Source: Pseudomonadota bacterium (GTDB lineage: Bacteria; Desulfobacterota; Desulfovibrionia; Desulfovibrionales; Desulfovibrionaceae). From it: DNA of 64,000 nucleotides. Where the stretch lies: contig JAHIUW010000007.1 of the NCBI GenBank assembly GCA_018816865.1, positions 62,001 through 126,000 on the forward strand. The letters run 5' to 3'. Both the position numbers and the translations under genes were made by a program. Shown piece by piece: positions 1 to 64,000 of this stretch. Every line of letters begins with the position of its first letter. Positions within the stretch are counted from its first letter, which is position 1. Below the pieces are notes generated by a model. The model was not told the DNA's origin, searched no databases, and saw only the letters and a program-made list of their open reading frames with translations.

Positions 1-1
1 G

Positions 2-568
2 GACCCGGCCGTGGTCTGGGCCATCCTGGTGACTCTGTTCACGGGCCAGAAGTACGGCAAGAAGGTTGGTTTCTGTGGCCAGGGCGTGTCCAACAGCCTG
101 ATTTTGCGGGGGCTGGTTGCCATTGCGGGCATCACCTCCGCCTCGGTTGTGCCCGACACCTACCACCAGACCAAGCTGGATATGGCCGCCATCGAGGCCG
201 AGGCCATTCCTTCCGACCAGCTGGGCAAATGGGTCCAGAAGCAGCATCTGAACAGACTGGTGGAGCTGCTCAAGGGCAGGAACTACGGTCACATCCTCAA
301 AAAGTACAAGACTGCTGCCGACCTCATGGATTGGTACGAAGGCGAATTGGCCCGCTTTGCCGAGCAGCTCCGGGACAATCTGGATGCCGACAAGGAGGAG
401 TTCTACCGCCAGGAGATGGAAGGCTTCCGCGCCTCTTTCCACAAGCCGGTGATCTATGCCAGCTGGGATTGGGAAGGCACGGTGCTGGACTCCCTGCGCC
501 AGGCGGGTTTCGCCTCCTACGAGGAGCAGCAGAAGGCCCTGGAGACCGTGCGCAAGAAGAACCTCTAG
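2..568 (+). CDS. PEP synthase-like protein, C-terminal part (partial)
   Basis: The reading frame is open from base 2, so the gene begins before the window; only the last 188 residues are seen. The visible part starts with a stretch (FCGQGVSNS, then LRGLVAIAGI and SASVVPDTYHQTK) that resembles the C-terminal PEP/pyruvate-binding barrel of phosphoenolpyruvate synthase (pyruvate, water dikinase) relatives, which make PEP from pyruvate and ATP. After this come about 130 residues of charged helical sequence that I do not recognise and that are not typical of E. coli PpsA, so it is probably a putative PEP synthase paralogue. A strong terminator follows 58 bases downstream. The family is fairly clear; the exact substrate is inference. 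Confidence 0.65.
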   Translation, partial: DPAVVWAILVTLFTGQKYGKKVGFCGQGVSNSLILRGLVAIAGITSASVVPDTYHQTKLDMAAIEAEAIPSDQLGKWVQKQHLNRLVELLKGRNYGHILKKYKTAADLMDWYEGELARFAEQLRDNLDADKEEFYRQEMEGFRASFHKPVIYASWDWEGTVLDSLRQAGFASYEEQQKALETVRKKNL

Positions 569-625
569 GCATCGTACTCCACCCCTGCGCTTCGCCGCGC
601 GGGTGTGCTGCCCAGACACAATCAT

Positions 626-654
626 GCCCCCCGGCCATCCGGGGGGCTTTTGTT
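626..654 (+). terminator. Rho-independent terminator after the PEP synthase-like gene
   Basis: Nine-base arms (GCCCCCCGG and CCGGGGGGC) around a 4-base loop are followed by TTTTGTT. It separates the first gene from ung. Confidence 0.85.
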
Positions 655-690
655 GAATGAGTCTGAAAAAGGATGTACTCAGGGGCTGCT

Positions 691-1341
691 ATGAAAAGCT
701 GGATCGAGAATGTACCGCTGCTGCGCCAAGGGCTGCACAAGGAACTGTTGACCAAGGTGCAGGGGCTGCGCCGCGACAGGTCCGTTCATCCGTCTGCGGG
801 CCTGGAGTTTCGGGCGTTGGACCTGCTGCCCTTTGCGGACGTGAAGGTCGTGATCCTGGGACAGGACCCGTATCACGGTCCAGGGCAGGCGCATGGACTG
901 GCCTTTTCCGTGCCCCAGGGAACCAAAACTCCGCCTTCCCTGAGGAATATATTCAAGGAAGTGGGGGCGTCCGTGTACGACGATGAAACCCGGACATTCC
1001 CCACGGATCTGACCCGTTGGGCCTCCCAGGGGGTGCTGCTCCTGAACACCGTACTCACGGTGGAGGAGGGCAGGGCGGGAGCCCACCGCGGGCTGGGGTG
1101 GCAGATCCTGACCGACGGCATCCTCACCGCCCTGGCCCAAGGCCGGGAGGGGCTGGTGTTTATGCTCTGGGGCAATGATGCCCGCTCCAGGTCGGCGTTG
1201 ATCGACGATCGGCGGCATCTGGTGCTGGAGGCGGCCCATCCGTCCCCCTTGTCGGCCTATCGGGGTTTTCTGGGCTGTGGGCATTTTGTGCGGGCCAACG
1301 ATTATTTGCAGGAGTTGGGTGCAGCCCCCGTGTGCTGGTGA
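691..1341 (+). CDS. ung: Uracil-DNA glycosylase (family 1)
   Basis: Removes uracil from DNA as the first step of base excision repair. The 216-residue product has the family-1 water-activating motif GQDPYHG at about residues 57-63 (Asp59 catalytic) and the DNA-intercalation motif HPSPLSAYRGF beginning near residue 183. Length is usual for the family. An in-frame ATG lies at 673, but the ATG at 691 has AGGGG five bases upstream and gives the expected short N-terminus, so it is preferred. It stands alone between two terminators and is probably transcribed by itself. Confidence 0.95.
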   Translation: MKSWIENVPLLRQGLHKELLTKVQGLRRDRSVHPSAGLEFRALDLLPFADVKVVILGQDPYHGPGQAHGLAFSVPQGTKTPPSLRNIFKEVGASVYDDETRTFPTDLTRWASQGVLLLNTVLTVEEGRAGAHRGLGWQILTDGILTALAQGREGLVFMLWGNDARSRSALIDDRRHLVLEAAHPSPLSAYRGFLGCGHFVRANDYLQELGAAPVCW

Positions 1342-1411
1342 CGGCTCATGTAGGCGAAATCGTCCTGGATGAGTCGTGGATCAAGCAGCCGGCTCGTGCC
1401 TTTGACCAACG

Positions 1412-1453
1412 GACAAGCCCCGCTCCCGAATTGAATCGGGAGCGGGGCTTGTC
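1412..1453. terminator. Perfect 18-bp hairpin between convergent genes
   Basis: Arms 1412-1429 and 1436-1453 are exact complements (GACAAGCCCCGCTCCCGA) with a 6-base loop. It lies between ung and the convergent peptidase gene. There is only a weak T-rich flank on either side, so it probably acts as a bidirectional terminator through stem strength. Confidence 0.75.
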
Positions 1454-1472
1454 TTATGAATATGGACCGGGA

Positions 1473-2777
1473 CTAGTGTCCGATGCGCCCGGAGATGTTG
1501 TTCTTGATCCAGGAAGCGTCCCACCATTCCACGGGGTTCACGGCCACGCCCGAGACATAGACGCCGAAGTGCAGGTGATCGCCTCCGGCAAGGCCCGTGT
1601 CCCCGGTGCGACCGATGATCTGGCCCCTGGTCACGCCGTCGCCGACCTCGACGTTGATCTGGGAGAGGTGGGCATAGAGGGTCATCAGGCCCAGGCCGTG
1701 GTCCAGGACCACGTTCTCGCCGTAGATGCCGTTGAACCCGGTGCGCACCACACGGCCCGCATTGGAGGCCGGAACAGGCGCGTTTTTCAGGGAGGCCAGG
1801 TCGATGCCCAGATGGGTCTGGGTGTCCACATCCCTGTTATTGTAGCGGTAGGTGCGGTTGTCGGCAAAACGGGCACGGTTGGCGGCGTTGGGCAGCCGCA
1901 GGAAATCCCCCTGCCACTGCGGCTCCGAGGCCGAGGTCTGACCCAGGGCCAGGATGTCTGCCCGGTCCCGGATGCGCATCTCGTTGTTGACCTTGAGGTA
2001 CACGGATAACAGGTCCGGTTCGTTGGGGTAGTCATCCTCGTACTGCGACATCTTGGACTGCAGGAAGCTATCGGGCAGGTTGATGGTGTCGTGCCGGAAC
2101 TGGCGGTCGTTGATGTGGAAGGCGAAGGTCCGGCTGTTCGTGTTGCCTGCCAGGTCCGTGGCCTCAAGTTTGGGCTGGAAGTCGGCAGGTTCGACATCAT
2201 GCGCAAAGACGAAGAGGCAGGCATAGGTTCCGGACGGGAGCTTGTAGCCCTTGAAGAATTGCTCACCCACGCGCACCCCGGAGGTGGCGACCGTTTCGTT
2301 GACGGTGTAGGCGATGGCCCCGCAACCTCCACGGTTCAGGTTGTGCTGCATGCTTTCCACGTCGATCAGGGGTTTTTTGCTGTCCAGCATCAGGGTGGCG
2401 CTCAAACTGGCAGCGCAGCCCTTGCCGAAATTATAGAACGAGCCGTCAACGGCCGTAACCTCCAAATCGAAAGCGCCGTTTTTGAACCCTGCCTGGGTCA
2501 GGTCGAAGCTGAGTTCAGCGCTTGGAGTCTTGCCCGCAGGGGTGCTGACCAGGGGGCTGCGTTTCCCCTCATGGATCAGCGTCACCGTCATGGACCGGAT
2601 GCCGGAAGGGTCTTCGGCTCGGGCCGTGAAGGCCGTGCTCTGGCCCACCGGGCCGGAATCGGGGCTCAGGACGATCTGCGGCGGGATGGTGTCCTTGAAA
2701 TAGAGGTACAAACCGGCCGCCAGTGTCAGGCAGGCCAGGGTGCTCAGGATGATGACGATGAATTTCTTGGCTTTCAA
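1473..2777 (-). CDS. Membrane-anchored M23 family metallopeptidase
   Basis: Likely cell-wall endopeptidase, or regulator of one, acting in the periplasm. The 434-residue protein starts with a signal anchor (about residues 5-27). It then has an Ig-like or beta-sandwich region of about 280 residues and a C-terminal LytM/M23 domain. The zinc ligands look intact: HLGID at 322-326, a central His in YAHLS near 370, and DHLHFG at 400-405, so it should be catalytically competent, unlike EnvC/NlpD-type LytM proteins that have lost these residues. It is transcribed alone, convergent with ung. The substrate is not deducible from sequence. Confidence 0.88.
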   Translation of the reverse strand: MKAKKFIVIILSTLACLTLAAGLYLYFKDTIPPQIVLSPDSGPVGQSTAFTARAEDPSGIRSMTVTLIHEGKRSPLVSTPAGKTPSAELSFDLTQAGFKNGAFDLEVTAVDGSFYNFGKGCAASLSATLMLDSKKPLIDVESMQHNLNRGGCGAIAYTVNETVATSGVRVGEQFFKGYKLPSGTYACLFVFAHDVEPADFQPKLEATDLAGNTNSRTFAFHINDRQFRHDTINLPDSFLQSKMSQYEDDYPNEPDLLSVYLKVNNEMRIRDRADILALGQTSASEPQWQGDFLRLPNAANRARFADNRTYRYNNRDVDTQTHLGIDLASLKNAPVPASNAGRVVRTGFNGIYGENVVLDHGLGLMTLYAHLSQINVEVGDGVTRGQIIGRTGDTGLAGGDHLHFGVYVSGVAVNPVEWWDASWIKNNISGRIGH

Positions 2778-3307
2778 TGAATATTCTCCAGTGTTGTCAG
2801 GCTGTGTGGTGTTGGCTCATGTTGAGTTGCGAGCACAATAGCCTGTTCGAGCGGGGGCCTCAAGCACAGGATAGTCGCCTGTCGGGGCGAGCAAATTCCC
2901 TTTGCGCGGTGCTCCATTACTTTGAACGAAAAAGGGAGGGGGCTGATAGAAATCGATGCAATGGTCTCCGAGAAGAGACGTCTTGGTCTGCTGACTGCGC
3001 AAAACCACCTATTCTTCGGCGTCATGTTTCTAGCATTGCAGTGTGTTAAATGTATGACAAATTATAATTAGTGTTACTATAGCGCATAACATTGAACCAA
3101 ATCTGTAACTGGCTGAGAATATGATTGATTTAGCCATGAAAAAAGCTGTTTTCGGTTGACCTCCCCTGAAAAGTATGGTGAAAATTCTCGCAAAATTCGG
3201 GTCACGCAGTACCTTCATAACCCTCAACCCCGTTAGGTTTCAGTTGGAGTTTGCCAGGATATGACGGGCCTCACTCGTCGATTGTTTGGTAACGTTGGAG
3301 GTGTCTT
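2778..3307. other. 530-base intergenic region between M23 peptidase and hydrogenase genes
   Basis: Holds the divergent promoters of the peptidase gene and the hydrogenase operon. Short frames here lack ribosome sites and protein-like composition. It is richer in A and T than its neighbours between about 3040 and 3230. I see no RNA gene or mobile element. It is long for a simple divergent promoter, so regulator sites for the hydrogenase operon are plausible. Confidence 0.6.
3156..3185 (+). promoter_or_regulatory. Possible sigma-70 promoter for the hydrogenase operon
   Basis: TTGACC at 3156-3161 and GAAAAT at 3180-3185 are separated by 18 bases, in the AT-rich part of the spacer and about 120 bases before the hynB start. 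Matches are 5 of 6 and 4 of 6. This is a sequence match only. Confidence 0.35.
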
Positions 3308-4258
3308 ATGAAATGTTCTATTGGTAGCGGTAAGAATGATGTGTTGAAATCTTTGGAAGAGAAAGGAATTTCTCGCCGTGATTTCATGAAGTTCTGTGCC
3401 GCCGTATCCGCCGCCATGGCCGCGGATGCAACGTTCACCCCTGCTAAGGTCGCTGAGGCGCTTACTTCCGGTAAGCGTCCGCCTGTTGTCTGGCTTCATT
3501 TCGCGGAGTGCACCGGGTGCTCCGAGTCCGTGCTTCGTAGCACTGAGCCCGACATTGCGACTGTCCTGTTTGATGTGATTTCCCTGGATTATCACGAGAC
3601 CTTGATGCAGTGCGCTGGCGAAGCCATCGAAGAAGCTCTGCACGAGACCGTGACCAAGAACGAGGGCGAATTCGTTCTGGTGCTTGAAGGTGGAATTCCC
3701 ACCGCTGAGGGCGGAATCCATGGCAAGGTTGGCGGCAAGACCATGCTGTCCATCCTTGAGGAGATCTACCCCAAGGCCAAGGCCACCATCTGTCTCGGCA
3801 CCTGTGCCGCGTACGGTGGTGTTCAGAAGGCTGCCCCGAACCCGACCAAGGCCAAGGGCTGCTCCGAAGCGCTCGGTGGCGCTCTGATGGTTCAGGTCCC
3901 GGGCTGTCCGCCGAATCCCATCAGCTTCATTGGCACCGTGGTCTACTTCCTGACCAAGGGCTTGCCTGAGCTGGACGATGCTGGCCGTCCGACCCTGTTC
4001 TACGGCGAGACCGTTCACGACAATTGCCCGCGCCTCAAGTACTTTGAAGCGGGTAAATTCGCTCCCTCCTTCGATTCCGAAGAGGCCAGGAAAGGTTACT
4101 GCCTGTACGAGCTGGGCTGCAAGGGTCCGGACACCTACAACAATTGCCCGAAGGTCCTGTTCAACCAGGTCAGCTTCCCCATTCAGGCAGGTCATCCGTG
4201 CATCGGTTGTTCCGAGCCTGATTTCTGGGATGAGATGAGCCCGTTCTACCAGTCCTAA
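3308..4258 (+). CDS. hynB: Periplasmic [NiFe] hydrogenase small subunit
   Basis: Electron-transfer subunit of an uptake hydrogenase that oxidises H2 in the periplasm and passes electrons to cytochrome c3-type carriers. The 316-residue precursor has a twin-arginine signal (SRRDFMK at 22-28), by which the folded heterodimer is exported. Cysteines for the proximal [4Fe-4S] cluster are visible ([20 protein letters not shown]). The distal cluster has its His ligand (VHDNC) and the GYCLYELGC pair. The medial site has Pro in place of a fourth Cys (NCP, FPI, HPCIGC), as in [3Fe-4S]-containing Desulfovibrio enzymes. GGAGG lies 7 bases before the ATG. The large subunit follows 62 bases later. Confidence 0.97.
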
Positions 4259-4320
4259 GTGACCGTGTGAACAATCTGGAAAACAGTAAAAGACGTTCGA
4301 GTAATTTATAGGAGGAAACC

Positions 4321-6039
4321 ATGGCAGGTTGTAAGCCGAAATCAGCACCGGTCACCCCGGTTGGGGATTACTCCGGCAGAGTCGTTATAGACCCCATAAA
4401 CCGAATCGAAGGCCATCTCCGCATCGAAGTCGAAGTGGAAAACGGCCGTGTCAAGAATGCTTGGTCCAGCTCCCAGCTGTTCCGCGGCCTGGAGATCATT
4501 CTCCAGGGTCGTGATCCTCGTGATGCCAAGCACTTCACCCAGCGTTCCTGCGGCGTGTGCACGCACACCCACGCTCTAGCCTCTACCCGTTGCGTGGAAA
4601 ACGCTGTTGGCGTTCAGGCTCAGATTCCCGAGACCGGTTTGGTCCTGCGGAACCTGTTGCTCGGCGCTCAGTTCCTGCATGACCACATCGTGCATTTCTA
4701 TCATCTGCACGCTCTTGACTGGGTAGACGTTGTCAACGCTCTGTCTGCCAGCCCCAAGAAAGCCGCCGAGATCACCAATACGGCCGGTTTGGGTCATCGC
4801 AAGCACACCGTGGCTGAGTTCGAGGCCACCCAGGCTCGTCTGAAGAAGTTTGTCGCTGGCGGTCAGCTTGGTATCTTTACCAATGCTTACTTCCTCGAGC
4901 CCCATGCGGCGTACAAACTTCCGCCCGAGATCAACCTGATCGCCACCCATCACTATCTGCTCGCCCTGAAGGTGCAGCTGCTTCCTTCCCGCATGATGGC
5001 CATCATCGGCGGCAAGAATCCGCACACCCAGAGCCTGTACGAAGGTGGCATCACCTGTTACGACGCGCTGAAACCCGAAAACATCGCGCAGTTCAAGGCT
5101 CTGTTCCTGGAGACCATGGACTTCGTGAATCAGTTCTACATCCCCGACGTCCTTGCGGTGGCTCCGTACTACCTGGACTGGGGCGGGATCGGTCATACCA
5201 CCCACTTCCATACCTGCGGCGAGTTCGCTACGGACGAGTCCGATCTGAACAGCCGCTTCCTGCCTCAGGGCGTCATCTTAAACAATGACTTGTCCAAGGT
5301 CGCCGACTTCGACCTGAAGAAGGTTGAAGAGCACGTTGCCCACAGCTGGTATAAGGATGATTCTCCGAAGCATCCCTGGAAGGGCGTCACTGACCCCCTG
5401 TACACCAGCCTGGATGAGATGGAGACCGGCAAGACCGGCCGCTACAGCTGGATGAAGGCCCCCCGTTATGACGGCCTGTCCACCGAGGTTGGCCCTCTGG
5501 CTCAGTGCCTGGTGTCCTACGCTCGTGGCCACAAGCAGACCACTGCTTTGGTCAACCTGGTGCTCAAGCACCTGGGTGTCGGCGCTGGAGCCCTGTTCTC
5601 GACCCTGGGCCGCACCGCTGCCCGTTGCATTGAGACTAAGGTCATCGGCGACGAGATGGTCGAGTGGATCGCGAAGCTGGAAGCCAATGTGGCTGCCGGC
5701 AAGACCGACATCGTGGCTCCGTTCAAGATGCCCGAATCCGCCTTTGGCGTCGGCTTCGTCAACGCCCCTCGCGGTGCTCTGTCCCATTGGATCGAGATCG
5801 CCGGTGGCAAGATCAAGAACTTCCAGCTGGTCGTTCCGTCCACCTGGAACCTGGGACCCCGCTGCGACAAGGGCATTCTGAGCCCCGTCGAGGAAGCTTT
5901 GATCGGTACCCCCGTGTTCGATCCCAAGCGTCCTGTGGAGATCCTGCGTACCATCCACTCCTATGACCCCTGCATCGCCTGCGGCGTGCATGTCATCGAC
6001 CCCAAGACCAACGAGACTTACAAGTTCAAGGTCTGCTAG
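4321..6039 (+). CDS. hynA: Periplasmic [NiFe] hydrogenase large subunit
   Basis: Carries the Ni-Fe(CN)2CO active site for reversible H2 oxidation. In the 572-residue protein the N-terminal ligand motif is RSCGVC (Cys77 and Cys80) and the C-terminal one is DPCIACGVH (Cys551 and Cys554). The first C-terminal ligand is Cys encoded by TGC, not selenocysteine, so this is a [NiFe] and not a [NiFeSe] enzyme. The precursor continues 15 residues beyond His557; the maturation protease encoded next should remove that tail. It has no signal peptide and would be exported with HynB. AGGAGG precedes the ATG. Confidence 0.97.
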   Translation: MAGCKPKSAPVTPVGDYSGRVVIDPINRIEGHLRIEVEVENGRVKNAWSSSQLFRGLEIILQGRDPRDAKHFTQRSCGVCTHTHALASTRCVENAVGVQAQIPETGLVLRNLLLGAQFLHDHIVHFYHLHALDWVDVVNALSASPKKAAEITNTAGLGHRKHTVAEFEATQARLKKFVAGGQLGIFTNAYFLEPHAAYKLPPEINLIATHHYLLALKVQLLPSRMMAIIGGKNPHTQSLYEGGITCYDALKPENIAQFKALFLETMDFVNQFYIPDVLAVAPYYLDWGGIGHTTHFHTCGEFATDESDLNSRFLPQGVILNNDLSKVADFDLKKVEEHVAHSWYKDDSPKHPWKGVTDPLYTSLDEMETGKTGRYSWMKAPRYDGLSTEVGPLAQCLVSYARGHKQTTALVNLVLKHLGVGAGALFSTLGRTAARCIETKVIGDEMVEWIAKLEANVAAGKTDIVAPFKMPESAFGVGFVNAPRGALSHWIEIAGGKIKNFQLVVPSTWNLGPRCDKGILSPVEEALIGTPVFDPKRPVEILRTIHSYDPCIACGVHVIDPKTNETYKFKVC

Positions 6040-6074
6040 CAAGGGTGGACATCAGTACCACAACGGTTATAGAA

Positions 6075-6107
6075 GGGACCTGGCCTCTGGGCCAGGTCCC
6101 GTTTTTT
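6075..6107 (+). terminator. Terminator between hynA and the maturation protease gene
   Basis: Eleven-base perfect arms (GGGACCTGGCC and its complement) with a 4-base loop, then G and six T. It sits within the hydrogenase operon, so it should make the structural genes more abundant than the maturation genes unless there is read-through. Confidence 0.88.
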
Positions 6108-6132
6108 GGTGACTGTTCCTAAAGGAGTGAGC

Positions 6133-6639
6133 GTGACCGCTGAAGCCGAGAAGAAGATTCTGGTGCTGGGATTGGGCAACATTTTGCTGCGCGACGAGGG
6201 TATCGGCGTGCGGGTTGTGGAAAGGCTCATTGAACAATATGAGTTTCTCGACAATATCACACTCATGGACGGCGGCGTTCGGGGCATGATCCTGATGGAC
6301 CCGATCATTCAAGCCGATCATATCATCGTGATCGATGCGGTGCTCAACGACCAGCCTCCGGGGACGGTCTATCGCCTGGAAGGCGATGATGTGAAACTCT
6401 CGATGGCCTTCAAGAATTCCGTGCATGACATGGATTTCCTGGAAACCCTGTGTTGCTGTGAGTTGGTCTCCGGCAAACGCCCCTCGGCCGTGATCATCGG
6501 GATTGAGCCCAAGGAGTATCAGACCGATCCAAGCCTGGATATTAGTCAGGAACTCCTTGACCGCATCCCTGAAATGATCGTAAAAATTCTGCAAGAAATT
6601 GAAGCTGCGGGCGGTTCTTATACCCCCAAGGCCGCCTGA
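6133..6639 (+). CDS. hynC: Hydrogenase maturation protease (HyaD/HybD type)
   Basis: Nickel-dependent endopeptidase that trims the C-terminal tail of the hydrogenase large subunit after Ni insertion. The 168-residue product opens with the family signature ILVLGLGNILLRDEGIG, including the Glu metal ligand. It has later Asp (LMDGG) and His (VHDMD) residues at plausible metal positions. An upstream frame extension exists, but GTG at 6133 with AAAGGAG five bases before it is the convincing start. The symbol follows Desulfovibrio usage. Its natural substrate should be the HynA encoded 93 bases upstream. Confidence 0.92.
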   Translation: MTAEAEKKILVLGLGNILLRDEGIGVRVVERLIEQYEFLDNITLMDGGVRGMILMDPIIQADHIIVIDAVLNDQPPGTVYRLEGDDVKLSMAFKNSVHDMDFLETLCCCELVSGKRPSAVIIGIEPKEYQTDPSLDISQELLDRIPEMIVKILQEIEAAGGSYTPKAA

Positions 6640-6665
6640 ATTACCGACTCGGAGGATGATGAGAC

Positions 6666-6935
6666 ATGTGCCTTGCCACTCCCTGCAAAATTGTTGAATT
6701 CGAGGATGACGACGTTGCCCGCGTCCAGGTTGGCGACAGCGAAACCTTTATTAAGTGTGCCATGATGCTTCTACCGGAGAAGCCTCCCCTTGGTACCTAT
6801 GTCCTGGTCCATGCTGGTTTCGCTATCAATGTGGTGGAAGAAGAAGAGGCCCGCAAGACCATCGATCTGCTTGAAGAGATGGTCGAGTTGACGGGCGTAC
6901 GCCCTGTGGGCAACACTGCCTTCGACCTTTCCTGA
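6666..6935 (+). CDS. hypC: HypC/HupF family hydrogenase assembly chaperone
   Basis: Chaperone that carries the Fe(CN)2CO unit with HypD and delivers it to the immature large subunit. The 89-residue product begins MCLATPCKI; the Cys after the initiator Met is the essential metal-unit ligand. The length is typical. GGAGG lies 7 bases upstream of the start. It follows the protease gene by 26 bases, so the two are probably co-transcribed. No other hyp genes are in the window, so the rest of the pathway must be encoded elsewhere. Confidence 0.93.
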   Translation: MCLATPCKIVEFEDDDVARVQVGDSETFIKCAMMLLPEKPPLGTYVLVHAGFAINVVEEEEARKTIDLLEEMVELTGVRPVGNTAFDLS

Positions 6936-6986
6936 TTCCTCCCCATCGTTCTTTCCGCGGCCTGTCTCGGAACCCCCTCTTTGACG

Positions 6987-7022
6987 AACCGTACCTTGCA
7001 AAAGGTGCGGTTCTTGTTTTTT
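6987..7022 (+). terminator. Terminator of the hydrogenase operon
   Basis: Eleven-base arms (AACCGTACCTT and AAGGTGCGGTT, one G-T pair) with a 4-base loop, followed by CTTGTTTTTT. Confidence 0.82.
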
Positions 7023-7043
7023 ACGCGTCCGCCCGACGAGGGG

Positions 7044-7400
7044 ATGCACCTCGATAGCAATGCCAAATATCTATGCGTCCTTGGTTGCGATACTGGGATC
7101 TGCAGGTTTTCCTGGAATTGGCGTTGGATAGATCACTTTGATCCCTCGAAGTTTGAATTTCTGGTGCACCAGTGGGATCGGATCATGGGGAGTCCCAATG
7201 ACTCTATCCTGGACGAGGTTCGCTATGACAGGCAGTTCGCGGACAGGTATGACTGGTGTGAGGCCAAGGGCTTCTCCCTGGTGGAGCCCAAGATCATTGA
7301 TCTGGATGAGATCCGCAGGGAGTGGGCCGAGAAGGGTTGGGACGCTGAACAGGCCGCCAGGCTTCGTTTTGGCTCAAAGCCTCTCTTCAAGCATGCGTGA
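7044..7400 (+). CDS. Hypothetical protein, 118 residues
   Basis: I do not recognise a family. The product is soluble, rich in Trp, Asp and Arg, with no signal peptide or membrane segment. The second half (from about residue 48) is acidic and helical. A longer version of the frame would start inside the upstream terminator, so the ATG at 7044 with an adjacent GAGGGG is chosen, although the spacing is unusually tight. It lies alone between the hydrogenase operon and a convergent CBS gene. Its coding character is supported by an open frame with codon use like its neighbours; its function is unknown. Confidence 0.55.
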   Translation: MHLDSNAKYLCVLGCDTGICRFSWNWRWIDHFDPSKFEFLVHQWDRIMGSPNDSILDEVRYDRQFADRYDWCEAKGFSLVEPKIIDLDEIRREWAEKGWDAEQAARLRFGSKPLFKHA

Positions 7401-7481
7401 CACGTTGTGTCTTTGAGCGATGCGGTTGACTGCCTCGTGTCGGAGTCGGCCGAAGCAGCCCCCGCCGTCTTCAACGCACGT

Positions 7482-7516
7482 CGGCCCCGCCTTCCATCAG
7501 GGGAGGGCGGGGCCTT
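7482..7516. terminator. Hairpin between convergent genes
   Basis: GGCCCCGCC and GGGCGGGGCC form a 9-base stem with a 13-base loop, followed by TTGTG. It lies between the hypothetical gene and the CBS-domain gene and may serve both. Confidence 0.6.
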
Positions 7517-7545
7517 GTGATGTGCGGTGTGCACTGTGCAGCGAA

Positions 7546-7983
7546 TCAGCCAGGCAGATCGCCTTCCAGGGCCTCCATGAGGCGAATGGTCAGCTTCAGG
7601 AAGTCTGCCTCGGTGATGATGCCTTCCAGCTGGCCATCCTTGACCACGGGCAGACAGCCGTACTTGTGGTTCAGCAGGATGTGTGCGGCTTCCTGCAAGG
7701 GCAAGTCCGGGGAGATGGTGGTCACGTCGGTGCGCATGATCTCCACAATGGGGATGCCCGCGTCGATCTCGTCGCGGGTGGGGCGGTCCACCTCGGCGAA
7801 CTGTGACAGGGTCGCTGTCAGAATGTCGCGATGGGTGAGCAGTCCTTCGAACTCGTAACGCTCCCCGACAATGGGGATGTGGCGGATGCGCGCCAGTGAC
7901 ATCATGGACCGTGCTGTCTTCAGGGTGTCGGTCTTGCGGAGGGTGAAAACCTCCTGCGTCATCAAATCGGAGACCTTGAGCAT
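7546..7983 (-). CDS. Two-CBS-domain protein
   Basis: The 145-residue protein is made almost entirely of a CBS pair (about residues 6-60 and 78-138), a module that usually binds adenine nucleotides or S-adenosyl ligands and regulates a partner. Each repeat shows the typical opening (VSDLMTQEVFTL, then IMRTDVTTIS) and a late G-x-(I/L)-T-x-x-D segment. No catalytic or membrane domain is attached, so it acts as a stand-alone sensor. The GTG two codons earlier is too close to AAGGAG; the ATG at 7983 has proper spacing. No partner is suggested by the neighbours. Confidence 0.88.
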   Translation of the reverse strand: MLKVSDLMTQEVFTLRKTDTLKTARSMMSLARIRHIPIVGERYEFEGLLTHRDILTATLSQFAEVDRPTRDEIDAGIPIVEIMRTDVTTISPDLPLQEAAHILLNHKYGCLPVVKDGQLEGIITEADFLKLTIRLMEALEGDLPG

Positions 7984-8152
7984 GGGCACGACTCCTTTTT
8001 TTTTGGATAATTAAAGAATCGGGTATCCCGTCGTCCCTGTCAAGTGTGCCCCGACTGATGGTTGATTGACTTGCATGCGGAAATCTGATGGAACCCCCTG
8101 ACGATACGGCTTGGTGCCCTGTCGTGCCATCGTAATGCCAGGGGAGGAAGGA

Positions 8153-8797
8153 GTGAGAGTCGACCCGCGTCGCAGCAGAGAGCGGATGGTTCGCGATCAG
8201 ATTCAAGGTCGTGGAATCCATGATTCGGCGGTGCTTGCTGCCATGCTCAAGATCCCCCGCCATGAATATGTGGACGAAGCCCTGCATGCCCAGGCTTATG
8301 CCGACAATCCCGTGCCCATCGGGCACGGTCAGACCATCTCCCAGCCCTACATCGTGGCCCTCATGAGCCAGGCTCTTGAAGTCCTGCCCGGGATGCGGGT
8401 CCTGGAGATCGGCACCGGATCGGGCTACCAGGCCGCAGTCCTGGCCGAGATGGGCGCCAAGATCTATACCGTGGAGCGAATCCGCGAACTGCACCTTCAG
8501 GCCTGTAAACGGATGCAGCACTTCAAGTATCACAATGTGTATTGCAAGCTCGACGACGGGACCCTAGGCTGGCCAGAGCAGGCCCCGTTCGACAGGATCA
8601 TCGTTACTGCCGGAGGCCCCATCGTGCCGGAGACGCTGGTGGACCAACTGGGTGATCCCGGAATGCTGCTGATTCCCGTCGGTCCTTCCCGCCAAGCCCA
8701 GGAGCTAATCCTGGTGCGTAAGGAGGACGGCAGGATCAAGCAGGAGAATAAGGGCGCGGTTGTGTTCGTGGATCTGGTAGGGCGTCACGGGTATTAG
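8153..8797 (+). CDS. pcm: Protein-L-isoaspartate O-methyltransferase
   Basis: Uses S-adenosylmethionine to methylate isoaspartyl residues formed in ageing proteins, starting their repair. The 214-residue product has the family region GHGQTISQP near 57-65 and the SAM-binding loop [11 protein letters not shown] near 83-93. Several upstream starts are possible. The GTG at 8153 is preceded by GGGGAGGAAGGA and gives a normal N-terminus. The stop codon is directly followed by the start of the DUF368 gene, so the two are translationally coupled. Confidence 0.92.
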
Positions 8798-9766
8798 ATG
8801 AAGATGAGCTATCGTCAGGCCTGGATGAATGGTCCCGGCCCCAGGACATGGCCTCAGGCCCTGCTGTTGATGGTCAAGGGGCTGTGCATGGGCGGGGCGG
8901 ACATCATCCCCGGCGTCTCGGGGGGCACCGTCGCTTTCATTACCGGCATCTACGAGGACCTGCTCAATGCCGTGCGTTCCGTGAACCTGCGGGCGATGCG
9001 GGCCTTGCTGCGTCTGGATTTGGCATCGGCCCTCCATGAGATTCATCTGCGTTTTCTGCTGCCCTTGGTGCTGGGCATCGGCACGGCCCTGGTGGGGCTT
9101 GCCGGAGTGATGCACTGGCTGCTGACCGAACATCCCGTGCCCACCTGGTCCCTGTTTCTGGGGCTCATCGGTGCGTCCATCCTGGTGGTGGGGCGCAAGG
9201 TGGACCACTGGACAGCCGGAGCCTGGGGCACCTTTGCCGCCGGTGCCGGGGCGGCCTGGCTCATCGTCGGTCTGATCCCCGTGAGTACGCCCGAGTCCCT
9301 GTGGTTCATCTTTCTGTGTGGAATGATCGCCATCTGTGCCATGATCCTGCCCGGCATCAGCGGCTCCTTCTTGTTGCTCATCCTGGGGAAATACGCCTAT
9401 GTCACCGGGGCGCTCAGGAATCCATTCGACGCCTCGAACCTGACGGTGCTGGCGATCTTCGCCTGCGGCTGTCTGGTCGGGCTGGCAGGGTTCTCCAGGT
9501 TGTTGTCCTGGCTGCTCGCCAGGCATCATGGGCTGACCGTGGCCATGCTCACCGGCTTCATGCTCGGGGCCATGCGCAAGGTCTGGCCCTGGAAGGAGAC
9601 CCTGGAGTCCGTTGTGATTCGGGGCAAGATGCATGTGCTGGCCGAACACAACGTGCTGCCACAGACGTTGGACACGCAGGTCCTTGTGGCCTTGGGCTTG
9701 ATGCTCGTCGGCGCCGGGGTGGTGCTCGGGCTGGAGTGGTTGACCCGGGGGCCGGGGCGAAGCTAA
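8798..9766 (+). CDS. DUF368 membrane protein, probable undecaprenyl-phosphate translocase
   Basis: Polytopic inner-membrane protein of 322 residues with about eight hydrophobic segments. It carries the two repeated signatures of the DUF368 family: ADIIPGVSGGTVAFITGIYE near 34-53 and ICAMILPGISGSF near 186-198. Members of this family have been shown in other bacteria to recycle undecaprenyl phosphate across the membrane for envelope synthesis; that role is inferred here from family membership. The ATG abuts the pcm stop, with a second in-frame ATG six bases later. Confidence 0.85.
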   Translation: MKMSYRQAWMNGPGPRTWPQALLLMVKGLCMGGADIIPGVSGGTVAFITGIYEDLLNAVRSVNLRAMRALLRLDLASALHEIHLRFLLPLVLGIGTALVGLAGVMHWLLTEHPVPTWSLFLGLIGASILVVGRKVDHWTAGAWGTFAAGAGAAWLIVGLIPVSTPESLWFIFLCGMIAICAMILPGISGSFLLLILGKYAYVTGALRNPFDASNLTVLAIFACGCLVGLAGFSRLLSWLLARHHGLTVAMLTGFMLGAMRKVWPWKETLESVVIRGKMHVLAEHNVLPQTLDTQVLVALGLMLVGAGVVLGLEWLTRGPGRS

Positions 9767-9933
9767 ACTCGTCGCCTGACAAACATTCCTCCCGGGTCTG
9801 GTCATCCGCCCAGATGGCCTTACTCTACATCGACTGCCTGGTTGTAGCGAAACCGGGCTGGCAGCGCACGGTTCGCAATATGTTTTTCATGATTGCAGCT
9901 TATGAATAGAATCTGTTCAACGAGGTAAATGAT

Positions 9934-10842
9934 ATGAGTTCCTGCGGTTCCTGTTCCACAACGTCCTGTTCCTCCGCTGGCGGCGAGGCCAAACAAGGCA
10001 AGAGCGCCAAGACCCTCATTCAGGACGAATTGATTTCCAGCACGTTGGGGAAAATCAAATACAAGCTGTTCATCATGAGCGGCAAGGGCGGCGTGGGCAA
10101 AAGCTCCGTCACCGTGAACACCGCGGCGGCCCTGGCCATGCTGGGGTTCAAGGTCGGCATCATGGATGTGGACATCCATGGCCCCAGCGTTCCCCGTCTG
10201 CTGAATCTCGCCGGGGGTGGCCTGGATTCCGATAGGGGCAATTTCCTGAAGCCCCGCGTCTACAGCGAAAACCTCTCCGTGGTCTCCATGGACTCTTTGC
10301 TCAAGGACACGGATCAGGCCGTGCTCTGGCGCGGTCCCATGAAAACTTCCGCCATCCGACAGTTCGTCTCCGACGTGAATTGGGGGGAACTGGACTTTCT
10401 GGTGATTGACTCTCCCCCCGGAACGGGCGATGAACATATGACGGTACTCAAGACCATTCCCGACGCGCTGTGCGTCGTGGTCACCACGCCCCAGGAAATC
10501 TCCCTGGCGGATGTGCGCAAGGCCATCAACTTTCTGCAATACGCCAAGGCCAATATCCTAGGTGTTGTGGAGAATATGAGCGGCTTGATCTGTCCGCACT
10601 GCCACGAGGAGATTCAGCTGTTCAAGAAGGGTGGCGGCCGTGCCCTGGCCGAGAAGTATGGTCTGCCGTTTCTGGGCGAGATTCCGCTGGACCCGGCCAC
10701 CGTGGTCGCGGCAGACATCGGCAAGCCCATTGTGGAGCTTGAGGAAGACACCCCGGCCAAGACGGCGATGCTCAAGTTGGCCGATGCCATCGTCAAAGCC
10801 GTCCAGAACAGCCTGGAGACAGTGTCGTCCGCTCACGTCTAG
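9934..10842 (+). CDS. mrp: Mrp/NBP35 family Fe-S cluster carrier ATPase
   Basis: P-loop ATPase that holds and transfers [4Fe-4S] clusters to target proteins. The 302-residue protein has the deviant Walker A KGGVGKSS at 51-58, the Mrp signature region around IDSPPGTGDEH (159-168), and the cluster-binding CPHC at 220-223. An N-terminal Cys-rich stretch (four Cys within the first 12 residues) resembles the extra cluster site of NBP35-type members. In a hydrogenase- and Fe-S-rich anaerobe it would serve many clients. GAGG precedes the start. It is followed by a small hairpin and the transglycosylase gene. Confidence 0.9.
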   Translation: MSSCGSCSTTSCSSAGGEAKQGKSAKTLIQDELISSTLGKIKYKLFIMSGKGGVGKSSVTVNTAAALAMLGFKVGIMDVDIHGPSVPRLLNLAGGGLDSDRGNFLKPRVYSENLSVVSMDSLLKDTDQAVLWRGPMKTSAIRQFVSDVNWGELDFLVIDSPPGTGDEHMTVLKTIPDALCVVVTTPQEISLADVRKAINFLQYAKANILGVVENMSGLICPHCHEEIQLFKKGGGRALAEKYGLPFLGEIPLDPATVVAADIGKPIVELEEDTPAKTAMLKLADAIVKAVQNSLETVSSAHV

Positions 10843-10843
10843 A

Positions 10844-10866
10844 CCAGACCGGGTAACCCGGTCTGG
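10844..10866. terminator. Perfect 11-bp hairpin after mrp
   Basis: CCAGACCGGGT, one central A, then the exact complement. There is no T run, so it is either a weak terminator or an RNA-stabilising element at the mrp to transglycosylase junction. Confidence 0.5.
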
Positions 10867-10879
10867 GCGGAGCGTCATC

Positions 10880-11458
10880 ATGCGATTGCGAACGGGAATC
10901 CTCGCCATGGTTGTCATCTGGATGATCGTGGCGTTCGCCTTGCCCGGGCTCTGCCGTGCGGAGATGTTCTTCTATGAGGACGACCAGGGGCAGATGCATT
11001 ATACGAATCAGCCCCGGCTGACCACGTATCGCGTGTTCGCCATCTTCAAGAATTTCCCCAAGGCCGATCATGGCGAAATCCTGCGTGTGGTGCGCCAAAA
11101 AGCCCAAAAATACGGTCTGGACGATCACCTGATCCAGGCGCTCATCCAGGTGGAGTCGAATTTCAAGCCGGGTGCGGTTTCTGTCAAGGGTGCCCAGGGG
11201 TTGATGCAGATCATGCCCGGCACCGGAAAGGAGTTGGGCCTGGACCAGCCTCATGACATCGCCGCCAATATCGAGGCTGGCGTCCGCTACTACAGGATGC
11301 AGCTTGACCGGTTCGGCAGCCACGATCTCGCCCTGGCCGCGTACAATGCCGGGCCCGCGCAGGTGGAGCGCTTCGGCGGGATTCCACCCTTCAAGGAGAC
11401 ACAGGACTATGTCAGAAAGGTCCTCTCCATCTATCATAAACTCCAAGGCGGCGCCTAG
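10880..11458 (+). CDS. Secreted lytic transglycosylase (SLT domain)
   Basis: Cleaves peptidoglycan glycan strands in the periplasm. The 192-residue protein has a signal peptide (about residues 1-27, ending ...LCRA). Next is a short DUF4124-like segment (FYEDDQGQMHYTNQP), then an SLT domain with catalytic Glu92 (VESNFKP), GLMQIMP at 107-113 and AAYNAGP further on. The frame is open further upstream inside mrp, but the ATG at 10880 begins a classic signal sequence. pgsA starts 3 bases after its stop, so the two genes are co-transcribed. Confidence 0.9.
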   Translation: MRLRTGILAMVVIWMIVAFALPGLCRAEMFFYEDDQGQMHYTNQPRLTTYRVFAIFKNFPKADHGEILRVVRQKAQKYGLDDHLIQALIQVESNFKPGAVSVKGAQGLMQIMPGTGKELGLDQPHDIAANIEAGVRYYRMQLDRFGSHDLALAAYNAGPAQVERFGGIPPFKETQDYVRKVLSIYHKLQGGA

Positions 11459-11461
11459 ACC

Positions 11462-12025
11462 ATGCTCAAGCAGTTGCTCACTCTCAATCTGGCCAACAAG
11501 CTGACCTTCGCCAGAATTCTGGCCGTCCCGGTGGTTGTGGTGTTGCTGGAGTTCCCCGGCAGGGCGACCTGTCTGGCCGCGATGTTGCTGCTCATCGCCG
11601 CTTCGCTGACCGATATGGTGGATGGCATGGTCGCCCGGTATTATGACCAGGTGACCACCTTCGGCAAATTTCTCGATCCGCTGGCGGACAAAATCCTCGT
11701 GGGGTCGGCCTTGATCATGATTACGGCCAATGGCTGGATTCCGGCCTGGATCGTGGTGATTATCCTGGCGCGCGAAATCACGGTGACGGGGTTGCGCGCC
11801 GTGGCCAGTGAGCAGGGCGTGGTCATTGCCGCAGACAAATACGGAAAGATGAAGACCGTGCTGCAGATTCTGGCAATCTGCCCGCTGGCTCTGCATTTTT
11901 CCTGGTGGGGGTTCGATCCGAACAGCGTGGGCATGGTGTTTTTGTATTTAGCCTTGCTGCTGACCGTCTTCTCCGGGGGGAATTACCTGTACACATTCTA
12001 TAAAAATTGGTTATACGAAAAGTAG
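11462..12025 (+). CDS. pgsA: CDP-diacylglycerol-glycerol-3-phosphate 3-phosphatidyltransferase
   Basis: Makes phosphatidylglycerophosphate, the precursor of phosphatidylglycerol and cardiolipin, at the inner membrane. The 187-residue protein has the complete CDP-alcohol phosphotransferase motif D-x2-DG-x2-AR-x8-G-x3-D-x3-D: Asp51, Asp54, Gly55, Ala58, Arg59, Gly68, Asp72 and Asp76. It has about five hydrophobic segments. PgsA is favoured over PssA by length and general pattern. Confidence 0.9.
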   Translation: MLKQLLTLNLANKLTFARILAVPVVVVLLEFPGRATCLAAMLLLIAASLTDMVDGMVARYYDQVTTFGKFLDPLADKILVGSALIMITANGWIPAWIVVIILAREITVTGLRAVASEQGVVIAADKYGKMKTVLQILAICPLALHFSWWGFDPNSVGMVFLYLALLLTVFSGGNYLYTFYKNWLYEK

Positions 12026-12094
12026 ATGGAGTCGTTGCGACCCGTGATGAATCAGGGGCGCTTTCCGTAACATTTGTCCATTTGGGGGGATAGA

Positions 12095-13177
12095 ATGGCT
12101 CAGATAGATGCATTCTTTAAGATGATGAACGAGATGGGCGCCTCTGACTTGCACCTCTCCGCCGGAAACCAGCCCATTGTCCGCCTGCATGGCGATCTTG
12201 AACGGGTCAAGTACAAGCTTCTGGAGCATGATGAACTCAAGAAGCTGCTCTACGAGATCACGCCTGAAATGAAGATCAAGGATTTTGAGGAAAAAGGTGA
12301 CGTGGACTTCGCCTACGAGGTTCCCGGCATGGCCCGTTACAGGGTCAACTTTTTCAACCAGGCCCGTGGCTGCGCGGCCGTGTTTCGCGAAATTCCTTCC
12401 GAGATTCTGACGGTGGAGCAGCTCGACCTGCCACCGCTCTTGAAGAACCTTGCCCTGTTGCCCAAGGGGCTGGTGCTGGTCACGGGTCCCACCGGCTCGG
12501 GTAAATCCACCACCCTCGCCGCGATCATCGATTTCGCCAACAAGATGCGCAAGCAGCATGTCTTGACCATCGAGGACCCCATCGAGTTCGTGCACAAGCC
12601 CCAACAGTGCTTGATCAACCAGCGCGAACTGGGGCGGGACACCAAGAGTTTCTCCGCCGCCATCCGTGGAGCGCTTCGCGAGGACCCGGACATCATCCTG
12701 GTCGGCGAAATGCGTGACCTGGAAACCATCCAGTTGGCCATCGAGGCCGCCGAAACCGGCCACCTCGTGTTCTCGACCCTGCACACCATCTCCGCAGCCA
12801 AGACCGTTGACCGTATCATCGAGGTCTTCCCCGGCGACTTGCAGGGGCAGATTCGCTCCGGACTGTCCGAATCGCTGCGCGCCGTCGTTTCTCAGACCCT
12901 ATTCAAGCGTGTGGACAAAAAGGGCCGTTGCGCCGCCCTGGAGATCCTGATCGGCGTGCCTGCGGTACGGAACCTGATCCGTGAAAACAAGACCTTCCAG
13001 ATCAACTCCGTCATGGAGACAGGGAAGAAGTTCGGCATGCAGACCTTGGATGACGAGATATCCCGCCTGCTGAGCAAGGGCTGGATCAGTCCCAACGAGG
13101 CCTATGAGAAGTGTCTGGATAAGGCAAAATTCAAGCAGTTCCTGACCAAGGCCCCGAATGACTTTACGGACGCCTAG
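12095..13177 (+). CDS. pilT: Type IV pilus retraction ATPase PilT
   Basis: Hexameric motor that depolymerises type IV pili for twitching. The 360-residue protein has N-terminal GASDLHL at 15-21, Walker A GPTGSGKST at 131-139, the Asp box TIEDPIEFVH near 158-167, Walker B VGEMRDLET near 203-211 and the His box GHLVFSTLHT near 222-231. The PilT-specific VRNLIRE segment lies in the C-terminal part. ATG at 12095 follows GGGGGGA; an upstream in-frame start is less likely. The paralogue follows 23 bases later. Confidence 0.92.
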   Translation: MAQIDAFFKMMNEMGASDLHLSAGNQPIVRLHGDLERVKYKLLEHDELKKLLYEITPEMKIKDFEEKGDVDFAYEVPGMARYRVNFFNQARGCAAVFREIPSEILTVEQLDLPPLLKNLALLPKGLVLVTGPTGSGKSTTLAAIIDFANKMRKQHVLTIEDPIEFVHKPQQCLINQRELGRDTKSFSAAIRGALREDPDIILVGEMRDLETIQLAIEAAETGHLVFSTLHTISAAKTVDRIIEVFPGDLQGQIRSGLSESLRAVVSQTLFKRVDKKGRCAALEILIGVPAVRNLIRENKTFQINSVMETGKKFGMQTLDDEISRLLSKGWISPNEAYEKCLDKAKFKQFLTKAPNDFTDA

Positions 13178-13200
13178 AGGGGAAGCAATAGGGGGAGACG

Positions 13201-14364
13201 ATGCAACGAGCGCAACTTGATCACCTGATTGGCCAAGTGCTGGATTTTGCGCCCGATACTTCCGACATCTTTCTGGTGGCGGGCAAACCGCTGCAGGCGG
13301 AAGTTCACGGCGTGCTCCAGGATATTCCCGTCGAGCCCGCATTGGGCAAGCTCAAACCGTTCCAGACCGAGGCCATGGCCCTGGCCATGATGGGTTCAAG
13401 CGCCCGGCTGTTCCAGGACCTGGTGAAGCACGGTTCGTGCGACCTGTCCTATGAACTCCTGGGACGGACCCGATTCAGGGTCAACGTCTTCAGCCAGCGG
13501 GGTTCCATTTCCGTGGTGCTGCGCCAGTTGTCCATGGAGGTCCCCAACCCGAAGAAGCTCGGGCTGCCGAGGATCTTCGACGAGATGGCCCACGAAAAGT
13601 TTGGGCTGATCCTGGTCACGGGTGCAACGGGTTCTGGCAAATCCACCTCCCTGGCGGCCCTGATCGACACCATCAATACCAACTACCCGGTTCATATCCT
13701 GACTCTTGAGGACCCGGTTGAGTATGTGCATCCCCACAAGAAGGGCACGGTGAACCAGCGCGAGATGGGCCAGGACTTCGACTCCTTTGCCTCCGGCTTG
13801 CGTGCCGCCCTGCGCCAGGCCCCCAAGGTCATCCTGGTGGGTGAAATCCGCGACCACGAGACCATCGAGATCGCCCTGCAGGCCGCCGCAACGGGCCATC
13901 TTGTGTTGGGGACCCTGCATACCGCCGATACCGGTCAGACCGTGAACCGGATCATCGGCATGTTCGACCCCTCCGAGGAATACCTCATTCGCCAGCGGCT
14001 GGCGGAAAGCCTGAAATTCGTTGTTTCCCAGCGCCTGCCCCAAAAGGTGGGCGGTGGACGGATCGCGGCCTTCGAGATCATGCGCAACAATCTGCGCGTC
14101 AAGGAGGTCATCCAGACCGGTGAAACCGGCGAGAAGAAGTTCTACAACATTGTGGAGGAGGGCGATGCCTACGGCATGATGACTTTCGACCAATGCCTGG
14201 CGGACCTCTTTGCTCAAGGCAAGGTCTCCGAGGAAACGGCCATGCTCTATTCCTCCGACAAGTCTAACCTCATGAAACGCATCGACCGGATCAAGACCGA
14301 GCGCGGCGAACAGGTGACGGACATCGGCGGATTGGAAATCGACTCCAGCTATGGCAACAGCTGA
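13201..14364 (+). CDS. pilU: PilT/PilU-like ATPase
   Basis: Second retraction-type ATPase, 387 residues. Walker A GATGSGKST is at 141-149, with an Asp box LTLEDPVEYVH, Walker B VGEIRDHET and His box GHLVLGTLHT. The N-terminal half is more diverged than in PilT; the SDLHL-like motif is reduced to SDIFL, and there are extra residues at the C-terminus, as in PilU-type accessory motors. In other bacteria PilU works only together with PilT; the tandem arrangement fits that. The symbol is given by analogy. Confidence 0.8.
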   Translation: MQRAQLDHLIGQVLDFAPDTSDIFLVAGKPLQAEVHGVLQDIPVEPALGKLKPFQTEAMALAMMGSSARLFQDLVKHGSCDLSYELLGRTRFRVNVFSQRGSISVVLRQLSMEVPNPKKLGLPRIFDEMAHEKFGLILVTGATGSGKSTSLAALIDTINTNYPVHILTLEDPVEYVHPHKKGTVNQREMGQDFDSFASGLRAALRQAPKVILVGEIRDHETIEIALQAAATGHLVLGTLHTADTGQTVNRIIGMFDPSEEYLIRQRLAESLKFVVSQRLPQKVGGGRIAAFEIMRNNLRVKEVIQTGETGEKKFYNIVEEGDAYGMMTFDQCLADLFAQGKVSEETAMLYSSDKSNLMKRIDRIKTERGEQVTDIGGLEIDSSYGNS

Positions 14365-14378
14365 TCGGGGGAAGAGAG

Positions 14379-15026
14379 ATGCAGTTTACAAGCCCTTACA
14401 GCAACAAGGAATTCACGCTTCCTGACGAGAAACTGCCCTCTGCGGACCGTTTCTCCATGAAGTGTCCGTTCACCGGCAAGAAGATCCTGTTCATGCGGGT
14501 GGGTGACAAGATCAGGGTCACGGCCGGCGAACAGGCACACGAGGCGGCTCCCGAGGCACCTGTCAAGCCAGCTTTGATTCTTCCGCAGGTGGAACCCGAT
14601 GTCTATCCCCCGGGGTCCAAGGTCGCCTTTCTGTACCTGCAGGACTCGACATGGGCCACCGCAGCCCAGACCCTTTTCAAGGGCCACGACTATTACATCA
14701 GCAACGCTGCCGACGAACTGGAAGCCATCGCCAAGCTGCGTCTGAATGAATATGATGTCCTGGTCGCCGAGGACGGTGAAGCCGGTGTCCGTCTTCAGGA
14801 AGAGGTGGCCTCCTGGCCTGGTGGCAAACGTCGCCGGACCAATGTCGTGCTTGTGGGATCCGGGGGCACCAGCAATGATCCCAAGGCCGCATTCGTCAAG
14901 GGGGCCAATGCATATTTCGCCCTGTCTGACGGGGCCAAAGCATCGGACTTGCTGGATGGGGCACTTACGGGTTATGGGCTCTATTACCAACTGTTGGATA
15001 TGGCGCGCAAGCAGATGGAAGAATAA
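14379..15026 (+). CDS. Regulator-like protein with degenerate zinc-finger N-terminus
   Basis: The 215-residue protein follows the two PilT genes by 14 bases. Residues about 2-38 follow the pattern of the MJ0042-type zinc finger with its NKEFTLPDEKLP core, but the first Cys-x2-Cys has become Ser-x2-Ser (SPYS) and the second retains one Cys (CPFTGKK), so it is unlikely to bind zinc. From about residue 84 the sequence alternates beta and helix with YDVLVAED, NVVLVGSGG and an alanine-rich end, resembling a response-regulator receiver fold. An acidic residue in DVLVAED could be at the phosphorylation site. No DNA-binding domain is seen. Family not recognised; a role in pilus motor control is inferred only from position. 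Confidence 0.6.
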   Translation: MQFTSPYSNKEFTLPDEKLPSADRFSMKCPFTGKKILFMRVGDKIRVTAGEQAHEAAPEAPVKPALILPQVEPDVYPPGSKVAFLYLQDSTWATAAQTLFKGHDYYISNAADELEAIAKLRLNEYDVLVAEDGEAGVRLQEEVASWPGGKRRRTNVVLVGSGGTSNDPKAAFVKGANAYFALSDGAKASDLLDGALTGYGLYYQLLDMARKQMEE

Positions 15027-15040
15027 CCCAAAAGGGGCCT

Positions 15041-15316
15041 ATGGAGTCCAAGACGACAATCCTTCAATTGCGTCTCATGAATTGCTTGGAGACGATTATT
15101 GAGCTGGAAAGGGATTTGGAACGCCTTGACCTGGGGTATGTGCTTCTGTCCGAGTTCAGCCAGTTGAAGGATTTCATGGAACGAATCGACCAGGTGTCGG
15201 TCGATGAAGAGGACGTGCGGCGTATTGAAGCTGCCACGTCCAATTTTTTGGACGAGCTCAAGGTGCCCTTGGGCATCGCCAATGACGAGCTCGAAGACGG
15301 AAAACTCGTGCAATAG
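15041..15316 (+). CDS. Small hypothetical coiled-coil protein
   Basis: A 91-residue acidic, nearly all-helical protein with Leu/Ile heptads between about residues 8 and 70. It has no signal peptide, membrane segment or motif that I recognise. AAAGGGG precedes the ATG, and the neighbours on both sides are within 15 bases, so it belongs to the same operon as the PilT-type genes and ftsB. A scaffold or adaptor role is possible but unsupported. Confidence 0.65.
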   Translation: MESKTTILQLRLMNCLETIIELERDLERLDLGYVLLSEFSQLKDFMERIDQVSVDEEDVRRIEAATSNFLDELKVPLGIANDELEDGKLVQ

Positions 15317-15324
15317 TCGTGGTC

Positions 15325-15657
15325 ATGAAACGTATATTTCTTGTCTTTCTGGTTGTTTTGAACGTGTTTCTCGGTTATCGCCTGTTGGCAGGCAACCAGG
15401 GACTGTTTGCGTATTTGGACCTCAAGCGCGATCATGACCAGCTTCAGTCCCGCTTGGAGGTCGCAGCGCGCCGAAGTCATGAGTTGTCCGGTGAAATACG
15501 CCAGCTCAAGTCGGATTCTGCCTATTTGGAAAATGTCATCCGGCTGCGGATGAACTACGTGGGCGAGAGCGAGACACTCTATATCTTCCCCGATAGGGAG
15601 GGGGAGCAGGCTGCAACCCAGCGCGCGGGAGCCGAAGGGTATGAAGACAAAAATTAA
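15325..15657 (+). CDS. ftsB: FtsB/DivIC-like septum formation initiator
   Basis: Single-pass division protein that joins FtsL and FtsQ in the divisome. The 110-residue product has a short cytoplasmic N-terminus, one membrane helix at about residues 4-20, then a heptad-rich coiled coil and an ENVIRLRMNYVGESE stretch like the FtsB family end (E..AR...YV..GE..). The GTG at 15319 is an alternative start. The upstream gene ends 8 bases before the ATG, so translation is probably coupled. The next gene starts inside its last 17 bases. Confidence 0.75.
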   Translation: MKRIFLVFLVVLNVFLGYRLLAGNQGLFAYLDLKRDHDQLQSRLEVAARRSHELSGEIRQLKSDSAYLENVIRLRMNYVGESETLYIFPDREGEQAATQRAGAEGYEDKN

Positions 15658-16543
15658 GTGGTTTAAGGAAGTCCTGGAACTGGAGCCTGGTTCAAAGGTT
15701 TTTTTTCCGTTGGCCCGGCTCTATTATGAAGATGGCGATCTGAGCGAGGCCCGGCAGACCTTGATGCAGGGCCTGGACCGCAATCCAGATCATCTTGAAG
15801 CCCGGTTCCTGCTTGTGGAAATTCTTGCGGGGCAGAGCCGGCAGGATAAGGCCGCCGAGGAAGTGGGCACCATCACTGGGATGTTGTCCCGGTATCCTTC
15901 GTTCTGGAAGGTCTGGGCCGAAAGCGCCGCTCCCGCGTCCAAGGACGCGGCCATGGCCTTGACGTTTCTTGCCGCCAACTTCCAGGGTGCGCCCATTTCC
16001 TGGTCTCAGGTGATCGAGCAGGGCCTGGATGCCCTGTTCCATAGCAACGGGAGTACCCAAACAGTCCAGACAGCCGCGGGCGACAAATCTGCATCCAAGG
16101 CCGGGCCGCCTTCGGTGGCCGTGACCAGTGACGCTGATACGAATCTGCGGACCCGGACCATGGCCGATCTGCTGGCCGACCAGGGAGACTACCACGGGGC
16201 GCTGGACATCTACGAAGAACTTGCCGACAAGTGCGGCCCGGGCGACGATGGTGACCTTGGGGACCTGATTGACAGGATGCGCGTCAAGCTCAAGAAGGGC
16301 CCCGGCGATCAGCAGGAGGCTCCCACATCGGACACTCTGGGTGAGACCGTCGCGGATTTCATCAGCGGGTTGACTGCTGACCAGAATGACGGCGATGAGC
16401 TTGATTGGGATGCCGACGAAGCCGAACCCCGTGAACCGGCCACCGTCGAGGAAGCCGTGGCCGCGAACATGCCCGGCAAGGACCAGTTGCTTGCAACTTT
16501 GGAAGCCCTGGCGGAACGCCTGGAGGCCAGATCGGCCCTGTAG
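15641..16543 (+). CDS. Tetratricopeptide-repeat protein
   Basis: The 300-residue soluble protein has a TPR-like pair at the N-terminus (FFPLARLYYEDGDLSEARQ, then NPDHLEARFLLVEIL) and one near residue 165 (MADLLADQGDYHGALDIYEEL). An acidic linker and a short C-terminal helix follow. It overlaps ftsB by 17 bases, so it is translationally coupled to it. TPR proteins are scaffolds; a link to division or pilus function is suggested only by the operon. It has no signal peptide. Confidence 0.75.
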   Translation: MKTKIKWFKEVLELEPGSKVFFPLARLYYEDGDLSEARQTLMQGLDRNPDHLEARFLLVEILAGQSRQDKAAEEVGTITGMLSRYPSFWKVWAESAAPASKDAAMALTFLAANFQGAPISWSQVIEQGLDALFHSNGSTQTVQTAAGDKSASKAGPPSVAVTSDADTNLRTRTMADLLADQGDYHGALDIYEELADKCGPGDDGDLGDLIDRMRVKLKKGPGDQQEAPTSDTLGETVADFISGLTADQNDGDELDWDADEAEPREPATVEEAVAANMPGKDQLLATLEALAERLEARSAL

Positions 16544-16684
16544 TCCGATTTCCGGAGCCAGTGGGGCGCATTGCCCTGACCTGGAAGTTTGCCCTTGAAC
16601 AAAAACGTATATTCTGTCACATGTCCGGAGACGGTGTTTCACGCCGTGTTTCCCGGAAATGATCATAGCATGAGAGGGAGCATT

Positions 16685-17497
16685 TTGACACGGATCGCTG
16701 TAGCGCTGTGCGCAATACTTGCTTTGGCCGCCCTGACTGGTTGTGAATCCATGCAAAAAACATGGAATACCACCTGGATGTCCAGCAAGGGCTATTACAA
16801 AGATTATATCAATCCCGATCCGAAGATCGACCTGGCTCAGTTGGGGTATACCTCCACGGAAGAAAAGCTCGCCAAGTTGTTCACCCCGGTGGACAAGCCC
16901 GTGGCTGATCTGGCCGTGTACCTGAATCGGGTGGACACCTTCCCCGGCGAAAAGTGGGTCGTTGGCTTGAAGCAGCGTTTCCCCTGGATCAACGGTCTGG
17001 TCATTGCGACCCTGGACGGCACTATCGTCGCCAAGATGCCCGAAGAGAGCATGAAGCCGCTCAATATCCAGCCCATCCTCGACTACGGGGATGCCCTGCG
17101 TGATCGACGGCTGCGTTCCTTCACCGATCAGACGCCCCTTGGCAACGAGATGTATCTCGGTACCGCCATGTTCAAGGGCAATGAGCTGGTGGGTGCGATC
17201 ATCGTGCATTTTGATCCCCGCAGTGTCATTGAATTTTGCCCCGTACCCCAGGAACTGCTGGTACTGACCCCCGAGTTCGTGATCTGGAATGGCGGCAACT
17301 CCACGTTGGCCGATGACTTGCTGGCCCGCCCCTGGGGAGAGCTTCTGACCAATGATGTCCGTGGGCGGGTTGATGCAAATGGCACCGAGTACGCATGGCT
17401 GAGCCGTTACGTCGGCGACAACCAGATGGTGTATTTGACCGAGGTGGCTCCCCCTCGCGAGGGTGGAGACGACGACTCGTTCTTGTGGTTTTTCTAG
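16685..17497 (+). CDS. Hypothetical lipoprotein
   Basis: A 271-residue predicted lipoprotein: a short hydrophobic signal ending in the lipobox ALTGC, with Cys20 as the lipidation site. The mature part begins with charged helical sequence, then has a region near residues 85-230 that looks like a sensor (PAS/dCache-like) fold: WINGLVIATLDGTIVAKMPE, then MFKGNELVGAIIVHFDP. The family is not recognised with certainty. GAGAGGGAG lies four bases before the TTG at 16685; an in-frame ATG at 16670 has no ribosome site but would also give a lipoprotein. A terminator follows. Confidence 0.7.
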   Translation: MTRIAVALCAILALAALTGCESMQKTWNTTWMSSKGYYKDYINPDPKIDLAQLGYTSTEEKLAKLFTPVDKPVADLAVYLNRVDTFPGEKWVVGLKQRFPWINGLVIATLDGTIVAKMPEESMKPLNIQPILDYGDALRDRRLRSFTDQTPLGNEMYLGTAMFKGNELVGAIIVHFDPRSVIEFCPVPQELLVLTPEFVIWNGGNSTLADDLLARPWGELLTNDVRGRVDANGTEYAWLSRYVGDNQMVYLTEVAPPREGGDDDSFLWFF

Positions 17498-17522
17498 ATC
17501 ACCATCGTGTGCGAGAGACATC

Positions 17523-17550
17523 GGCCGGATGCGGTTTGCCGCATCCGGCC
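17523..17550 (+). terminator. Hairpin after the lipoprotein gene
   Basis: Perfect 12-base arms (GGCCGGATGCGG and complement) with a 4-base loop. The trailing sequence is ATTCATTTG, so the T run is poor, but the stem is very stable. Confidence 0.7.
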
Positions 17551-17662
17551 ATTCATTTGATTGGCACATGGTTTGATTTGGTTGGAAAGGTGTTTTAAGA
17601 TAGAGGAATTGCAGGCAGGACGGCACAATGTCATCCCGCCCCACGGCAACGGAGGACTTTCC

Positions 17663-18703
17663 ATGCAACAGGTAACAGTCACTGAGCACCTGCTGCTGAA
17701 TCAGAAGCAGTCGCCCATGGCCACGGGCCGGTTCACCAGCTTGATTGCCGAGTTGATTCTTTCTGCCAAAATCATCTCGCGCGAGGTCACCAAGGCAGGA
17801 CTTCTGGATGTGCTCGGGTTCACCGGAGACACCAATGTCCAGGGTGAAAAAGTCAGAAAGCTCGATGAGTTTGCAAATAATGTGATCATCCACCGCATGC
17901 GTCGCTCCGGGGTGCTGTGCGCCATGGCAAGCGAGGAGAACGGCGAATTGATCCAGATTACGGAGGGTCTTCCCCAGGGAGATTACATCCTGATCTTCGA
18001 TCCTCTGGACGGGTCCTCCAATATCGACGTCAACGTGTCCATTGGCACGATCTTTTCCATCTATCGCCGGCCCCTGAAAAAATCAGGAGTCACTCCGACA
18101 CTGGAAGAGGTTTTGCAATGCTGCGACAAACAGGTGGCCGCTGGTTACTTCATCTATGGCTCGTCCACGATGATGGTTTTCACCACCGGGGCCGGGGTGC
18201 ACGGTTTCACTCTGGATCCCAGCGTGGGGGAATTCCTGCTGTCCCACCCGGACATGATGATCCCCGAGCAGGGCAGGATCTATTCGGTCAACGAGTCCTA
18301 CTGGAACTACTGGGACAACCCGACCAAGGATGTCATCACCTATTTCAAGAGCACTGAGAATGCCTTGGGCAAACCGTATTCCTCGCGTTATATCGGGTCA
18401 TTGGTGGCGGATTTTCATCGCAACCTGCTCTATGGCGGCATCTTCATGTATCCGGCCAAGAGAAACCGTGACACAGGGAAGTATCAGGGCAAGCTGCGGC
18501 TGACCTGCGAGGCCGCGCCCATGGCCATGATCATCGAGCAGGCGGGTGGGTTGGCCACCGATGGCGTGAATCGGATTCTGGACTACACTCCCTCCGAACT
18601 GCACCAGCGTGTGCCGTTGTTCGTGGGCTCGCGCAACGATGTGCTTGCGGTCAAGGAGATCATGGAGAAGGCGAAGGACTGTGACTCTCTGTCTGGGAAT
18701 TGA
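17663..18703 (+). CDS. fbp: Class I fructose-1,6-bisphosphatase
   Basis: Hydrolyses fructose-1,6-bisphosphate to fructose-6-phosphate in gluconeogenesis. The 346-residue product contains the metal and substrate motif [10 protein letters not shown] at 113-122, GTIFSIYR shortly after, and the expected C-terminal region with [17 protein letters not shown]-like sequence. Length is standard for class I. The ATG at 17663 has GGAGG seven bases upstream; the longer open frame has no such site. Its last 23 bases overlap tsaD. Confidence 0.96.
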
Positions 18704-19772
18704 GACATCCTGTGACGAGACCGCCTTGGCCCTTGTCGAGGACGGTCGTCTGATCGCAGAGCGCATCGCCACCCAGGTGGATGCCCATTCCCTGTTTGGC
18801 GGAGTCGTTCCTGAACTGGCAAGCCGTGAGCATCTGCGGGTGCTGGCGCCACTCATGGATGCTCTGCTCGCGGACAGTGGACGTTCGCTGGGTGAGATCG
18901 ATGTGGTCGCCGTGGCTCGTGGCCCCGGGTTGCTGAGCAGCCTGCTGGTGGGCATGAGCTTTGCCAAGGGCCTGGCCCTTGGGGCCGGAGCCGATCTCGT
19001 GGGGGTCAACCATCTCTGGGCTCATCTGCTGGCCCCTGCCCTGGAACGCGAGATCGTCTTTCCCGCTCTGGGGCTGCTCGTTTCGGGGGGCCATACCCAA
19101 ATCTATCGCATCCAGTCTCCTCTGGCCTTCGAGGTCCTGGGGAGGACTCTGGACGACGCGGCGGGGGAGGCCTTTGACAAGGCCGCCAAGGTATTGAATC
19201 TTCCGTACCCCGGGGGGCGACTTATCGATGAACTGTCGCAATTCGGCGTCCCGGACAAGACACTTTTTCCCCGGCCTTACGTCAACAATACCAACCTGGA
19301 TTTTAGCTTCAGCGGGGTGAAGACCGCCATAGCCACATACGTGGCCGGTAATCTCCACCTGCGCGCGGGGTCTATGGACTCCGGCCTGGACGGTCTGTTG
19401 GCCGAACTGAAGGGCCGGGGTGTGCTGGAGGAGTTGGCCGTGGTCTGCGCGTCCTTCAATTGGTGCATTGCCGAGGCCTTGCGCATCAAGGTCGAGCGCG
19501 CTCTGGATCAGTCCGGTGGTGGCGTTCGTTCGCTGGTTGTTGCAGGTGGTGTGGCCGCCAACTCCATGATCCGTTCAGTCATGACCGAGCTTGCTGCACA
19601 CAGAGGGCTCGAGGTGGTGCTGCCTTCACCGGGAATGTGCACCGACAACGGCGCCATGATCGCCCTGGCTGGCTGGTATTTGTATTCGGCGGGATACAAG
19701 CACGGCATGGATCTGGAGGCCATCCCCAGGGGACAGAAAATTCCTTGGGATTACTGTCAAATGGAGTCTTAG
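18681..19772 (+). CDS. tsaD: tRNA N6-adenosine threonylcarbamoyltransferase TsaD
   Basis: Transfers threonylcarbamoyl to A37 of ANN-decoding tRNAs (t6A). The 363-residue protein begins [14 protein letters not shown] as expected, so the GTG at 18681, inside the fbp end, is the start. Metal-binding His111 and His115 are present, but the motif reads HLWAH instead of the usual HxEGH. Later motifs ([31 protein letters not shown]) are intact. The overlap with fbp indicates coupled translation. Confidence 0.94.
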
Positions 19773-19799
19773 CGCCGAGCCTTGTTGCTCATTTGCCGC

Positions 19800-19828
19800 T
19801 TGACAGGTCGTTGTTGCAAATTTAGTGT
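19800..19828 (+). promoter_or_regulatory. Possible sigma-70 promoter for trxA
   Basis: A perfect TTGACA at 19800-19805 with TAGTGT 17 bases downstream, in the 155-base gap before trxA. The -10 match is poor (3 of 6). Confidence 0.35.
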
Positions 19829-19927
19829 TAGACACTGGTTTTAGCGTTCTGCTCGCATGTGGTCCCTAATGCGGATGACTCAGGCCGGATGCTCTTGACA
19901 GGGTACCGAAACATCAAGGAGATACAT

Positions 19928-20245
19928 ATGGGTTTGCAGGTGACGGACAGCAATTTCGAGGCGGAAGTTCTTCAGAGCGACATCCCGGTGCTGGTTGATT
20001 TCTGGGCCCCCTGGTGCGGTCCCTGCCGGGCCATGGGACCGGTCGTGGACGAACTGGCCAACGAGTTCTCCGGCCAGATCAAAGTCGCCAAGATGAACGT
20101 CGATGAAAGCCAAGCCACTCCGAGCAAGTACGGCATCCGCGCCATCCCCACCCTGATCCTGTTCAAGGGTGGCGAGGTTCTGGAGCAAGTGACCGGTGCG
20201 GTCTCCAAAAGCAGCATCAAGGAAATGATTAGCTCCAAGATTTAG
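19928..20245 (+). CDS. trxA: Thioredoxin
   Basis: Cytoplasmic dithiol reductant. The 105-residue product has the WCGPC active site at 29-33, cis-proline segment AIPTLILFKGG, and normal length. AAGGAGATACAT leads directly to the ATG. It is flanked by its own candidate promoter and a terminator, so it is probably monocistronic. No thioredoxin reductase is adjacent. Confidence 0.96.
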   Translation: MGLQVTDSNFEAEVLQSDIPVLVDFWAPWCGPCRAMGPVVDELANEFSGQIKVAKMNVDESQATPSKYGIRAIPTLILFKGGEVLEQVTGAVSKSSIKEMISSKI

Positions 20246-20271
20246 TTGGCGGCTGCTTGATTGAGTATGCC

Positions 20272-20306
20272 AAAGGCGGCCCGGCTGGCCCGAGGCCGTC
20301 TTTTTT
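20272..20306 (+). terminator. Terminator after trxA
   Basis: GGCGGCC pairs imperfectly with GGCCGTC around a GC-rich loop, followed by six T. Confidence 0.75.
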
Positions 20307-20446
20307 GTGTGCTTGATCGCCTTGAAGTGTTTTCAAGCTTGACCCGAATCCGTCGGGTTGGGTACATCCACCTCAGCCTTGGATTCAGCATGCAGCTGAA
20401 AGGACGCTGAGGCATCTGGCCCGGGACATTTGGATCGGAAGGGAAC

Positions 20447-21175
20447 ATGCGTAAACTGCTTCAATTTGCGACTCTTATGGGTTTGCTCCTGGTGCTGCCA
20501 GGGTGTGGTGTCATCGACTATTATCTTTTGCCCCCTCCTGAAGACACCGCTCAGGAGCTCTACGAAGCCGGCTTGGACGCCATGAAGGTCAAGGACTATG
20601 AGGAAGCCGCCGGGCATTTTCAGGCCTTGAAGGATCGTTTCCCCTTCAGCCCCTATACGCCCAAGGCAGAGCTTTCTCTGGGGGATGCATGGTTTCTGGC
20701 CGAGGAATACCAGCTGTCCACGGATGTCTATGAAGAGTTCGAGGCACTCCATCCCCGGCACGAGATGATCGAGTACGTCTTGTTCCAGATCGGTGTCAGC
20801 AACTTCAAGTTGTTCGAGTCCATCGACAAGCCCAACAACACCGTGGGCAGGGCCATCGAGTATTTCACACGCTTGAAGGAAGCCTATCCCGAAAGCAAGT
20901 ACGTTGCCGAGGCAGAACGCTACATCAGTGAATGCCGCAGGCTGATGGCCGAGCATGAGGTGTTTGTGGCGGATTTCTATTGGCGCAGCGAACGCTATGG
21001 TTCGGCCTGGGAACGCTATACCTACATCTCGGAGAATTTCCAGGATCAGCCCGAGATTGCGGCCTACGCCGCCAAACGGGCCGAGGTGGCCTGGCTCAAG
21101 TTCCGGGAGAACGCTTCGGAAGAAGAGCTTGAGCGAATCCAGGGAAGCTGGAAGCAATGGTTTGACTGGCTGTAG
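20447..21175 (+). CDS. bamD: Outer membrane protein assembly factor BamD
   Basis: Essential lipoprotein of the BAM complex, bound to the inner leaflet of the outer membrane. The 242-residue protein has a lipoprotein signal with lipobox LPGC (Cys20) and then five TPR-like repeats. The first starts near residue 36 (AQELYEAGLDAMKVKDYEEAA), and the usual FPFSPYTPKAEL segment follows. Length is typical. GGAAGGGAAC precedes the ATG. The terminator directly after it indicates a single-gene unit. Confidence 0.92.
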   Translation: MRKLLQFATLMGLLLVLPGCGVIDYYLLPPPEDTAQELYEAGLDAMKVKDYEEAAGHFQALKDRFPFSPYTPKAELSLGDAWFLAEEYQLSTDVYEEFEALHPRHEMIEYVLFQIGVSNFKLFESIDKPNNTVGRAIEYFTRLKEAYPESKYVAEAERYISECRRLMAEHEVFVADFYWRSERYGSAWERYTYISENFQDQPEIAAYAAKRAEVAWLKFRENASEEELERIQGSWKQWFDWL

Positions 21176-21186
21176 GCCAAGCTACT

Positions 21187-21213
21187 GAAAACGGCCCGCA
21201 GGGGCCGTTTTTG
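21187..21213 (+). terminator. Terminator after bamD
   Basis: AAAACGGCCC and GGGCCGTTTTT form a short strong stem with a 4-base loop, ending in a T run. Confidence 0.85.
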
Positions 21214-21236
21214 TTTGCTGCGCAAGGAGAAGGGCT

Positions 21237-22124
21237 ATGAGTGATTCGTTTTATGCCGACTGGATGATTGAGCGTCTTGTGCCGGATGATGCGTTTTCCC
21301 TAGCCTACAACTCCATGCCCGGGGAGCGCCGCGCCTGGGTTAAGAAGACCGCCGCTCAGGTCCACGCCTTGGTGGGGCCCATGCGAGACTCTCGTGAGGA
21401 GCGGGGGAGGGTGCACCGTCAGGGGTTTTCTTCCCGTGCCTTGTCCGTGCCCTTGGAATGCGCTGTGATCTTTCTGGATTCCACCTGTGTCTCGCCGGTG
21501 CAGGTGGCTGCTGCTGCGGTGCCGCTGGTCCTGTCCGGGGCGAGGCGGATGTGTGCCGTGCGCATTGAGGACGGCACCCCTGTTTCCGACAATGTGCTGG
21601 CAGCCTTGGAATTGGTGGGCTTGGAAACCGTTTTCCAGCTGGATGAGCCCGGAGCCCGTCGGTTCATGGAGATGCTGACCGAAACACACTCTGCCGCGGT
21701 GCTGTTTTTCGGGCGGGGCACGGCCCTGATGTCCCTGTCCGTGGCAGCCGGATACGCCGCGCCACAACTCAGGCTGTTCAAACCATTCCTGACAGAGCGT
21801 CTCGGGATCTGGGCCGGCGCCGGAGACGAGTGGGACTTTGAGACCCTGGCCTGGGCTCACCCCTGTACACAGTTTGATGTTTGGGGCGCGCGGACGGCCA
21901 TCCCCGACCTGCCTCCTGGTTTCAGCCACCGTAAAGGCAGCTTTGAGTCCTTTTTGGGCGAGGGCTACCAGGGAGTTTACGTACCCGAGGAGCAGCTGGC
22001 AGAATCCGTCGGGCAGGTTGCCTTGGCCCTGGCTCCGGGGCAGGAGGGCTGCTGGGTTTGGCCGGAGTTGTCTACGGACTTTTTCCGTGCGGAAACACTG
22101 GCAATCGGTGGCTGGAACGGGTAA
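21237..22124 (+). CDS. Hypothetical protein, 295 residues
   Basis: Soluble protein with no signal peptide. The middle part alternates strands and helices (VPLECAVIFLDSTCVSPVQVAAAAVPLV in outline, then GARRMCAVR and AALELVGLETVF). This gives a faint resemblance to the nucleotide-binding half of histidinol dehydrogenase or aldehyde dehydrogenase folds, but no catalytic signature is visible. AAGGAG precedes the ATG. It is followed by the EF-G paralogue 53 bases later and could be co-transcribed. Coding character is strong; function is not known. Confidence 0.6.
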   Translation: MSDSFYADWMIERLVPDDAFSLAYNSMPGERRAWVKKTAAQVHALVGPMRDSREERGRVHRQGFSSRALSVPLECAVIFLDSTCVSPVQVAAAAVPLVLSGARRMCAVRIEDGTPVSDNVLAALELVGLETVFQLDEPGARRFMEMLTETHSAAVLFFGRGTALMSLSVAAGYAAPQLRLFKPFLTERLGIWAGAGDEWDFETLAWAHPCTQFDVWGARTAIPDLPPGFSHRKGSFESFLGEGYQGVYVPEEQLAESVGQVALALAPGQEGCWVWPELSTDFFRAETLAIGGWNG

Positions 22125-22177
22125 AGAAGTTTCTGTCAAATACACCGCCTGATCCATTGGAGACCAAGGACTATTTC

Positions 22178-24226
22178 ATGGGCAAAAAGCCAGTCGCTCC
22201 CAAGAATTATCTTCAGGCCTTGAGAAATATCGGGATCATTGCCCACATTGATGCGGGCAAGACCACCCTCACTGAACGTATCCTGTATTATTCCGGTAAG
22301 ATCCACCGGTTGGGTGAGGTGCATGACGGCACTGCCACCATGGATTTCATGCCCGAGGAGCAGGAGCGCGGCATCACCATCGGTTCGGCCTGCACCACCT
22401 GTCTCTGGAACGATTCCACCATCAATCTCATCGATACCCCCGGCCATGTGGATTTCACCATCGAGGTGGAACGTTGTCTGCGCGTCCTCGACGGCGCCGT
22501 GGGCGTCTTCTGCGCGGTGGGAGGGGTTGAACCCCAGTCCGAAACCGTTTGGCGGCAATCCAACAAGTATCATGTGCCCAAGCTGGCGTTCATCAACAAG
22601 ATGGATCGCCTGGGAGCCGATTTCGAGGCCGTGTTCACGGCCATCCGCGACAAGCTCAAGGTGATCCCCTTGCCCATGGTGATCCCCGTGGGCGAAGGGC
22701 AGGATTTTTCGGCGGTCATCGACTTGGTGGCCATGAAGAAGCTTGTCTTCGATCCGGCGTCCAAGGGCGAACAGTATGTGGCCCTGGACCTGTCCGAGGA
22801 CGAGCAAGCCTACGCCGAACTCTGGCGCGAGCGGATGTTGGAGACCCTGGCCGATGCCGACGAGGAATTCATGGATTCCTATCTCGGAGGCGGGGTCACG
22901 GAAGAGGACGTGCACCGGGCCGTGCGTAAGGCCACACTGTCCCTGGCGCTTGTCCCTGTCTATTCCGGTTCGGCACTGAAGAATACCGGTATTCAACTCT
23001 TGTTGGATGCCGTGTGCCGCTATCTGCCCAATCCCGAAGAGGTCCCGCCCCAGCAGGGTGTGCACCCGCAGGACAAGGCCAAGGTTGAGGTCGCACCCGG
23101 TCCGGGTGGGGATCTGGCGGCCCTGGCCTTCAAGGTCAGCATGGACTCAGGACATACGCTGGTGCTGATGCGGGTCTATTCAGGGGTCTTGCAAGCCGGG
23201 GAAACCGTCTACAACGTGACCCGGGACAAGGACGAGCGCATCGCCCGTCTGTTCCGCCTGCATGCCGGACGCAGGGAGAAGGTGGAACAGGCCTTTGGCG
23301 GTGAGATCGTGGCGGCGTCGGGCATGAAGTTTTCGCGGACCGGAGACACCATCGCCACACGCGAGGCCCCGGTTGTGCTCGAGAATATTGAGGCCTACAA
23401 GCCGGTGATTTCCCTGGCCCTGGAGCCCCACAATGCCGCCGAGTCCGACAAGCTTGTGGATGTCCTGGACAAGGTGCTTCTGGAGGATCCGACCCTGACC
23501 GTCGAGCGCAACGAGGAGACCGACCAACTGGTGATCTCCGGCATGGGCGAGTTGCATCTTGAAGTCGTGCTGGAGCGCATTCGCCGCGAGTACGGCGTGG
23601 AACCCCGCGTGGGCAAGCCCCAGGTCGTCTATCAGGAGACCGTGAGAGGCCAGGCTTCGGCCGATGGTGAATTCCATCGCGAATTGGGGGACGAGGAGCA
23701 TTACGGGCACGTCAGTGTCGCTGTGTCTCCGTTGCCCCGGAGCAGCGGCTGTCAGGTGCTCTTTGAAATGGACATTACGGATTGGCCCGCGAACTGGATA
23801 CAAGCCGTGACCGATGGCTTGGAGGACAGTCTCCAGTCTGGTGTGCTCAAGGGCTATCCTTTGCAGGATGTGCGCATCGCGGTGACAGGCATGCGTCGCG
23901 AAAACGCCAGTTCAAGCGCCGTGGGGTATCACATGGCTGCCGTAGCCGCCATGAAGGAGGCCCTGGCAGCTGCCAAGCCGACGCTTATGGAGCCTCTCAT
24001 GGCCGTGGAGATCGGTGTGCCCGATGAATTCGTGGGCGAGGTCATCAGCCTGCTCGGGGCCAAGGGAGCTAAAATCGACAACATGTTCGATCGTGCCGGA
24101 CAGAAGGTTGTCCAGGCCCTGGCTCCGCTACGCAGGCTGTTCGGTTTTTCCACGGAATTGAGGTCTGCGACTCAGGGACGGGCCGGGGTGATGATGAAGT
24201 TTTCCCGGTTCGATGTCCTGGAATAG
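22178..24226 (+). CDS. Elongation factor G-like GTPase (EF-G paralogue)
   Basis: The 682-residue protein has the full EF-G layout: G1 AHIDAGKTT at 22-30, RGITI switch region, DTPGHVDF, NKMD, domain II, and C-terminal domains III-V. It belongs to the EF-G2-like branch (GEVHDGTATMDFMPEEQERG; no long G' subdomain typical of canonical FusA) and stands outside any rpsL-rpsG-tufA string. Canonical FusA is expected elsewhere. Such paralogues may specialise in translocation, ribosome recycling or ribosome rescue; which one is unknown. An earlier in-frame start exists; the ATG at 22178 gives the conserved N-terminus. Confidence 0.88.
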   Translation: MGKKPVAPKNYLQALRNIGIIAHIDAGKTTLTERILYYSGKIHRLGEVHDGTATMDFMPEEQERGITIGSACTTCLWNDSTINLIDTPGHVDFTIEVERCLRVLDGAVGVFCAVGGVEPQSETVWRQSNKYHVPKLAFINKMDRLGADFEAVFTAIRDKLKVIPLPMVIPVGEGQDFSAVIDLVAMKKLVFDPASKGEQYVALDLSEDEQAYAELWRERMLETLADADEEFMDSYLGGGVTEEDVHRAVRKATLSLALVPVYSGSALKNTGIQLLLDAVCRYLPNPEEVPPQQGVHPQDKAKVEVAPGPGGDLAALAFKVSMDSGHTLVLMRVYSGVLQAGETVYNVTRDKDERIARLFRLHAGRREKVEQAFGGEIVAASGMKFSRTGDTIATREAPVVLENIEAYKPVISLALEPHNAAESDKLVDVLDKVLLEDPTLTVERNEETDQLVISGMGELHLEVVLERIRREYGVEPRVGKPQVVYQETVRGQASADGEFHRELGDEEHYGHVSVAVSPLPRSSGCQVLFEMDITDWPANWIQAVTDGLEDSLQSGVLKGYPLQDVRIAVTGMRRENASSSAVGYHMAAVAAMKEALAAAKPTLMEPLMAVEIGVPDEFVGEVISLLGAKGAKIDNMFDRAGQKVVQALAPLRRLFGFSTELRSATQGRAGVMMKFSRFDVLE

Positions 24227-24260
24227 TCTGGCAACGCACGAACCATTCTAGTATCCCGAA

Positions 24261-24794
24261 ATGAAACAGAATAAGCACTCCCGCTGGTCCCAGATCAAGC
24301 GCTGGGCCCGCTACCGATACCTGCGCGTGATGCGCATGAACGCCACTCCGCATTCCATTGCCATGGGCATGGCCATTGGTGTTTTTGTTGGTTTTTTGCC
24401 CATCGTTCCCTTGCAGTCCTCCCTGACCGTGGTTCTGTGCCTCCCGCTCAGGGGCAACCTGGTGGTTGGCTTCATGGGTACCTGGATTTCCAATCCGTTC
24501 AACTGGGTCCCTTTCTATTACTTTCTGTATTTTGTTGGAAAGGCCATGGTGCCTTGGGATGTGCCTGAGGTGGAGATCGAGCAGTTCAAGCTCATGCTAC
24601 AGACCCTGGATGTCCGCCAGTTCACCAGTTTCGGCAAGGACCTGCTGGAATGCTTCAAGGTCATGCTCATTGCCGGAGTGGCAATGGGGGGTCCCGTCTC
24701 GATCCCAACCTATATCCTGACCCGCAAGCTTGTGGTGCGCTACCGCAAGCGGCGCGCCCTCAGACTGCTCAAGAAGCGCACCCGCCTGCCATAG
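24261..24794 (+). CDS. DUF2062 membrane protein
   Basis: A 177-residue inner-membrane protein with a basic N-terminus and about three hydrophobic segments. The conserved DUF2062 pattern is visible: ATPHSIAMGMAIGVFVGFLP, then PLQS and a later GTWISNPFNWVPFY. A basic C-terminal tail (RKRRALRLLKKR) would lie in the cytoplasm. The family has no established function. It follows the EF-G paralogue by 34 bases and ends before a terminator. Confidence 0.82.
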   Translation: MKQNKHSRWSQIKRWARYRYLRVMRMNATPHSIAMGMAIGVFVGFLPIVPLQSSLTVVLCLPLRGNLVVGFMGTWISNPFNWVPFYYFLYFVGKAMVPWDVPEVEIEQFKLMLQTLDVRQFTSFGKDLLECFKVMLIAGVAMGGPVSIPTYILTRKLVVRYRKRRALRLLKKRTRLP

Positions 24795-24863
24795 CCTCTG
24801 TCCGTTGCTCGGTGTTGTTCATCTTGCCATAACCAGCCGTGCCTGTTGTTACCGCGGAGCACC

Positions 24864-24895
24864 CGTCGCCTGTTTCTGGCGGCGGACTTTTTTTT
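24864..24895 (+). terminator. Terminator after the DUF2062 gene
   Basis: CGTCGCC and GGCGGCG (one G-T pair) with a 7-base loop, then GAC and eight T. Confidence 0.82.
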
Positions 24896-24985
24896 GCCGC
24901 GTCAGCGAAGGTGGTGTAGTATTGTTATCCAAACGTTCGGGTGGCGAGCAATGACGAGCAAACCTCAATGGCCATGGGAGCTTTG

Positions 24986-25771
24986 ATGATTACTTGGGAA
25001 CAGGCCTCTGCAATGAACGGCCTCTGGGCGGGACTGCATGGCTGTTCCCTGACGTTGATCATGGACTATGACGGCACGCTTTCTCCTTTTGTGCCGAATC
25101 CTGAAGACGCACGACCGTATTCTGGAATCCCCGAACTCCTGGACCGTTTGGCCGCTGCCGGATGCCGTCTGGTATTCGTCACGGGGCGCGACTGTCGTCA
25201 ATTGCCCGTATTCCTGGACCTGAAGAGTCCGCCCGAGGTCTGGGGCAGCCACGGGGCTGAACGGCTCCGTGCCGATGGACGCATCGAGTCATTCACCCTT
25301 GGACAGCTTCGTGGACAGGGTCTGACCCGGGCCAGGGCCTGGGCCGAGTCGGCAGGATATGGTTTGGCCGTGGAATCCAAGCCGGGCTGTCTGTCCTTTC
25401 ATGTCCGGGCGATGGCTGAAGCCCTGCGAGGGAGGATTCTGAACCGCGCCCGAGAGGCCTGGACGCACATTGCCGGGGAACACGACCTGGAGCTGAGGGC
25501 CTTTGACGGTGGGGTGGAGCTGCGTTGCGCCGGTGTGCACAAGGGCTTGGCCGTGGCGACCGTGCTGACGGAATCCGAGCCGGACTCACGCATCTTCTAC
25601 CTGGGGGATGACCAGACGGATGAGGATGGTTTTGTGGCCTTGAAGGGCCGAGGGGTCGGCATCCTGGTCCGCTCCGTGCCTCGCGAGACACAGGCGGACT
25701 GGTGGCTGCGGCCTCCTGATGAATTGTTTGGATTCTTGGAACGGATTCTGGATGCTTTGTCCCGGAGTTGA
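24986..25771 (+). CDS. otsB: Trehalose-6-phosphate phosphatase
   Basis: HAD-superfamily phosphatase that makes trehalose from trehalose-6-phosphate. In the 261-residue product the nucleophile motif is DYDGTLSP at 27-34, motif II is FVTGRD, and the acidic motif is GDDQTDEDGF near 206-215. Several in-frame starts exist upstream; the ATG at 24986 has GGGAG five bases before it. otsA follows 119 bases later, so the pair makes trehalose, a compatible solute suited to osmotic stress. Confidence 0.9.
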   Translation: MITWEQASAMNGLWAGLHGCSLTLIMDYDGTLSPFVPNPEDARPYSGIPELLDRLAAAGCRLVFVTGRDCRQLPVFLDLKSPPEVWGSHGAERLRADGRIESFTLGQLRGQGLTRARAWAESAGYGLAVESKPGCLSFHVRAMAEALRGRILNRAREAWTHIAGEHDLELRAFDGGVELRCAGVHKGLAVATVLTESEPDSRIFYLGDDQTDEDGFVALKGRGVGILVRSVPRETQADWWLRPPDELFGFLERILDALSRS

Positions 25772-25890
25772 GCTCTGTCCCCACTTCCGGCCTTTCTTGC
25801 TTTCATGATGCGACTGGGATATATTCCCGATATGATTGTGAAACCCCATCATGGCTGGAGGCAGAGTCTCGGTCCGGGTGTTGATACCCC

Positions 25891-27360
25891 ATGAACAAAT
25901 CGTCGATGCGGCTTGTCGTCGTCTCAAATCGCCTGCCGATCGCCTTGAAGAAGAAGGGCGAGTCTTATGAAGTGCATCCAGGCAAGGGAGGGCTGATTAC
26001 CGCCCTGGCTCCGGTGTTGCGTGATCGCGGCGGCGATTGGATCGGCTGGTCAGGGGTCCATGGCGAGGACGATGTGCAGACGCATCTGGACGACTATTCG
26101 CGCAAGGCCGGCTACAATCTGCACGCCGTCCCCCTGTCCCGGGAGCAGGTCCAGGACTACTATCAGGGGTTTTCCAACGAGGTCATCTGGCCTCTGTTTC
26201 ACGATCTGCAGACCATCTGTAATTTTAAACCCGCGTTTTTCGCCTCCTACATGGAGGTTAATCACAAATTTGCCTCCGCCATCGCCGAACACAGCGACAG
26301 CGAGGCCTATGTTTGGGTCCAGGACTATCATCTGATGCATGCGGCTTGGTGTCTGAAACAGCAGGGTCATGATCGACGCTGCGGGTTTTTCCTGCACATC
26401 CCGTTTCCTCCCCCCGATATCTTTTTGAAACTGCCTTGGCGCACGAAAATCATCGAGGCCCTGCTCGAATTCGACCTTGTGGGTTTTCAGACCGTGCGCG
26501 ACCGTAGAAATTTTGTGCAGTGTGTGGGGCTGTTGCGCCCCGACACCCAATTCTCGGGCCGTGGACAGGTGGTGACAGCCACCTACGAAGGACGGGAGCT
26601 GCGGGTCGGTTATTTTCCCATCAGTATTGATTTCAAGGAATTCCAGAATCTGGCCAGGACACGCAAGGTTGCGGAGCAGGCTCACCAGGTCCACACCGCC
26701 TTTCGTCGCCGGCACCTGATTCTGGGAGCGGATCGACTGGATTACTCCAAGGGCATTCCAGAGCGCATCCAGGCCATGCGTTTTTTGTACTTCAAGTATC
26801 CCCAGATGCGCGAGAAACTGTCCCTTGTGCAGATTGTCGTGCCCAGCAGGGAGGATGTCCTGGGCTACAGGGACAAGAAGCTGAAGATCGAGAGCATGGT
26901 CAGCGAGGTCAACGGTGAGTTCTCGGTGCCTGGATGGGTGCCGATCCATTACCTGTATCGCAATCTGTCCCGCGAGGAACTGGTGGCCTATTACAGGGTG
27001 GCAAGCATCGCCCTGGTAACACCGCTCAAGGATGGCATGAACCTTGTGGCCAAGGAGTACTGCGCCTGCAACGTCTCTGGCCAAGGGGTCCTGGTTTTGT
27101 CGGAATTCGCCGGGGCTGCGGCGCAGCTCCAACGTTGGGCATTGCTGGTCAATCCCCACGATGTGGAGGGTGTGGCCGATGCGCTCTACCGGGCCTATCT
27201 CATGGACATCGATGAGAAACAGGCGCGGATGCACAAGCTGCGGGTCAGTATCCGCAAATACGACATCTATTGGTGGGTGGAGTCCTTTCTCCAGGCCGCC
27301 TTTGACAGGCAGCTGGGTGACTTCCGCCAGGAGAGTGTGGACTTTCATTCAGAACGCTGA
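25891..27360 (+). CDS. otsA: Trehalose-6-phosphate synthase (GT20)
   Basis: Retaining glycosyltransferase that joins UDP-glucose and glucose-6-phosphate. The 489-residue protein has the family features VVSNRLP near the N-terminus, KGGL near 31-34, [30 protein letters not shown], and [14 protein letters not shown] in the nucleotide-sugar pocket. The closely related glucosylglycerol-phosphate synthase cannot be excluded from motifs alone, but the adjacent otsB supports trehalose. The start has no strong ribosome site. Confidence 0.92.
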
Positions 27361-27440
27361 TAGCGCCCATTCTGCCTTGGCTCCGGTCTGTTCCGGCCCC
27401 GGGACGAATCAACAGACTCACCGACGGGAACCCCTGAGAC

Positions 27441-28247
27441 ATGCCTCCTTCAAAAAACTCCCTTGTTGCTCCGCCCAAATACGGTCGTTTCGCCAAGAAG
27501 CGCTTCGGGCAGCATTTTCTGCACGACACCGGCGTCTGCCGTCGCATCGTGGATGCCTTGGCTATCCAGCCCCAGGACCGTGTCCTGGAGATCGGGCCAG
27601 GTCATGGTGCTTTGTCCATTTACATCAGCGAGGCCGCGCCCAGCATCTATGCCGCCGTGGAATTCGATCTGGACCTGGCTCTGGAGCTGCGCGACAAATG
27701 CCCCGGGGTGCTCCCCCTGGCAGCGGATGCCATGACCTTGCGCTGGGAGCGCCTGGTACCCGAGGGTGGTTGGAAGATCGTGGGCAATCTGCCCTACAAT
27801 GTTGCCTCGCCGCTGATGTGGGACATCTTTTCCCAGGCGCGCGGTTTGTCCCAGGCCGTGTTCATGGTGCAGAAGGAAGTGGGCCAGCGTGTGGCTGCGG
27901 GACCGGGGACAAAGATTTATGGGGGCCTCTCGGTGTGGATCCAGAGTTTTGTGGTGCCGCGGATGCTGTTCACCATCGGACCCGGAGCCTTCACACCCCG
28001 GCCCAAAGTTGACTCTGCCGTGCTCTCATTTATTCCTCGGACCGGGCCCCGCAATTTTGATCCACAGGCCTTGGCCTCCTTGATCAAAAAATGCTTTCAA
28101 AGTCGGCGCAAGCAACTCGGTAAAATACTGAAATCACAGATCAATGATGATGTCGTCCGGGAATTGGAGGGGATGGGGCACACCCTCCGCTCAAGACCGG
28201 AAGAACTGACGCCCATACACTTCCAGGCCTTGTCGTTGCTGGTATAA
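27441..28247 (+). CDS. rsmA: 16S rRNA dimethyladenosine transferase (KsgA)
   Basis: Dimethylates two adjacent adenines in the 3' terminal helix of 16S rRNA late in 30S assembly. The 268-residue protein has RFGQHFLHD at 21-29, the SAM loop LEIGPGHGALS at 49-59 and the catalytic NLPYNVASP motif. Length is normal. It follows otsA by 80 bases and has no strong ribosome site. Confidence 0.95.
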   Translation: MPPSKNSLVAPPKYGRFAKKRFGQHFLHDTGVCRRIVDALAIQPQDRVLEIGPGHGALSIYISEAAPSIYAAVEFDLDLALELRDKCPGVLPLAADAMTLRWERLVPEGGWKIVGNLPYNVASPLMWDIFSQARGLSQAVFMVQKEVGQRVAAGPGTKIYGGLSVWIQSFVVPRMLFTIGPGAFTPRPKVDSAVLSFIPRTGPRNFDPQALASLIKKCFQSRRKQLGKILKSQINDDVVRELEGMGHTLRSRPEELTPIHFQALSLLV

Positions 28248-28568
28248 CTGCATTTTATGGCTTGACAGAAGGGACGGTTCATTGCCAAGGTCTCTTGGTT
28301 ATCGGAGGGGGCAAGACCCGCATGGGGTTAAAAACATGCGGTTATTTTGACAAAACCCCTAGACACGGAATGCTGATTGCTTTAATGCCACAGAAAGGTC
28401 TGCGCGTGTGTGGCACTAGGGCTACCAGCCAAAGACATTAGATTTTGTATAGTGCGACGGCACAAATGGTCGTCGTGTGATTCGCTCAAGAATCCGGGGC
28501 GAATTTGGAAGCAGGTGTGCTAGTTTTTGGGGAGTTAGAGTAATTTTCTATTGAGGAGGAAAGGACTG
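28248..28568 (+). other. 321-base leader region upstream of the HU gene
   Basis: No gene is visible. Several short inverted repeats occur: CCAAG/CTTGG near 28285, CCGCAT/ATGCGG around 28318-28341, CGACG/CGTCG around 28457, and ATTCG/CGAAT around 28480-28505. A TTGACA at 28347-28352 has only a weak -10 after it. The region ends in a very strong ribosome site (GAGGAGGAAAGGA). It may be a long structured 5' untranslated region or hold a small RNA; neither is established. Confidence 0.4.
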
Positions 28569-28841
28569 ATGACTAAGGCTGATCTGGTCGTTAAAATTGC
28601 GGAAAAGGCGAACATCACCAAGGCGAATGCCGAACGTGCCCTGAATGCGTTTCTCGACACCGTCGAGGCTACCCTGGTGAAAGAAGGCAAGCTGACCTTG
28701 ACCGGTTTCGGTACCTTCGTGGTTGAAGAGCGTAAAGCCCGCACCGGCCGCAACCCCCGCACTGGCGAGAAGATCAAAATTCCCGCCACCAAGGTTGTCA
28801 AGTTCCGTCCTGGCAAGCTCCTCAAGGACGCCGTCAAGTAA
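28569..28841 (+). CDS. hup: HU family DNA-binding protein
   Basis: Small nucleoid protein that bends DNA as a dimer. The 90-residue product has the whole HU fold: helical N-terminus (MTKADLVVKIAEKANITKANAERAL in outline), GFGTF at the beta turn, and the DNA-clasping arm RTGRNPRTGEKIKIPATKV. Length is exact for HU. A strong GAGGAGGAAAGGA precedes the ATG. The small membrane protein follows 22 bases later. Confidence 0.95.
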   Translation: MTKADLVVKIAEKANITKANAERALNAFLDTVEATLVKEGKLTLTGFGTFVVEERKARTGRNPRTGEKIKIPATKVVKFRPGKLLKDAVK

Positions 28842-28863
28842 GTCCTCCTAGGAGAATAGTATC

Positions 28864-29049
28864 ATGATTCATGGAGAAACTCTGCATAGCGCGCTGCCCT
28901 GGGATCTCCCCTGGTGGGCTCCGGATCACGTTGTGTTTTTTGGCGTCTTGTATCTGGTTCTGGGTATCCTGGGTCTTGCCGTTGGCTTTGTTGTTGCCAA
29001 GGCTTACATTGAGACCGTTGTCAATCCGGACTCTGGTAACGGACACTAG
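28864..29049 (+). CDS. Small single-pass membrane protein, 61 residues
   Basis: One hydrophobic segment of about 25 residues (from near residue 22 to 46) after a Trp- and Pro-rich N-terminus (ALPWDLPWWAP), with a short polar end. TAGGAG lies before the ATG at a good distance, and a terminator follows the stop closely, so it is a real gene co-transcribed with hup. I do not recognise the family. The pattern is like small cytochrome-oxidase- or transporter-associated subunits, but no partner is visible here. Confidence 0.75.
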   Translation: MIHGETLHSALPWDLPWWAPDHVVFFGVLYLVLGILGLAVGFVVAKAYIETVVNPDSGNGH

Positions 29050-29071
29050 CACCGTACGCTTTGTTTGATTG

Positions 29072-29108
29072 GCCCGATTCGCAGGACTGCGGATCGGGCT
29101 TTTTTTTT
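29072..29108 (+). terminator. Terminator of the hup operon
   Basis: Thirteen-base arms (GCCCGATTCGCAG and CTGCGGATCGGGC, one G-T pair) with a 2-base loop, then eight or more T. Confidence 0.92.
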
Positions 29109-29181
29109 ACTTGCCTCTCCGGTTCGTGTAGAGTAAGAAATGCTGTTCCATATTGAGTGCCTCGTTTTGTGAGGACTCGCC

Positions 29182-29193
29182 AAGGGAGGTGAT
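29182..29193 (+). promoter_or_regulatory. Near-complete Shine-Dalgarno that sets the rpsU start
   Basis: AAGGGAGGTGAT matches almost the whole anti-Shine-Dalgarno tail, 8 bases from GGAGG to the TTG at 29198. It compensates for the weak start codon. Confidence 0.8.
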
Positions 29194-29197
29194 TTTC

Positions 29198-29398
29198 TTG
29201 CCAGGCGTACTACTTGAAGATAATGAGATTTTCGATATCGCCCTGCGTCGTTTCAAGAAGCAGGTTGAAAAGTCCGGTATTTTATCGGAACTGAAGAAGC
29301 GTCAACATTATGAGAAGCCCAGCGTCCAGCGCAAAAAGAAGCGCGCTGCCGCTCGTAAACGGCTCCTTAAGAAGATGCGTAAAGTCTCCATGGTATAG
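29198..29398 (+). CDS. rpsU: 30S ribosomal protein S21
   Basis: Small-subunit protein, first gene of the macromolecular-synthesis block. The 66-residue product begins [21 protein letters not shown] and ends in the typical basic tail ([17 protein letters not shown]). The start is TTG; no ATG or GTG fits the conserved N-terminus, and the near-perfect Shine-Dalgarno confirms it. A terminator-like hairpin separates it from yqeY, as rpsU is often expressed in excess over downstream dnaG and rpoD. Confidence 0.93.
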
Positions 29399-29453
29399 CG
29401 CCTTTGCGTTTGCCATCGTGGGCCTTTGGCCTGCGTACAAAGCATGATATGTA

Positions 29454-29495
29454 GCGCGGGACGGCCGTTGTCCGTTCCGCGCCGCATTCTTTTTT
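29454..29495 (+). terminator. Terminator between rpsU and yqeY
   Basis: Perfect 11-base arms (GCGCGGGACGG and CCGTTCCGCGC with one G-T pair), 7-base loop, then GCCGCATTCTTTTTT. Read-through would be needed for rpsU transcripts to reach dnaG and rpoD. Confidence 0.75.
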
Positions 29496-29538
29496 ACCTC
29501 CGGCGTTCAGTCGGGACGCGTCTCTGCTGGGAGATACC

Positions 29539-29988
29539 ATGGGAACCCTTCACGACAAGCTTGAGAGTGATTTCCTTACGGCCTACAAGGCCAAGGAAGA
29601 GGTCCGAGTCAGTGTTCTGCGCATGTTGAAGACTGCGATCAAGAATCGGCAGATCGAATTGCGCGCCGAACCTTCTGACGATGAGGTACTTGACTTGATC
29701 TCTCGGCAGTTGAAGCAGCGTAAGGAATCCATCGAGCAGTTCCGTGCGGCCAACCGCGAGGATCTGGCCGTCAAGGAGGAGGTCGAGTTGATCATCCTTC
29801 AGGAGTACATGCCCGAAGCGCTTTCTTCCGAAGCGGTCAAGGCCCTGGTGGATGTGACCATCGCCGAACTGGGAGCCGATGGAATCAAGGATATGGGGCG
29901 CGTGATGGGGGCCATTACTTCCGCCTACAAGGGTCGGGTGGACGGTAAGGAACTTTCTGCACTGGTGCGTTCCAAGCTGGCCGGTTAG
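29539..29988 (+). CDS. yqeY: YqeY/GatB-like domain protein
   Basis: A 149-residue protein of the YqeY family, related to the tail domain of GatB amidotransferase. It is helical and has the pattern LRMLKTAIKNRQIEL, LISRQLKQRKESIEQF and EYMPEALS typical of the family, with a C-terminal KDMGRVMGAI...GRVDGKELS segment. The molecular role is not established; tRNA interaction is supposed. It is commonly found between rpsU and dnaG. Confidence 0.9.
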   Translation: MGTLHDKLESDFLTAYKAKEEVRVSVLRMLKTAIKNRQIELRAEPSDDEVLDLISRQLKQRKESIEQFRAANREDLAVKEEVELIILQEYMPEALSSEAVKALVDVTIAELGADGIKDMGRVMGAITSAYKGRVDGKELSALVRSKLAG

Positions 29989-30003
29989 GCTCGACGGATT
30001 CTG

Positions 30004-32310
30004 ATGCTCTCCAGATCAAAACTGCTTTTGGAATTCCCCAAGGTGCTCGGCATCCTGGCCGGACTGTGCGTGTCCGAACCTGGGGCCGAACGTTGCGCCC
30101 GGATTTCGCCCATTGACGATCCCCAGAGCCTCGAGAATGAGGCCGAATTGACGCGTCAGTTCACGGACTGGAAAACGGAAACCGGCTTCACCATGCCCGC
30201 CTTCCCGTCCCTGTTGGGGTTCCTGAATCACCTGAGCCGTCCGACCGAGGTCTTTGACCTGGATGCCCTGTGGGCCGTTTCCCAGGTCTTGGGCGATGCC
30301 CGCGTGGTGCGCGCCCTGATATTTGATGCCGATCTGGAGCGTTGGCCGGCCTTGGGCGAGCTGGGCGGATTTGCCTGGGCCGAGGCGCTGTGGTCCGCGC
30401 TTAAGCGGTGCATCAATCCCGACGGACTGCTGCGCGACGAGGCCTCTCCCGAGCTGTATTCCGTGCGTACGGAGATCCGGGCTATCCATCAGCGTTGCAC
30501 CAAGCGGGTCAAGTCCTTCGTGGAGCAGCAAGGGATCGCCGCGTATCTGCAAGAGGACTTCATGACCGTGTCTTCGGACCGGTACGTGTTGCCGCTCAAA
30601 TCAAATTTTAAGAACAAGCTGCCTGGAATCATTCATGATTACTCGCAGACAGGTGAAACTTGCTATTTTGAGCCCATGTTCCTGGTGGAGCAGAACAACG
30701 AGCTTCAGAATCTCAAGAAGGAAGAGCGCAGCGCCGAGAAGCAGGTCCAGAAGTATCTGTCGGGCCTGTTGCGTCAGGAAGAAGACGCCCTGCGGGCGGC
30801 CTACGATTTTTTGATCCGGACCGACGTGCTGTCGGCCAAGGCCCGTTTTGCCAAGCGATTTGACGCCCGCTCGGTGGAAATAGCCGATGGCGCTCCCCTG
30901 AACCTGCGCGAGGCGCGCCATCCGTTGCTGGTCCAGAGCAGCGTGAACAGCGTACCGGTTGACCTGACCCTGGGGGCAGCGCAGAAGGCGCTGATCGTCA
31001 GCGGCGGAAATGCAGGCGGCAAGACCGTGTGCCTCAAGACCCTTGGCTTGTCCGCACTGATGGGCCTGTCCGGGCTGCCGGTCTGCGTGGCCGAAGGGTC
31101 GAGCATGCCCCTGTGGCGGAAGGTGTTCGTGCTTCTGGGCGACGAGCAGAGCATCGAGGACTCGCTGTCCACGTTCACCGCGCAGATTAAAAATTTGTCC
31201 GAGGCCTACGAGAGCGTTGACGATTCAACTCTGGTGATTATGGATGAGTTTGGAGCGGGCACCGATCCCAGCCAGGGTGCCGCCTTGGCTCAGGCCGTGG
31301 TGGACGGATTTCTGGAAAAGCGCGCCTGGGTCGCTCTGGCCACTCACTTCCCAGCACTCAAGGCCTATGCCTTGACCCGGGACGAGGTGCGCGCCGCATC
31401 GGTGCTCTTTGATCCGCGTACGCGCAAGCCTTTGTACAAGCTGGCTTACGACCAGGTGGGGGCCAGTCAGGCCTTGGACGTGGCCCGCGAGCATGGCCTG
31501 TCCGAGGATATTCTGGTCCGGGCCGAGAAGTACATGCTGCTGGACGGATCAGACACCTCCAGGATTGTCGAGCGGCTGAATACCTTGGCTGTGGAACGCG
31601 AAGAAGAATTGGCCACGATGCGCAACGAGTTGGAAAAGTTGCGCGACAAACGCGTACGTTACCATGAGCGCTTTGAGCGCGAAAAGACCAAGTTGTTGGA
31701 CGATATCCAGGCCCAGGCCCGAACGATCATCGAGCAATGGCGTCTGGACAAGATCGGGCGCAAGCAGGCCATGAAGGAACTGGGCGATCTGCGCCGACTG
31801 GCTGCCGAGGAGAGCGACGGGGACAAATCCGAAGCCGGATCCCGGGCCAAGACTCTGACCTGGAGCGATCTGTCCGTGGGAATGCCCATGAAGCATGTCG
31901 GCTTGGGCAAGAAGGGCATGATCTCGGAGCTGAACGAGCGCAAGCAGCAGGCCAAGCTGGACATGGGCGGGGTCAGCGTTTGGACGGACATTACGAGCCT
32001 GGCGCCGGATCAGGACAAGGCCGAGACTGTGGCCGCCACCGTGAATGTCCCCATGGGACGCGCGGCGCAATCCATGGTCTTGGATCTGCGCGGGATGAGG
32101 GCCGATGAGGCCGAGGCCGCTTTATACAAATTTCTGGACGGCGCGGTGCTTTCTGGTAGGGAAGAATTGGAGATCGTCCATGGGCGGGGAACCGGCGCAT
32201 TGCGTACGGAAGTTCATAGGATTCTGAAGGATTCTCCGGCTGTGGCCCAGTTTTCCCTGGCGAACGAGGACCGTGGCGGTGACGGCATGACCATTGTTGA
32301 ACTGAAATAG
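30004..32310 (+). CDS. mutS2: MutS2 family ATPase/endonuclease
   Basis: MutS-like ATPase without the mismatch-recognition domains. It is known in other bacteria to suppress recombination or to act on collided ribosomes. The 768-residue protein has Walker A GGNAGGKTVC near 334-343, Walker B VIMDEFGAGTDPSQG, a long coiled region (about residues 510-600) and a C-terminal Smr domain with LDLRGMRADEA and HGRGTGALR. Length and order match the family. It starts 15 bases after yqeY and leads into dnaG. Confidence 0.94.
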   Translation: MLSRSKLLLEFPKVLGILAGLCVSEPGAERCARISPIDDPQSLENEAELTRQFTDWKTETGFTMPAFPSLLGFLNHLSRPTEVFDLDALWAVSQVLGDARVVRALIFDADLERWPALGELGGFAWAEALWSALKRCINPDGLLRDEASPELYSVRTEIRAIHQRCTKRVKSFVEQQGIAAYLQEDFMTVSSDRYVLPLKSNFKNKLPGIIHDYSQTGETCYFEPMFLVEQNNELQNLKKEERSAEKQVQKYLSGLLRQEEDALRAAYDFLIRTDVLSAKARFAKRFDARSVEIADGAPLNLREARHPLLVQSSVNSVPVDLTLGAAQKALIVSGGNAGGKTVCLKTLGLSALMGLSGLPVCVAEGSSMPLWRKVFVLLGDEQSIEDSLSTFTAQIKNLSEAYESVDDSTLVIMDEFGAGTDPSQGAALAQAVVDGFLEKRAWVALATHFPALKAYALTRDEVRAASVLFDPRTRKPLYKLAYDQVGASQALDVAREHGLSEDILVRAEKYMLLDGSDTSRIVERLNTLAVEREEELATMRNELEKLRDKRVRYHERFEREKTKLLDDIQAQARTIIEQWRLDKIGRKQAMKELGDLRRLAAEESDGDKSEAGSRAKTLTWSDLSVGMPMKHVGLGKKGMISELNERKQQAKLDMGGVSVWTDITSLAPDQDKAETVAATVNVPMGRAAQSMVLDLRGMRADEAEAALYKFLDGAVLSGREELEIVHGRGTGALRTEVHRILKDSPAVAQFSLANEDRGGDGMTIVELK

Positions 32311-32324
32311 ACGGACTGAAAAGT

Positions 32325-34058
32325 ATGGGGAAGGTCGATTCAGGCGCCATTGGGGCCATCAAACAGCGCCTGGACATCGTCGAGATGGTGCGTCGCTTCG
32401 TGGACCTGCGGCAGGTCAGCGGACGCTGGACCGGACCGTGCCCGTTTCATCAGGAGACAAAACCGTCTTTTTCAGTGAACCCGGAGCTGGGTTATTATTA
32501 CTGCTTCGGCTGCCGCGCCTCGGGTGACGTCATTGATTTTTACTGTAATATTCATGGCCTGGATTTCCGGGATGGATTGCAGCAACTGGCCGAGGAAGTG
32601 GGTGTCGAACTGGCGACCGCCAGGCCTGACCCCCGCAGCGACGAAAAGAAGCGCAAACGGGTTCGCAGCCTTAAGCTTCATGAGTTGGCTGCCGAATTCT
32701 ATGTAAGGAACCTTGGTGCCCCCAGCGGCAAGATCGCCGGGGATTATCTGGTCCAGCGCAAGCTTTCGGACGAGGTGATCAAGTCGTTTTCCCTGGGCTA
32801 CAGCCCGGATGACTGGCACGGTTTTGAGAAGTTCGCCCAGGCCAAGGGATTCCAGCCTCGTGAGGCTGTCGAGACCGGGCTGCTGGTGCAGAATGAGAAG
32901 GGTAACATCTATGATCGTTTTCGCGGTCGGCTGATGTTCCCTATCCATAATCTTTCGGGCCAGGTCATTGCCTTCGGGGCACGCACCTTGACAGGTGACG
33001 ATCCGAAGTATTTGAATTCGAGCGAATCGCCTCTCTACGTGAAAGGCGATCACCTGTACGGACTGTTTCAGGCGCGGCGCGCCATCGCCCATCAGAAGGA
33101 GGCCTTGCTGACCGAAGGGTACACGGACGTATTGTCCCTGCATCAGTTTGGTTTCAGCAATGCCTGCGGGGTGTTGGGCACCGCGCTGACCGAGAACCAG
33201 GTCCGGCGGCTGGCCGGGTTCTGCTCCATGGTGGCTTTGGTCTTTGATGGTGACGGCGCGGGACGCAAGGCCGCGCTGCGCTCCAGTGAGATGATCCTGG
33301 CCCGGGGCATGAACTGTCGGGTGGTGCTTCTGCCCGACGGCGAGGACGTGGACAGCCTGCTCCATGAACAGGGTGCCGAGGCGTTCAGCGGATTGCTGGA
33401 AGCCGCGCCCGACGGACTTGAGTACTGCCTGCGGGTCGTGAGCGAAAATTCCACCCGCGAGGTCGTGGAGTGGTCAGGCAATTTTCTACGGCAACTGGAC
33501 AATCCGGAATGGCGCTCGCCGCTCATTTCGCGCATTGCACTGCGACTGGGCTTCAAGGAAGTTGATTTCCGCGATAAACTGGTCGCCGGGGTCCGGGAAC
33601 GGTCCCAGACCGTCCTGCCTGCACCCGGGGGCAGCTTGGCCGCCCGTGACCGGGGGCAGAAGCTGGACAGACAGTTGTTGCGTTTTGCGGTGTGCAACCC
33701 ACACCGCGTCGGGGAGTTGGCCGATCTTGGCATAGGTGACCTGCTTGGCAGCGAGTTTGCCATGTGTCTGTGGGAGAAGATGGCCGCCAATCCGGGAAAG
33801 GATGTCATGCACATTCTTGCTCCGCACGAGAAGAGGTACTGGGTCGAATGCCTGGAGACCAGTACGAAAATACCAGAAGATGCGGACCGGGAATTTCATG
33901 AAATATGCGACCATCTCAGACGTGAGCACCTCTCGGACGAGAGAACGGCCACGTTCGAGGCTTTGCGAAAGGCTCAGACCGATGGTGATGCCGCCGAGGT
34001 GCAACGTCTTCTCGGTGTGCAGCAGGAGATCTTAAGGAGGCTCAATGAGCAACGTTAA
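32325..34058 (+). CDS. dnaG: DNA primase
   Basis: Makes RNA primers at the replication fork. The 577-residue protein has the CHC2 zinc site (Cys39, His42, Cys60, Cys63), the RNA-polymerase region with [10 protein letters not shown] and FGARTL, and the TOPRIM motif EGYTDV at 264-269 followed by [16 protein letters not shown] has Thr where Met is more usual. A helicase-binding C-terminus follows. Its stop lies 14 bases inside rpoD, so translation is coupled. Confidence 0.96.
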
Positions 34059-35814
34059 GGAAGTCCAACAGATTAAAACACTCATTGCCGAAGGAAAAAA
34101 GAAGGGATTTTTGACCTTTGACGAGGTCAACAAGGCCCTGCCTTCGGACATCAACAAGCCGGAGCAGGTCGAAGAGATTATCGACATCTTCGACCAGTTG
34201 AATATTGCCATCGTGGATACCGAGCAGGACGGCAAGAAGCTCGAATTTGTCAGTGACGATGCAGCAGGTGATGGCGACGGCGAAGAGCTGAAGCTGGCGG
34301 AAACCGATGATTCACCGGATTACGCCTCCCGAAGCACGGACCCCGTGCGCATGTACCTGCGCGAGATGGGTGCTGTGTCGCTCCTGGATCGCGAGGGCGA
34401 GGTGGTCATCGCCAAGAAGATCGAGAACGGTGAGCTGGATGTGCTCTACGCCTTGGTCGAGGTCCCCGTGGCCATCGAGGAACTGGCCCGCGTGGGCAAG
34501 GACCTCAAGGACGGCAACGTCAAGTTGAAAGACGTGGTCAAGACCATTGAAGAGGATGATCCCAGCGAAGACGAGATGAACCAGCGTGAGCGGGTGATCC
34601 ATCTGCTGGAAGAAATCCGCCAGATCTATCGCAAGAAGCAGAAAATCTACGGCAAGCTCGACAACTGCGCCACCTTGGAGCGTCGTGTCTACGGCCAGCA
34701 GAAAGAGATTCTGGTCTTCAAGGAAGAGATCGTCCAGCGCCTGCGCGACATCAAACTGGAAAAGACCCTCATCGATTCGATCATCGAGACGGTGGGCGAC
34801 TATGTGCGTCAGATGCACAACTGCCAGCGCGACCTCTCCGCCTATCTCCTGTCCACGGGCAAAGGCCAGGTCGAGATCAAGGACCTGTTCGACAAGCTGG
34901 ACTCGCGGGCCATGAACCCCAGGGCGGTTGCCGAAGAACTGGGCATGACCGTGGAGGAAATTTTCTCCTTCAAGGAAATGATTTCCGGGAAGATGGAAAT
35001 CCTGGTCCGGCTCCAGGAAAAATGCTGTCACCCCGTGCAGGATCTGGAAGAGGTCCTGTGGCGCATCCGTCGCGCCAACTGGGCCTCCAGCCGCGCCAAG
35101 CAGGAACTGATTCGGGCCAACCTGCGTCTGGTCGTGTCCATTGCCAAGAAATACACCAACCGCGGCTTGCAGTTCCTGGACCTGATCCAGGAAGGCAATA
35201 TCGGCTTGATGAAGGCCGTGGACAAGTTCGAGTACCAGCGCGGTTACAAGTTTTCGACCTACGCCACGTGGTGGATTCGTCAGGCCATTACCCGCGCCAT
35301 CGCGGACCAGGCGCGGACCATCCGTATCCCGGTGCATATGATCGAGACCATCAACAAGCTCATCAGGACCTCGCGCTATCTGGTGCAGGAACTGGGGCGT
35401 GACCCCACGCCGGAAGAGATCGCCGAGCGGATGGACTACCCGCTGGACAAGGTCAAGAAAGTCCTGAAGATCGCCAAGGAGCCCATCTCCCTGGAAACCC
35501 CCATCGGCGACGAGGAAGATTCGAGCCTGGGCGATTTCATCGAGGACAAGAAGGCCACGGCACCTTCCGAGGAAGTGGTCAACACCAAGCTTGGCGAGCA
35601 GATCGCCACGGTCTTGTCCGACCTGACTCCCCGCGAGGAACAGGTCCTGCGTAAGCGCTTCGGCATCGGTGAGAAGAGCGACCACACCCTGGAAGAGGTG
35701 GGCAAGCTGTTCAACGTCACCCGCGAGCGAATCCGCCAGATCGAGGCCAAGGCCCTGCGCAAGCTGCGCCATCCCGTGCGCAGTCAGTTGCTGCGGTCAT
35801 ACTACGAGAACTAA
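34045..35814 (+). CDS. rpoD: Primary sigma factor RpoD (sigma 70)
   Basis: Main promoter-recognition subunit of RNA polymerase. The 589-residue protein has region 1.1 (about residues 1-80), region 1.2 with [14 protein letters not shown], a non-conserved insertion, region 2 with [22 protein letters not shown], region 2.4 [14 protein letters not shown], region 3 and region 4.2 [37 protein letters not shown] lies before the ATG within the end of dnaG. A terminator follows. Confidence 0.97.
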
Positions 35815-35835
35815 CTCTCTTTGCATGCAATGAAT

Positions 35836-35870
35836 AACCCCCGTCCGGACTTCCCGGGCGGGGGTTTTTT
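35836..35870 (+). terminator. Terminator after rpoD
   Basis: AACCCCCGTCCGG and CCGGGCGGGGGTT pair around a 5-base loop, followed by TTTTTT. It ends the rpsU-rpoD block. Confidence 0.92.
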
Positions 35871-35892
35871 GCTGCTGGGGTCCAGGGGAGGG

Positions 35893-36675
35893 TTAGTTGT
35901 ATTTGTCCAGAATCATTTGGATGCTGCCGTCCTGCTGCATGCGCTTGATCTCGGCGTCAAAGAGCTTGATGAAGGGTTTCCAGTCCTGCTGTCTGGTGAA
36001 CATCAGGCGATAGCCCACGGTCTCTACTGCCGGTGAGGCGATGTAAAAATCCTTGGCCGTGTATTCCTTGGAATGGGCCATCAGCCATTGGGCGGTGAAG
36101 TCATCAATGACGGCCCCGTCCACCCGCCCCATGTGCGTCAGGAAGAGCTGTTTCTGGGCGTTGTGGACATCCACGCGCTGGATGAGTCCCTGCAAGAAAG
36201 CCTGTTCCAGGGGAGGGTAGCTGAAGCCGAGGATGGCTGCGATACTCATGTCCTGCATGGCTTGGATCGAGGGGGTCCTGATGGGGGTCCTGGTGCTGGA
36301 GACGATGATGGTGCTGGGTTCGAGGAATGGTTCGGTCCAGTCGTACTGCTCGGGATGTTGAACCCATTCCCTGGCCTTGCCGCGCGCATCCACCTCGCCA
36401 CGTTCCAGGAGTTCCTGGCCGCGTTTCTCGGGATGCAGGGTGATGGTCAGCTCAAAATCGATGCGCTTCAAGGCCTGCTGGAGGATTTCCACGGTGATGC
36501 CGGTGATGCGGTCATCCTCTTCGATCAGGTAGGGTGGATAGCCGTCTTCATTGTAGCTCAGGACCAATCTACCGTCGGCAGGGCCGGCCGGGGCTGGTCC
36601 GGAGTACAAAACAAAAATAACGGCCACGATTACCGCCAGTATTGCCCTCATCGACGCAAGTGGGTAGTGCTTCAT
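35893..36675 (-). CDS. Periplasmic solute-binding protein (amino-acid type, family 3)
   Basis: A 260-residue exported protein: a signal peptide of about 30 residues (ending GPAPAGPA), then an SBP_bac_3-like fold with LVLSYNEDGYPPYLIEEDDRITGITVEI, a class pattern of amino-acid-binding and related sensor proteins. The C-terminal RMQQDGSIQMILDKY is typical of the fold. No permease or ATPase gene is adjacent, so it may not serve a transporter; orphan members occur often in sulfate reducers. AAAGG precedes the ATG. It is convergent with rpoD. Confidence 0.82.
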   Translation of the reverse strand: MKHYPLASMRAILAVIVAVIFVLYSGPAPAGPADGRLVLSYNEDGYPPYLIEEDDRITGITVEILQQALKRIDFELTITLHPEKRGQELLERGEVDARGKAREWVQHPEQYDWTEPFLEPSTIIVSSTRTPIRTPSIQAMQDMSIAAILGFSYPPLEQAFLQGLIQRVDVHNAQKQLFLTHMGRVDGAVIDDFTAQWLMAHSKEYTAKDFYIASPAVETVGYRLMFTRQQDWKPFIKLFDAEIKRMQQDGSIQMILDKYN

Positions 36676-36757
36676 GGTTGCCTTTGCCCGGATGTTTGGG
36701 GCACCAGAAAACTAGCAGACAACGCAAATGTGGGACAACCATTTTTTAAAGGTCGAT

Positions 36758-37525
36758 GTGGAAATGATGCTGTCAGGGAACCGTTTGTCGCGACGAAGCC
36801 TTGCGGCGATGTTCTTTGTGCTGGCTTCTCTGTTGACGTCTGTGTTGGGACTGTCGGCAGGTGCGGAAGAATCCCTTCTCCAACGGGCGAAGTGGATCCC
36901 TGATGGCGATACGATTCTGCTTGAGTCGGGCCAATGGGTTCGGCTTCAGGGTATCGATGCGCCCGAAACCGGACACGACAATCAGCCCGGCCAGTATTAC
37001 GCCACTGAATCCGCTTCGACTTTGCGCGGCATGGTCACGGGAAAGCCACTGACCGTGGTCAGTCACGGCAAGGATCGGCATGGTCGGACCCTGGGTACCT
37101 GCCTGCTTGCCGATGGCACGGATGTGGCCGAGACCATGGTGCTGGAGGGCTGCGCGTTTTATTATCCCCACCCGGATCATGGTCAGGACCTGCATACTCG
37201 CCTGCTGGCGGCACAGCGCTGGGCCATGCGTCAGGGTAAAGGGTTTTGGCCGAGGATCCAGGCCCTTTCCGCCAAGCAGGGGCAGTGGGTGGGCAACCGC
37301 AGGTCCGGCAGGGCGTTCCCGCAGGATTCGCCAGATGCGCAGAGAATCAATGCTGTCAACCGCGTGGTCCTGATCAGCCTGTGGGACGTTTTCCTGCAGG
37401 GTTACAGTCCTGCCCGGGGAGCATCCCCCTGGCCCCTTGATGACCAGCGGTCAAGCCTTTCTTCGCAACCTGCGGATTCTCCTCGGAATCCCCATGAGGC
37501 TATCTTGCTGCGTGCGCAACTATGA
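36758..37525 (+). CDS. Secreted staphylococcal-nuclease-like protein
   Basis: The 255-residue product has an N-terminal hydrophobic signal (LAAMFFVLASLLTSVLGLSAGA) and an SNase domain (about residues 45-155). The residues equivalent to SNase catalytic Arg35, Glu43 and Arg87 are present in VRLQGIDAPET and DRHGRTLG, so it may be an active Ca-dependent nuclease in the periplasm or outside. The C-terminal 80 residues are unfamiliar. The start is uncertain: GTG at 36758 has AAAGG five bases upstream; ATG at 36764 is the alternative. Confidence 0.78.
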   Translation: MEMMLSGNRLSRRSLAAMFFVLASLLTSVLGLSAGAEESLLQRAKWIPDGDTILLESGQWVRLQGIDAPETGHDNQPGQYYATESASTLRGMVTGKPLTVVSHGKDRHGRTLGTCLLADGTDVAETMVLEGCAFYYPHPDHGQDLHTRLLAAQRWAMRQGKGFWPRIQALSAKQGQWVGNRRSGRAFPQDSPDAQRINAVNRVVLISLWDVFLQGYSPARGASPWPLDDQRSSLSSQPADSPRNPHEAILLRAQL

Positions 37526-37672
37526 GCTGGGAGTTGGCGTCAAATCACGCTTTTCAGACAATGCCACAGCTTTCTGGGCGTTGACTCCGTAGGTTGAATA
37601 ATCTACCTTGCGTGGACTTTTCTAGACCTATGAATTCCACTTGAATTTTCAACAATCAGGACGCTGACTATT

Positions 37673-39730
37673 ATGGAAACTCTACGCACGCTGCCCGGTG
37701 ATGACGTCCGTCAGATTCTGTGGCGCTATGCTGATCGCTTTGATCTGCAGATGGCCGTCCAGTCGGCCAGGGGCATTGCCCGTGGTATTGTGGCCAGACT
37801 TGTGGCCGATGGTGAACGCAACTCGCATGAGTGGACCGAGGGCAAGGCCGAGCTGCTGAAGGCCTTTGACGAATCCGGTCTGACCTCAATCTATATGGAT
37901 CCCTGCCAGGGCGGCTTCATCGAAGGTCCCAAGAATCTGGCCTTGTCCCTGGTGGCTTTGGAATTGGCCTGGGTGGACGCTGGTGCTGCCACCAGTTCCC
38001 TGGCCAGCTGCCTGGGCCTGGCCCCTATCCACGAGAAGGGCACTGACGATCAGCGCAATACCTATCTGGGCATGTGCTGCCCGCCTCAGCCTGGAGAGGA
38101 CCGCGTGATCAAGCGCGCGGCCTTTGCCTTGACTGAGCCGTTGCCCTACGTGGGTGTGGACACCGGTGTGCTGGGCGGCAAGATCCGCGTGGAGTCCTGG
38201 ACCGACGGGCAGGAGCCCATGCTCAAGGTGGAGAAGCGCGGTCGTTTCATCACCAATATGGACTTTGCCGACATCGTGACCGCCGCCGTGGAATCCGACG
38301 ACGAGCGCATCAAGGGCACCTGCATGGTCATCCTGGAGAACGGTGATCCCGGCATGTTCGACCGTGGCGCTCCGACCTTGAAGCTGGTGCACCAGCTGTC
38401 TTCCACTCGTGACCCCGTGATGAATCTCACCGTGCCCGCTTCGCGCATCATCGGTGGCTACACGGTCAAGGACGGGGTGATCATCCCCAAGTACAATCAC
38501 AGCGAGATCATCGCCTCCGTGTTCCACCGCACCCGCATCCCCGTGGGGCTTATGACCTCGGCCAAGCTCTTGTCCGCCATCGAGCCGGTGATCCGCTATC
38601 ACCGCCAGCGTTTCAGGGGTGGGAATGCCGAGCAGGGCAGTCCGCGTTTCGACCTGGGCTTGCAGCAGAAGGAAGATGCCCTGCATCGTCTGATCGACGT
38701 CTGGGCCGCCGGCGAGGCCGGTTGTTCCCTGGGCTTCGCTGCGGCGCGCCTGGCCGACGAATTCGATCCCATTGAGCGCGCCAAGGACATCTTGTTCGAG
38801 GAGCAGGGTCTTTCCGGGCGCAAGGGCCTGATGGCCCTGCGCACGAAGCAGGCCGAGGTGGAGGAATACATCGCCTTGAAATTTGCCCCCGAGGGCCAAG
38901 GCGACCCCAAGCGTCTGGCCGAGCTGGAATCCGACAACCTGGTCCTGTTCGCCTACATGGATGGCCTGGCGGGCGTGCTCAATCCGGGCACCAAGCTTTG
39001 GAACACCGGCGTTGGTTCGTCCATGATGCGCGAGGCCGTGGCCCTGGTGGGTGGTTACGGCATCACCGAGGACTGCCCGGGCTTCTTGTGCCAGAAGTGG
39101 ATGGACACCCAGTTGGAGGCTACCTACGAAGGGCCCGAGGCCGTGCAGCGCCGCCACCTGAGCCTGACCATGAGCAATCCGGTCTTCTTGGCGACCTTCA
39201 GGCAATGGATCGCTGAATTGCGGCGCATCCATGCCGCAGATTCCGGCGTAGGTGCCAATGTACTGGCTGCGGCCATGGAGCAGTGGCTGTGGACCCTGGA
39301 GTTCCTGCAAGGCGCCAAGGACCCCGACGGCCGCAAGCTCTATCACGGTCAACGCCAGGGTGTGACTTTCCCCCTGGCCGATGCCCTGGGTTGGCTGATC
39401 TCCTCCCGCTATCTGCTCAAGGACGTCCTGGTGCTTAAGGAACAGGCCCCGCAAAGCCCGTTGCTGGCCGATGGCGTGGAAGGGCTGACCAGCTTCTATG
39501 GCGACATGAGTTTTGTGCAGGCCGCCCGCGCCGCGGGCGAGTCCGCCCGGATTTGCGCCGAACTGGTGTTCGGGTACGGCAATGATGCCGGGTTCGAGGG
39601 CCAGGACGAGTTCGGCAGATTGCGCCTGGGTGTGGACATCAGCCTGGCCGGGGTGCGTCTGGCCAAGGACCGCGCGGCCAACGCCCTGACCGGCGTGATG
39701 ATCCCCGAGGCCCTTGATTATCCCATGTAA
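37673..39730 (+). CDS. Large acyl-CoA dehydrogenase-like protein
   Basis: FAD enzyme of 685 residues, much longer than the usual 380-residue acyl-CoA dehydrogenases. The FAD/substrate motif near residue 150 reads FALTEPLPYVGVD, where G-S-D is normal, and the second signature GGYGITEDCP is clear. The catalytic Glu of short/medium-chain enzymes is present as Glu486 in TYEGPEAVQRR. Residues from about 510 form a C-terminal helical extension as in very-long-chain or ACAD9-type enzymes. First gene of a four-gene module with FixC-, EtfB- and EtfA-like genes, so it should pass electrons to the flavoprotein. The substrate is unknown; no thiolase, hydratase or CoA ligase is near. Confidence 0.82.
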   Translation: METLRTLPGDDVRQILWRYADRFDLQMAVQSARGIARGIVARLVADGERNSHEWTEGKAELLKAFDESGLTSIYMDPCQGGFIEGPKNLALSLVALELAWVDAGAATSSLASCLGLAPIHEKGTDDQRNTYLGMCCPPQPGEDRVIKRAAFALTEPLPYVGVDTGVLGGKIRVESWTDGQEPMLKVEKRGRFITNMDFADIVTAAVESDDERIKGTCMVILENGDPGMFDRGAPTLKLVHQLSSTRDPVMNLTVPASRIIGGYTVKDGVIIPKYNHSEIIASVFHRTRIPVGLMTSAKLLSAIEPVIRYHRQRFRGGNAEQGSPRFDLGLQQKEDALHRLIDVWAAGEAGCSLGFAAARLADEFDPIERAKDILFEEQGLSGRKGLMALRTKQAEVEEYIALKFAPEGQGDPKRLAELESDNLVLFAYMDGLAGVLNPGTKLWNTGVGSSMMREAVALVGGYGITEDCPGFLCQKWMDTQLEATYEGPEAVQRRHLSLTMSNPVFLATFRQWIAELRRIHAADSGVGANVLAAAMEQWLWTLEFLQGAKDPDGRKLYHGQRQGVTFPLADALGWLISSRYLLKDVLVLKEQAPQSPLLADGVEGLTSFYGDMSFVQAARAAGESARICAELVFGYGNDAGFEGQDEFGRLRLGVDISLAGVRLAKDRAANALTGVMIPEALDYPM

Positions 39731-39735
39731 TGCAT

Positions 39736-39764
39736 CGGGCCGCCTCCTTTTTGGGGGCGGCCCG
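39736..39764 (+). terminator. Intra-module hairpin
   Basis: Perfect 9-base arms (CGGGCCGCC and GGCGGCCCG) with an 11-base loop between the dehydrogenase and the FixC-like gene. No T run follows, so full termination is unlikely; it may set relative expression. Confidence 0.5.
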
Positions 39765-39796
39765 TCCTCCACTCTTTCCTCGAAAAGCGAGACCCC

Positions 39797-41662
39797 ATGA
39801 GCGAGAATCAGACCCCAGAGCTTCCCCGCCAGAGCATGGAAGCGGACATCGTCTGCGTGGGCTTCGGCCCGGCCGTGGCGGGTTTCCTGACGACCCTGTC
39901 CCGAGGCCTGATGAACGAGGACGGTACGCCCGTGGCCGATTCCAAGGCCATGCCCGGGATGCCGCCCCAGGTCATCTGCTACGAACGTGCGGATGACATC
40001 GGCTTTGGCGTGTCCGGCGTGGTCACCAAGGGACGTGGCATCCGAGCCTCGTTCCCGGACCTGGATCTGTCGCAGATCCCCCTGGCCAGCGAGGTCACCG
40101 GGGAGAAGGTCGTCTACCTGCTGGACCCCCATGGTGCCAGCCGTAAGAGCGGCGTTCTGAAACTGGGCGAAAAGCTGATGCGCCTCTTGCCGCTGTGTGA
40201 CAAGTCCCTGCAGGCCTGCGAGCTGCCCTGGATCCCGCCGTTCCTGAAAAAGGAGCCCGGCATGGTGCTGTCCATGGGGCAGTTCTGCCAGTGGGCGGGT
40301 TATCAGGTCATGGGCTCGGGTCTGGCCCAGATCTGGCCGGGTACCCCCGTGGCCGAGCCGCTGTTCGAGGCCGGCCGGATGACGGGTGTGCGCCTGGCGG
40401 ACCAGGGCGTGAACAAGAAGGGCGAGCCCGAGGCGGGCTTCATGCCCGGCATGGACATCAAGGCGGCCCTGACCGTCCTTGGCGACGGCCCCGTCGGCCC
40501 TGTGAGCCAGGCCGTGGATCGCGAAAAGGGCCTGCCCCCGGGTCGGCACCAGCGCGACTACGCCGTGGGCATGAAGATGGTGGTCCAGTTGCCCGAGGGC
40601 TGCGATCTGAAACCCGGCACCGTGTTGCATACTCTGGGCTTCCCCGAGCCCGAGATTTTCGGTTTCATGTATGTCTATCCGGACATGTCGGCCTCACTTG
40701 GCATCTTCGTGCCTTCGTGGTTCGACAATCCGCTGCGCACCGCCTATCGCTATCTGCAGCATTGGATGATGCATCCCTACCTCTGGCGCTGGCTGGAGGG
40801 CGGCACTCTGCGTTCCTGGGGCGCCAAGACCCTGGGCGAGTCCGGCAAGCATGGCGAGCCCTTCCTGGCCGGGGACGGCTACGCGCGCATCGGCGAATGC
40901 TCCGGCTCCACCAACGTGCTCACTGGTTCGGGCGTTGACGAAGCCTGGACCACGGGTGTGCTGCTTGGCGAATCCGTGCTGGATCTGCTGCGCGAAGGCA
41001 GCGAGTTCAGCCGTGAGGACCTGGATCGGACCTACGTGGCCAGACGTCGTGCCTCCTGGCTGGAGTCCGAGGCCCTGGTGGCGGAGAAGTCCCGCGATGG
41101 GTTTCAGAGCAGCGTGGTCCAGGGCCTGATCGGCATGGCGCTGAGCGGATTGTCCGGCGGCAAGCTGAACCTGGGCGGGGCCATCAAGCGTCCCCACGAG
41201 CGCATTCCGAGCATCGAGGAGTATTACAAGGGCCGGATCAGCCCGACCGAGATCGCCGAGATCCGCGCGTCCTGCCAGGCCAAAGGCCAAGGGCTGCATG
41301 ACGCGGTCATGGATCGCCTGGGCTGGCCCGAGATCCCCCTGGACGGCCAACTGCTCATCTCGCACCAGGACGCGCTGCTCATGGGCGGCAAGGTCCAGGC
41401 CAATGCGGGCTACGCGGACCACGTGGTCTTCAAGGACCCGGCCGTGTGCGAGGCCTGCTTTGAGAAGATCTGCATTGAGGCCTGCTCCGGTCAGGCCATC
41501 GCCATGAACCCCGAGGGTGGCGTGCCCCTGTTCGATCGCGAAAAATGCGTGCATTGCGGGGCCTGCCTGTGGAACTGCTCCAAGGCCGACCCCAAGGACC
41601 CGGAGGCGACCAACGTCGCGTTCAGCGCCGGTTCCGGCGGTTTGCATTCGGCTGAAAACTAG
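39797..41662 (+). CDS. FixC/ETF-QO-like flavoprotein with FixX-like ferredoxin tail
   Basis: The 621-residue protein has an N-terminal FAD site (VGFGPAVAG, a variant of GxGPAG) near 17-25 and a geranylgeranyl-reductase/FixC-like body. The C-terminal ferredoxin-like tail has Cys551, 554, 559 and 563 in the FixX pattern, then Cys584, 587, 590 and 594 (CVHCGACLWNC). Eight cysteines could hold two [4Fe-4S] clusters, whereas classical ETF:quinone oxidoreductase holds one. It would take electrons from the EtfBA pair encoded next and pass them to menaquinone or another acceptor. No signal peptide. Which family branch it joins (ETF-QO or FixCX) is inference. Confidence 0.78.
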   Translation: MSENQTPELPRQSMEADIVCVGFGPAVAGFLTTLSRGLMNEDGTPVADSKAMPGMPPQVICYERADDIGFGVSGVVTKGRGIRASFPDLDLSQIPLASEVTGEKVVYLLDPHGASRKSGVLKLGEKLMRLLPLCDKSLQACELPWIPPFLKKEPGMVLSMGQFCQWAGYQVMGSGLAQIWPGTPVAEPLFEAGRMTGVRLADQGVNKKGEPEAGFMPGMDIKAALTVLGDGPVGPVSQAVDREKGLPPGRHQRDYAVGMKMVVQLPEGCDLKPGTVLHTLGFPEPEIFGFMYVYPDMSASLGIFVPSWFDNPLRTAYRYLQHWMMHPYLWRWLEGGTLRSWGAKTLGESGKHGEPFLAGDGYARIGECSGSTNVLTGSGVDEAWTTGVLLGESVLDLLREGSEFSREDLDRTYVARRRASWLESEALVAEKSRDGFQSSVVQGLIGMALSGLSGGKLNLGGAIKRPHERIPSIEEYYKGRISPTEIAEIRASCQAKGQGLHDAVMDRLGWPEIPLDGQLLISHQDALLMGGKVQANAGYADHVVFKDPAVCEACFEKICIEACSGQAIAMNPEGGVPLFDREKCVHCGACLWNCSKADPKDPEATNVAFSAGSGGLHSAEN

Positions 41663-41723
41663 ACATTTGAAGGCCTGTGGCGGCTGGTCCGCCGGTCCAT
41701 CACTGCGAAGATAAGGAGATTCT

Positions 41724-42527
41724 ATGAGCTACCATATCCTGGTCTGCGGGAGCATTGTCCCGGACCCGCTCCAGACCCTGGAACCCATGGACGGCCCGCA
41801 GGGACCGACCCTGAAGAACGAGATGATGCTGCCTGCCGTGCTCGACCCCTGGGCCGGACACGCCTTGTACGAGGCGGCCAATCTGGCCAAGAACGTGCCG
41901 GATTCCAAGGTCTGGCTGGTGAGCATCGGTCCCAAGGCCAAGTTGCAGCAGGTGATGATGAACATCGCCCAGAAGGTTCCCTTTGAGCTGGTGGTCCTGG
42001 ACGGTCCGGCCAGCGGCTTTGTCGAGGCCGCTGACGTCGCTGCCTCCCTGAAAACAGCCATTGATGGTATCGCCGGGCTGGACAAGGGCAAGATGTTGCT
42101 GTTCGGCGGCTGGCAGTCGGCCTCGCGCGGCACCGGTGCCGTGATGCAGATCCTGGGCGAGCTGTTGGGTGTGACCGAGCAGTTCCAGGGCGTGGACGAA
42201 TTTACTCCCGCAGCCGACGGCTCCTTCGAGGTCATCGAGCGCATCGAGGGTGGCAGCTACCTGCACAGCAAGTGTGCCGGTGCTCCGGCCGCGCTGGGCT
42301 GGGCCACGGGCAATCTGCCCGAGCCGCCCAACAACCCTCAGGTGGGCATGCAGAACATGCGTTTTGTGATGCCCGCATTGCAGCGGGCCCAGCCTGCCGC
42401 TGTGGGTGCCGAGGGCGTGACCTTCAAGAGCGTTGAGTTGCCCAAGGTGCGTCGTCAGACGCGCATCGTCAAGGATACTCCGGTCGAGGACATCGCCCGT
42501 GAGATCGTCGACTGGATCAAGAGCTAA
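41724..42527 (+). CDS. etfB: Divergent electron transfer flavoprotein beta subunit (EtfB/FixA-like)
   Basis: Partner of the following alpha subunit in a heterodimeric flavoprotein. The 267-residue product has an ETF-beta Rossmann-like layout (HILVCGSIVPDP; DPWAGHALYEAANLA; VWLVSIGPKA), matching the usual VKQVPD, NPYDE.A and VGP positions. The nucleotide-binding region differs: LLFGGWQSASRGTGAVMQILGELLG replaces the common GxxxxDGDTGQVG pattern, and the lNePRyp segment is not recognisable. AAGGAG precedes the ATG. Eleven bases separate it from etfA. Confidence 0.8.
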   Translation: MSYHILVCGSIVPDPLQTLEPMDGPQGPTLKNEMMLPAVLDPWAGHALYEAANLAKNVPDSKVWLVSIGPKAKLQQVMMNIAQKVPFELVVLDGPASGFVEAADVAASLKTAIDGIAGLDKGKMLLFGGWQSASRGTGAVMQILGELLGVTEQFQGVDEFTPAADGSFEVIERIEGGSYLHSKCAGAPAALGWATGNLPEPPNNPQVGMQNMRFVMPALQRAQPAAVGAEGVTFKSVELPKVRRQTRIVKDTPVEDIAREIVDWIKS

Positions 42528-42538
42528 GGGAGACCGAC

Positions 42539-43558
42539 ATGGATACGATTCTCTATCTTGCGCATACCGAGGCCGACGGCTCCCTGTCCAAGACCGCCAA
42601 GGAGGCCCTGTCTGCCGTGAAGGCCCTGGCCCAGGGATTAGGCGGCGGCTTTGCTGTCGGCTTGGTGGGCCGGAGCGTCCAGGCAGCCGCCGATTCCATC
42701 GCTGGATGTGGGGCCACGGGCTTCTTTGCCGTTCAGGGTGCCGATTATGACGTGTCGCGTTACGCCACTGATACCGCGGCCTGCACGGCCATCTGCAAAC
42801 AGGCCGCAGCCACCCTTGTGGTCGCTCCGGCCACGGCGCGTTTCTCGCGCTGCCTGCCAGGTGTCGCCGCACGCCTTGGCGGCCGTGTGGATACCCAATG
42901 CACCGGACTGGTCGTGGAGGGCGGCGAGATTGTGATCAACCGCTGGTACTATCGCCAGCGCATGGAGAGCCTCCAGACCCGCACCCAGCGGCCCTGGGTG
43001 ATCAGCGTGGCTCCCTGTTGTTTTCTGCCCGAAGAGGGCTGCGCGGGCAGTGCGGCCCTGACCGAGGTGGCCGTCCAGGTCGTGACCCGCACCGAGGTCG
43101 TGGGCGTCGAGGCCCCGTCCGCGGACGAGCAGACCATCCGCCCCGAGGCCGAGGTGTTGTTCGTGGCCGGAGCCGGCTGGACCAAGAAACAGGCCGACGG
43201 CACCACGCATATGAAGGAAGCCGAGCAGCATATTTTGGGTTTCCTGGATGGCACCAAGGCCTCTCTGGGGTCCTCCAAGTCCCTGGTGGACCTGTCGGGC
43301 GAGGGCGAGGACGTACTCTCTTTCATGACCCATCTGCACCAGGTGGGGCAGACCGGGGCCACCCCGCGCCACAAGAAAGGACTGGCCACCTGCTGTCACG
43401 GCGAGGAGCCGCATGTGGTGGGCTGGCGCTTCATTGCCGAGCGTCGCGCCGTGAACCTGGACGCGGGCTGCGGCTGGGCTCAGGGCAAGGCCGACGTGCT
43501 CTACGTGGCCGACGCCTTCGCGGTCATGACCAAGGTCAACGAGCTGCTGGGCAAGTAG
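42539..43558 (+). CDS. etfA: Divergent electron transfer flavoprotein alpha subunit (EtfA/FixB-like)
   Basis: FAD-carrying subunit, 339 residues. The C-terminal FAD domain keeps HQVGQTG (VGQTG at 269-273), but the usual GISGAIQH loop is replaced by a CCHGEEPHVVGW stretch and the IN.D..ApIF segment is only loosely similar (RRAVNLDAGCGWAQGKADVLYVADAFAV in outline). It may bind flavin differently or use other partners. There is no added ferredoxin domain. Located directly after etfB with AAGGGAG before the ATG. ETF identity is secure from the pairing; function is inference. Confidence 0.78.
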   Translation: MDTILYLAHTEADGSLSKTAKEALSAVKALAQGLGGGFAVGLVGRSVQAAADSIAGCGATGFFAVQGADYDVSRYATDTAACTAICKQAAATLVVAPATARFSRCLPGVAARLGGRVDTQCTGLVVEGGEIVINRWYYRQRMESLQTRTQRPWVISVAPCCFLPEEGCAGSAALTEVAVQVVTRTEVVGVEAPSADEQTIRPEAEVLFVAGAGWTKKQADGTTHMKEAEQHILGFLDGTKASLGSSKSLVDLSGEGEDVLSFMTHLHQVGQTGATPRHKKGLATCCHGEEPHVVGWRFIAERRAVNLDAGCGWAQGKADVLYVADAFAVMTKVNELLGK

Positions 43559-43583
43559 CCCGAACCAAGAGGTTGATTTTCGA

Positions 43584-43611
43584 GGCCCCGGTGGCATACG
43601 CTGCCGGGGCC
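43584..43611 (+). terminator. Hairpin after etfA
   Basis: Perfect 8-base arms (GGCCCCGG and CCGGGGCC) with a 12-base loop; no T run. A probable weak end to the flavoprotein module. Confidence 0.5.
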
Positions 43612-43651
43612 CCGTCAGTCTAGTCAGTGCAGTCATTGAAAAGGAGCACCC

Positions 43652-44338
43652 ATGGTCTTTCCTCTGGGTTCAGTGGTCAACGTGGCCGCCATCGTGGCGG
43701 GTGGGCTTATCGGTCTGGTGGCCGGCGGGCGTCTGCCCGAGCGGGTGCGCGCCATCGTCTTTACGGGGCTTGGGCTATGCGTGCTGGTCATCGGCATGCA
43801 GATGGCCCTGGTCACGAAAAATCCGCTGATCATGGTCTTCAGCGTGGTTCTGGGCTGCATCACGGGCGAGTTCCTGCGCCTGGAGGACCGGCTGACGGGC
43901 CTGGGCGACTGGCTCAAGGCCCGTTCCGGCTCCTCGGATGCGCGCTTCACCGATGGTTTCGTCACGGCCTCGGTGTTGTTCTGCATCGGGTCTATGGCCA
44001 TTCTCGGCTCGTTTGACGAGGGCCTGCGCGGTGACCACACCATCCTCTTCACCAAGTCCATCCTGGACGGGTTCGCCTCCGTGGCCTTTGCCGCCGCCCT
44101 GGGTGTGGGCGTCATTTTTTCCTGCATCCCGGTGTTCCTGTATCAGGCCGGGTTGACGGAACTGGCCACTGTGCTCCAGCCGTGGCTCTCCGAGGCCATG
44201 ATGACCGAACTCACGGCCACGGGGGGCGTGCTGATTCTTGGAATAGGTCTCAGCTTGTTGGAGCTTCGCCGCATCCCCTTGACCAACCTCTTGCCCGCTC
44301 TGTTCTTTGCGCCTCTTTTGGCTTGGATGGTGGGCTGA
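43652..44338 (+). CDS. DUF554 membrane protein
   Basis: A 228-residue polytopic inner-membrane protein with six or seven hydrophobic segments. The DUF554 pattern is visible: GSVVNVAAIVAGGLIGLVAG at the start, SVVLGCITGEFLRLEDRL, and CIGSMAILGSFDEGLRGDHTIL. The function of the family is not established; transport is assumed. GGAG precedes the ATG. A terminator follows closely, so it is either alone or last in the flavoprotein transcript. Confidence 0.85.
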   Translation: MVFPLGSVVNVAAIVAGGLIGLVAGGRLPERVRAIVFTGLGLCVLVIGMQMALVTKNPLIMVFSVVLGCITGEFLRLEDRLTGLGDWLKARSGSSDARFTDGFVTASVLFCIGSMAILGSFDEGLRGDHTILFTKSILDGFASVAFAAALGVGVIFSCIPVFLYQAGLTELATVLQPWLSEAMMTELTATGGVLILGIGLSLLELRRIPLTNLLPALFFAPLLAWMVG

Positions 44339-44381
44339 GGACGCGGCTCACTGAAATCAACTCGCTGGAATTACTCAGATA

Positions 44382-44415
44382 AAAGGCCGCCCCGTGTCTC
44401 GGGGGCGGCCTTTTT
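44382..44415. terminator. Terminator between convergent genes
   Basis: AAAGGCCGCCCC and GGGGCGGCCTTTTT around a short loop; the flanking A and T runs suit both the DUF554 gene and the convergent hydrolase gene. Confidence 0.88.
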
Positions 44416-44431
44416 GCGCAGTTGTCGATGC

Positions 44432-45775
44432 TCAATTCTTGTCGTTCAGACCCTTGAATTCGAAGACCTGCTTGGATTGGTACCGTCTGATGGTCATCTC
44501 GGTCAGCAGCGTGCGGTTGGCCCGGAACACGTCCTTGATTTGGTTCGCCTGGATCTTGATGCTGCCCAGGTCGCCGGGCACGAAGGTGCGATAGCCTACG
44601 TTGCCTTCTTTGGTGATTTCGGGCGAGGCATAGAGGCGGATGTCCACGTGGTCCTCCGGTTTGTCGATACGATCATGCAACTGAGTGCAATCCATGAAGA
44701 TACTACGATAGCTCTTGTCCTCCTCGTAAGGATGAACTTTGCAGAGGACCTCGCGGTGGAACTGCTCGGCAAAGCGGTTGGAGTCCGTGTCATGCTCATA
44801 GAATTGCAGGAAATAGTCGGGCACGGCGCGGTGGTATTGATCCCGCAGGCGGAACACGGTGTTCTGGAATCCGTGCTTGCTGTCGTCGTCCAGGTAGCGG
44901 GCCATCACACTGTCGGTGAGCACAGCCAACCGCGTCGTAAAGCCCTCGAACCGGTCGTCGTTGACGGTCAGGGCATCCTTGATCCAAAGAAAGGTGCTGT
45001 CATTGTTGAAGCGCTCGTCTTCCCCGATGATGCTGCCGTGATTTTCCCCGTCCATGACGCCAAACCCCGTTTGGCAGGTGCAGGGCCTGAGCTGCCATTG
45101 GGGCTGCTCGGGGTTCTCTGCGTAGTTCAGGATGAGGTTTGCAGTCTGGAGATTGGCGGTGGAGACGTACACCGTGCCGTCGCTGCCGTCGCGGTTGGCG
45201 ATGCTCCTGAATCCCGAGTATCCCGTGTTGCCCACCAGCACGGTGCACAGGATCTTCCCGGCCTCGAATTTCGTCTTTTCGGCGAAGAGATCGCGCAGGG
45301 CGAGGCTTGTACTGTAGGGGCTGGCCAGTTCCAGGCCCTTGAGGATGCGCTCCCCGGTTTGGAAGGGTTTGTCGCTTTTGAGGCCCTTGAACAGTCGCCC
45401 CAGAAAGGAATGCCCCTGGTGGGCCAGGGGGGAGCCGAAGTTGGCAGGGGCCAACATCAGCAGATGGTGGATCGGGCACTGGCCCGGAGCAAAATGGGTG
45501 TCCAGCCAGTCACGGACAACGAGACCACCGGTGCTGTGCACCACCATGTTCGTCGAGCGGGGCGTCATGGGCAGTTGTTTGTCCTTCCAGGCGCGCATCA
45601 TGGCCTCCACGATGTCGTGGAATTCCACATGATCGTCCATGGTGACGTAGTTGCCCAGGTGGATATCCGTGACCTGCTCGGCGATTCCTGCATCCTTCAG
45701 GAGTGTCCCAAGTGGTTTGAAGGACTCGAAGCTGTCGCTCCAGCCGTGCAGTATGACAAGTGGGAGGTTCGGCAT
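44432..45775 (-). CDS. Alpha/beta hydrolase (lipase-like) with novel C-terminal domain
   Basis: The 447-residue cytoplasmic protein has an oxyanion-hole motif LHGWSDS at 9-15 and a nucleophile elbow VVHSTGG with Ser81 (His in place of the first Gly). Asp199 in DGSDGTV and His246 in ENHGS would complete the triad, a lipase or acyltransferase-like spacing. Residues about 255-447 have no recognised domain; predicted strands (VDIRLYAS, GYRTFVPGDLGSIKIQ) suggest a beta-sandwich that could bind membrane or partner. No signal peptide. AAGGAGGGG precedes the ATG. The small membrane protein gene lies 111 bases upstream in the same direction, so the two may act together on lipid. Confidence 0.75.
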   Translation of the reverse strand: MPNLPLVILHGWSDSFESFKPLGTLLKDAGIAEQVTDIHLGNYVTMDDHVEFHDIVEAMMRAWKDKQLPMTPRSTNMVVHSTGGLVVRDWLDTHFAPGQCPIHHLLMLAPANFGSPLAHQGHSFLGRLFKGLKSDKPFQTGERILKGLELASPYSTSLALRDLFAEKTKFEAGKILCTVLVGNTGYSGFRSIANRDGSDGTVYVSTANLQTANLILNYAENPEQPQWQLRPCTCQTGFGVMDGENHGSIIGEDERFNNDSTFLWIKDALTVNDDRFEGFTTRLAVLTDSVMARYLDDDSKHGFQNTVFRLRDQYHRAVPDYFLQFYEHDTDSNRFAEQFHREVLCKVHPYEEDKSYRSIFMDCTQLHDRIDKPEDHVDIRLYASPEITKEGNVGYRTFVPGDLGSIKIQANQIKDVFRANRTLLTEMTIRRYQSKQVFEFKGLNDKN

Positions 45776-45886
45776 CTGCCCCTCCTTGTGCCTCCCTCTG
45801 GAGGGCTAACGGGATACGAGCCTGTTTGCGCCTTGCCGGATCAAGTGCCATGAGGACTCGTTTCTGGGTGCGCCAGGGCGCGGCCT

Positions 45887-46399
45887 TTACTGGTCCGTGG
45901 TGGTCTTTTGGGAGTACTGGAGGGAGAGCAGGCTCATCTTGTCCGAACTGCCTTTGGAGGAACCCAGCCAGAAGTTGACCACCTGTGTGAATCCGGCGGT
46001 CATGGTGCCCACCAGGAGGTACACAAGTTCCTTGTTGCTCCCGAGATCCAGGTTCACGGTGGTTGAGAGGATGATCAAGGTCAGGATGAGGAAGAAGCCG
46101 GAAGTGATGATGATGGAGAGGATGACAGGGGCCTTGCCCATGGACGTGTTCTGCAGGACCTTCATCAGGTTTCGGGCGTTTTGGGTCTGGTCGTCGGGGG
46201 CGCAGCCGTTGAGCAGGGTGAAGAACTCTGTACGCAGTTCAGGGTCTGTCTGGATTTTTTGGAGAATCTGGTCGGGTTGGTCCTGTGTGAGTTGCGTAAC
46301 CATGCATGCGTAACGGACGAGTTTCTGCTGCGTGATAATCCTGGCAGCGGGTTCGCCGTGTGCATCCGTCAGCGTCAACAGGCTTTCATAGAGGCCCAT
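45887..46399 (-). CDS. Small two-helix membrane protein with GSS-GS-K tail motif
   Basis: The 170-residue product has a soluble helical N-terminal half (about residues 1-88), then two hydrophobic segments (PVILSIIITSGFFLILTLII and ELVYLLVGTMTAGFTQVVNF, about residues 93-145) and a tail with FWLGSSKGSSDKMSLL. The tail motif resembles the end of small holin-like or phage-associated membrane proteins. The ATG at 46399 has GAGGGG at good spacing; an earlier in-frame ATG at 46438 lacks a site. It probably anchors, activates or restrains the downstream hydrolase. Family not recognised with certainty. Confidence 0.6.
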   Translation of the reverse strand: MGLYESLLTLTDAHGEPAARIITQQKLVRYACMVTQLTQDQPDQILQKIQTDPELRTEFFTLLNGCAPDDQTQNARNLMKVLQNTSMGKAPVILSIIITSGFFLILTLIILSTTVNLDLGSNKELVYLLVGTMTAGFTQVVNFWLGSSKGSSDKMSLLSLQYSQKTTTDQ

Positions 46400-46873
46400 G
46401 GCTGATCCCCTCGGGGCAGAGTGAATACCATTGCTCATGGCTCAATGCCATGAGCGTATATACCACAACCAATATACTGAAGGGAAGTGGATAAGAAAAA
46501 ATAGCTTGAAGCTGCACGCGATTCAATCGTGCAAGCCAGTGCCGTCATCCCGCAGCGCTACGCAACCTACGCATAATTATCTATATTTGTTGTGTATATA
46601 CAATTTTGACATCATGATGCTTCCAAAAATGGGAAAAATGTAGCTTCTGTTTGACGGCACGTTTTGAAGGGCGTAATTAATGTTCGGACACGATGACAAT
46701 CACTATTCGTCGTGGACGCTTTGACATGGTATTGTGGACTGGCCGAACGACTCTCGGCTGGTGCCCGCCCCAGGCATATCCACCAGGCGAAAGACCGCTG
46801 CGGTGGATTTTCACGTCTTCAGGGGCTTGGGATTTATTGAACAAACTACGACCATTGAAGGACAGTGACAGCT
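46400..46873. other. 474-base AT-rich spacer between the hydrolase pair and gltB
   Basis: Distinctly lower in GC than everything around it. It contains an inverted pair GTGCCGTCA (46539-46547) and TGACGGCAC (46652-46660), a bulged hairpin around 46503-46535 (GCTTG...GCACG with CGTGCAAGC), and TTGACA hexamers at 46606 and 46721 without good -10 partners. No coding frame with a ribosome site is present. It should hold the divergent promoters of the membrane-protein gene and gltB. It may mark the edge of an acquired segment. Confidence 0.45.
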
Positions 46874-49800
46874 ATGACCCGCCAGCTCATCGCCCAGGAA
46901 AAGGACGCCTGCGCCATCATCGCCTACGTGGACAAGCGAGGCCACGCCACCCACGCCAACATCGTCAAGACCATCGAGGCCCTGAAGAAGATGGCCCACC
47001 GTTCCGGCGACATCAACGATGAGGGCGACGGCTGCGGCATCCTGACCGATATCCCGCGTGAGATCTGGGGCCAGCGCCTGGAAAAGGTTGGGCTGTCGCG
47101 GCACCTGGCCGAGTCTGCCGGGTTCTTCGTGGGGCATTTCCTACTGCCCCGCAGCATCCGTGAGCGTTCGGATGAGATCCTGGGCATGATCCGCGAGACC
47201 TTCGCCAAGAACGCCGTGGAACTGTTGACCGAACTCACGGGCCAGACCAGGGACGATGAGCTCGGACCCATGGCCCGGGCGGAGGCCCCCCTGTTCTGGC
47301 AGGTGGCGGGTCTGGCACCCGTGGAGGACAGCAAGAAGACCGTGGAAAAGCGGTTGTTTCACATCCAGATGCAGCTGGAGCGTGTGGAAAAGGACCTGCA
47401 CATCGCCTCGCTTTCGCGCGACAGCGTCGTCTATAAGGTCCGCGGCCTGGCGGACCTTTTGCCCCGCGTGTATCCGGAATTGCGCCTGGAGGAGGCCCGT
47501 TCGCGCATGACCGTGGGCCATAGTCGGTATTCCACCAACACCCTGCCCACGGTGGAGCGCTCCCAACCCTTTTCCATCCTGGCGCACAACGGCGAGATCA
47601 ATACCATCGAGCGCTTGCGCAGCTCGGGCCGCCTGCTGGATATCGAGCCCGTGCCCGGGGGCTCCGACTCCCAGGACCTGAATCGCATCCTGGAAGGCCT
47701 GATCAACCTCCATGGCTTTGATCCGCTGGAGGCCTTTGCCATGGTCTTCCCGGCCGTGCATTCCGAGGTGGAGCAGTACCCCGCGCCTCTGCAAAAGGCC
47801 TACGCCTTCTTCCGCTGGTTCTTCCAGCCCTCGGCCCAAGGCCCGGCCGCGGTCATCGCCCGTCAGGGGCAGGTCTGCATGGGCAGCGTGGACGCCCTGG
47901 GGCTGCGCCCCCTGTGGTTTGGCGAAAGCGACTACGACTATTATCTGTCATCGGAAAAGGGTGTGGTGGACATCGAGGATACGGTGTCCGACCCCAAACC
48001 CCTGGCTCCGGGTGAGAAGATCGCCATCCTCTCGGTGCCTGGCCGCAGGGCGGTGGTCTTCGACTACACGGCCTTCCAGAAGCGCGTGGCCGACCTGATG
48101 GCCGAGCGGGGCAAGGCCCTGGATTGCGTGGAGGCCCTGTATACGGCGATTCCCGCGCAGCAGGGCGAAAAGCGTCGCCTGGAATCATTCCTGCCCGCGG
48201 CCTTGCGCGTGTCCACGGCCAGGCTCACCGAGCCCGCCTATCTGGCCGCCTTCGGCTGGCAGAAATACGATGTCGACATCCGCAAGCAGACCGCCACCAT
48301 CGGGGGAGCCGTCATCGGTTCCATGGGCTACCAGGGTCCGTTGGCCTGCCTGAACGACGGGCTGCCCAACATCTCCGAGTACTTCAAGGAAAACGTGGCC
48401 GTGGTTACCAACCCGGCCATCGATCGCGAACGTGAGGCCGACCACTTCACCACGCGTTCCATTCTGGGCAACCGGCCCACTGCCGACGGCGAGGGACATC
48501 CCGTGGCCGTGGGCCTGGAGCTCAGGACCCCACTGCTGCTCGGCGGCTGTCTGGACGCCGAGGTCTGCGGCAGTGCCTTGTCCAAGTTGGCTCGGGCCTT
48601 CGGCACCCAGACCATCGACGATGTCCTCAATTTCTTCACGGCCCAGGGGCGCGACACCTCCCGCGTGGCCATTCTGGACGCCACCTTCGAGCCCGGTAAA
48701 GGTCGGCTCAAGAAGCGCCTGATTGCTCTGGCCGAAGAGGGAGTCAAGGCCGTGGCGGCAGGGGCCGTGCTGGTGGTGCTGGATGATTCGCGCAGCTTCT
48801 CGGACGGCCGCTGCTACCTCGATCCCGGCCTGGCCGTGGCCTGGGTGGAGAGGGAATTCGCCGTGCGTCGCATCCGGCGCAAGTGCTCGCTGGTGGTGCG
48901 TTCCGCGGCCATTCGCAACCTGCACGACGTGATGTTCCTGCTGGGGCTGGGAGCCGACGCCCTGAACCCCTACATGATCTGGCGCATGGCACGCGAGCAT
49001 TCCACGGAATCCCGACCCGCCGAGCAGGTCATCCGCACCACCATGGACGTTTTGCAAAAGGGCATTGAAAAGGTCATGTCCACCATGGGCATCCACGAGC
49101 TGTGCGGCTACGGGCGCATCTTTGCCTCCATCGGGCTGGCCGACGATCTGGTCGAGGTCTTCGGCTGTGCCAATTTCTGTCAGTCGCACAAGAACGGACT
49201 CTCCCTGGCCGCGTTGGAAGAGCGTGCCGCGAGACGTGTGGAACAGGCCTCTCAGGGCAAGGAAGCCAAGCTCTGGCGCGATCCGGCTCGGAACACCAAG
49301 GTCGGGCGCATCCTGCGTCGCACCGCCACGGGCGAGGCCGGATTCCGCGAAATGGCCGAGGGCCTGCGCGAGTTGGAACGCGAAAACCCCGTGGCCCTGC
49401 GGCACCTGCTGGGTTTTAACAAGCCGGCTGGAGCCACGCCCCTGGCCATGAGCGACGTGGACCTGTCCATTGGTCGTCACGACATGCCGCTGCTCATCCC
49501 GGCCATGAGCTTTGGTTCCCAGGGGGAGAACTCCTTCCGCACCTACGCCGAGGCCGCCAAGCAGTGCAACATCATCTGCATGAACGGCGAGGGCGGCGAG
49601 ATCCCGGACATGCTGGGCAAGTACCGCCACAACCGGGGCCAGCAGATCGCCTCGGGCCGCTTTGGCGTGTTCATGGAATTCCTGAATTCCGTGGATTTCC
49701 TGGAGATCAAGGTGGGGCAGGGCGCTAAGCCCGGCGAAGGTGGCCACCTACCCGGCCAGAAGGTGACCGAGATGGTGGGGGCGTCGCGCCACTGCAAGCC

Positions 49801-51439
49801 CGGCATCGCGCTGATTTCGCCTTCCAATCATCATGACATCTATTCCATTGAGGACTTGGCACAGATCATCACCGAGCTGAAGACCGCCAATCCCGAGGCT
49901 CGGGTCTCGGTGAAGATTCCCGTGACCTCCGGCGTGGGCACCATCGCCGTGGGCGTGGCCAAGGCCGGGGCGGACATCGTCAATGTCTCCGGCTTTGACG
50001 GCGGCACGGGCGCGGCGCGGGAACACGCCAAGAAATACGTGGGCCTGCCCGCCGAGATCGGCGTGTCCCAGGCCCATCGGGCGCTCATTGAGTCCGGGTT
50101 GCGCGACGGGGTTGAACTGTGGTGCGACGGCGGCCTGCGCAGCGGCGCGGATGCCCTGAAGATGATCATGCTCGGTGCGGATCGCGTGGGCATGGGCACC
50201 GTGGCCTTGATGGGTGTGGGCTGCATCAGCTGCCAGCGCTGCCACCTGGATACCTGCCCCAAGGGCATCTCCACCCAGTTGCGCACCAAGGCCGAGGCCG
50301 AGGCGCGCGGAGTCAAGAACTTCAGCATGGTGCAGGTGGGTGAGGAAACCGGCAACCTCTCGCGTCTGATCTTGTCCATTGGCGAGGAAATGCGCAGCAT
50401 TCTGGCTGACCTGGGGCTGGCCAGCGTACGTGACGTCGTGGGGCGTACGGATCTTCTTAGCCAGATTTCACATCACGAGAATGTGGACTGCGCCGATCTG
50501 CTGGTTGCTCCGGCCGTGGACGGCTCGGTAGGGCCTGCCGGGGCCATCCGCGGTTTGCGCAAGCCGCTGAACAACCTGACCAAGATGATTTCAGACATCG
50601 CGCTCAAGGAATTCGCGGACCCGACTGTGACCGAGGTGCGCTACACCGACCAGTACGTGCGTAGCGTGGACCGGGCCGTGGGCACTTATCTGGCCGGGGC
50701 CATGGTCCGTGAATACGGCGGCGAGAGCGGGCGCACCGTGCGCCTGCGACTGGACGCTTCGGTTCCGGGCAACGGCCTGTGCGCCTTCAATATCCCGGGC
50801 ATCGAGGTCATTGTGGACGGCGGCGCGCAGGACGGCACTGCCAAAGGCAGTTTCGGCGGCCTGTTGGGGGTGTTCAAGGGGGCGAACCTCTTGGGACGCC
50901 GCGTGGACGGCTCCACGGGCAAGAGCTTTGCCTACGGGGCCATTGGCGGAAGGTTGATGGTTCAGAACTATGCCGATTCTCGGGCCTGCATCCGCATGTC
51001 CGGCGCGGACGCCATCTTTGGCGCGCGCATCACCAGCCCGATCCGGGACGAGTTGGGCAACTTGGCTTCCCGGGCAGACCTGAAGGGCTTTGCCTTCGAG
51101 TACATGACCGGCGGGCGCGTGGTGGTCCTGGGCGATCCCGGACCCTGGATCTGCTCGGGCATGACGGGCGGGGTGATCTATCAGTGCCTGTATCCGGAAT
51201 TCGGGTTCACGCGGGCCGCACTGACCCGACGCCTGGCCACGGGCGCGGACGTGGTCATCGAACCCATCGGCGAGGAAGGGCTTCGGGATGTCGCCCACCT
51301 GCTGGCAGGTTATACGAGCGAGTTGCGCGCCAGCTTCCAGGACGATGAAGCCCGCGACGTGGATAGGCTCCTGGCCGAGGCGCGGCATCGGTTCGTGATG
51401 GTCGTTCCGGCACACAAACGGCCGCCCAAGGCCGAATAG
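46874..51439 (+). CDS. gltB: Glutamate synthase large subunit (bacterial type, full length)
   Basis: Makes two glutamates from glutamine and 2-oxoglutarate. The 1521-residue protein has the whole order: class II glutaminase (nucleophile Cys13 after a 12-residue propeptide, in DACAIIAY), central domain, FMN domain with the 3Fe-4S cysteines in CISCQRCHLDTCPKG, and a C-terminal GXGXG helix. The nucleophile Cys is followed by Ala where Gly is usual. No gltD lies next to it, so electrons may come from ferredoxin or a distant small subunit. The GTG three codons upstream is an alternative start. It is followed by a strong hairpin. Confidence 0.92.
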   Translation: MTRQLIAQEKDACAIIAYVDKRGHATHANIVKTIEALKKMAHRSGDINDEGDGCGILTDIPREIWGQRLEKVGLSRHLAESAGFFVGHFLLPRSIRERSDEILGMIRETFAKNAVELLTELTGQTRDDELGPMARAEAPLFWQVAGLAPVEDSKKTVEKRLFHIQMQLERVEKDLHIASLSRDSVVYKVRGLADLLPRVYPELRLEEARSRMTVGHSRYSTNTLPTVERSQPFSILAHNGEINTIERLRSSGRLLDIEPVPGGSDSQDLNRILEGLINLHGFDPLEAFAMVFPAVHSEVEQYPAPLQKAYAFFRWFFQPSAQGPAAVIARQGQVCMGSVDALGLRPLWFGESDYDYYLSSEKGVVDIEDTVSDPKPLAPGEKIAILSVPGRRAVVFDYTAFQKRVADLMAERGKALDCVEALYTAIPAQQGEKRRLESFLPAALRVSTARLTEPAYLAAFGWQKYDVDIRKQTATIGGAVIGSMGYQGPLACLNDGLPNISEYFKENVAVVTNPAIDREREADHFTTRSILGNRPTADGEGHPVAVGLELRTPLLLGGCLDAEVCGSALSKLARAFGTQTIDDVLNFFTAQGRDTSRVAILDATFEPGKGRLKKRLIALAEEGVKAVAAGAVLVVLDDSRSFSDGRCYLDPGLAVAWVEREFAVRRIRRKCSLVVRSAAIRNLHDVMFLLGLGADALNPYMIWRMAREHSTESRPAEQVIRTTMDVLQKGIEKVMSTMGIHELCGYGRIFASIGLADDLVEVFGCANFCQSHKNGLSLAALEERAARRVEQASQGKEAKLWRDPARNTKVGRILRRTATGEAGFREMAEGLRELERENPVALRHLLGFNKPAGATPLAMSDVDLSIGRHDMPLLIPAMSFGSQGENSFRTYAEAAKQCNIICMNGEGGEIPDMLGKYRHNRGQQIASGRFGVFMEFLNSVDFLEIKVGQGAKPGEGGHLPGQKVTEMVGASRHCKPGIALISPSNHHDIYSIEDLAQIITELKTANPEARVSVKIPVTSGVGTIAVGVAKAGADIVNVSGFDGGTGAAREHAKKYVGLPAEIGVSQAHRALIESGLRDGVELWCDGGLRSGADALKMIMLGADRVGMGTVALMGVGCISCQRCHLDTCPKGISTQLRTKAEAEARGVKNFSMVQVGEETGNLSRLILSIGEEMRSILADLGLASVRDVVGRTDLLSQISHHENVDCADLLVAPAVDGSVGPAGAIRGLRKPLNNLTKMISDIALKEFADPTVTEVRYTDQYVRSVDRAVGTYLAGAMVREYGGESGRTVRLRLDASVPGNGLCAFNIPGIEVIVDGGAQDGTAKGSFGGLLGVFKGANLLGRRVDGSTGKSFAYGAIGGRLMVQNYADSRACIRMSGADAIFGARITSPIRDELGNLASRADLKGFAFEYMTGGRVVVLGDPGPWICSGMTGGVIYQCLYPEFGFTRAALTRRLATGADVVIEPIGEEGLRDVAHLLAGYTSELRASFQDDEARDVDRLLAEARHRFVMVVPAHKRPPKAE

Positions 51440-51488
51440 CCCTGTCAGTCTGTGGTGATTCGCCGGATTCGCCACAGCGATCTGCTGT

Positions 51489-51533
51489 GAGCCCAAGACA
51501 AAGCCCCTCCATGAGGGGCTTTGTCTTGGGCTC
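51489..51533 (+). terminator. Perfect 21-bp hairpin after gltB
   Basis: Arms 51489-51509 and 51513-51533 are exact complements (the core is AAAGCCCCTC/GAGGGGCTTT) with a 3-base loop. It contains an internal CTTTGTCTT that serves as the T-rich tail if the inner part forms first. Exceptionally stable. Confidence 0.85.
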
Positions 51534-51586
51534 GCGACGATCATCGAGGCTTGCCGGATTAGCCTAAGGGCTGTAAATACGGTCCT

Positions 51587-52936
51587 ATGAAGCTGAAACC
51601 ATTCCATCCTCTGTTCCTGATGCTGTTGTTGGCGTTCGTGCTGGGCGGTTGCGGCAACCGCATAGTGGACACCCTGCTCATGGTCGACGAAAAAATCGTC
51701 GAGCCGCCCAAGATATGGGAAGGCCTGCCCGAGCCCCTGGCGCGCGTGGTCAAGGCCGCCGGTGACAACGGAGGGCAGATTCGCGGGTTCATCGAGCACT
51801 ACGAACAGGACACACCAAAGCATGCCGTGGCCGCCAAACAGGTGGAAGGGATGTGCCTTGCCGATGCTGCGGGCAGGGACCTCCTGGATTTGACCGAAAA
51901 CGTCGACCAGGCCTATGCGATGCGCGTGGCCGTCCCCTGGGGGCCGCTCCTGCCGGAAGCCATTTTTGTCGAATATGTGGCCCCGTATCGTGTGGGCCGC
52001 GAGCTGTTTCGCCCCTGGCGCAAAGAGCTGTCCGAAAGACTGGCACCTCGCTTGGTCCAGGCCAAAGCCATTCCCGATGCCGTGGCGGCGGTGCGTCTGT
52101 GGACCTATGAGCAGGCGCAGTTTGAGCCTTCACGCGATTATCTGGCCGCTGCCCTGGACACGCTGAACCGTGCCAAGGGATCTGGCGAAGAACTGGCCAT
52201 CCTGCTGACCTGTGCCCTGCGGGCCGCGTGTGTGCCGGCTCGCCTGGGAGGATACGGGTCGGGGTTGGTGGAATACTGGGATGGGCAATGGCAGTTGCTG
52301 GATGCCGTGGATTTTTCGGACCTTTCTCCTGCCCTGCGCAAGGCTGCGGACGAGCGGCACGAGGAGCAGGGACGCGCGCTTGAGGGCTCCGCCCTGGCCT
52401 GGATGTCCGCGCAGCGCAAACTGGCCTGTTCTCGCGAGGATGCGGGCCGGGTGCTGACCGTGGCGCGGGGCAACTGGAAGGAGGTCGCCGCGTTCCTGCT
52501 GGCCATTCCCGCATATCGTGCCGAGGCCTACTGCGCCTATGTGACACATCTTTCGAACAGGGATCTGGCCGCGCTGCGTCCGGCCCAGGCGCTGGACAAC
52601 GTGCGCATGGCCCTGGCGGCCTCCAACGCCAAGCCGGACAAGGAAAAGGGCTGGAATGAGTTCGTGATGAACATTCTGCCCGACCGCATCTCCAATGAAC
52701 CACCCAGCATGTGGCGTGGGACCTACACCAAACTGTTCATGGGTTACAAACTGATGCCCGAACCCGAGGCGCGGCAAGCCGTGAGGAATTGGGCGCAGAG
52801 TCTGGAACTGACCGAGGGCTTGCCCACCGGGCCAACCATGACACCTTTGGAGATTATCAAGTCGAACCATGTGAGCAACGAATCCGAGCGTCAACTGGCG
52901 GAGCGAGCGGCGCTGCGGGCCCTTGGTCTCCAGTAG
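51587..52936 (+). CDS. Lipoprotein with inactive transglutaminase-like domain
   Basis: A 449-residue predicted lipoprotein (lipobox VLGGC, Cys22). The middle part has a transglutaminase-like core: GSGEELAILLTCALRAACVPARLGG near 198-222, then EYWDGQWQLLDAVDF. In active members the first line has Cys at the third position and the second is led by His. Here the Cys position is Gly200 and the His is absent, so it is probably non-catalytic and binds peptide or protein. The rest is helical. The start lacks a strong ribosome site but begins a clear signal. No partner is obvious. Confidence 0.7.
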   Translation: MKLKPFHPLFLMLLLAFVLGGCGNRIVDTLLMVDEKIVEPPKIWEGLPEPLARVVKAAGDNGGQIRGFIEHYEQDTPKHAVAAKQVEGMCLADAAGRDLLDLTENVDQAYAMRVAVPWGPLLPEAIFVEYVAPYRVGRELFRPWRKELSERLAPRLVQAKAIPDAVAAVRLWTYEQAQFEPSRDYLAAALDTLNRAKGSGEELAILLTCALRAACVPARLGGYGSGLVEYWDGQWQLLDAVDFSDLSPALRKAADERHEEQGRALEGSALAWMSAQRKLACSREDAGRVLTVARGNWKEVAAFLLAIPAYRAEAYCAYVTHLSNRDLAALRPAQALDNVRMALAASNAKPDKEKGWNEFVMNILPDRISNEPPSMWRGTYTKLFMGYKLMPEPEARQAVRNWAQSLELTEGLPTGPTMTPLEIIKSNHVSNESERQLAERAALRALGLQ

Positions 52937-53027
52937 TTCGTCAAAACCATAGTTTCCTAGTCGGTTGTCTTTTTCTGACAGTGTGTTAGATATATGCTTA
53001 ACCCCGGAAACCAGTAGGAGGGTCGCC

Positions 53028-53270
53028 ATGTCCGAGTACAAGCAATCCGACATTCCATGCACCATCCACCACGGCGAAGTCATACAACTCGACGATGGCA
53101 AGACGGTGCGCTTTGAAAGCAACGGAGAGGCCAAGGATATCTTTTTTGGGGACGAGTGGTCGGCTTCGGTCCAATTGTTCCCGTCCAATTCCCATGAGTT
53201 TGAAGCGGGCAATAAGAGGGTGAAACTTACGGCCCTGTTCGAGGACGGGCTGGAGATCGATTTCGCCTAA
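53028..53270 (+). CDS. Small hypothetical protein, 80 residues
   Basis: Soluble acidic protein without signal peptide, mostly beta-strand in appearance (TIHHGEVIQLDDGKTVRFESN in outline; RVKLTALFEDGLEIDF). AGGAGG lies 6 bases before the ATG at 53028; a longer frame upstream has no site. I do not recognise the family. It stands alone in a long gap before the convergent gapA and could be monocistronic. Confidence 0.62.
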   Translation: MSEYKQSDIPCTIHHGEVIQLDDGKTVRFESNGEAKDIFFGDEWSASVQLFPSNSHEFEAGNKRVKLTALFEDGLEIDFA

Positions 53271-53637
53271 CGAGTCATATTCTCCGGGGATGGAAGGGCG
53301 GTTCGTCAGTGACGGGCCGCTTTTTCTTATGCAATGCGCCCAGCTTTTCTTGCCGGTTTTGTCGCTTCAGCTCCTTGCAGTTCTCGCTAGGTCCTCATCT
53401 GCTCCGACATGGAGCTGTCTGTGCGCTTGTCCGCAAGGTTTCTGAACGTTTTACGGTAAGGTTCTGCGCTTTTCAGGGGCGAACCAGGTCAAGGGGAACA
53501 GAGGGTTGCGACTCGGGAATGATCCTTCAATGAAGAAGGGGGAACCGTTGCTGCGGCTCCCCCTTTGTTGATCCGGGATGAGTTCGGAAGAGAGGTTCGG
53601 GCTTGGTCGCCTTGACCAAGAGGCCTGCCCCTCGGCG
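53271..53637. other. 367-base gap between small hypothetical gene and gapA
   Basis: Contains no convincing gene. A GGCGG...GCCGCTTTTTC hairpin near 53295-53328 probably ends the small hypothetical transcript, and a stronger hairpin at 53535-53564 ends gapA. I see nothing else here. Confidence 0.5.
53535..53564 (-). terminator. Terminator downstream of gapA
   Basis: AAGGGGGA and TCCCCCTT pair, with inner CCG/CGG; read on the minus strand the stem is followed by CTTCATTG, a modest T-rich tail. Confidence 0.6.
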
Positions 53638-54657
53638 TTAAAGGCCCTGCTGGCGCATGTATTCGATCAGATCGGCGATGCGGCAGGAATAGCCCCATTC
53701 GTTGTCGTACCAGACATAGGTCTTGGCCAGGGTGCCGCCCTGGACGATGGTGAAGTCGGCCTCCACGATGCCCGAGCGCGGGTCGGCGATGAAGTCCGAC
53801 GAGACCAGAGGCAGCTCGGAGTAGCCCATGATGCCCTTGAGTTCGCCTTCGGCAGCGGCCTTGAGGGTGGCTTTGAGCTCCTCGGTGCTGGTCTCCTTGT
53901 CTAGTACGGCCACAAAGTCCACCAGAGACACCGTGGGCGTGGGCACGCGCACGGAATAGCCGTCGATACGGCCCTTCATCTCGGGCAGCACCAGGGCCAC
54001 GGCCTTGGCCGCGCCCGTGGTGGTGGGGATCATGTTGCAGGCCGCGGCGCGGGCGCGACGCAAGTCTTTGTGCGGCAGGTCCAGGATGCGCTGGTCATTT
54101 GTGTAGGAGTGGATGGTGGTCATCACTCCCTTGTTGATCCCGAAGGCCTCGTGCATGACCTTGACCACCGGTGCAAGGCAGTTGGTGGTACATGACGCGT
54201 TGGAGATGATGAAGTGCTTGCCCGGGTCGTAATCCGTGTGGTTCACGCCCATGACCAGGGTGATGTCCTCTTCCTTGGCGGGAGCGGAAATGATCACGCG
54301 CTTGGCCCCGCCCTGCAAATGCTGCGAGGCGGTGGGGCCGGTGCGGAAGATGCCTGTGCACTCCACGACCACGTCGACGTCCAGGCTGCCCCAGGGGATC
54401 AGGCGCGGGTCGCGTTCGGCCATGCTCTTGATGGAAAAGTCGTCACCCACCAGGATGGTATCGCCGTCCACACGCACCTCGGGCTCGAAGGTCCCGTAGT
54501 TGGTGTCGCGTTGCAGCAGGTGGGCGTTGGTCTTGACGTCGAACAGGTCGTTGACTGCCACCACTTCAATATTGTCGCGGTGATGCTGCCAAATGGTCTT
54601 GACAACCTGGCGGCCGATACGGCCGAAACCGTTGATGCCGATTCTGGTTTTTTTCAT
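53638..54657 (-). CDS. gap: Glyceraldehyde-3-phosphate dehydrogenase (type I)
   Basis: NAD-dependent oxidation of glyceraldehyde-3-phosphate in glycolysis and the reverse in gluconeogenesis. The 339-residue product has the Rossmann start INGFGRIGR at 8-16, catalytic Cys156 in SNASCTTN, and the later DEF-type NEWGYSCRIADL end. Asp37 after VAVN, near the adenine-ribose site, is compatible with NAD use. GGAGG precedes the ATG. It follows the GAF gene by 21 bases in the same direction, so the two form an operon. Confidence 0.96.
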   Translation of the reverse strand: MKKTRIGINGFGRIGRQVVKTIWQHHRDNIEVVAVNDLFDVKTNAHLLQRDTNYGTFEPEVRVDGDTILVGDDFSIKSMAERDPRLIPWGSLDVDVVVECTGIFRTGPTASQHLQGGAKRVIISAPAKEEDITLVMGVNHTDYDPGKHFIISNASCTTNCLAPVVKVMHEAFGINKGVMTTIHSYTNDQRILDLPHKDLRRARAAACNMIPTTTGAAKAVALVLPEMKGRIDGYSVRVPTPTVSLVDFVAVLDKETSTEELKATLKAAAEGELKGIMGYSELPLVSSDFIADPRSGIVEADFTIVQGGTLAKTYVWYDNEWGYSCRIADLIEYMRQQGL

Positions 54658-54678
54658 GAGGTCCTCCGCGGATGGGCG

Positions 54679-55239
54679 CTAGTCTTCAAAGGTCTGGTAA
54701 TTGTATGCCTCGGCCAGTTCGGACGCCCGTTTCAGGGCATGGAACATCCGGGCGTTTTCCAGGGCGATGCCGGAGAGGTTGGCGATGCAGGCCAAAAATT
54801 CTTTCTCTTCGGCGTCGAACTCGCGCGGCTTGCCGGAATAGACCCTGAGCACGCCGATGACCTTGGCGCCACGCGCCGTGAGGGGCACTACCACCAGGGA
54901 GACCAGTCCTTCCTCGGCGGCCTCGGCCCCGTACTGGAAGCGTTTGTCCGTGCGTACGTCGGGGATGAAAACGGCTTCGCCGCGGAGCACGTCCTGGTCC
55001 AGGAGGCTCTTGGCGACATTGACCGGGCCTTTCTGGGCGTAGCGCTTGCTCAGCCCGTAGGAGGCGTCGGGCAAAAGTATTTCGCCCGTGGCATCCAGCA
55101 AGCGGATGAAGCAGCCCTTGGCGTCCATGGCCCCGGTGACCTGCTCGGCAATGCTGGACAGCACCTTCTTGGGGTTTAGACTCGAATTGATGACACTGGC
55201 GATCGTATAGATCGTTTTGTACAGCCGTTGATTGCTCAT
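54679..55239 (-). CDS. GAF domain protein
   Basis: A 186-residue protein that is almost one GAF domain (about residues 22-165): VLSSIAEQVTGAMDAKGCFIRLLD, then FIPDVRTDKRF, VVPLTARGAKVIGVLRVYSG and EEKEFLACIANLSGIALENA. It has no output domain, so it would sense a small ligand or redox state and act through another protein. Co-transcription with gap suggests a metabolic signal, but this is inference. Confidence 0.85.
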   Translation of the reverse strand: MSNQRLYKTIYTIASVINSSLNPKKVLSSIAEQVTGAMDAKGCFIRLLDATGEILLPDASYGLSKRYAQKGPVNVAKSLLDQDVLRGEAVFIPDVRTDKRFQYGAEAAEEGLVSLVVVPLTARGAKVIGVLRVYSGKPREFDAEEKEFLACIANLSGIALENARMFHALKRASELAEAYNYQTFED

Positions 55240-55441
55240 GATCGATCCTGCCTGTTCGGGGTTGGGGGCGCGTCCATTCTGCGGCGCGAAAGCATTCAGC
55301 TCTATCTATGCCCAAAAATAACAAACCATGACAAGGGAAATCGTATAGCCTGTCAGCTTACATAGCACCTTCTGCGCTACGCTGCACCATGCATTCGACG
55401 AGGCAAGCGCGGTTTGGGATCGAAAAGGTCTCGCAGGCCAG

Positions 55442-55477
55442 AAAAAAGGCGGTTGCCCGTATGGAGCAACCGCCTTT
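55442..55477 (-). terminator. Terminator of the split glutamate synthase operon
   Basis: Perfect 12-base arms AAAGGCGGTTGC and complement with a 9-base loop; read on the minus strand the stem is followed by a run of T. Confidence 0.92.
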
Positions 55478-55503
55478 GCAGTGGTGTTTTCAGGCTCTGG
55501 GGC

Positions 55504-57891
55504 CTAGCCCATGGGCGTATTCTTGATCAGGCTCCAGATACCGCAGGGGCAGGCGTCGGCGCAGAATCCGCAGCCGATGCACTTGTCAGGATCGGAGACC
55601 ATCTCGAAGTCGTCCCCCTTTTCCTGGCGGCTGATGGCGCCTTGGGGACAGACGGTGACGCACAGCCCACAGTCCCGGCAGGCGCCGCAGCTGGAGCATT
55701 CGCTGGCGCATTCCTGCACCGAGCCAAAGCTGTCCTTGCGGGGATCGAAGTATTCCAGCTTCATGCGGGAATAGTCGATCATTTCCGAGAGCTTGCCCTC
55801 GTCATTCACGTACTCCAGGCGGGCGCGCAGGTCGGCGGTCATCTCGGCGGTGTCGCCCAGGGGGCGCGCACCACTGAGGATGCCGTCCATGACCACGGCG
55901 GCGCGGCGGCCATCGCCGATGGCCTGGGTCAACAGGCCCAGCCGGATCACATCGCCGATGGCGAAGACCCGCGGGTCGGTGGTCTGGAAGGCCTCGTTGA
56001 CGGAGACATAGCCCTTGTCCGTGTCGATGGTCTCGGGCAGGAAGTCCAGGTCGGGCATGTCGCCGATGGAAATGACCACGGTGTCCGCCGGGATCAGCTC
56101 GCCGGTGTTCAGCACCAGGCCTTCCTTGGTCACTTCCTTGGAGAAGCAGGGCCAGCGGAACGTGGCGCCGTATTTCTCGGCCTCCTCGCGTTCCTTGCCG
56201 AAGCTGGCGGGCTCCTGCACGTCCAGCAGGGTGATGTCCTCGGCTCCCAGGCGTCCGGCCTCGGAGGCCACGTCGCAGCCCACGTTGCCCGCTCCGATGA
56301 TCACGATGCGCTTGCCGGGCTTGGCCGTGCCGTTCTTGGCCGTGCGCAGGAAATCACCGGCGGTGATCAGACGTTCCTTGCCGGGCATGGGAATGATACG
56401 CGGCTTCTGGGAACCGGTGGCCAGCACCACGAACTCGAAGTCTTCCTTGAGCTTTTCGAAATCGGCCTGGGTCAGGTCACGCTCCAGCTGTACGTGGGGC
56501 AGCACCTGGCGCACGCGTGCAAGCTCGGCCTTCAGGATATCCATGGGGATACGGCCCGCAGGGATCTGGGAAGTGATCTTGCCGCCCAGCTCCTGCTCGC
56601 GGTCGAACACGGTGGCTTCGTGGCCCAACAGCCGCAACTGCCACGCCACGGAGATACCCGCCGGTCCGCCGCCGATGACGGCGATCTTGTGGCCGGAGAG
56701 GGCGGGCAGCTCGGGGGTCTTGGCCTCGATACCGGCCTTGCCCAGCCCCTTGGCGTCCACGGGGGCCATCTTCTGGGTGGAACGGGTGCAGTTGGTCATG
56801 CACAGGTTGGGGCAGAGATGCCCGCAGACCGTGGCCGGAAAAGGCGTGTAGCGCAGGGCCAGATCAACGGCCTTGTTCAGTTCGCCTGCGCGGATCAGGC
56901 CCCAGCGTTCGCGCACCGGGATGCCCGAGGGACAGGCGTCCTGACAGGGGGCTGCGTACTTGCGGTTTTCCCAGACCGGGACATGGCGGCGCAGTTCGCC
57001 GGTGGTGATCAGCGGGATCGGGGAACGGTCCAGGCTGGTCAGATCGCCGATCAGGCCACCCCTGCCCAGTTCGGCGTCCCAGACCTGGCCGCGGAATTCG
57101 GCCATGGTGCGGCGTTTGCTGGAGACGCGATCCAGGGGGCTGCGGGCGGTGATCAGCTGCCATTCAGCGCGATTATTGAGCTTTTTCAGTTCCTTGGATT
57201 TGCCGACCTTGGTCAGGAAGGTCTTCAGGTTCTCGCTCAGCCAGGCCCAGTCCTCGTCGCTGATCTCCGCCAATTTGGCGTCGGACATGGAAAAGCCCAT
57301 GTGTGGCCCGCGGAAGAAGATCTTGCCGCCCACCATGCCCACGCAGGGCCGGTAGCCGAGGATGTTGTCGGGTTTGACGGGGTTCAGGCCGCAGATCACG
57401 GCCACGCCGCCCGCCATGAACTCGGCGAAGTAGTCGCCCACGTCGTCCAGCACCCACAGTTCGGGTGGCGTCAGGCGGGGGTTCTTCTTGGTCATGGTCA
57501 TGCCGCGCGAGCCGATGTGCCCGCCGATACAGACCTTGCCCTGGGCCATGGCGTTGCAGATGCCGTTGGACGCGTTGCCGCGCACCACGATTTCCGCGCC
57601 GGTGTTCAGCCAGCCGATGTCGTCGGAACCGGGGCCGTCCAGTTCGATGGTCGTGCCGGGAAGGCCCATGGACCCCAGGCGCTGGCCGGGGGAACCCTGG
57701 ACCTTCACCAGGATGGGGGTTTCCATGCTGCTCCACAGGCGGCCACCGATGCCGTGCTGGCCGCAGGCCTCCACCTTGATGGTGGTGGCCCCGTCCCTGG
57801 CTGCCTGTTGGATGCGTTCTTCCAGGATACGGGACTCGATGCGTTCCCCGTTCTCCTGTCCGCTTATCTTGACTGTGTTGCTCTTAGGCAT
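55504..57891 (-). CDS. Archaeal-type glutamate synthase: GXGXG domain fused to GltD-like oxidoreductase and ferredoxin
   Basis: Third gene of the split glutamate synthase operon, 795 residues. It joins a GXGXG domain (about residues 30-220, GLPGTTIELDGPGSDD onward), a GltD-like N-terminal helical Fe-S domain (CQDACPSGIPV, then CGHLCPNLCMTNC), FAD and NAD(P) sites (GGGPAG and GAGNVG), and a C-terminal ferredoxin. That tail has many cysteines (CASECSSCGACRDCGLC, then CIGCGFCADACPCG). It should supply electrons from NAD(P)H or ferredoxin to the FMN subunit encoded upstream. GGGAG precedes the start. Confidence 0.88.
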   Translation of the reverse strand: MPKSNTVKISGQENGERIESRILEERIQQAARDGATTIKVEACGQHGIGGRLWSSMETPILVKVQGSPGQRLGSMGLPGTTIELDGPGSDDIGWLNTGAEIVVRGNASNGICNAMAQGKVCIGGHIGSRGMTMTKKNPRLTPPELWVLDDVGDYFAEFMAGGVAVICGLNPVKPDNILGYRPCVGMVGGKIFFRGPHMGFSMSDAKLAEISDEDWAWLSENLKTFLTKVGKSKELKKLNNRAEWQLITARSPLDRVSSKRRTMAEFRGQVWDAELGRGGLIGDLTSLDRSPIPLITTGELRRHVPVWENRKYAAPCQDACPSGIPVRERWGLIRAGELNKAVDLALRYTPFPATVCGHLCPNLCMTNCTRSTQKMAPVDAKGLGKAGIEAKTPELPALSGHKIAVIGGGPAGISVAWQLRLLGHEATVFDREQELGGKITSQIPAGRIPMDILKAELARVRQVLPHVQLERDLTQADFEKLKEDFEFVVLATGSQKPRIIPMPGKERLITAGDFLRTAKNGTAKPGKRIVIIGAGNVGCDVASEAGRLGAEDITLLDVQEPASFGKEREEAEKYGATFRWPCFSKEVTKEGLVLNTGELIPADTVVISIGDMPDLDFLPETIDTDKGYVSVNEAFQTTDPRVFAIGDVIRLGLLTQAIGDGRRAAVVMDGILSGARPLGDTAEMTADLRARLEYVNDEGKLSEMIDYSRMKLEYFDPRKDSFGSVQECASECSSCGACRDCGLCVTVCPQGAISRQEKGDDFEMVSDPDKCIGCGFCADACPCGIWSLIKNTPMG

Positions 57892-57906
57892 GATTCGTCT
57901 TCTCCC

Positions 57907-59541
57907 TTACACGCAGTAGCGGATCTGCAATCGGTCGGCAGCGGCCTTGTCCGAGATGCCCAGGGCGTCGGACATGCCGATGGGCAGGGCGGTGGACCGC
58001 CCCAGCGGCGCAAGGATCTTGCGCATCTCGGCGTCGAAGGACGTGAACACATCCACCACACGCTCGGCCACCTTCTCGGGGTCCAGGCGGCGGTAGAGGC
58101 GCGGGTCCTGGCTGGTGATGCCCTTGGGACAGACACCGATGTTGCAGACGTTGCAACGGTCGCCTTCGCTGCCCACGCAACCCGCGGCGGCCTGCATGAG
58201 GTACTTGCCGACCTGGACCGCGGACGCGCCCATCATGATCAGGGCTGCGGCGTTGGCGGCGAGGTTGCCGTTCTTGCCGATGCCGCCGCCGGCGATGATG
58301 GGCAGCTCGTTCTGCTTCCCGAGCTTGCACAGGTTCAGGTAGCAGTCACGGATGCTGGACGCGATGGGATGACCCATGTGGTTCATGGAGACGTTGTAGG
58401 CCGCGCCCGTGCCGCCGTCCTCGCCGTCGATGGCCAGCCCGGCCGCGTAGCTGTTGCGGGCCAGGTTGTTCAGCACGGCCAGCGAGGTCGTGGTGGCGCT
58501 GATCTTGGGGTAGACCGGTACGCGGAAGCCCCAGGCCATGGACATGGACTGGATCATTTTGGCCACGGCCTCCTCGATGGAGTACTTGGTCTGGTGCGTC
58601 GGGGGCGAAGGCAGGGACACGCCCGTGGGCACGCCGCGGATGGCGGCGATGAGCTTGTTCACCTTGTGCCACATCAAGAGGCCGCCGTCGCCGGGCTTGG
58701 CGCCCTGACCGTACTTGATCTCCACGGCGCAGGGATCGACCTTCATCTCGGGGATGGCGTGGATGATCTCGTCCCAGCCGAAATAGCCCGAGGCAACCTG
58801 CAGGATGACGTATTGCAGGAAGCGGGATCGCAAGAGGCGCGGCGGGCAGCCGCCCTCACCGGTGCACATGCGCACCGGCATGTGCAGCTCCTCGTTGAGG
58901 TAGGCCACGCCCATCTGCAGGCCTTCCCACATGTTGGGCGACAGTGCGCCGAAGCTCATCCCGCCGATCATCAGCGGGTAGATCTCGCGCACCGGGGGCA
59001 TCCAGCCCTGTTCGTTGAAGGTCTTCAGACCTTCTTCGGGAGGCAGGATGCGGCCCAGCAGGGTGTTCAGGCTGAATTCGTGGCGTCCGGCGTCCAGGGC
59101 GGGGTCCGTGAGCATGGAGATGCGCACGAACTTGATCTGGTCCAGCAGGCTGTTTGTATCGTTGCGGCGTCCGCCCCGGGTGCGCGCTGCGCCGCCCCGG
59201 TTGTTGTGCATCACGAGCTTGGACTGCTCGTCGCTGTGCATGGGCATGATGGCGTCGTTGGGACAGACCTGGGTGCACATGGCGCAGCCGATGCAGGAAT
59301 AGGCCGGATCGGTCTTCTGACGGATGCCGTGATAGATGGAATAATCGTTCTCGGACTGGGTCGTGAGGCCCAGCCTGACCTTGATTTCACGCTTTCTATG
59401 CACGCCCAGTTCAATGGCCTGCACGGGACAGACGGTGGTGCAGGAGCCACACAGGGTGCACTTGTCCTTGGCCCAGCTGATCTGCCAGGGCAGATCCTTG
59501 ATGCTTAGCGTGTTTGGGGTAATGGCTGTGTTTGACGGCAT
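57907..59541 (-). CDS. Archaeal-type glutamate synthase, ferredoxin-FMN subunit
   Basis: Second gene of the operon, 544 residues. It has an N-terminal two-cluster ferredoxin (CTLCGSCTTVCPVQAIE near 28-44, CIGCAMCTQVCPND near 83-96) and a glutamate synthase FMN domain. The FMN-domain features are GEGGCPPRLL, KYGQGAKPGDGG, EDGGTGAA and the 3Fe-4S motif CNVCNIGVCPKG. It has no glutaminase and no GXGXG domain, which are encoded by its neighbours. It overlaps the preceding glutaminase gene by 37 bases. Confidence 0.9.
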   Translation of the reverse strand: MPSNTAITPNTLSIKDLPWQISWAKDKCTLCGSCTTVCPVQAIELGVHRKREIKVRLGLTTQSENDYSIYHGIRQKTDPAYSCIGCAMCTQVCPNDAIMPMHSDEQSKLVMHNNRGGAARTRGGRRNDTNSLLDQIKFVRISMLTDPALDAGRHEFSLNTLLGRILPPEEGLKTFNEQGWMPPVREIYPLMIGGMSFGALSPNMWEGLQMGVAYLNEELHMPVRMCTGEGGCPPRLLRSRFLQYVILQVASGYFGWDEIIHAIPEMKVDPCAVEIKYGQGAKPGDGGLLMWHKVNKLIAAIRGVPTGVSLPSPPTHQTKYSIEEAVAKMIQSMSMAWGFRVPVYPKISATTTSLAVLNNLARNSYAAGLAIDGEDGGTGAAYNVSMNHMGHPIASSIRDCYLNLCKLGKQNELPIIAGGGIGKNGNLAANAAALIMMGASAVQVGKYLMQAAAGCVGSEGDRCNVCNIGVCPKGITSQDPRLYRRLDPEKVAERVVDVFTSFDAEMRKILAPLGRSTALPIGMSDALGISDKAAADRLQIRYCV

Positions 59542-60635
59542 ATCTTGAGCTCCTGACAGTCAGGGGTGACGATGGCGGTGTCCAAATGCATGGGCTGAAA
59601 ATCGGCGGTCTTGTCACGGTCCGGAATGGCGGCGTCCAGGCCACAGATCTCCGAAGAGAACGCGTACATGCCTTTCCTGCCGCCAACCACACCGGGGCGC
59701 AGCTTTTTGCGGTCCTGAGCCATGAACATGGTTCTGTCCGGCAGGCAGCCGATGACGCAGTTGGGGCCATCGATGATCATCTTGCGGCAGATGGTCTTCA
59801 GGTTGGCCAGGAAGGGGGCGTTCTCGTGACCGATCATCTCCTCGTTGGTCAACGGGGTGATGACGTGCTTGTAGGCCTCGAGGGGCAGCCCCAGGCGGCG
59901 GATCGTATAATGAAGGATATGGGTGAACACCTCGGAATCGGAATGGTAGCCCTCGTATCCGGGAATGCCCAGGCCCATCAGGTATTCCTTGATGGGCACG
60001 AATGCGGTGTTCTCGCCGTTGGTCATGGTGCACAGGCCCTGGATGAAGAACGGGTGGCAGGCATAGAGATTGATGGCGTAGTTGGTGTTTTGTCTGCCCT
60101 GGGCCAGGATCTGGCGCGCGCGCAGTTCGTGGCGATCAACCTGGAGGTATTGCCCCACAAGCATCGGGTCGCCGATCTCCTTGATCATGATCACGTCGGG
60201 CCAGAAGCTGAACACGGTCATGTCTTCGTCTTCCAGTCCCATGTGCTTGATCGCCACACGGGTCTGCATGGTCAACAGCTCGACCTCGTCCTGGGACAGG
60301 CGTTTCCAGTCCTCGGGAATATTGTAGGCGGCCACCATGTAGATGTCGCGCTGGGGCGTCCCGGCGGGCGGGATCTCGTCCAGATTCCAGGACAGGCGGT
60401 GGCGAAGCTTGAAACCGCGCTCGGACATATAGGCCATCAGACGCTTTTCACCGTTTTTGGTAAAAATGCCTGACAGGATGGGGCATCCGGAAAGCTCTCC
60501 GAAGGGGCCGCCCAGTCCGGTCAGGAACAGTCCCACTCCGGAACCGTCATGGCCTTCCCTCATGACATCGAGTGCCCTGATGGCCCGCATGGGTGAGACG
60601 GGGTCAGAGCTGGTGAGCGCGAACAATCGGCACAT
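59505..60635 (-). CDS. Archaeal-type glutamate synthase, glutaminase subunit
   Basis: First gene of the operon, 376 residues. Begins MCRLFAL, so Cys2 becomes the N-terminal nucleophile after Met removal, as in class II glutamine amidotransferases. Ammonia from glutamine would go to the FMN subunit. Other visible elements include GHDGSGVG and NGENTAF (the amide-binding region). GGGAGATAGACAACG precedes the ATG. Its promoter should lie in the AT-rich spacer shared with yajC. Confidence 0.88.
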   Translation of the reverse strand: MCRLFALTSSDPVSPMRAIRALDVMREGHDGSGVGLFLTGLGGPFGELSGCPILSGIFTKNGEKRLMAYMSERGFKLRHRLSWNLDEIPPAGTPQRDIYMVAAYNIPEDWKRLSQDEVELLTMQTRVAIKHMGLEDEDMTVFSFWPDVIMIKEIGDPMLVGQYLQVDRHELRARQILAQGRQNTNYAINLYACHPFFIQGLCTMTNGENTAFVPIKEYLMGLGIPGYEGYHSDSEVFTHILHYTIRRLGLPLEAYKHVITPLTNEEMIGHENAPFLANLKTICRKMIIDGPNCVIGCLPDRTMFMAQDRKKLRPGVVGGRKGMYAFSSEICGLDAAIPDRDKTADFQPMHLDTAIVTPDCQELKICRQTQPLPQTR

Positions 60636-61120
60636 CGTTGTCTATCTCCCTGCTGCAAGTGGTTGTCGTGCGTCACCGCATGTGGCGGCGTGGTCATCAG
60701 CTCGAAAGGGGCGGTGAGAACTGGGGGTCTGCATCACCCTCTTTGCCCAGTGGCCCGGCTACAGCGCGAAAAAGCACGGCCAGCAAGGGCTACGGTAAAT
60801 GGGGAAATCTTTTTATAGTAATAGATTGTTTTCGTCTAGGGGGTGAGACTACCTATTTTTTTACAAATATGAAAAGTAAAAATTTTCATTGCTGTATAAA
60901 GTGCCAAAAAACGCCAACTTGGAGTGTCTTTTTAAGGATGGCAGAGAGGGTAGAAGACAACCTTATGCAGGGGATTTGAGTTGACGAAAGAGTGAGGACG
61001 ATTTAACAGGACTCGATGCGGTGTTTTACCGTGTTCCGGTCGGTTCCGGCCGGGTTTTATAATAAGGAAATGATACCGCCCATCGGGGCGGCCCTTCAAT
61101 GTAATCCCTTAGGAGGCCCA
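60636..61120. other. 485-base divergent spacer between glutamate synthase and yajC
   Basis: AT-rich between 60800 and 60990. On the minus strand TATAAA (60812-60817) with TAGACG 15 bases upstream is a weak promoter candidate for the glutamate synthase operon. A small CCGCCC/GGGCGG hairpin lies at 61076-61091, just before the yajC ribosome site. No gene is seen. Confidence 0.45.
60981..61009 (+). promoter_or_regulatory. Possible sigma-70 promoter for yajC-secDF
   Basis: TTGACG at 60981-60986 and TAACAG at 61004-61009 are 17 bases apart, 112 bases before the yajC start. The -35 match is good and the -10 is weak. Confidence 0.4.
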
Positions 61121-61477
61121 ATGTTTTTTGCAGACGTAGCCTACGCCATGGGCGCCCAGGGCGGCGCTGGTGCCGAAGCCGGCAATCCCTTGATGTCCAT
61201 GATGCCCCTGGTCCTGATGTTCGTCATCTTCTACTTCCTGCTCATTCGTCCCCAGCAGAAGAAGGCCAAGGCGCACAGGGAGATGCTCGGCGCTCTGAAG
61301 AAGGGTGATAAGGTCCTCACCGGCGGTGGCATGTATGGTCGCATCGAAGGCATCGACGGCGATGTCATTTCCGTGGACCTGGGCAACGGCCTGATTGTCG
61401 AGGTCAACCGCAGCTTCGTTTCCGGTCTGGCCGAGCGCGCTCCCAAGAGTGCCAAGCCCGGCAAAGGCGACAAGTAA
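61121..61477 (+). CDS. yajC: Sec translocon accessory protein YajC
   Basis: Single-pass inner-membrane partner of SecDF. The 118-residue protein has a short periplasmic Ala/Gly-rich N-terminus, one membrane helix (PLVLMFVIFYFLLIRPQQKK in outline, about residues 28-46) and a small cytoplasmic domain with GDKVLTGGGMYGRI. Longer upstream frames are unlikely; AGGAGG lies 7 bases before the ATG at 61121. Confidence 0.95.
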   Translation: MFFADVAYAMGAQGGAGAEAGNPLMSMMPLVLMFVIFYFLLIRPQQKKAKAHREMLGALKKGDKVLTGGGMYGRIEGIDGDVISVDLGNGLIVEVNRSFVSGLAERAPKSAKPGKGDK

Positions 61478-61514
61478 TTAAAACCGCCCCGCGCAGTTCA
61501 CTGCGCGGTTCCGG

Positions 61515-61574
61515 CGAAGGCAAGCCCGCCCAGCCGCGCTCAGGCGTAGGCGAGGTCGCTTGCCTTCGTTTTTC
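61515..61574 (+). terminator. Terminator-like hairpin between yajC and secD
   Basis: Perfect 11-base arms CGAAGGCAAGC and GCTTGCCTTCG, 32-base loop, then TTTTTC. A second small perfect hairpin (CCGCGCAGT/ACTGCGCGG, 61489-61508) precedes it. Both may reduce read-through into secD. Confidence 0.6.
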
Positions 61575-61663
61575 ATAAGGCGTATTCATCCTGTGCTTTT
61601 TGGCATCGTCTGCGTGGGGCAACGCCCTGCGTCGCCAATCGTGACCGGATCTGAGGAGAACCA

Positions 61664-64000
61664 ATGAAAGGCACTCTGCGTTACCGCATCGTTTTGGCCC
61701 TTGTCGTGGCCCTTTTGGGCCTTGCCTGGGCCCTGCCGTCCTTTGTGGACAAGGATTCAGCACTGCGGACGGTCCTGCCCGACGACGAGATCAATCTCGG
61801 TCTGGACCTGAAGGGCGGCGTGCACCTGACCCTCGAGGTGGACGTACCCAAGGCCGTTGAATATTCCCTGGGCCAGATGGGCCAGGATATCAAGGCCGGA
61901 ACCCTGGAAGAGAAGATCGTGGTCACTAAGGCTGCCGTGCTTCCGGGTGAGAAGCTCCAGCTTTTCGTGGTCCGCCAGGAGATGCAGGAAGGTTTTGAGG
62001 CCTACCTGAACGAGCATTATGGCAGTTCCCTGAGCATCGGCCTGACCGAGGCCCAGTCAGACGGTACGATCCGCTACGTGCTCGCCATGTCGCCGGATTA
62101 CCGCAAGAACGTCGAGCGCCTGACCGTCGACCAGGCCGTGAAGACCATGCGCAACCGCATCGACCAGTTCGGTGTGGCCGAGCCCGACATCCGCAAGCAG
62201 CAGGGCTCTCGCATCCAGGTGCAGTTGCCCGGTCTGGATGACCCGCAGCGTGCCATTGAACTCATCGGACGCACCGCGCATCTGGAGTTCAAGCTGGTGG
62301 ACGACGCCGTCACCCCCGCCCAGGCCCGGATCAAGGGCCGTGAGGTCCTGCCGCATAAGATCCTCAAGGCCGATGGCACCTATCGCACTGAATCCATCGT
62401 GGTCTACAAGGAAGCCTTGCTGTCCGGCGAGTACATCGCCAATGCGGGCACCAATTTCAATCAGTTTGGTCAGGCCTATGTGACCATGACCTTCAACGCC
62501 GCAGGCGGTCGCAAGTTCGCCCGTATCACCGGCGAAAATGAAGGCCGCCGCCTGGCCATCGTGCTGGACGGCGAGGTCTATTCGGCCCCGGTCATCCGGG
62601 CCAAGATCGTTGGCGGCAGCGCCCAGATCGAAGGCAACTTCAGCACCGAAGAGGCTCACGACCTGGCCGTGACCCTGCGTTCCGGCTCGCTGCCTGCTCC
62701 AGTAAATATCCTTGAGGAACGCAGTGTCGGACCTTCCCTGGGACAGGAATCCATCGACAAGGGCATCAAGTCCACGTTGATCGGCTTTGCCCTGGTGCTG
62801 GTGTTCATGGCCCTGTATTACGGCTTCGGCGGCATCGTGGCCAACCTCGTGCTGCTTTTGAACATCGTGTTGATCATGGCGGGTCTGGCTGCCTTCGGGG
62901 CCACTCTGACTCTGCCAGGCATTGCTGGTATCATCCTGACCATCGGCATGGCGGTTGATGCCAACGTGATCATCTTCGAACGCATCCGCGAGGAACTGCG
63001 CCGAGGTTTGTCACGCGGGCAGGCCATCGCCGAGGGCTATGGCCGCGCCACGCTGACCATCATGGATGCCAACGTGACCACCATCATCGCGGCCATCATC
63101 CTGTATCAGTTTGGCACCGGACCCATCCGCGGATTTGCCGTGACCCTGACCCTGGGCATCCTGGCTTCGATGTTCACGGCCATCTTCGTGTCGCGTATCC
63201 TGTTCGACCTGTTCCCCGGCATCAAGAAGCCCGTCTCCGGCCTGACCATCATCCGGCCAGACACCAAGGTCGACTTCATCGGCCGCCGCAAGCTGGCATT
63301 CGTCGTGTCCTCCCTGGTGATCCTGATAGGACTCGGTTCCCTGATCGTCCAGGGCGGTCCCAAATACGGAGTGGACTTTGCCGGCGGTATCACCGTGCAG
63401 GTCAAGGCTGACCACAATGTGGAACTTGATTCCCTGAAGACTGCTATGTCCGGCTCCGGCCTGGATGGTGTTGTGGTTCAGCGTCTGGGCATGGATGAGG
63501 ACAACGAGTTCCTGATCCGCATCTCCGAGACGGGCCTGACCACCGAGATGGTCCGGGGCAAGCTGCAGACGGCCCTGGAACAGGTGCCCGAAGGCAAGTT
63601 CGAGATTCAGCGCCAGGAAATGGTCGGCCCCAAGGTGGGTGCGGACCTGCGTGAAAAGGCCCTGGAGGCCATGTTCTTCGCAGTGCTGCTCATCGCCATC
63701 TACATCTCCGGCCGGTTCGAAGCCCGCTGGTTCACCGCGGGCATCATGGCTGCCGGTCTGTCCACGGGTGTGTACCTGCTGGGCCTGGCCGCCGTGCCCA
63801 TGAGCGTGTTGATCTTCGCGGCTCTGGGCATCACCCTGGGGCTGTGCTGGTATCTACGCCTGAACTACGCCCTGGGGGCGGTGGTGGCCCTGATCCATGA
63901 CGTGATGATCACCATTGGAGTCTTCTCGCTCTTGGGCAAGGAGTTCGACCTGACCATCGTGGCGGCGCTGTTGACCATCATTGGTTATTCACTGAACGAC
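61664..64000 (+). CDS. secDF: SecDF fusion, protein translocase subunit (partial, runs off end)
   Basis: Uses the proton gradient to pull exported proteins through SecYEG. The frame is open from ATG 61664 (GAGGAG before it) to the window end, 779 codons. The SecD part has one N-terminal helix, the NLGLDLKGGVHL motif near 44-55, the P1 periplasmic domain (RNRIDQFGVAEPDI) and helices with DANVIIFERIREE. Where a SecD stop and SecF start are usual (about 63230-63245) the frame continues through GLTIIRPDTKVDFIGRRK into SecF, with GVDFAGG and LTIIGYSLND. No in-frame start codon lies at the junction, so it is a true fusion. The end lies outside the window. Confidence 0.88.
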   Translation, partial: MKGTLRYRIVLALVVALLGLAWALPSFVDKDSALRTVLPDDEINLGLDLKGGVHLTLEVDVPKAVEYSLGQMGQDIKAGTLEEKIVVTKAAVLPGEKLQLFVVRQEMQEGFEAYLNEHYGSSLSIGLTEAQSDGTIRYVLAMSPDYRKNVERLTVDQAVKTMRNRIDQFGVAEPDIRKQQGSRIQVQLPGLDDPQRAIELIGRTAHLEFKLVDDAVTPAQARIKGREVLPHKILKADGTYRTESIVVYKEALLSGEYIANAGTNFNQFGQAYVTMTFNAAGGRKFARITGENEGRRLAIVLDGEVYSAPVIRAKIVGGSAQIEGNFSTEEAHDLAVTLRSGSLPAPVNILEERSVGPSLGQESIDKGIKSTLIGFALVLVFMALYYGFGGIVANLVLLLNIVLIMAGLAAFGATLTLPGIAGIILTIGMAVDANVIIFERIREELRRGLSRGQAIAEGYGRATLTIMDANVTTIIAAIILYQFGTGPIRGFAVTLTLGILASMFTAIFVSRILFDLFPGIKKPVSGLTIIRPDTKVDFIGRRKLAFVVSSLVILIGLGSLIVQGGPKYGVDFAGGITVQVKADHNVELDSLKTAMSGSGLDGVVVQRLGMDEDNEFLIRISETGLTTEMVRGKLQTALEQVPEGKFEIQRQEMVGPKVGADLREKALEAMFFAVLLIAIYISGRFEARWFTAGIMAAGLSTGVYLLGLAAVPMSVLIFAALGITLGLCWYLRLNYALGAVVALIHDVMITIGVFSLLGKEFDLTIVAALLTIIGYSLND

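What the first reader, a model, noticed from the sequence alone, without database searches (positions are those of the whole stretch)
37673..43558. Four-gene flavoprotein module: giant acyl-CoA dehydrogenase, FixC-FixX fusion and very divergent EtfB/EtfA
The four genes are contiguous and same-strand. The ACAD is 685 residues with catalytic Glu486 kept. The FixC-like protein ends in eight cysteines in FixX-like order. EtfA keeps VGQTG but has lost the GISGAIQH loop, and EtfB lacks the usual DGDTG region. No beta-oxidation gene is near. FixABCX-type complexes split electrons from NADH between ferredoxin and quinone; a dehydrogenase-linked variant in a sulfate reducer could run a new oxidation or bifurcation.
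Basis: partly seen in the sequence, partly recalled or inferred. Interest (0 to 1): 0.7.

Follow-up and report, generated by a model that had tools for sequence, protein, structure and literature searches.

The report
Quinone-linked fatty-acyl flavoprotein module
Four neighbouring genes that travel together across many bacterial phyla encode a fatty-acyl dehydrogenase wired to the membrane quinone pool; the pattern of which genomes carry them suggests they do the last reduction step of fatty-acid synthesis, replacing the usual enzyme FabI.

Summary
The four genes (ACAD, ETF-QO-like protein, EtfB, EtfA) are contiguous on one strand and are the only ACAD and only ETF pair found in their genome. 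ACAD and EtfB co-occur in 63 of 199 class genomes, with one genome holding each alone. A public-genome scan found 427 EtfB relatives; the best 80 span at least ten phyla by title, 47 with all four genes in one locus.

FixABCX-type NADH bifurcation gained no support. Two results point to fatty-acid synthesis. In the window's family, all 26 genomes without detectable FabI carry the module, and all 105 without the module have FabI. Of the fatty-acid-synthesis genes tested, only enoyl-ACP reductases recur beside the module, in 15 of 133 loci.

I propose a quinol-driven enoyl-ACP reductase: menaquinol, ETF-QO, ETF, ACAD, trans-2-enoyl-ACP. This is inference from genomes; no activity is shown. FabV and FabMG were not properly excluded in the FabI-less genomes, a FabX homologue is present there, three FabI-less genomes outside the family lack the module, and few FabI-state changes are independent.

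The parts
37673..39730 (+). Giant acyl-CoA dehydrogenase-family protein (685 aa) with a long C-terminal extension; proposed enoyl-ACP reductase subunit
   Evidence: Pfam PF02771 and PF00441 above cut-off; only PF00441 match in the genome; best PDB match 1buc 1.2e-8
39128..39130 (+). Codon of catalytic Glu486 (ATYEGPEAVQRR)
   Evidence: E in 79 of 79 aligned relatives
39797..41662 (+). ETF-quinone-oxidoreductase-like protein (621 aa) with ubiquinone-binding domain
   Evidence: PF21162 1.8e-10 above cut-off; PDB 2gmh ETF-QO 5.9e-28
41447..41578 (+). Eight-cysteine C-terminal stretch (CX2CX4CX3C ... CX2CX2CX3C), read as a two-[4Fe-4S] ferredoxin-like domain
   Evidence: All eight Cys in 80 of 80 aligned relatives; weak matches to dicluster subunits
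41724..42527 (+). EtfB (267 aa), very divergent
   Evidence: PF01012 27.2 bits against cut-off 26.7; no PDB match at E 0.01; isolated clade
42539..43558 (+). EtfA (339 aa), very divergent
   Evidence: PF01012 3.1e-17; PDB profile match 5ol2 2.4e-18; fold matches ETF alpha subunits
43340..43432 (+). EtfA residues 268-298: kept VGQTG and the CCHGEEPHVVGWRF stretch in place of the GISG..QH FAD loop
   Evidence: Alignment with FixB/YdiR; invariant residues in 98 sequences

Best explanation
The module is a membrane-quinol-driven enoyl-ACP reductase of type II fatty-acid synthesis. Shown: four co-inherited genes for an ACAD with its catalytic Glu, an ETF-QO-like protein, and EtfB/EtfA; loss of FabI only in module-bearing genomes within the window's family; enoyl-ACP reductase genes as recurrent neighbours. 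Inferred: menaquinol reduces the ETF-QO-like protein at the membrane, electrons pass over its clusters and FAD to the ETF, and the ETF reduces the ACAD FAD, which with Glu486 adds hydride and proton to trans-2-enoyl-ACP to give acyl-ACP. So the chain runs opposite to beta-oxidation and does FabI's job without NAD(P)H. Whether the carrier is ACP or CoA is not known.
For: (1) FabI (E<=1e-40) is found in 170 of 199 class genomes; 26 of the 29 without it carry the module (24 with both ACAD and EtfB found, G158 and G174 with one of the two in fragmented assemblies). Within the window's family: 26 module+/FabI-, 39 module+/FabI+, 0 module-/FabI-, 105 module-/FabI+ (Fisher 3e-13, not corrected for relatedness). 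(2) Of eleven query proteins for fatty-acid-synthesis genes against 133 fetched loci, only enoyl-ACP reductases recur: 15 loci, plus L132 doubtful; PlsX 0, ACP 0, FabX 0, FabH 1, FabF 1, FabG-like SDR 4. They are FabMG in 6 Geobacter-group loci, PRK06300-type in 4 Gemmatimonadota loci, FabI in 2 Acidobacteria loci and 2 loci of genus g19, and a weak FabL-like SDR in 1 Omnitrophota locus. Nine lie on the module's strand, 13-446 bp away; the six FabMG genes lie on the other strand, 98-2261 bp away. (3) The genome has plsX-fabH-fabG-acpP-fabF but only three PF13561 SDRs, none an enoyl reductase; in seven FabI-less genomes 22 of 23 SDRs examined (of 24 found) are nearest FabG and one, weakly, a FabL-like reference; the control FabI was recognised. 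(4) ACAD and ETF are the only ones in the genome. (5) When unlinked the genes still co-occur: 20 of 21 genomes. (6) Precedent: menaquinol-type electrons reach an ACAD through ETF in enoyl-CoA respiration (PMC8805022, abstract and passages).
Against: No biochemistry or mutant data. Few FabI-state changes are independent: 4 by parsimony on a tree of 39 of the 65 module-bearing genomes plus two outgroups. Three FabI-less genomes outside the family (G127, G176, G135) lack the module. Other reductases are not fully excluded: FabMG was not searched in the FabI-less genomes; the FabV search gave 0 of 29 but its control was silent. A FabX homologue, of the FabK superfamily, is in all 29. 39 module-bearing genomes of the family also keep FabI, so there the module is not needed for this step or does something else. 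In FabI-less G093 the ACAD and EtfA reading frames look broken, perhaps assembly errors. Enoyl-reductase neighbours would also fit an enzyme working in the opposite direction. One L113 neighbour is classed as FabL-like only below the curated cut-off. All 80 public loci are MAGs.
Confidence: 0.57

Rival explanations
1. Oxidative direction: the ACAD dehydrogenates acyl-ACP or acyl-CoA to the 2-enoyl thioester and feeds electrons to quinone, for example to make unsaturated fatty acids or remodel acyl chains, so it would be the opposite partner of the neighbouring enoyl reductases.
For: ACAD/ETF/ETF-QO normally run this way; enoyl reductases are neighbours; FabA is over its cut-off in 0 of 199 class genomes.
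Against: A FabX homologue is in 190 of 199 class genomes and already offers the FabA-less route to unsaturated acids; the oxidative reading does not explain why FabI is absent only where the module is present in the family; with menaquinone (recalled potentials, about -75 mV against about -10 mV for enoyl/acyl thioesters) this direction is uphill.
Confidence: 0.15
2. FabI was replaced by another reductase (the FabX homologue or an undetected FabMG, FabV or new enzyme), and the module does an unrelated lipid reaction that correlates with FabI loss by shared ancestry.
For: FabX homologue in all 29 FabI-less genomes; FabMG not searched there and FabV search uncontrolled; few independent FabI changes. 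In D. vulgaris Hildenborough the authors name essential DVU2064 as a possible promiscuous enoyl-ACP reductase (PMC10102598, passages).
Against: [quoted passage not shown] 26 of 26 within the family and enoyl-reductase neighbours in other phyla are not explained.
Confidence: 0.15
3. An ordinary catabolic acyl-CoA dehydrogenase system (short-chain or branched acyl-CoA oxidation, or an enoyl-CoA respiration) without link to fatty-acid synthesis.
For: Family membership of all four proteins; weak best matches to acryloyl-CoA reductase subunits.
Against: No other ACAD or ETF in the genome; no recurrent catabolic neighbour among 1015 neighbouring ORFs; enoyl-reductase neighbours. Thiolase and enoyl-CoA hydratase were not searched genome-wide.
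Confidence: 0.08
4. One reading: a FixABCX-like complex that bifurcates electrons from NADH to ferredoxin and quinone, with a dehydrogenase attached.
For: ETF plus quinone oxidoreductase with eight cluster cysteines, which could include a low-potential cluster.
Against: Closer to ETF-QO than FixC; ETFs not grouping with FixA/FixB; no NADH site shown; presence of an ACAD, which FixABCX does not need (recalled).
Confidence: 0.05

Closest known systems
ACAD - ETF - ETF-QO chain of beta-oxidation
   Same: Same three kinds of protein: ACAD with catalytic Glu, ETF, and ETF-QO with ubiquinone-binding domain
   Different: Isolated EtfA/EtfB, altered FAD loop, eight cluster cysteines, 685-aa ACAD, fixed four-gene set, no other ACAD in the genome; proposed to run in reverse
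Enoyl-CoA respiration of Syntrophus (EMO - ETF - ACAD)
   Same: Electrons from a menaquinone-type quinol pass through ETF to an ACAD that reduces an enoyl thioester (PMC8805022, abstract and passages)
   Different: Catabolic, on enoyl-CoA, and uses the heme protein EMO; here an ETF-QO-like protein and a proposed biosynthetic role
Enoyl-ACP reductases FabI, FabL, FabV, FabMG, FabK
   Same: Proposed same reaction; genomic replacement of FabI; FabI, FabMG and PRK06300-type genes beside the module
   Different: No sequence relation; the known enzymes are SDR-type or FabK-type and use NAD(P)H (PMC9260719, sections 7 and 9 and passages)
FabX of Helicobacter pylori
   Same: Flavin and [4Fe-4S] enzyme acting on acyl-ACP outside the NAD(P)H chemistry (PMC8626469, passages)
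   Different: One FMN protein of the FabK fold working as dehydrogenase/isomerase; a homologue is present separately in this genome
FixABCX
   Same: ETF pair with a quinone oxidoreductase and ferredoxin-like cysteines
   Different: No ACAD in FixABCX; FixC/FixX separate in E. coli; only 25% identity over 226 aa to FixC, and no significant BLAST match (best E above 0.1) to FixA, FixB or FixX

Membership tests
Acyl-CoA dehydrogenase family | N- and C-terminal ACAD domains | tested here: met
   PF02771 37.6 and PF00441 31.4 bits, both over cut-off
Acyl-CoA dehydrogenase family | Catalytic glutamate | tested here: met
   E486 in 79 of 79; aligned to 1buc
ETF (EtfA/EtfB) | ETF domain PF01012 | tested here: met
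   63.4 and 27.2 bits against cut-off 26.7; EtfA model matches ETF alpha chains, best Foldseek E 4.1e-15, though residues 269-321 are modelled below pLDDT 50
ETF (EtfA/EtfB) | Alpha-subunit FAD-binding domain with GISG..QH loop (PF00766) | tested here: not met
   No PF00766 match; loop is CCHGEEPH
ETF-QO | Ubiquinone-binding domain | tested here: met
   PF21162 41.7 bits against 27.7
ETF-QO | Single C-terminal [4Fe-4S] cluster with four Cys (recalled) | tested here: not met
   Eight invariant Cys, 80 of 80
FixABCX | EtfA/EtfB grouping with FixA/FixB | tested here: not met
   Module sequences form their own clade apart from FixA/FixB and YdiQ/YdiR, support 0.87 and 0.67
FixABCX | NADH-driven electron bifurcation | not testable with these tools
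   Needs purified protein
Enoyl-ACP reductase (functional class) | Reduction of trans-2-enoyl-ACP | not testable with these tools
   Only genomic association:
Enoyl-ACP reductase (functional class) | Can stand in for FabI | tested here: inconclusive
   26 of 26 FabI-less family genomes carry the module, but FabMG and FabV are not excluded there and 3 of 29 FabI-less class genomes lack it
SDR or FabK-type enoyl-ACP reductase | SDR or FabK fold | tested here: not met
   Pfam gives only ACAD, ETF and ETF-QO/ferredoxin domains for the four proteins

The most novel reading that the evidence does not exclude
A new class of enoyl-ACP reductase that does not use NAD(P)H: an ACAD fed by menaquinol through a dedicated ETF and a two-cluster ETF-QO, so that the respiratory chain directly powers the last step of fatty-acid elongation. 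It would be spread by descent and transfer over at least ten phyla, and would be the only enoyl reductase in some sulfate reducers.
Probability: 0.5. Interest if true: 0.92.

Novelty: new variant of a known kind. Interest (0 to 1): 0.78.

Why it matters
If true, membrane quinol, not NAD(P)H, pays for fatty-acid saturation in these bacteria. That would tie lipid synthesis to respiration, explain how FabI-less genomes live, and predict resistance to FabI inhibitors such as triclosan. It would also give a function to a gene set found over many poorly cultured phyla. Even if the direction is wrong, a conserved ACAD-ETF-quinone module beside enoyl-ACP reductases is an undescribed link between fatty-acid synthesis and the quinone pool, as far as my ten literature searches show.

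Tried and rejected
FabA anti-correlation as a test of an unsaturated-fatty-acid role: no use, because FabA is over cut-off in 0 of 199 class genomes (weaker matches in 195, presumably FabZ). FabK: 0 of 29 over the cut-off; the weaker match is the FabX homologue (7E1Q is FabX by PMC8626469). FabV by PF12241: 0 of 29, but the control rang nowhere, so it shows nothing. Plasmids: no EtfA match; ETF-QO matches under 60% identity only. Conserved non-enzyme features: no tRNA in 30000-52000 and no Rfam family in 34000-47000. A role given by gene neighbours other than enoyl reductases: phosphate transporter, acetolactate decarboxylase and others recur only in Omnitrophota. PD-(D/E)XK proteins between genes in a few loci were set aside as likely unrelated. 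ACAD structure: job failed, see below. Names of the window's genome and its relatives were not available; 'sulfate reducer' and the family name Desulfovibrionaceae are inference.
Full report
Observation. The four ORFs are present at the stated places, same strand, with gaps of 66, 61 and 11 bp. Domain searches identify an acyl-CoA dehydrogenase, an ETF-QO-like protein and two ETF subunits. The catalytic glutamate is conserved in 79 of 79, and the eight C-terminal cysteines of the second protein in 80 of 80 aligned relatives. EtfA has an invariant CCHGEEPH stretch where E. coli FixB and YdiR have GISGQIQH, with C285, C286 and C311 conserved in 98 of 98. The genome has one PF00441 match and one ETF pair.

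How isolated. A profile of EtfB in 395 genomes of the phylum gives one group at 480 bits or more, which is the window's family plus one Geobacter-type genome (G347), and then nothing above 49 bits. In trees with 26 EtfB and 22 EtfA comparison sequences (E. coli FixA/FixB and YdiQ/YdiR and ordinary ETFs of the same phylum) the module sequences are one clade on a long stem, with support of only 0.87 and 0.67. No characterised beta-oxidation ETF was in those trees. EtfB has no PDB match at E 0.01; EtfA matches ETF alpha subunits by profile and by fold, although residues 269-321, the most conserved part, are modelled with pLDDT under 50.

Co-inheritance. EtfB is in 64 and the ACAD (E below 1e-270) in 64 of 199 class genomes, 63 of them the same; the two odd ones are fragmented assemblies. 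In 20 fetched neighbourhoods all four genes stand in the same order in 16; two are cut by contig ends; two, of one genus, have the ACAD elsewhere in the genome. A scan of 84,980 species genomes found 427 EtfB relatives, of which the best 80 were kept. All 80 are MAGs; by title they belong to Geobacter and related Deltaproteobacteria, Omnitrophota, Gemmatimonadota, Verrucomicrobia with Kiritimatiellae and Lentisphaerae, Acidobacteria, Methylomirabilota, Myxococcota, Bdellovibrionota, Sumerlaeota, Hydrogenedentota and Fimbriimonadaceae, plus one Gammaproteobacterium. All four genes lie in one locus in 47 of 80, QO-EtfB-EtfA in 12, EtfB-EtfA in 21, always on one strand. In 21 of the loci without ACAD I searched the rest of the genome: 20 of 21 have the ACAD elsewhere, mostly next to the QO gene (15 of 20 loci examined). 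The phyla on the list are mostly menaquinone users (recalled).

Neighbours. Among 1015 ORFs near the module in the loci examined, the two most recurrent families were an SDR group (10 loci) and FabMG (7 loci, two of them the same genome). A targeted count over 133 loci found enoyl-ACP reductases beside the module in 15, with one more doubtful (L132). Other fatty-acid-synthesis genes hardly occur: PlsX 0, ACP 0, FabX 0, FabH 1, FabF 1, FabG-like SDR 4. The 15 are FabMG (6, Geobacter group, opposite strand), PRK06300-type (4, Gemmatimonadota), FabI (2 Acidobacteria, 2 of genus g19 in the window's family) and a weak FabL-like SDR (1, Omnitrophota); nine of them are on the module's strand within 13-446 bp. 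By coordinates, three further g19 genomes (G080, G081, G139) have FabI about 1.7-1.8 kb from EtfB on the same strand. Related loci are not independent; I count about five lineages. Two members of the SDR group (L129, L149) are nearer FabG and are not counted. The curated NCBIfam cut-off is passed by L145; L163 and the control FabI of G153 fall below theirs, and L113 far below.

FabI replacement. FabI at E<=1e-40 is found in 170 of 199 class genomes. Of the 29 without it, 26 carry the module. In the window's family the table is 26 module without FabI, 39 module with FabI, 0 neither, 105 FabI only; Fisher's test gives 3e-13 but ignores relatedness. On an EtfA+EtfB tree of 39 module-bearing genomes FabI presence changes at least four times, with the root state unclear. 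Three FabI-less genomes of other families (G127, G176, G135) have no module. FabK is over its cut-off in 0 of 29. A FabX homologue is in 190 of 199, including all 29, so it does not track FabI loss. In seven FabI-less genomes 23 of 24 SDRs were examined: 22 are nearest to FabG, one weakly to a FabL-like reference; none looks like FabI, while the control FabI of G153 does. The window's genome has plsX, fabH, fabG, acpP and fabF in one cluster, so it needs an enoyl reductase. FabMG was not searched there, and the FabV search had no working control.

Mechanism. I read the module as a quinol-driven enoyl-ACP reductase: quinol to the ETF-QO-like protein, to ETF, to ACAD, to trans-2-enoyl-ACP. The first three links follow from protein families; the direction and the ACP substrate are inferred. 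[quoted passage not shown] The potentials that favour menaquinol to enoyl thioester are recalled. The review of enoyl-ACP reductases that I consulted (PMC9260719, outline, sections 7 and 9, and a term search) lists SDR and FabK types and holds no mention of quinone, ETF or acyl-CoA dehydrogenase. My ten literature searches found no paper on such a reductase (listings seen, with passages read in four papers, one of them also in two sections); the library holds open-licence papers only.

Against it. There is no activity or mutant evidence. FabI and module coexist in 39 genomes of the family. The enoyl-reductase neighbours would fit an enzyme of the opposite direction as well. G093, FabI-less, has ACAD and EtfA in two frames each; the FabX match there also shows a stop, so assembly errors are likely but not shown. 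In D. vulgaris Hildenborough an essential gene, DVU2064, is named as a possible promiscuous enoyl-ACP reductase (PMC10102598, passages); I could not tell what it is or whether that strain carries the module. The ACAD structure could not be predicted.

Verdict. The mechanism is proposed with moderate confidence; it is an unusual use of a known kind of electron chain, and, if shown, a new class of enoyl-ACP reductase.

Noticed in passing
L171:2605-10136, L220:13438-18001 (also partial pieces in L221, L222, L223): In Verrucomicrobia subdivision 3 MAGs the space between the QO gene and EtfB holds several partial copies of the QO 3' end (35-129 nt) and, in L171, of the EtfB 5' start (53-87 nt), scattered among unrelated ORFs, as if the junction had been duplicated repeatedly.
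   Followed up: partly
L120:14777-18469; also L125, L134, L160: Omnitrophota loci carry a second QO gene (26-28% identical to the window's) downstream of the module, in L120 followed by a fused EtfB-EtfA protein (655 aa, two ETF domains plus the ETF_alpha FAD domain).
   Followed up: no
L238:4986-6128 (own genome): A FabX homologue (best PDB match the 7E1Q FabX group, 253 bits) is nearly universal in the class (190 of 199), while FabA is over its cut-off in none; unsaturated fatty acids in this class are probably made by FabX, in anaerobes where oxygen cannot be the electron acceptor.
   Followed up: partly
window 42539-43558: EtfA has three invariant cysteines (C285, C286, C311) and histidines in the rebuilt FAD loop region (98 of 98), a possible metal or extra redox site.
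   Followed up: no
G093 (loci L028): ACAD and EtfA each match in two frames and the FabX match holds a stop in this FabI-less genome; likely indel errors of the assembly, not checked.
   Followed up: no
L142:8923-9342, L146:3817-4203, L171:256-747, L220:11149-11556, L221:10322-10813: A small PD-(D/E)XK (GxxExxY) protein lies next to or between module genes in five loci (L171 and L221 are the same contig).
   Followed up: no
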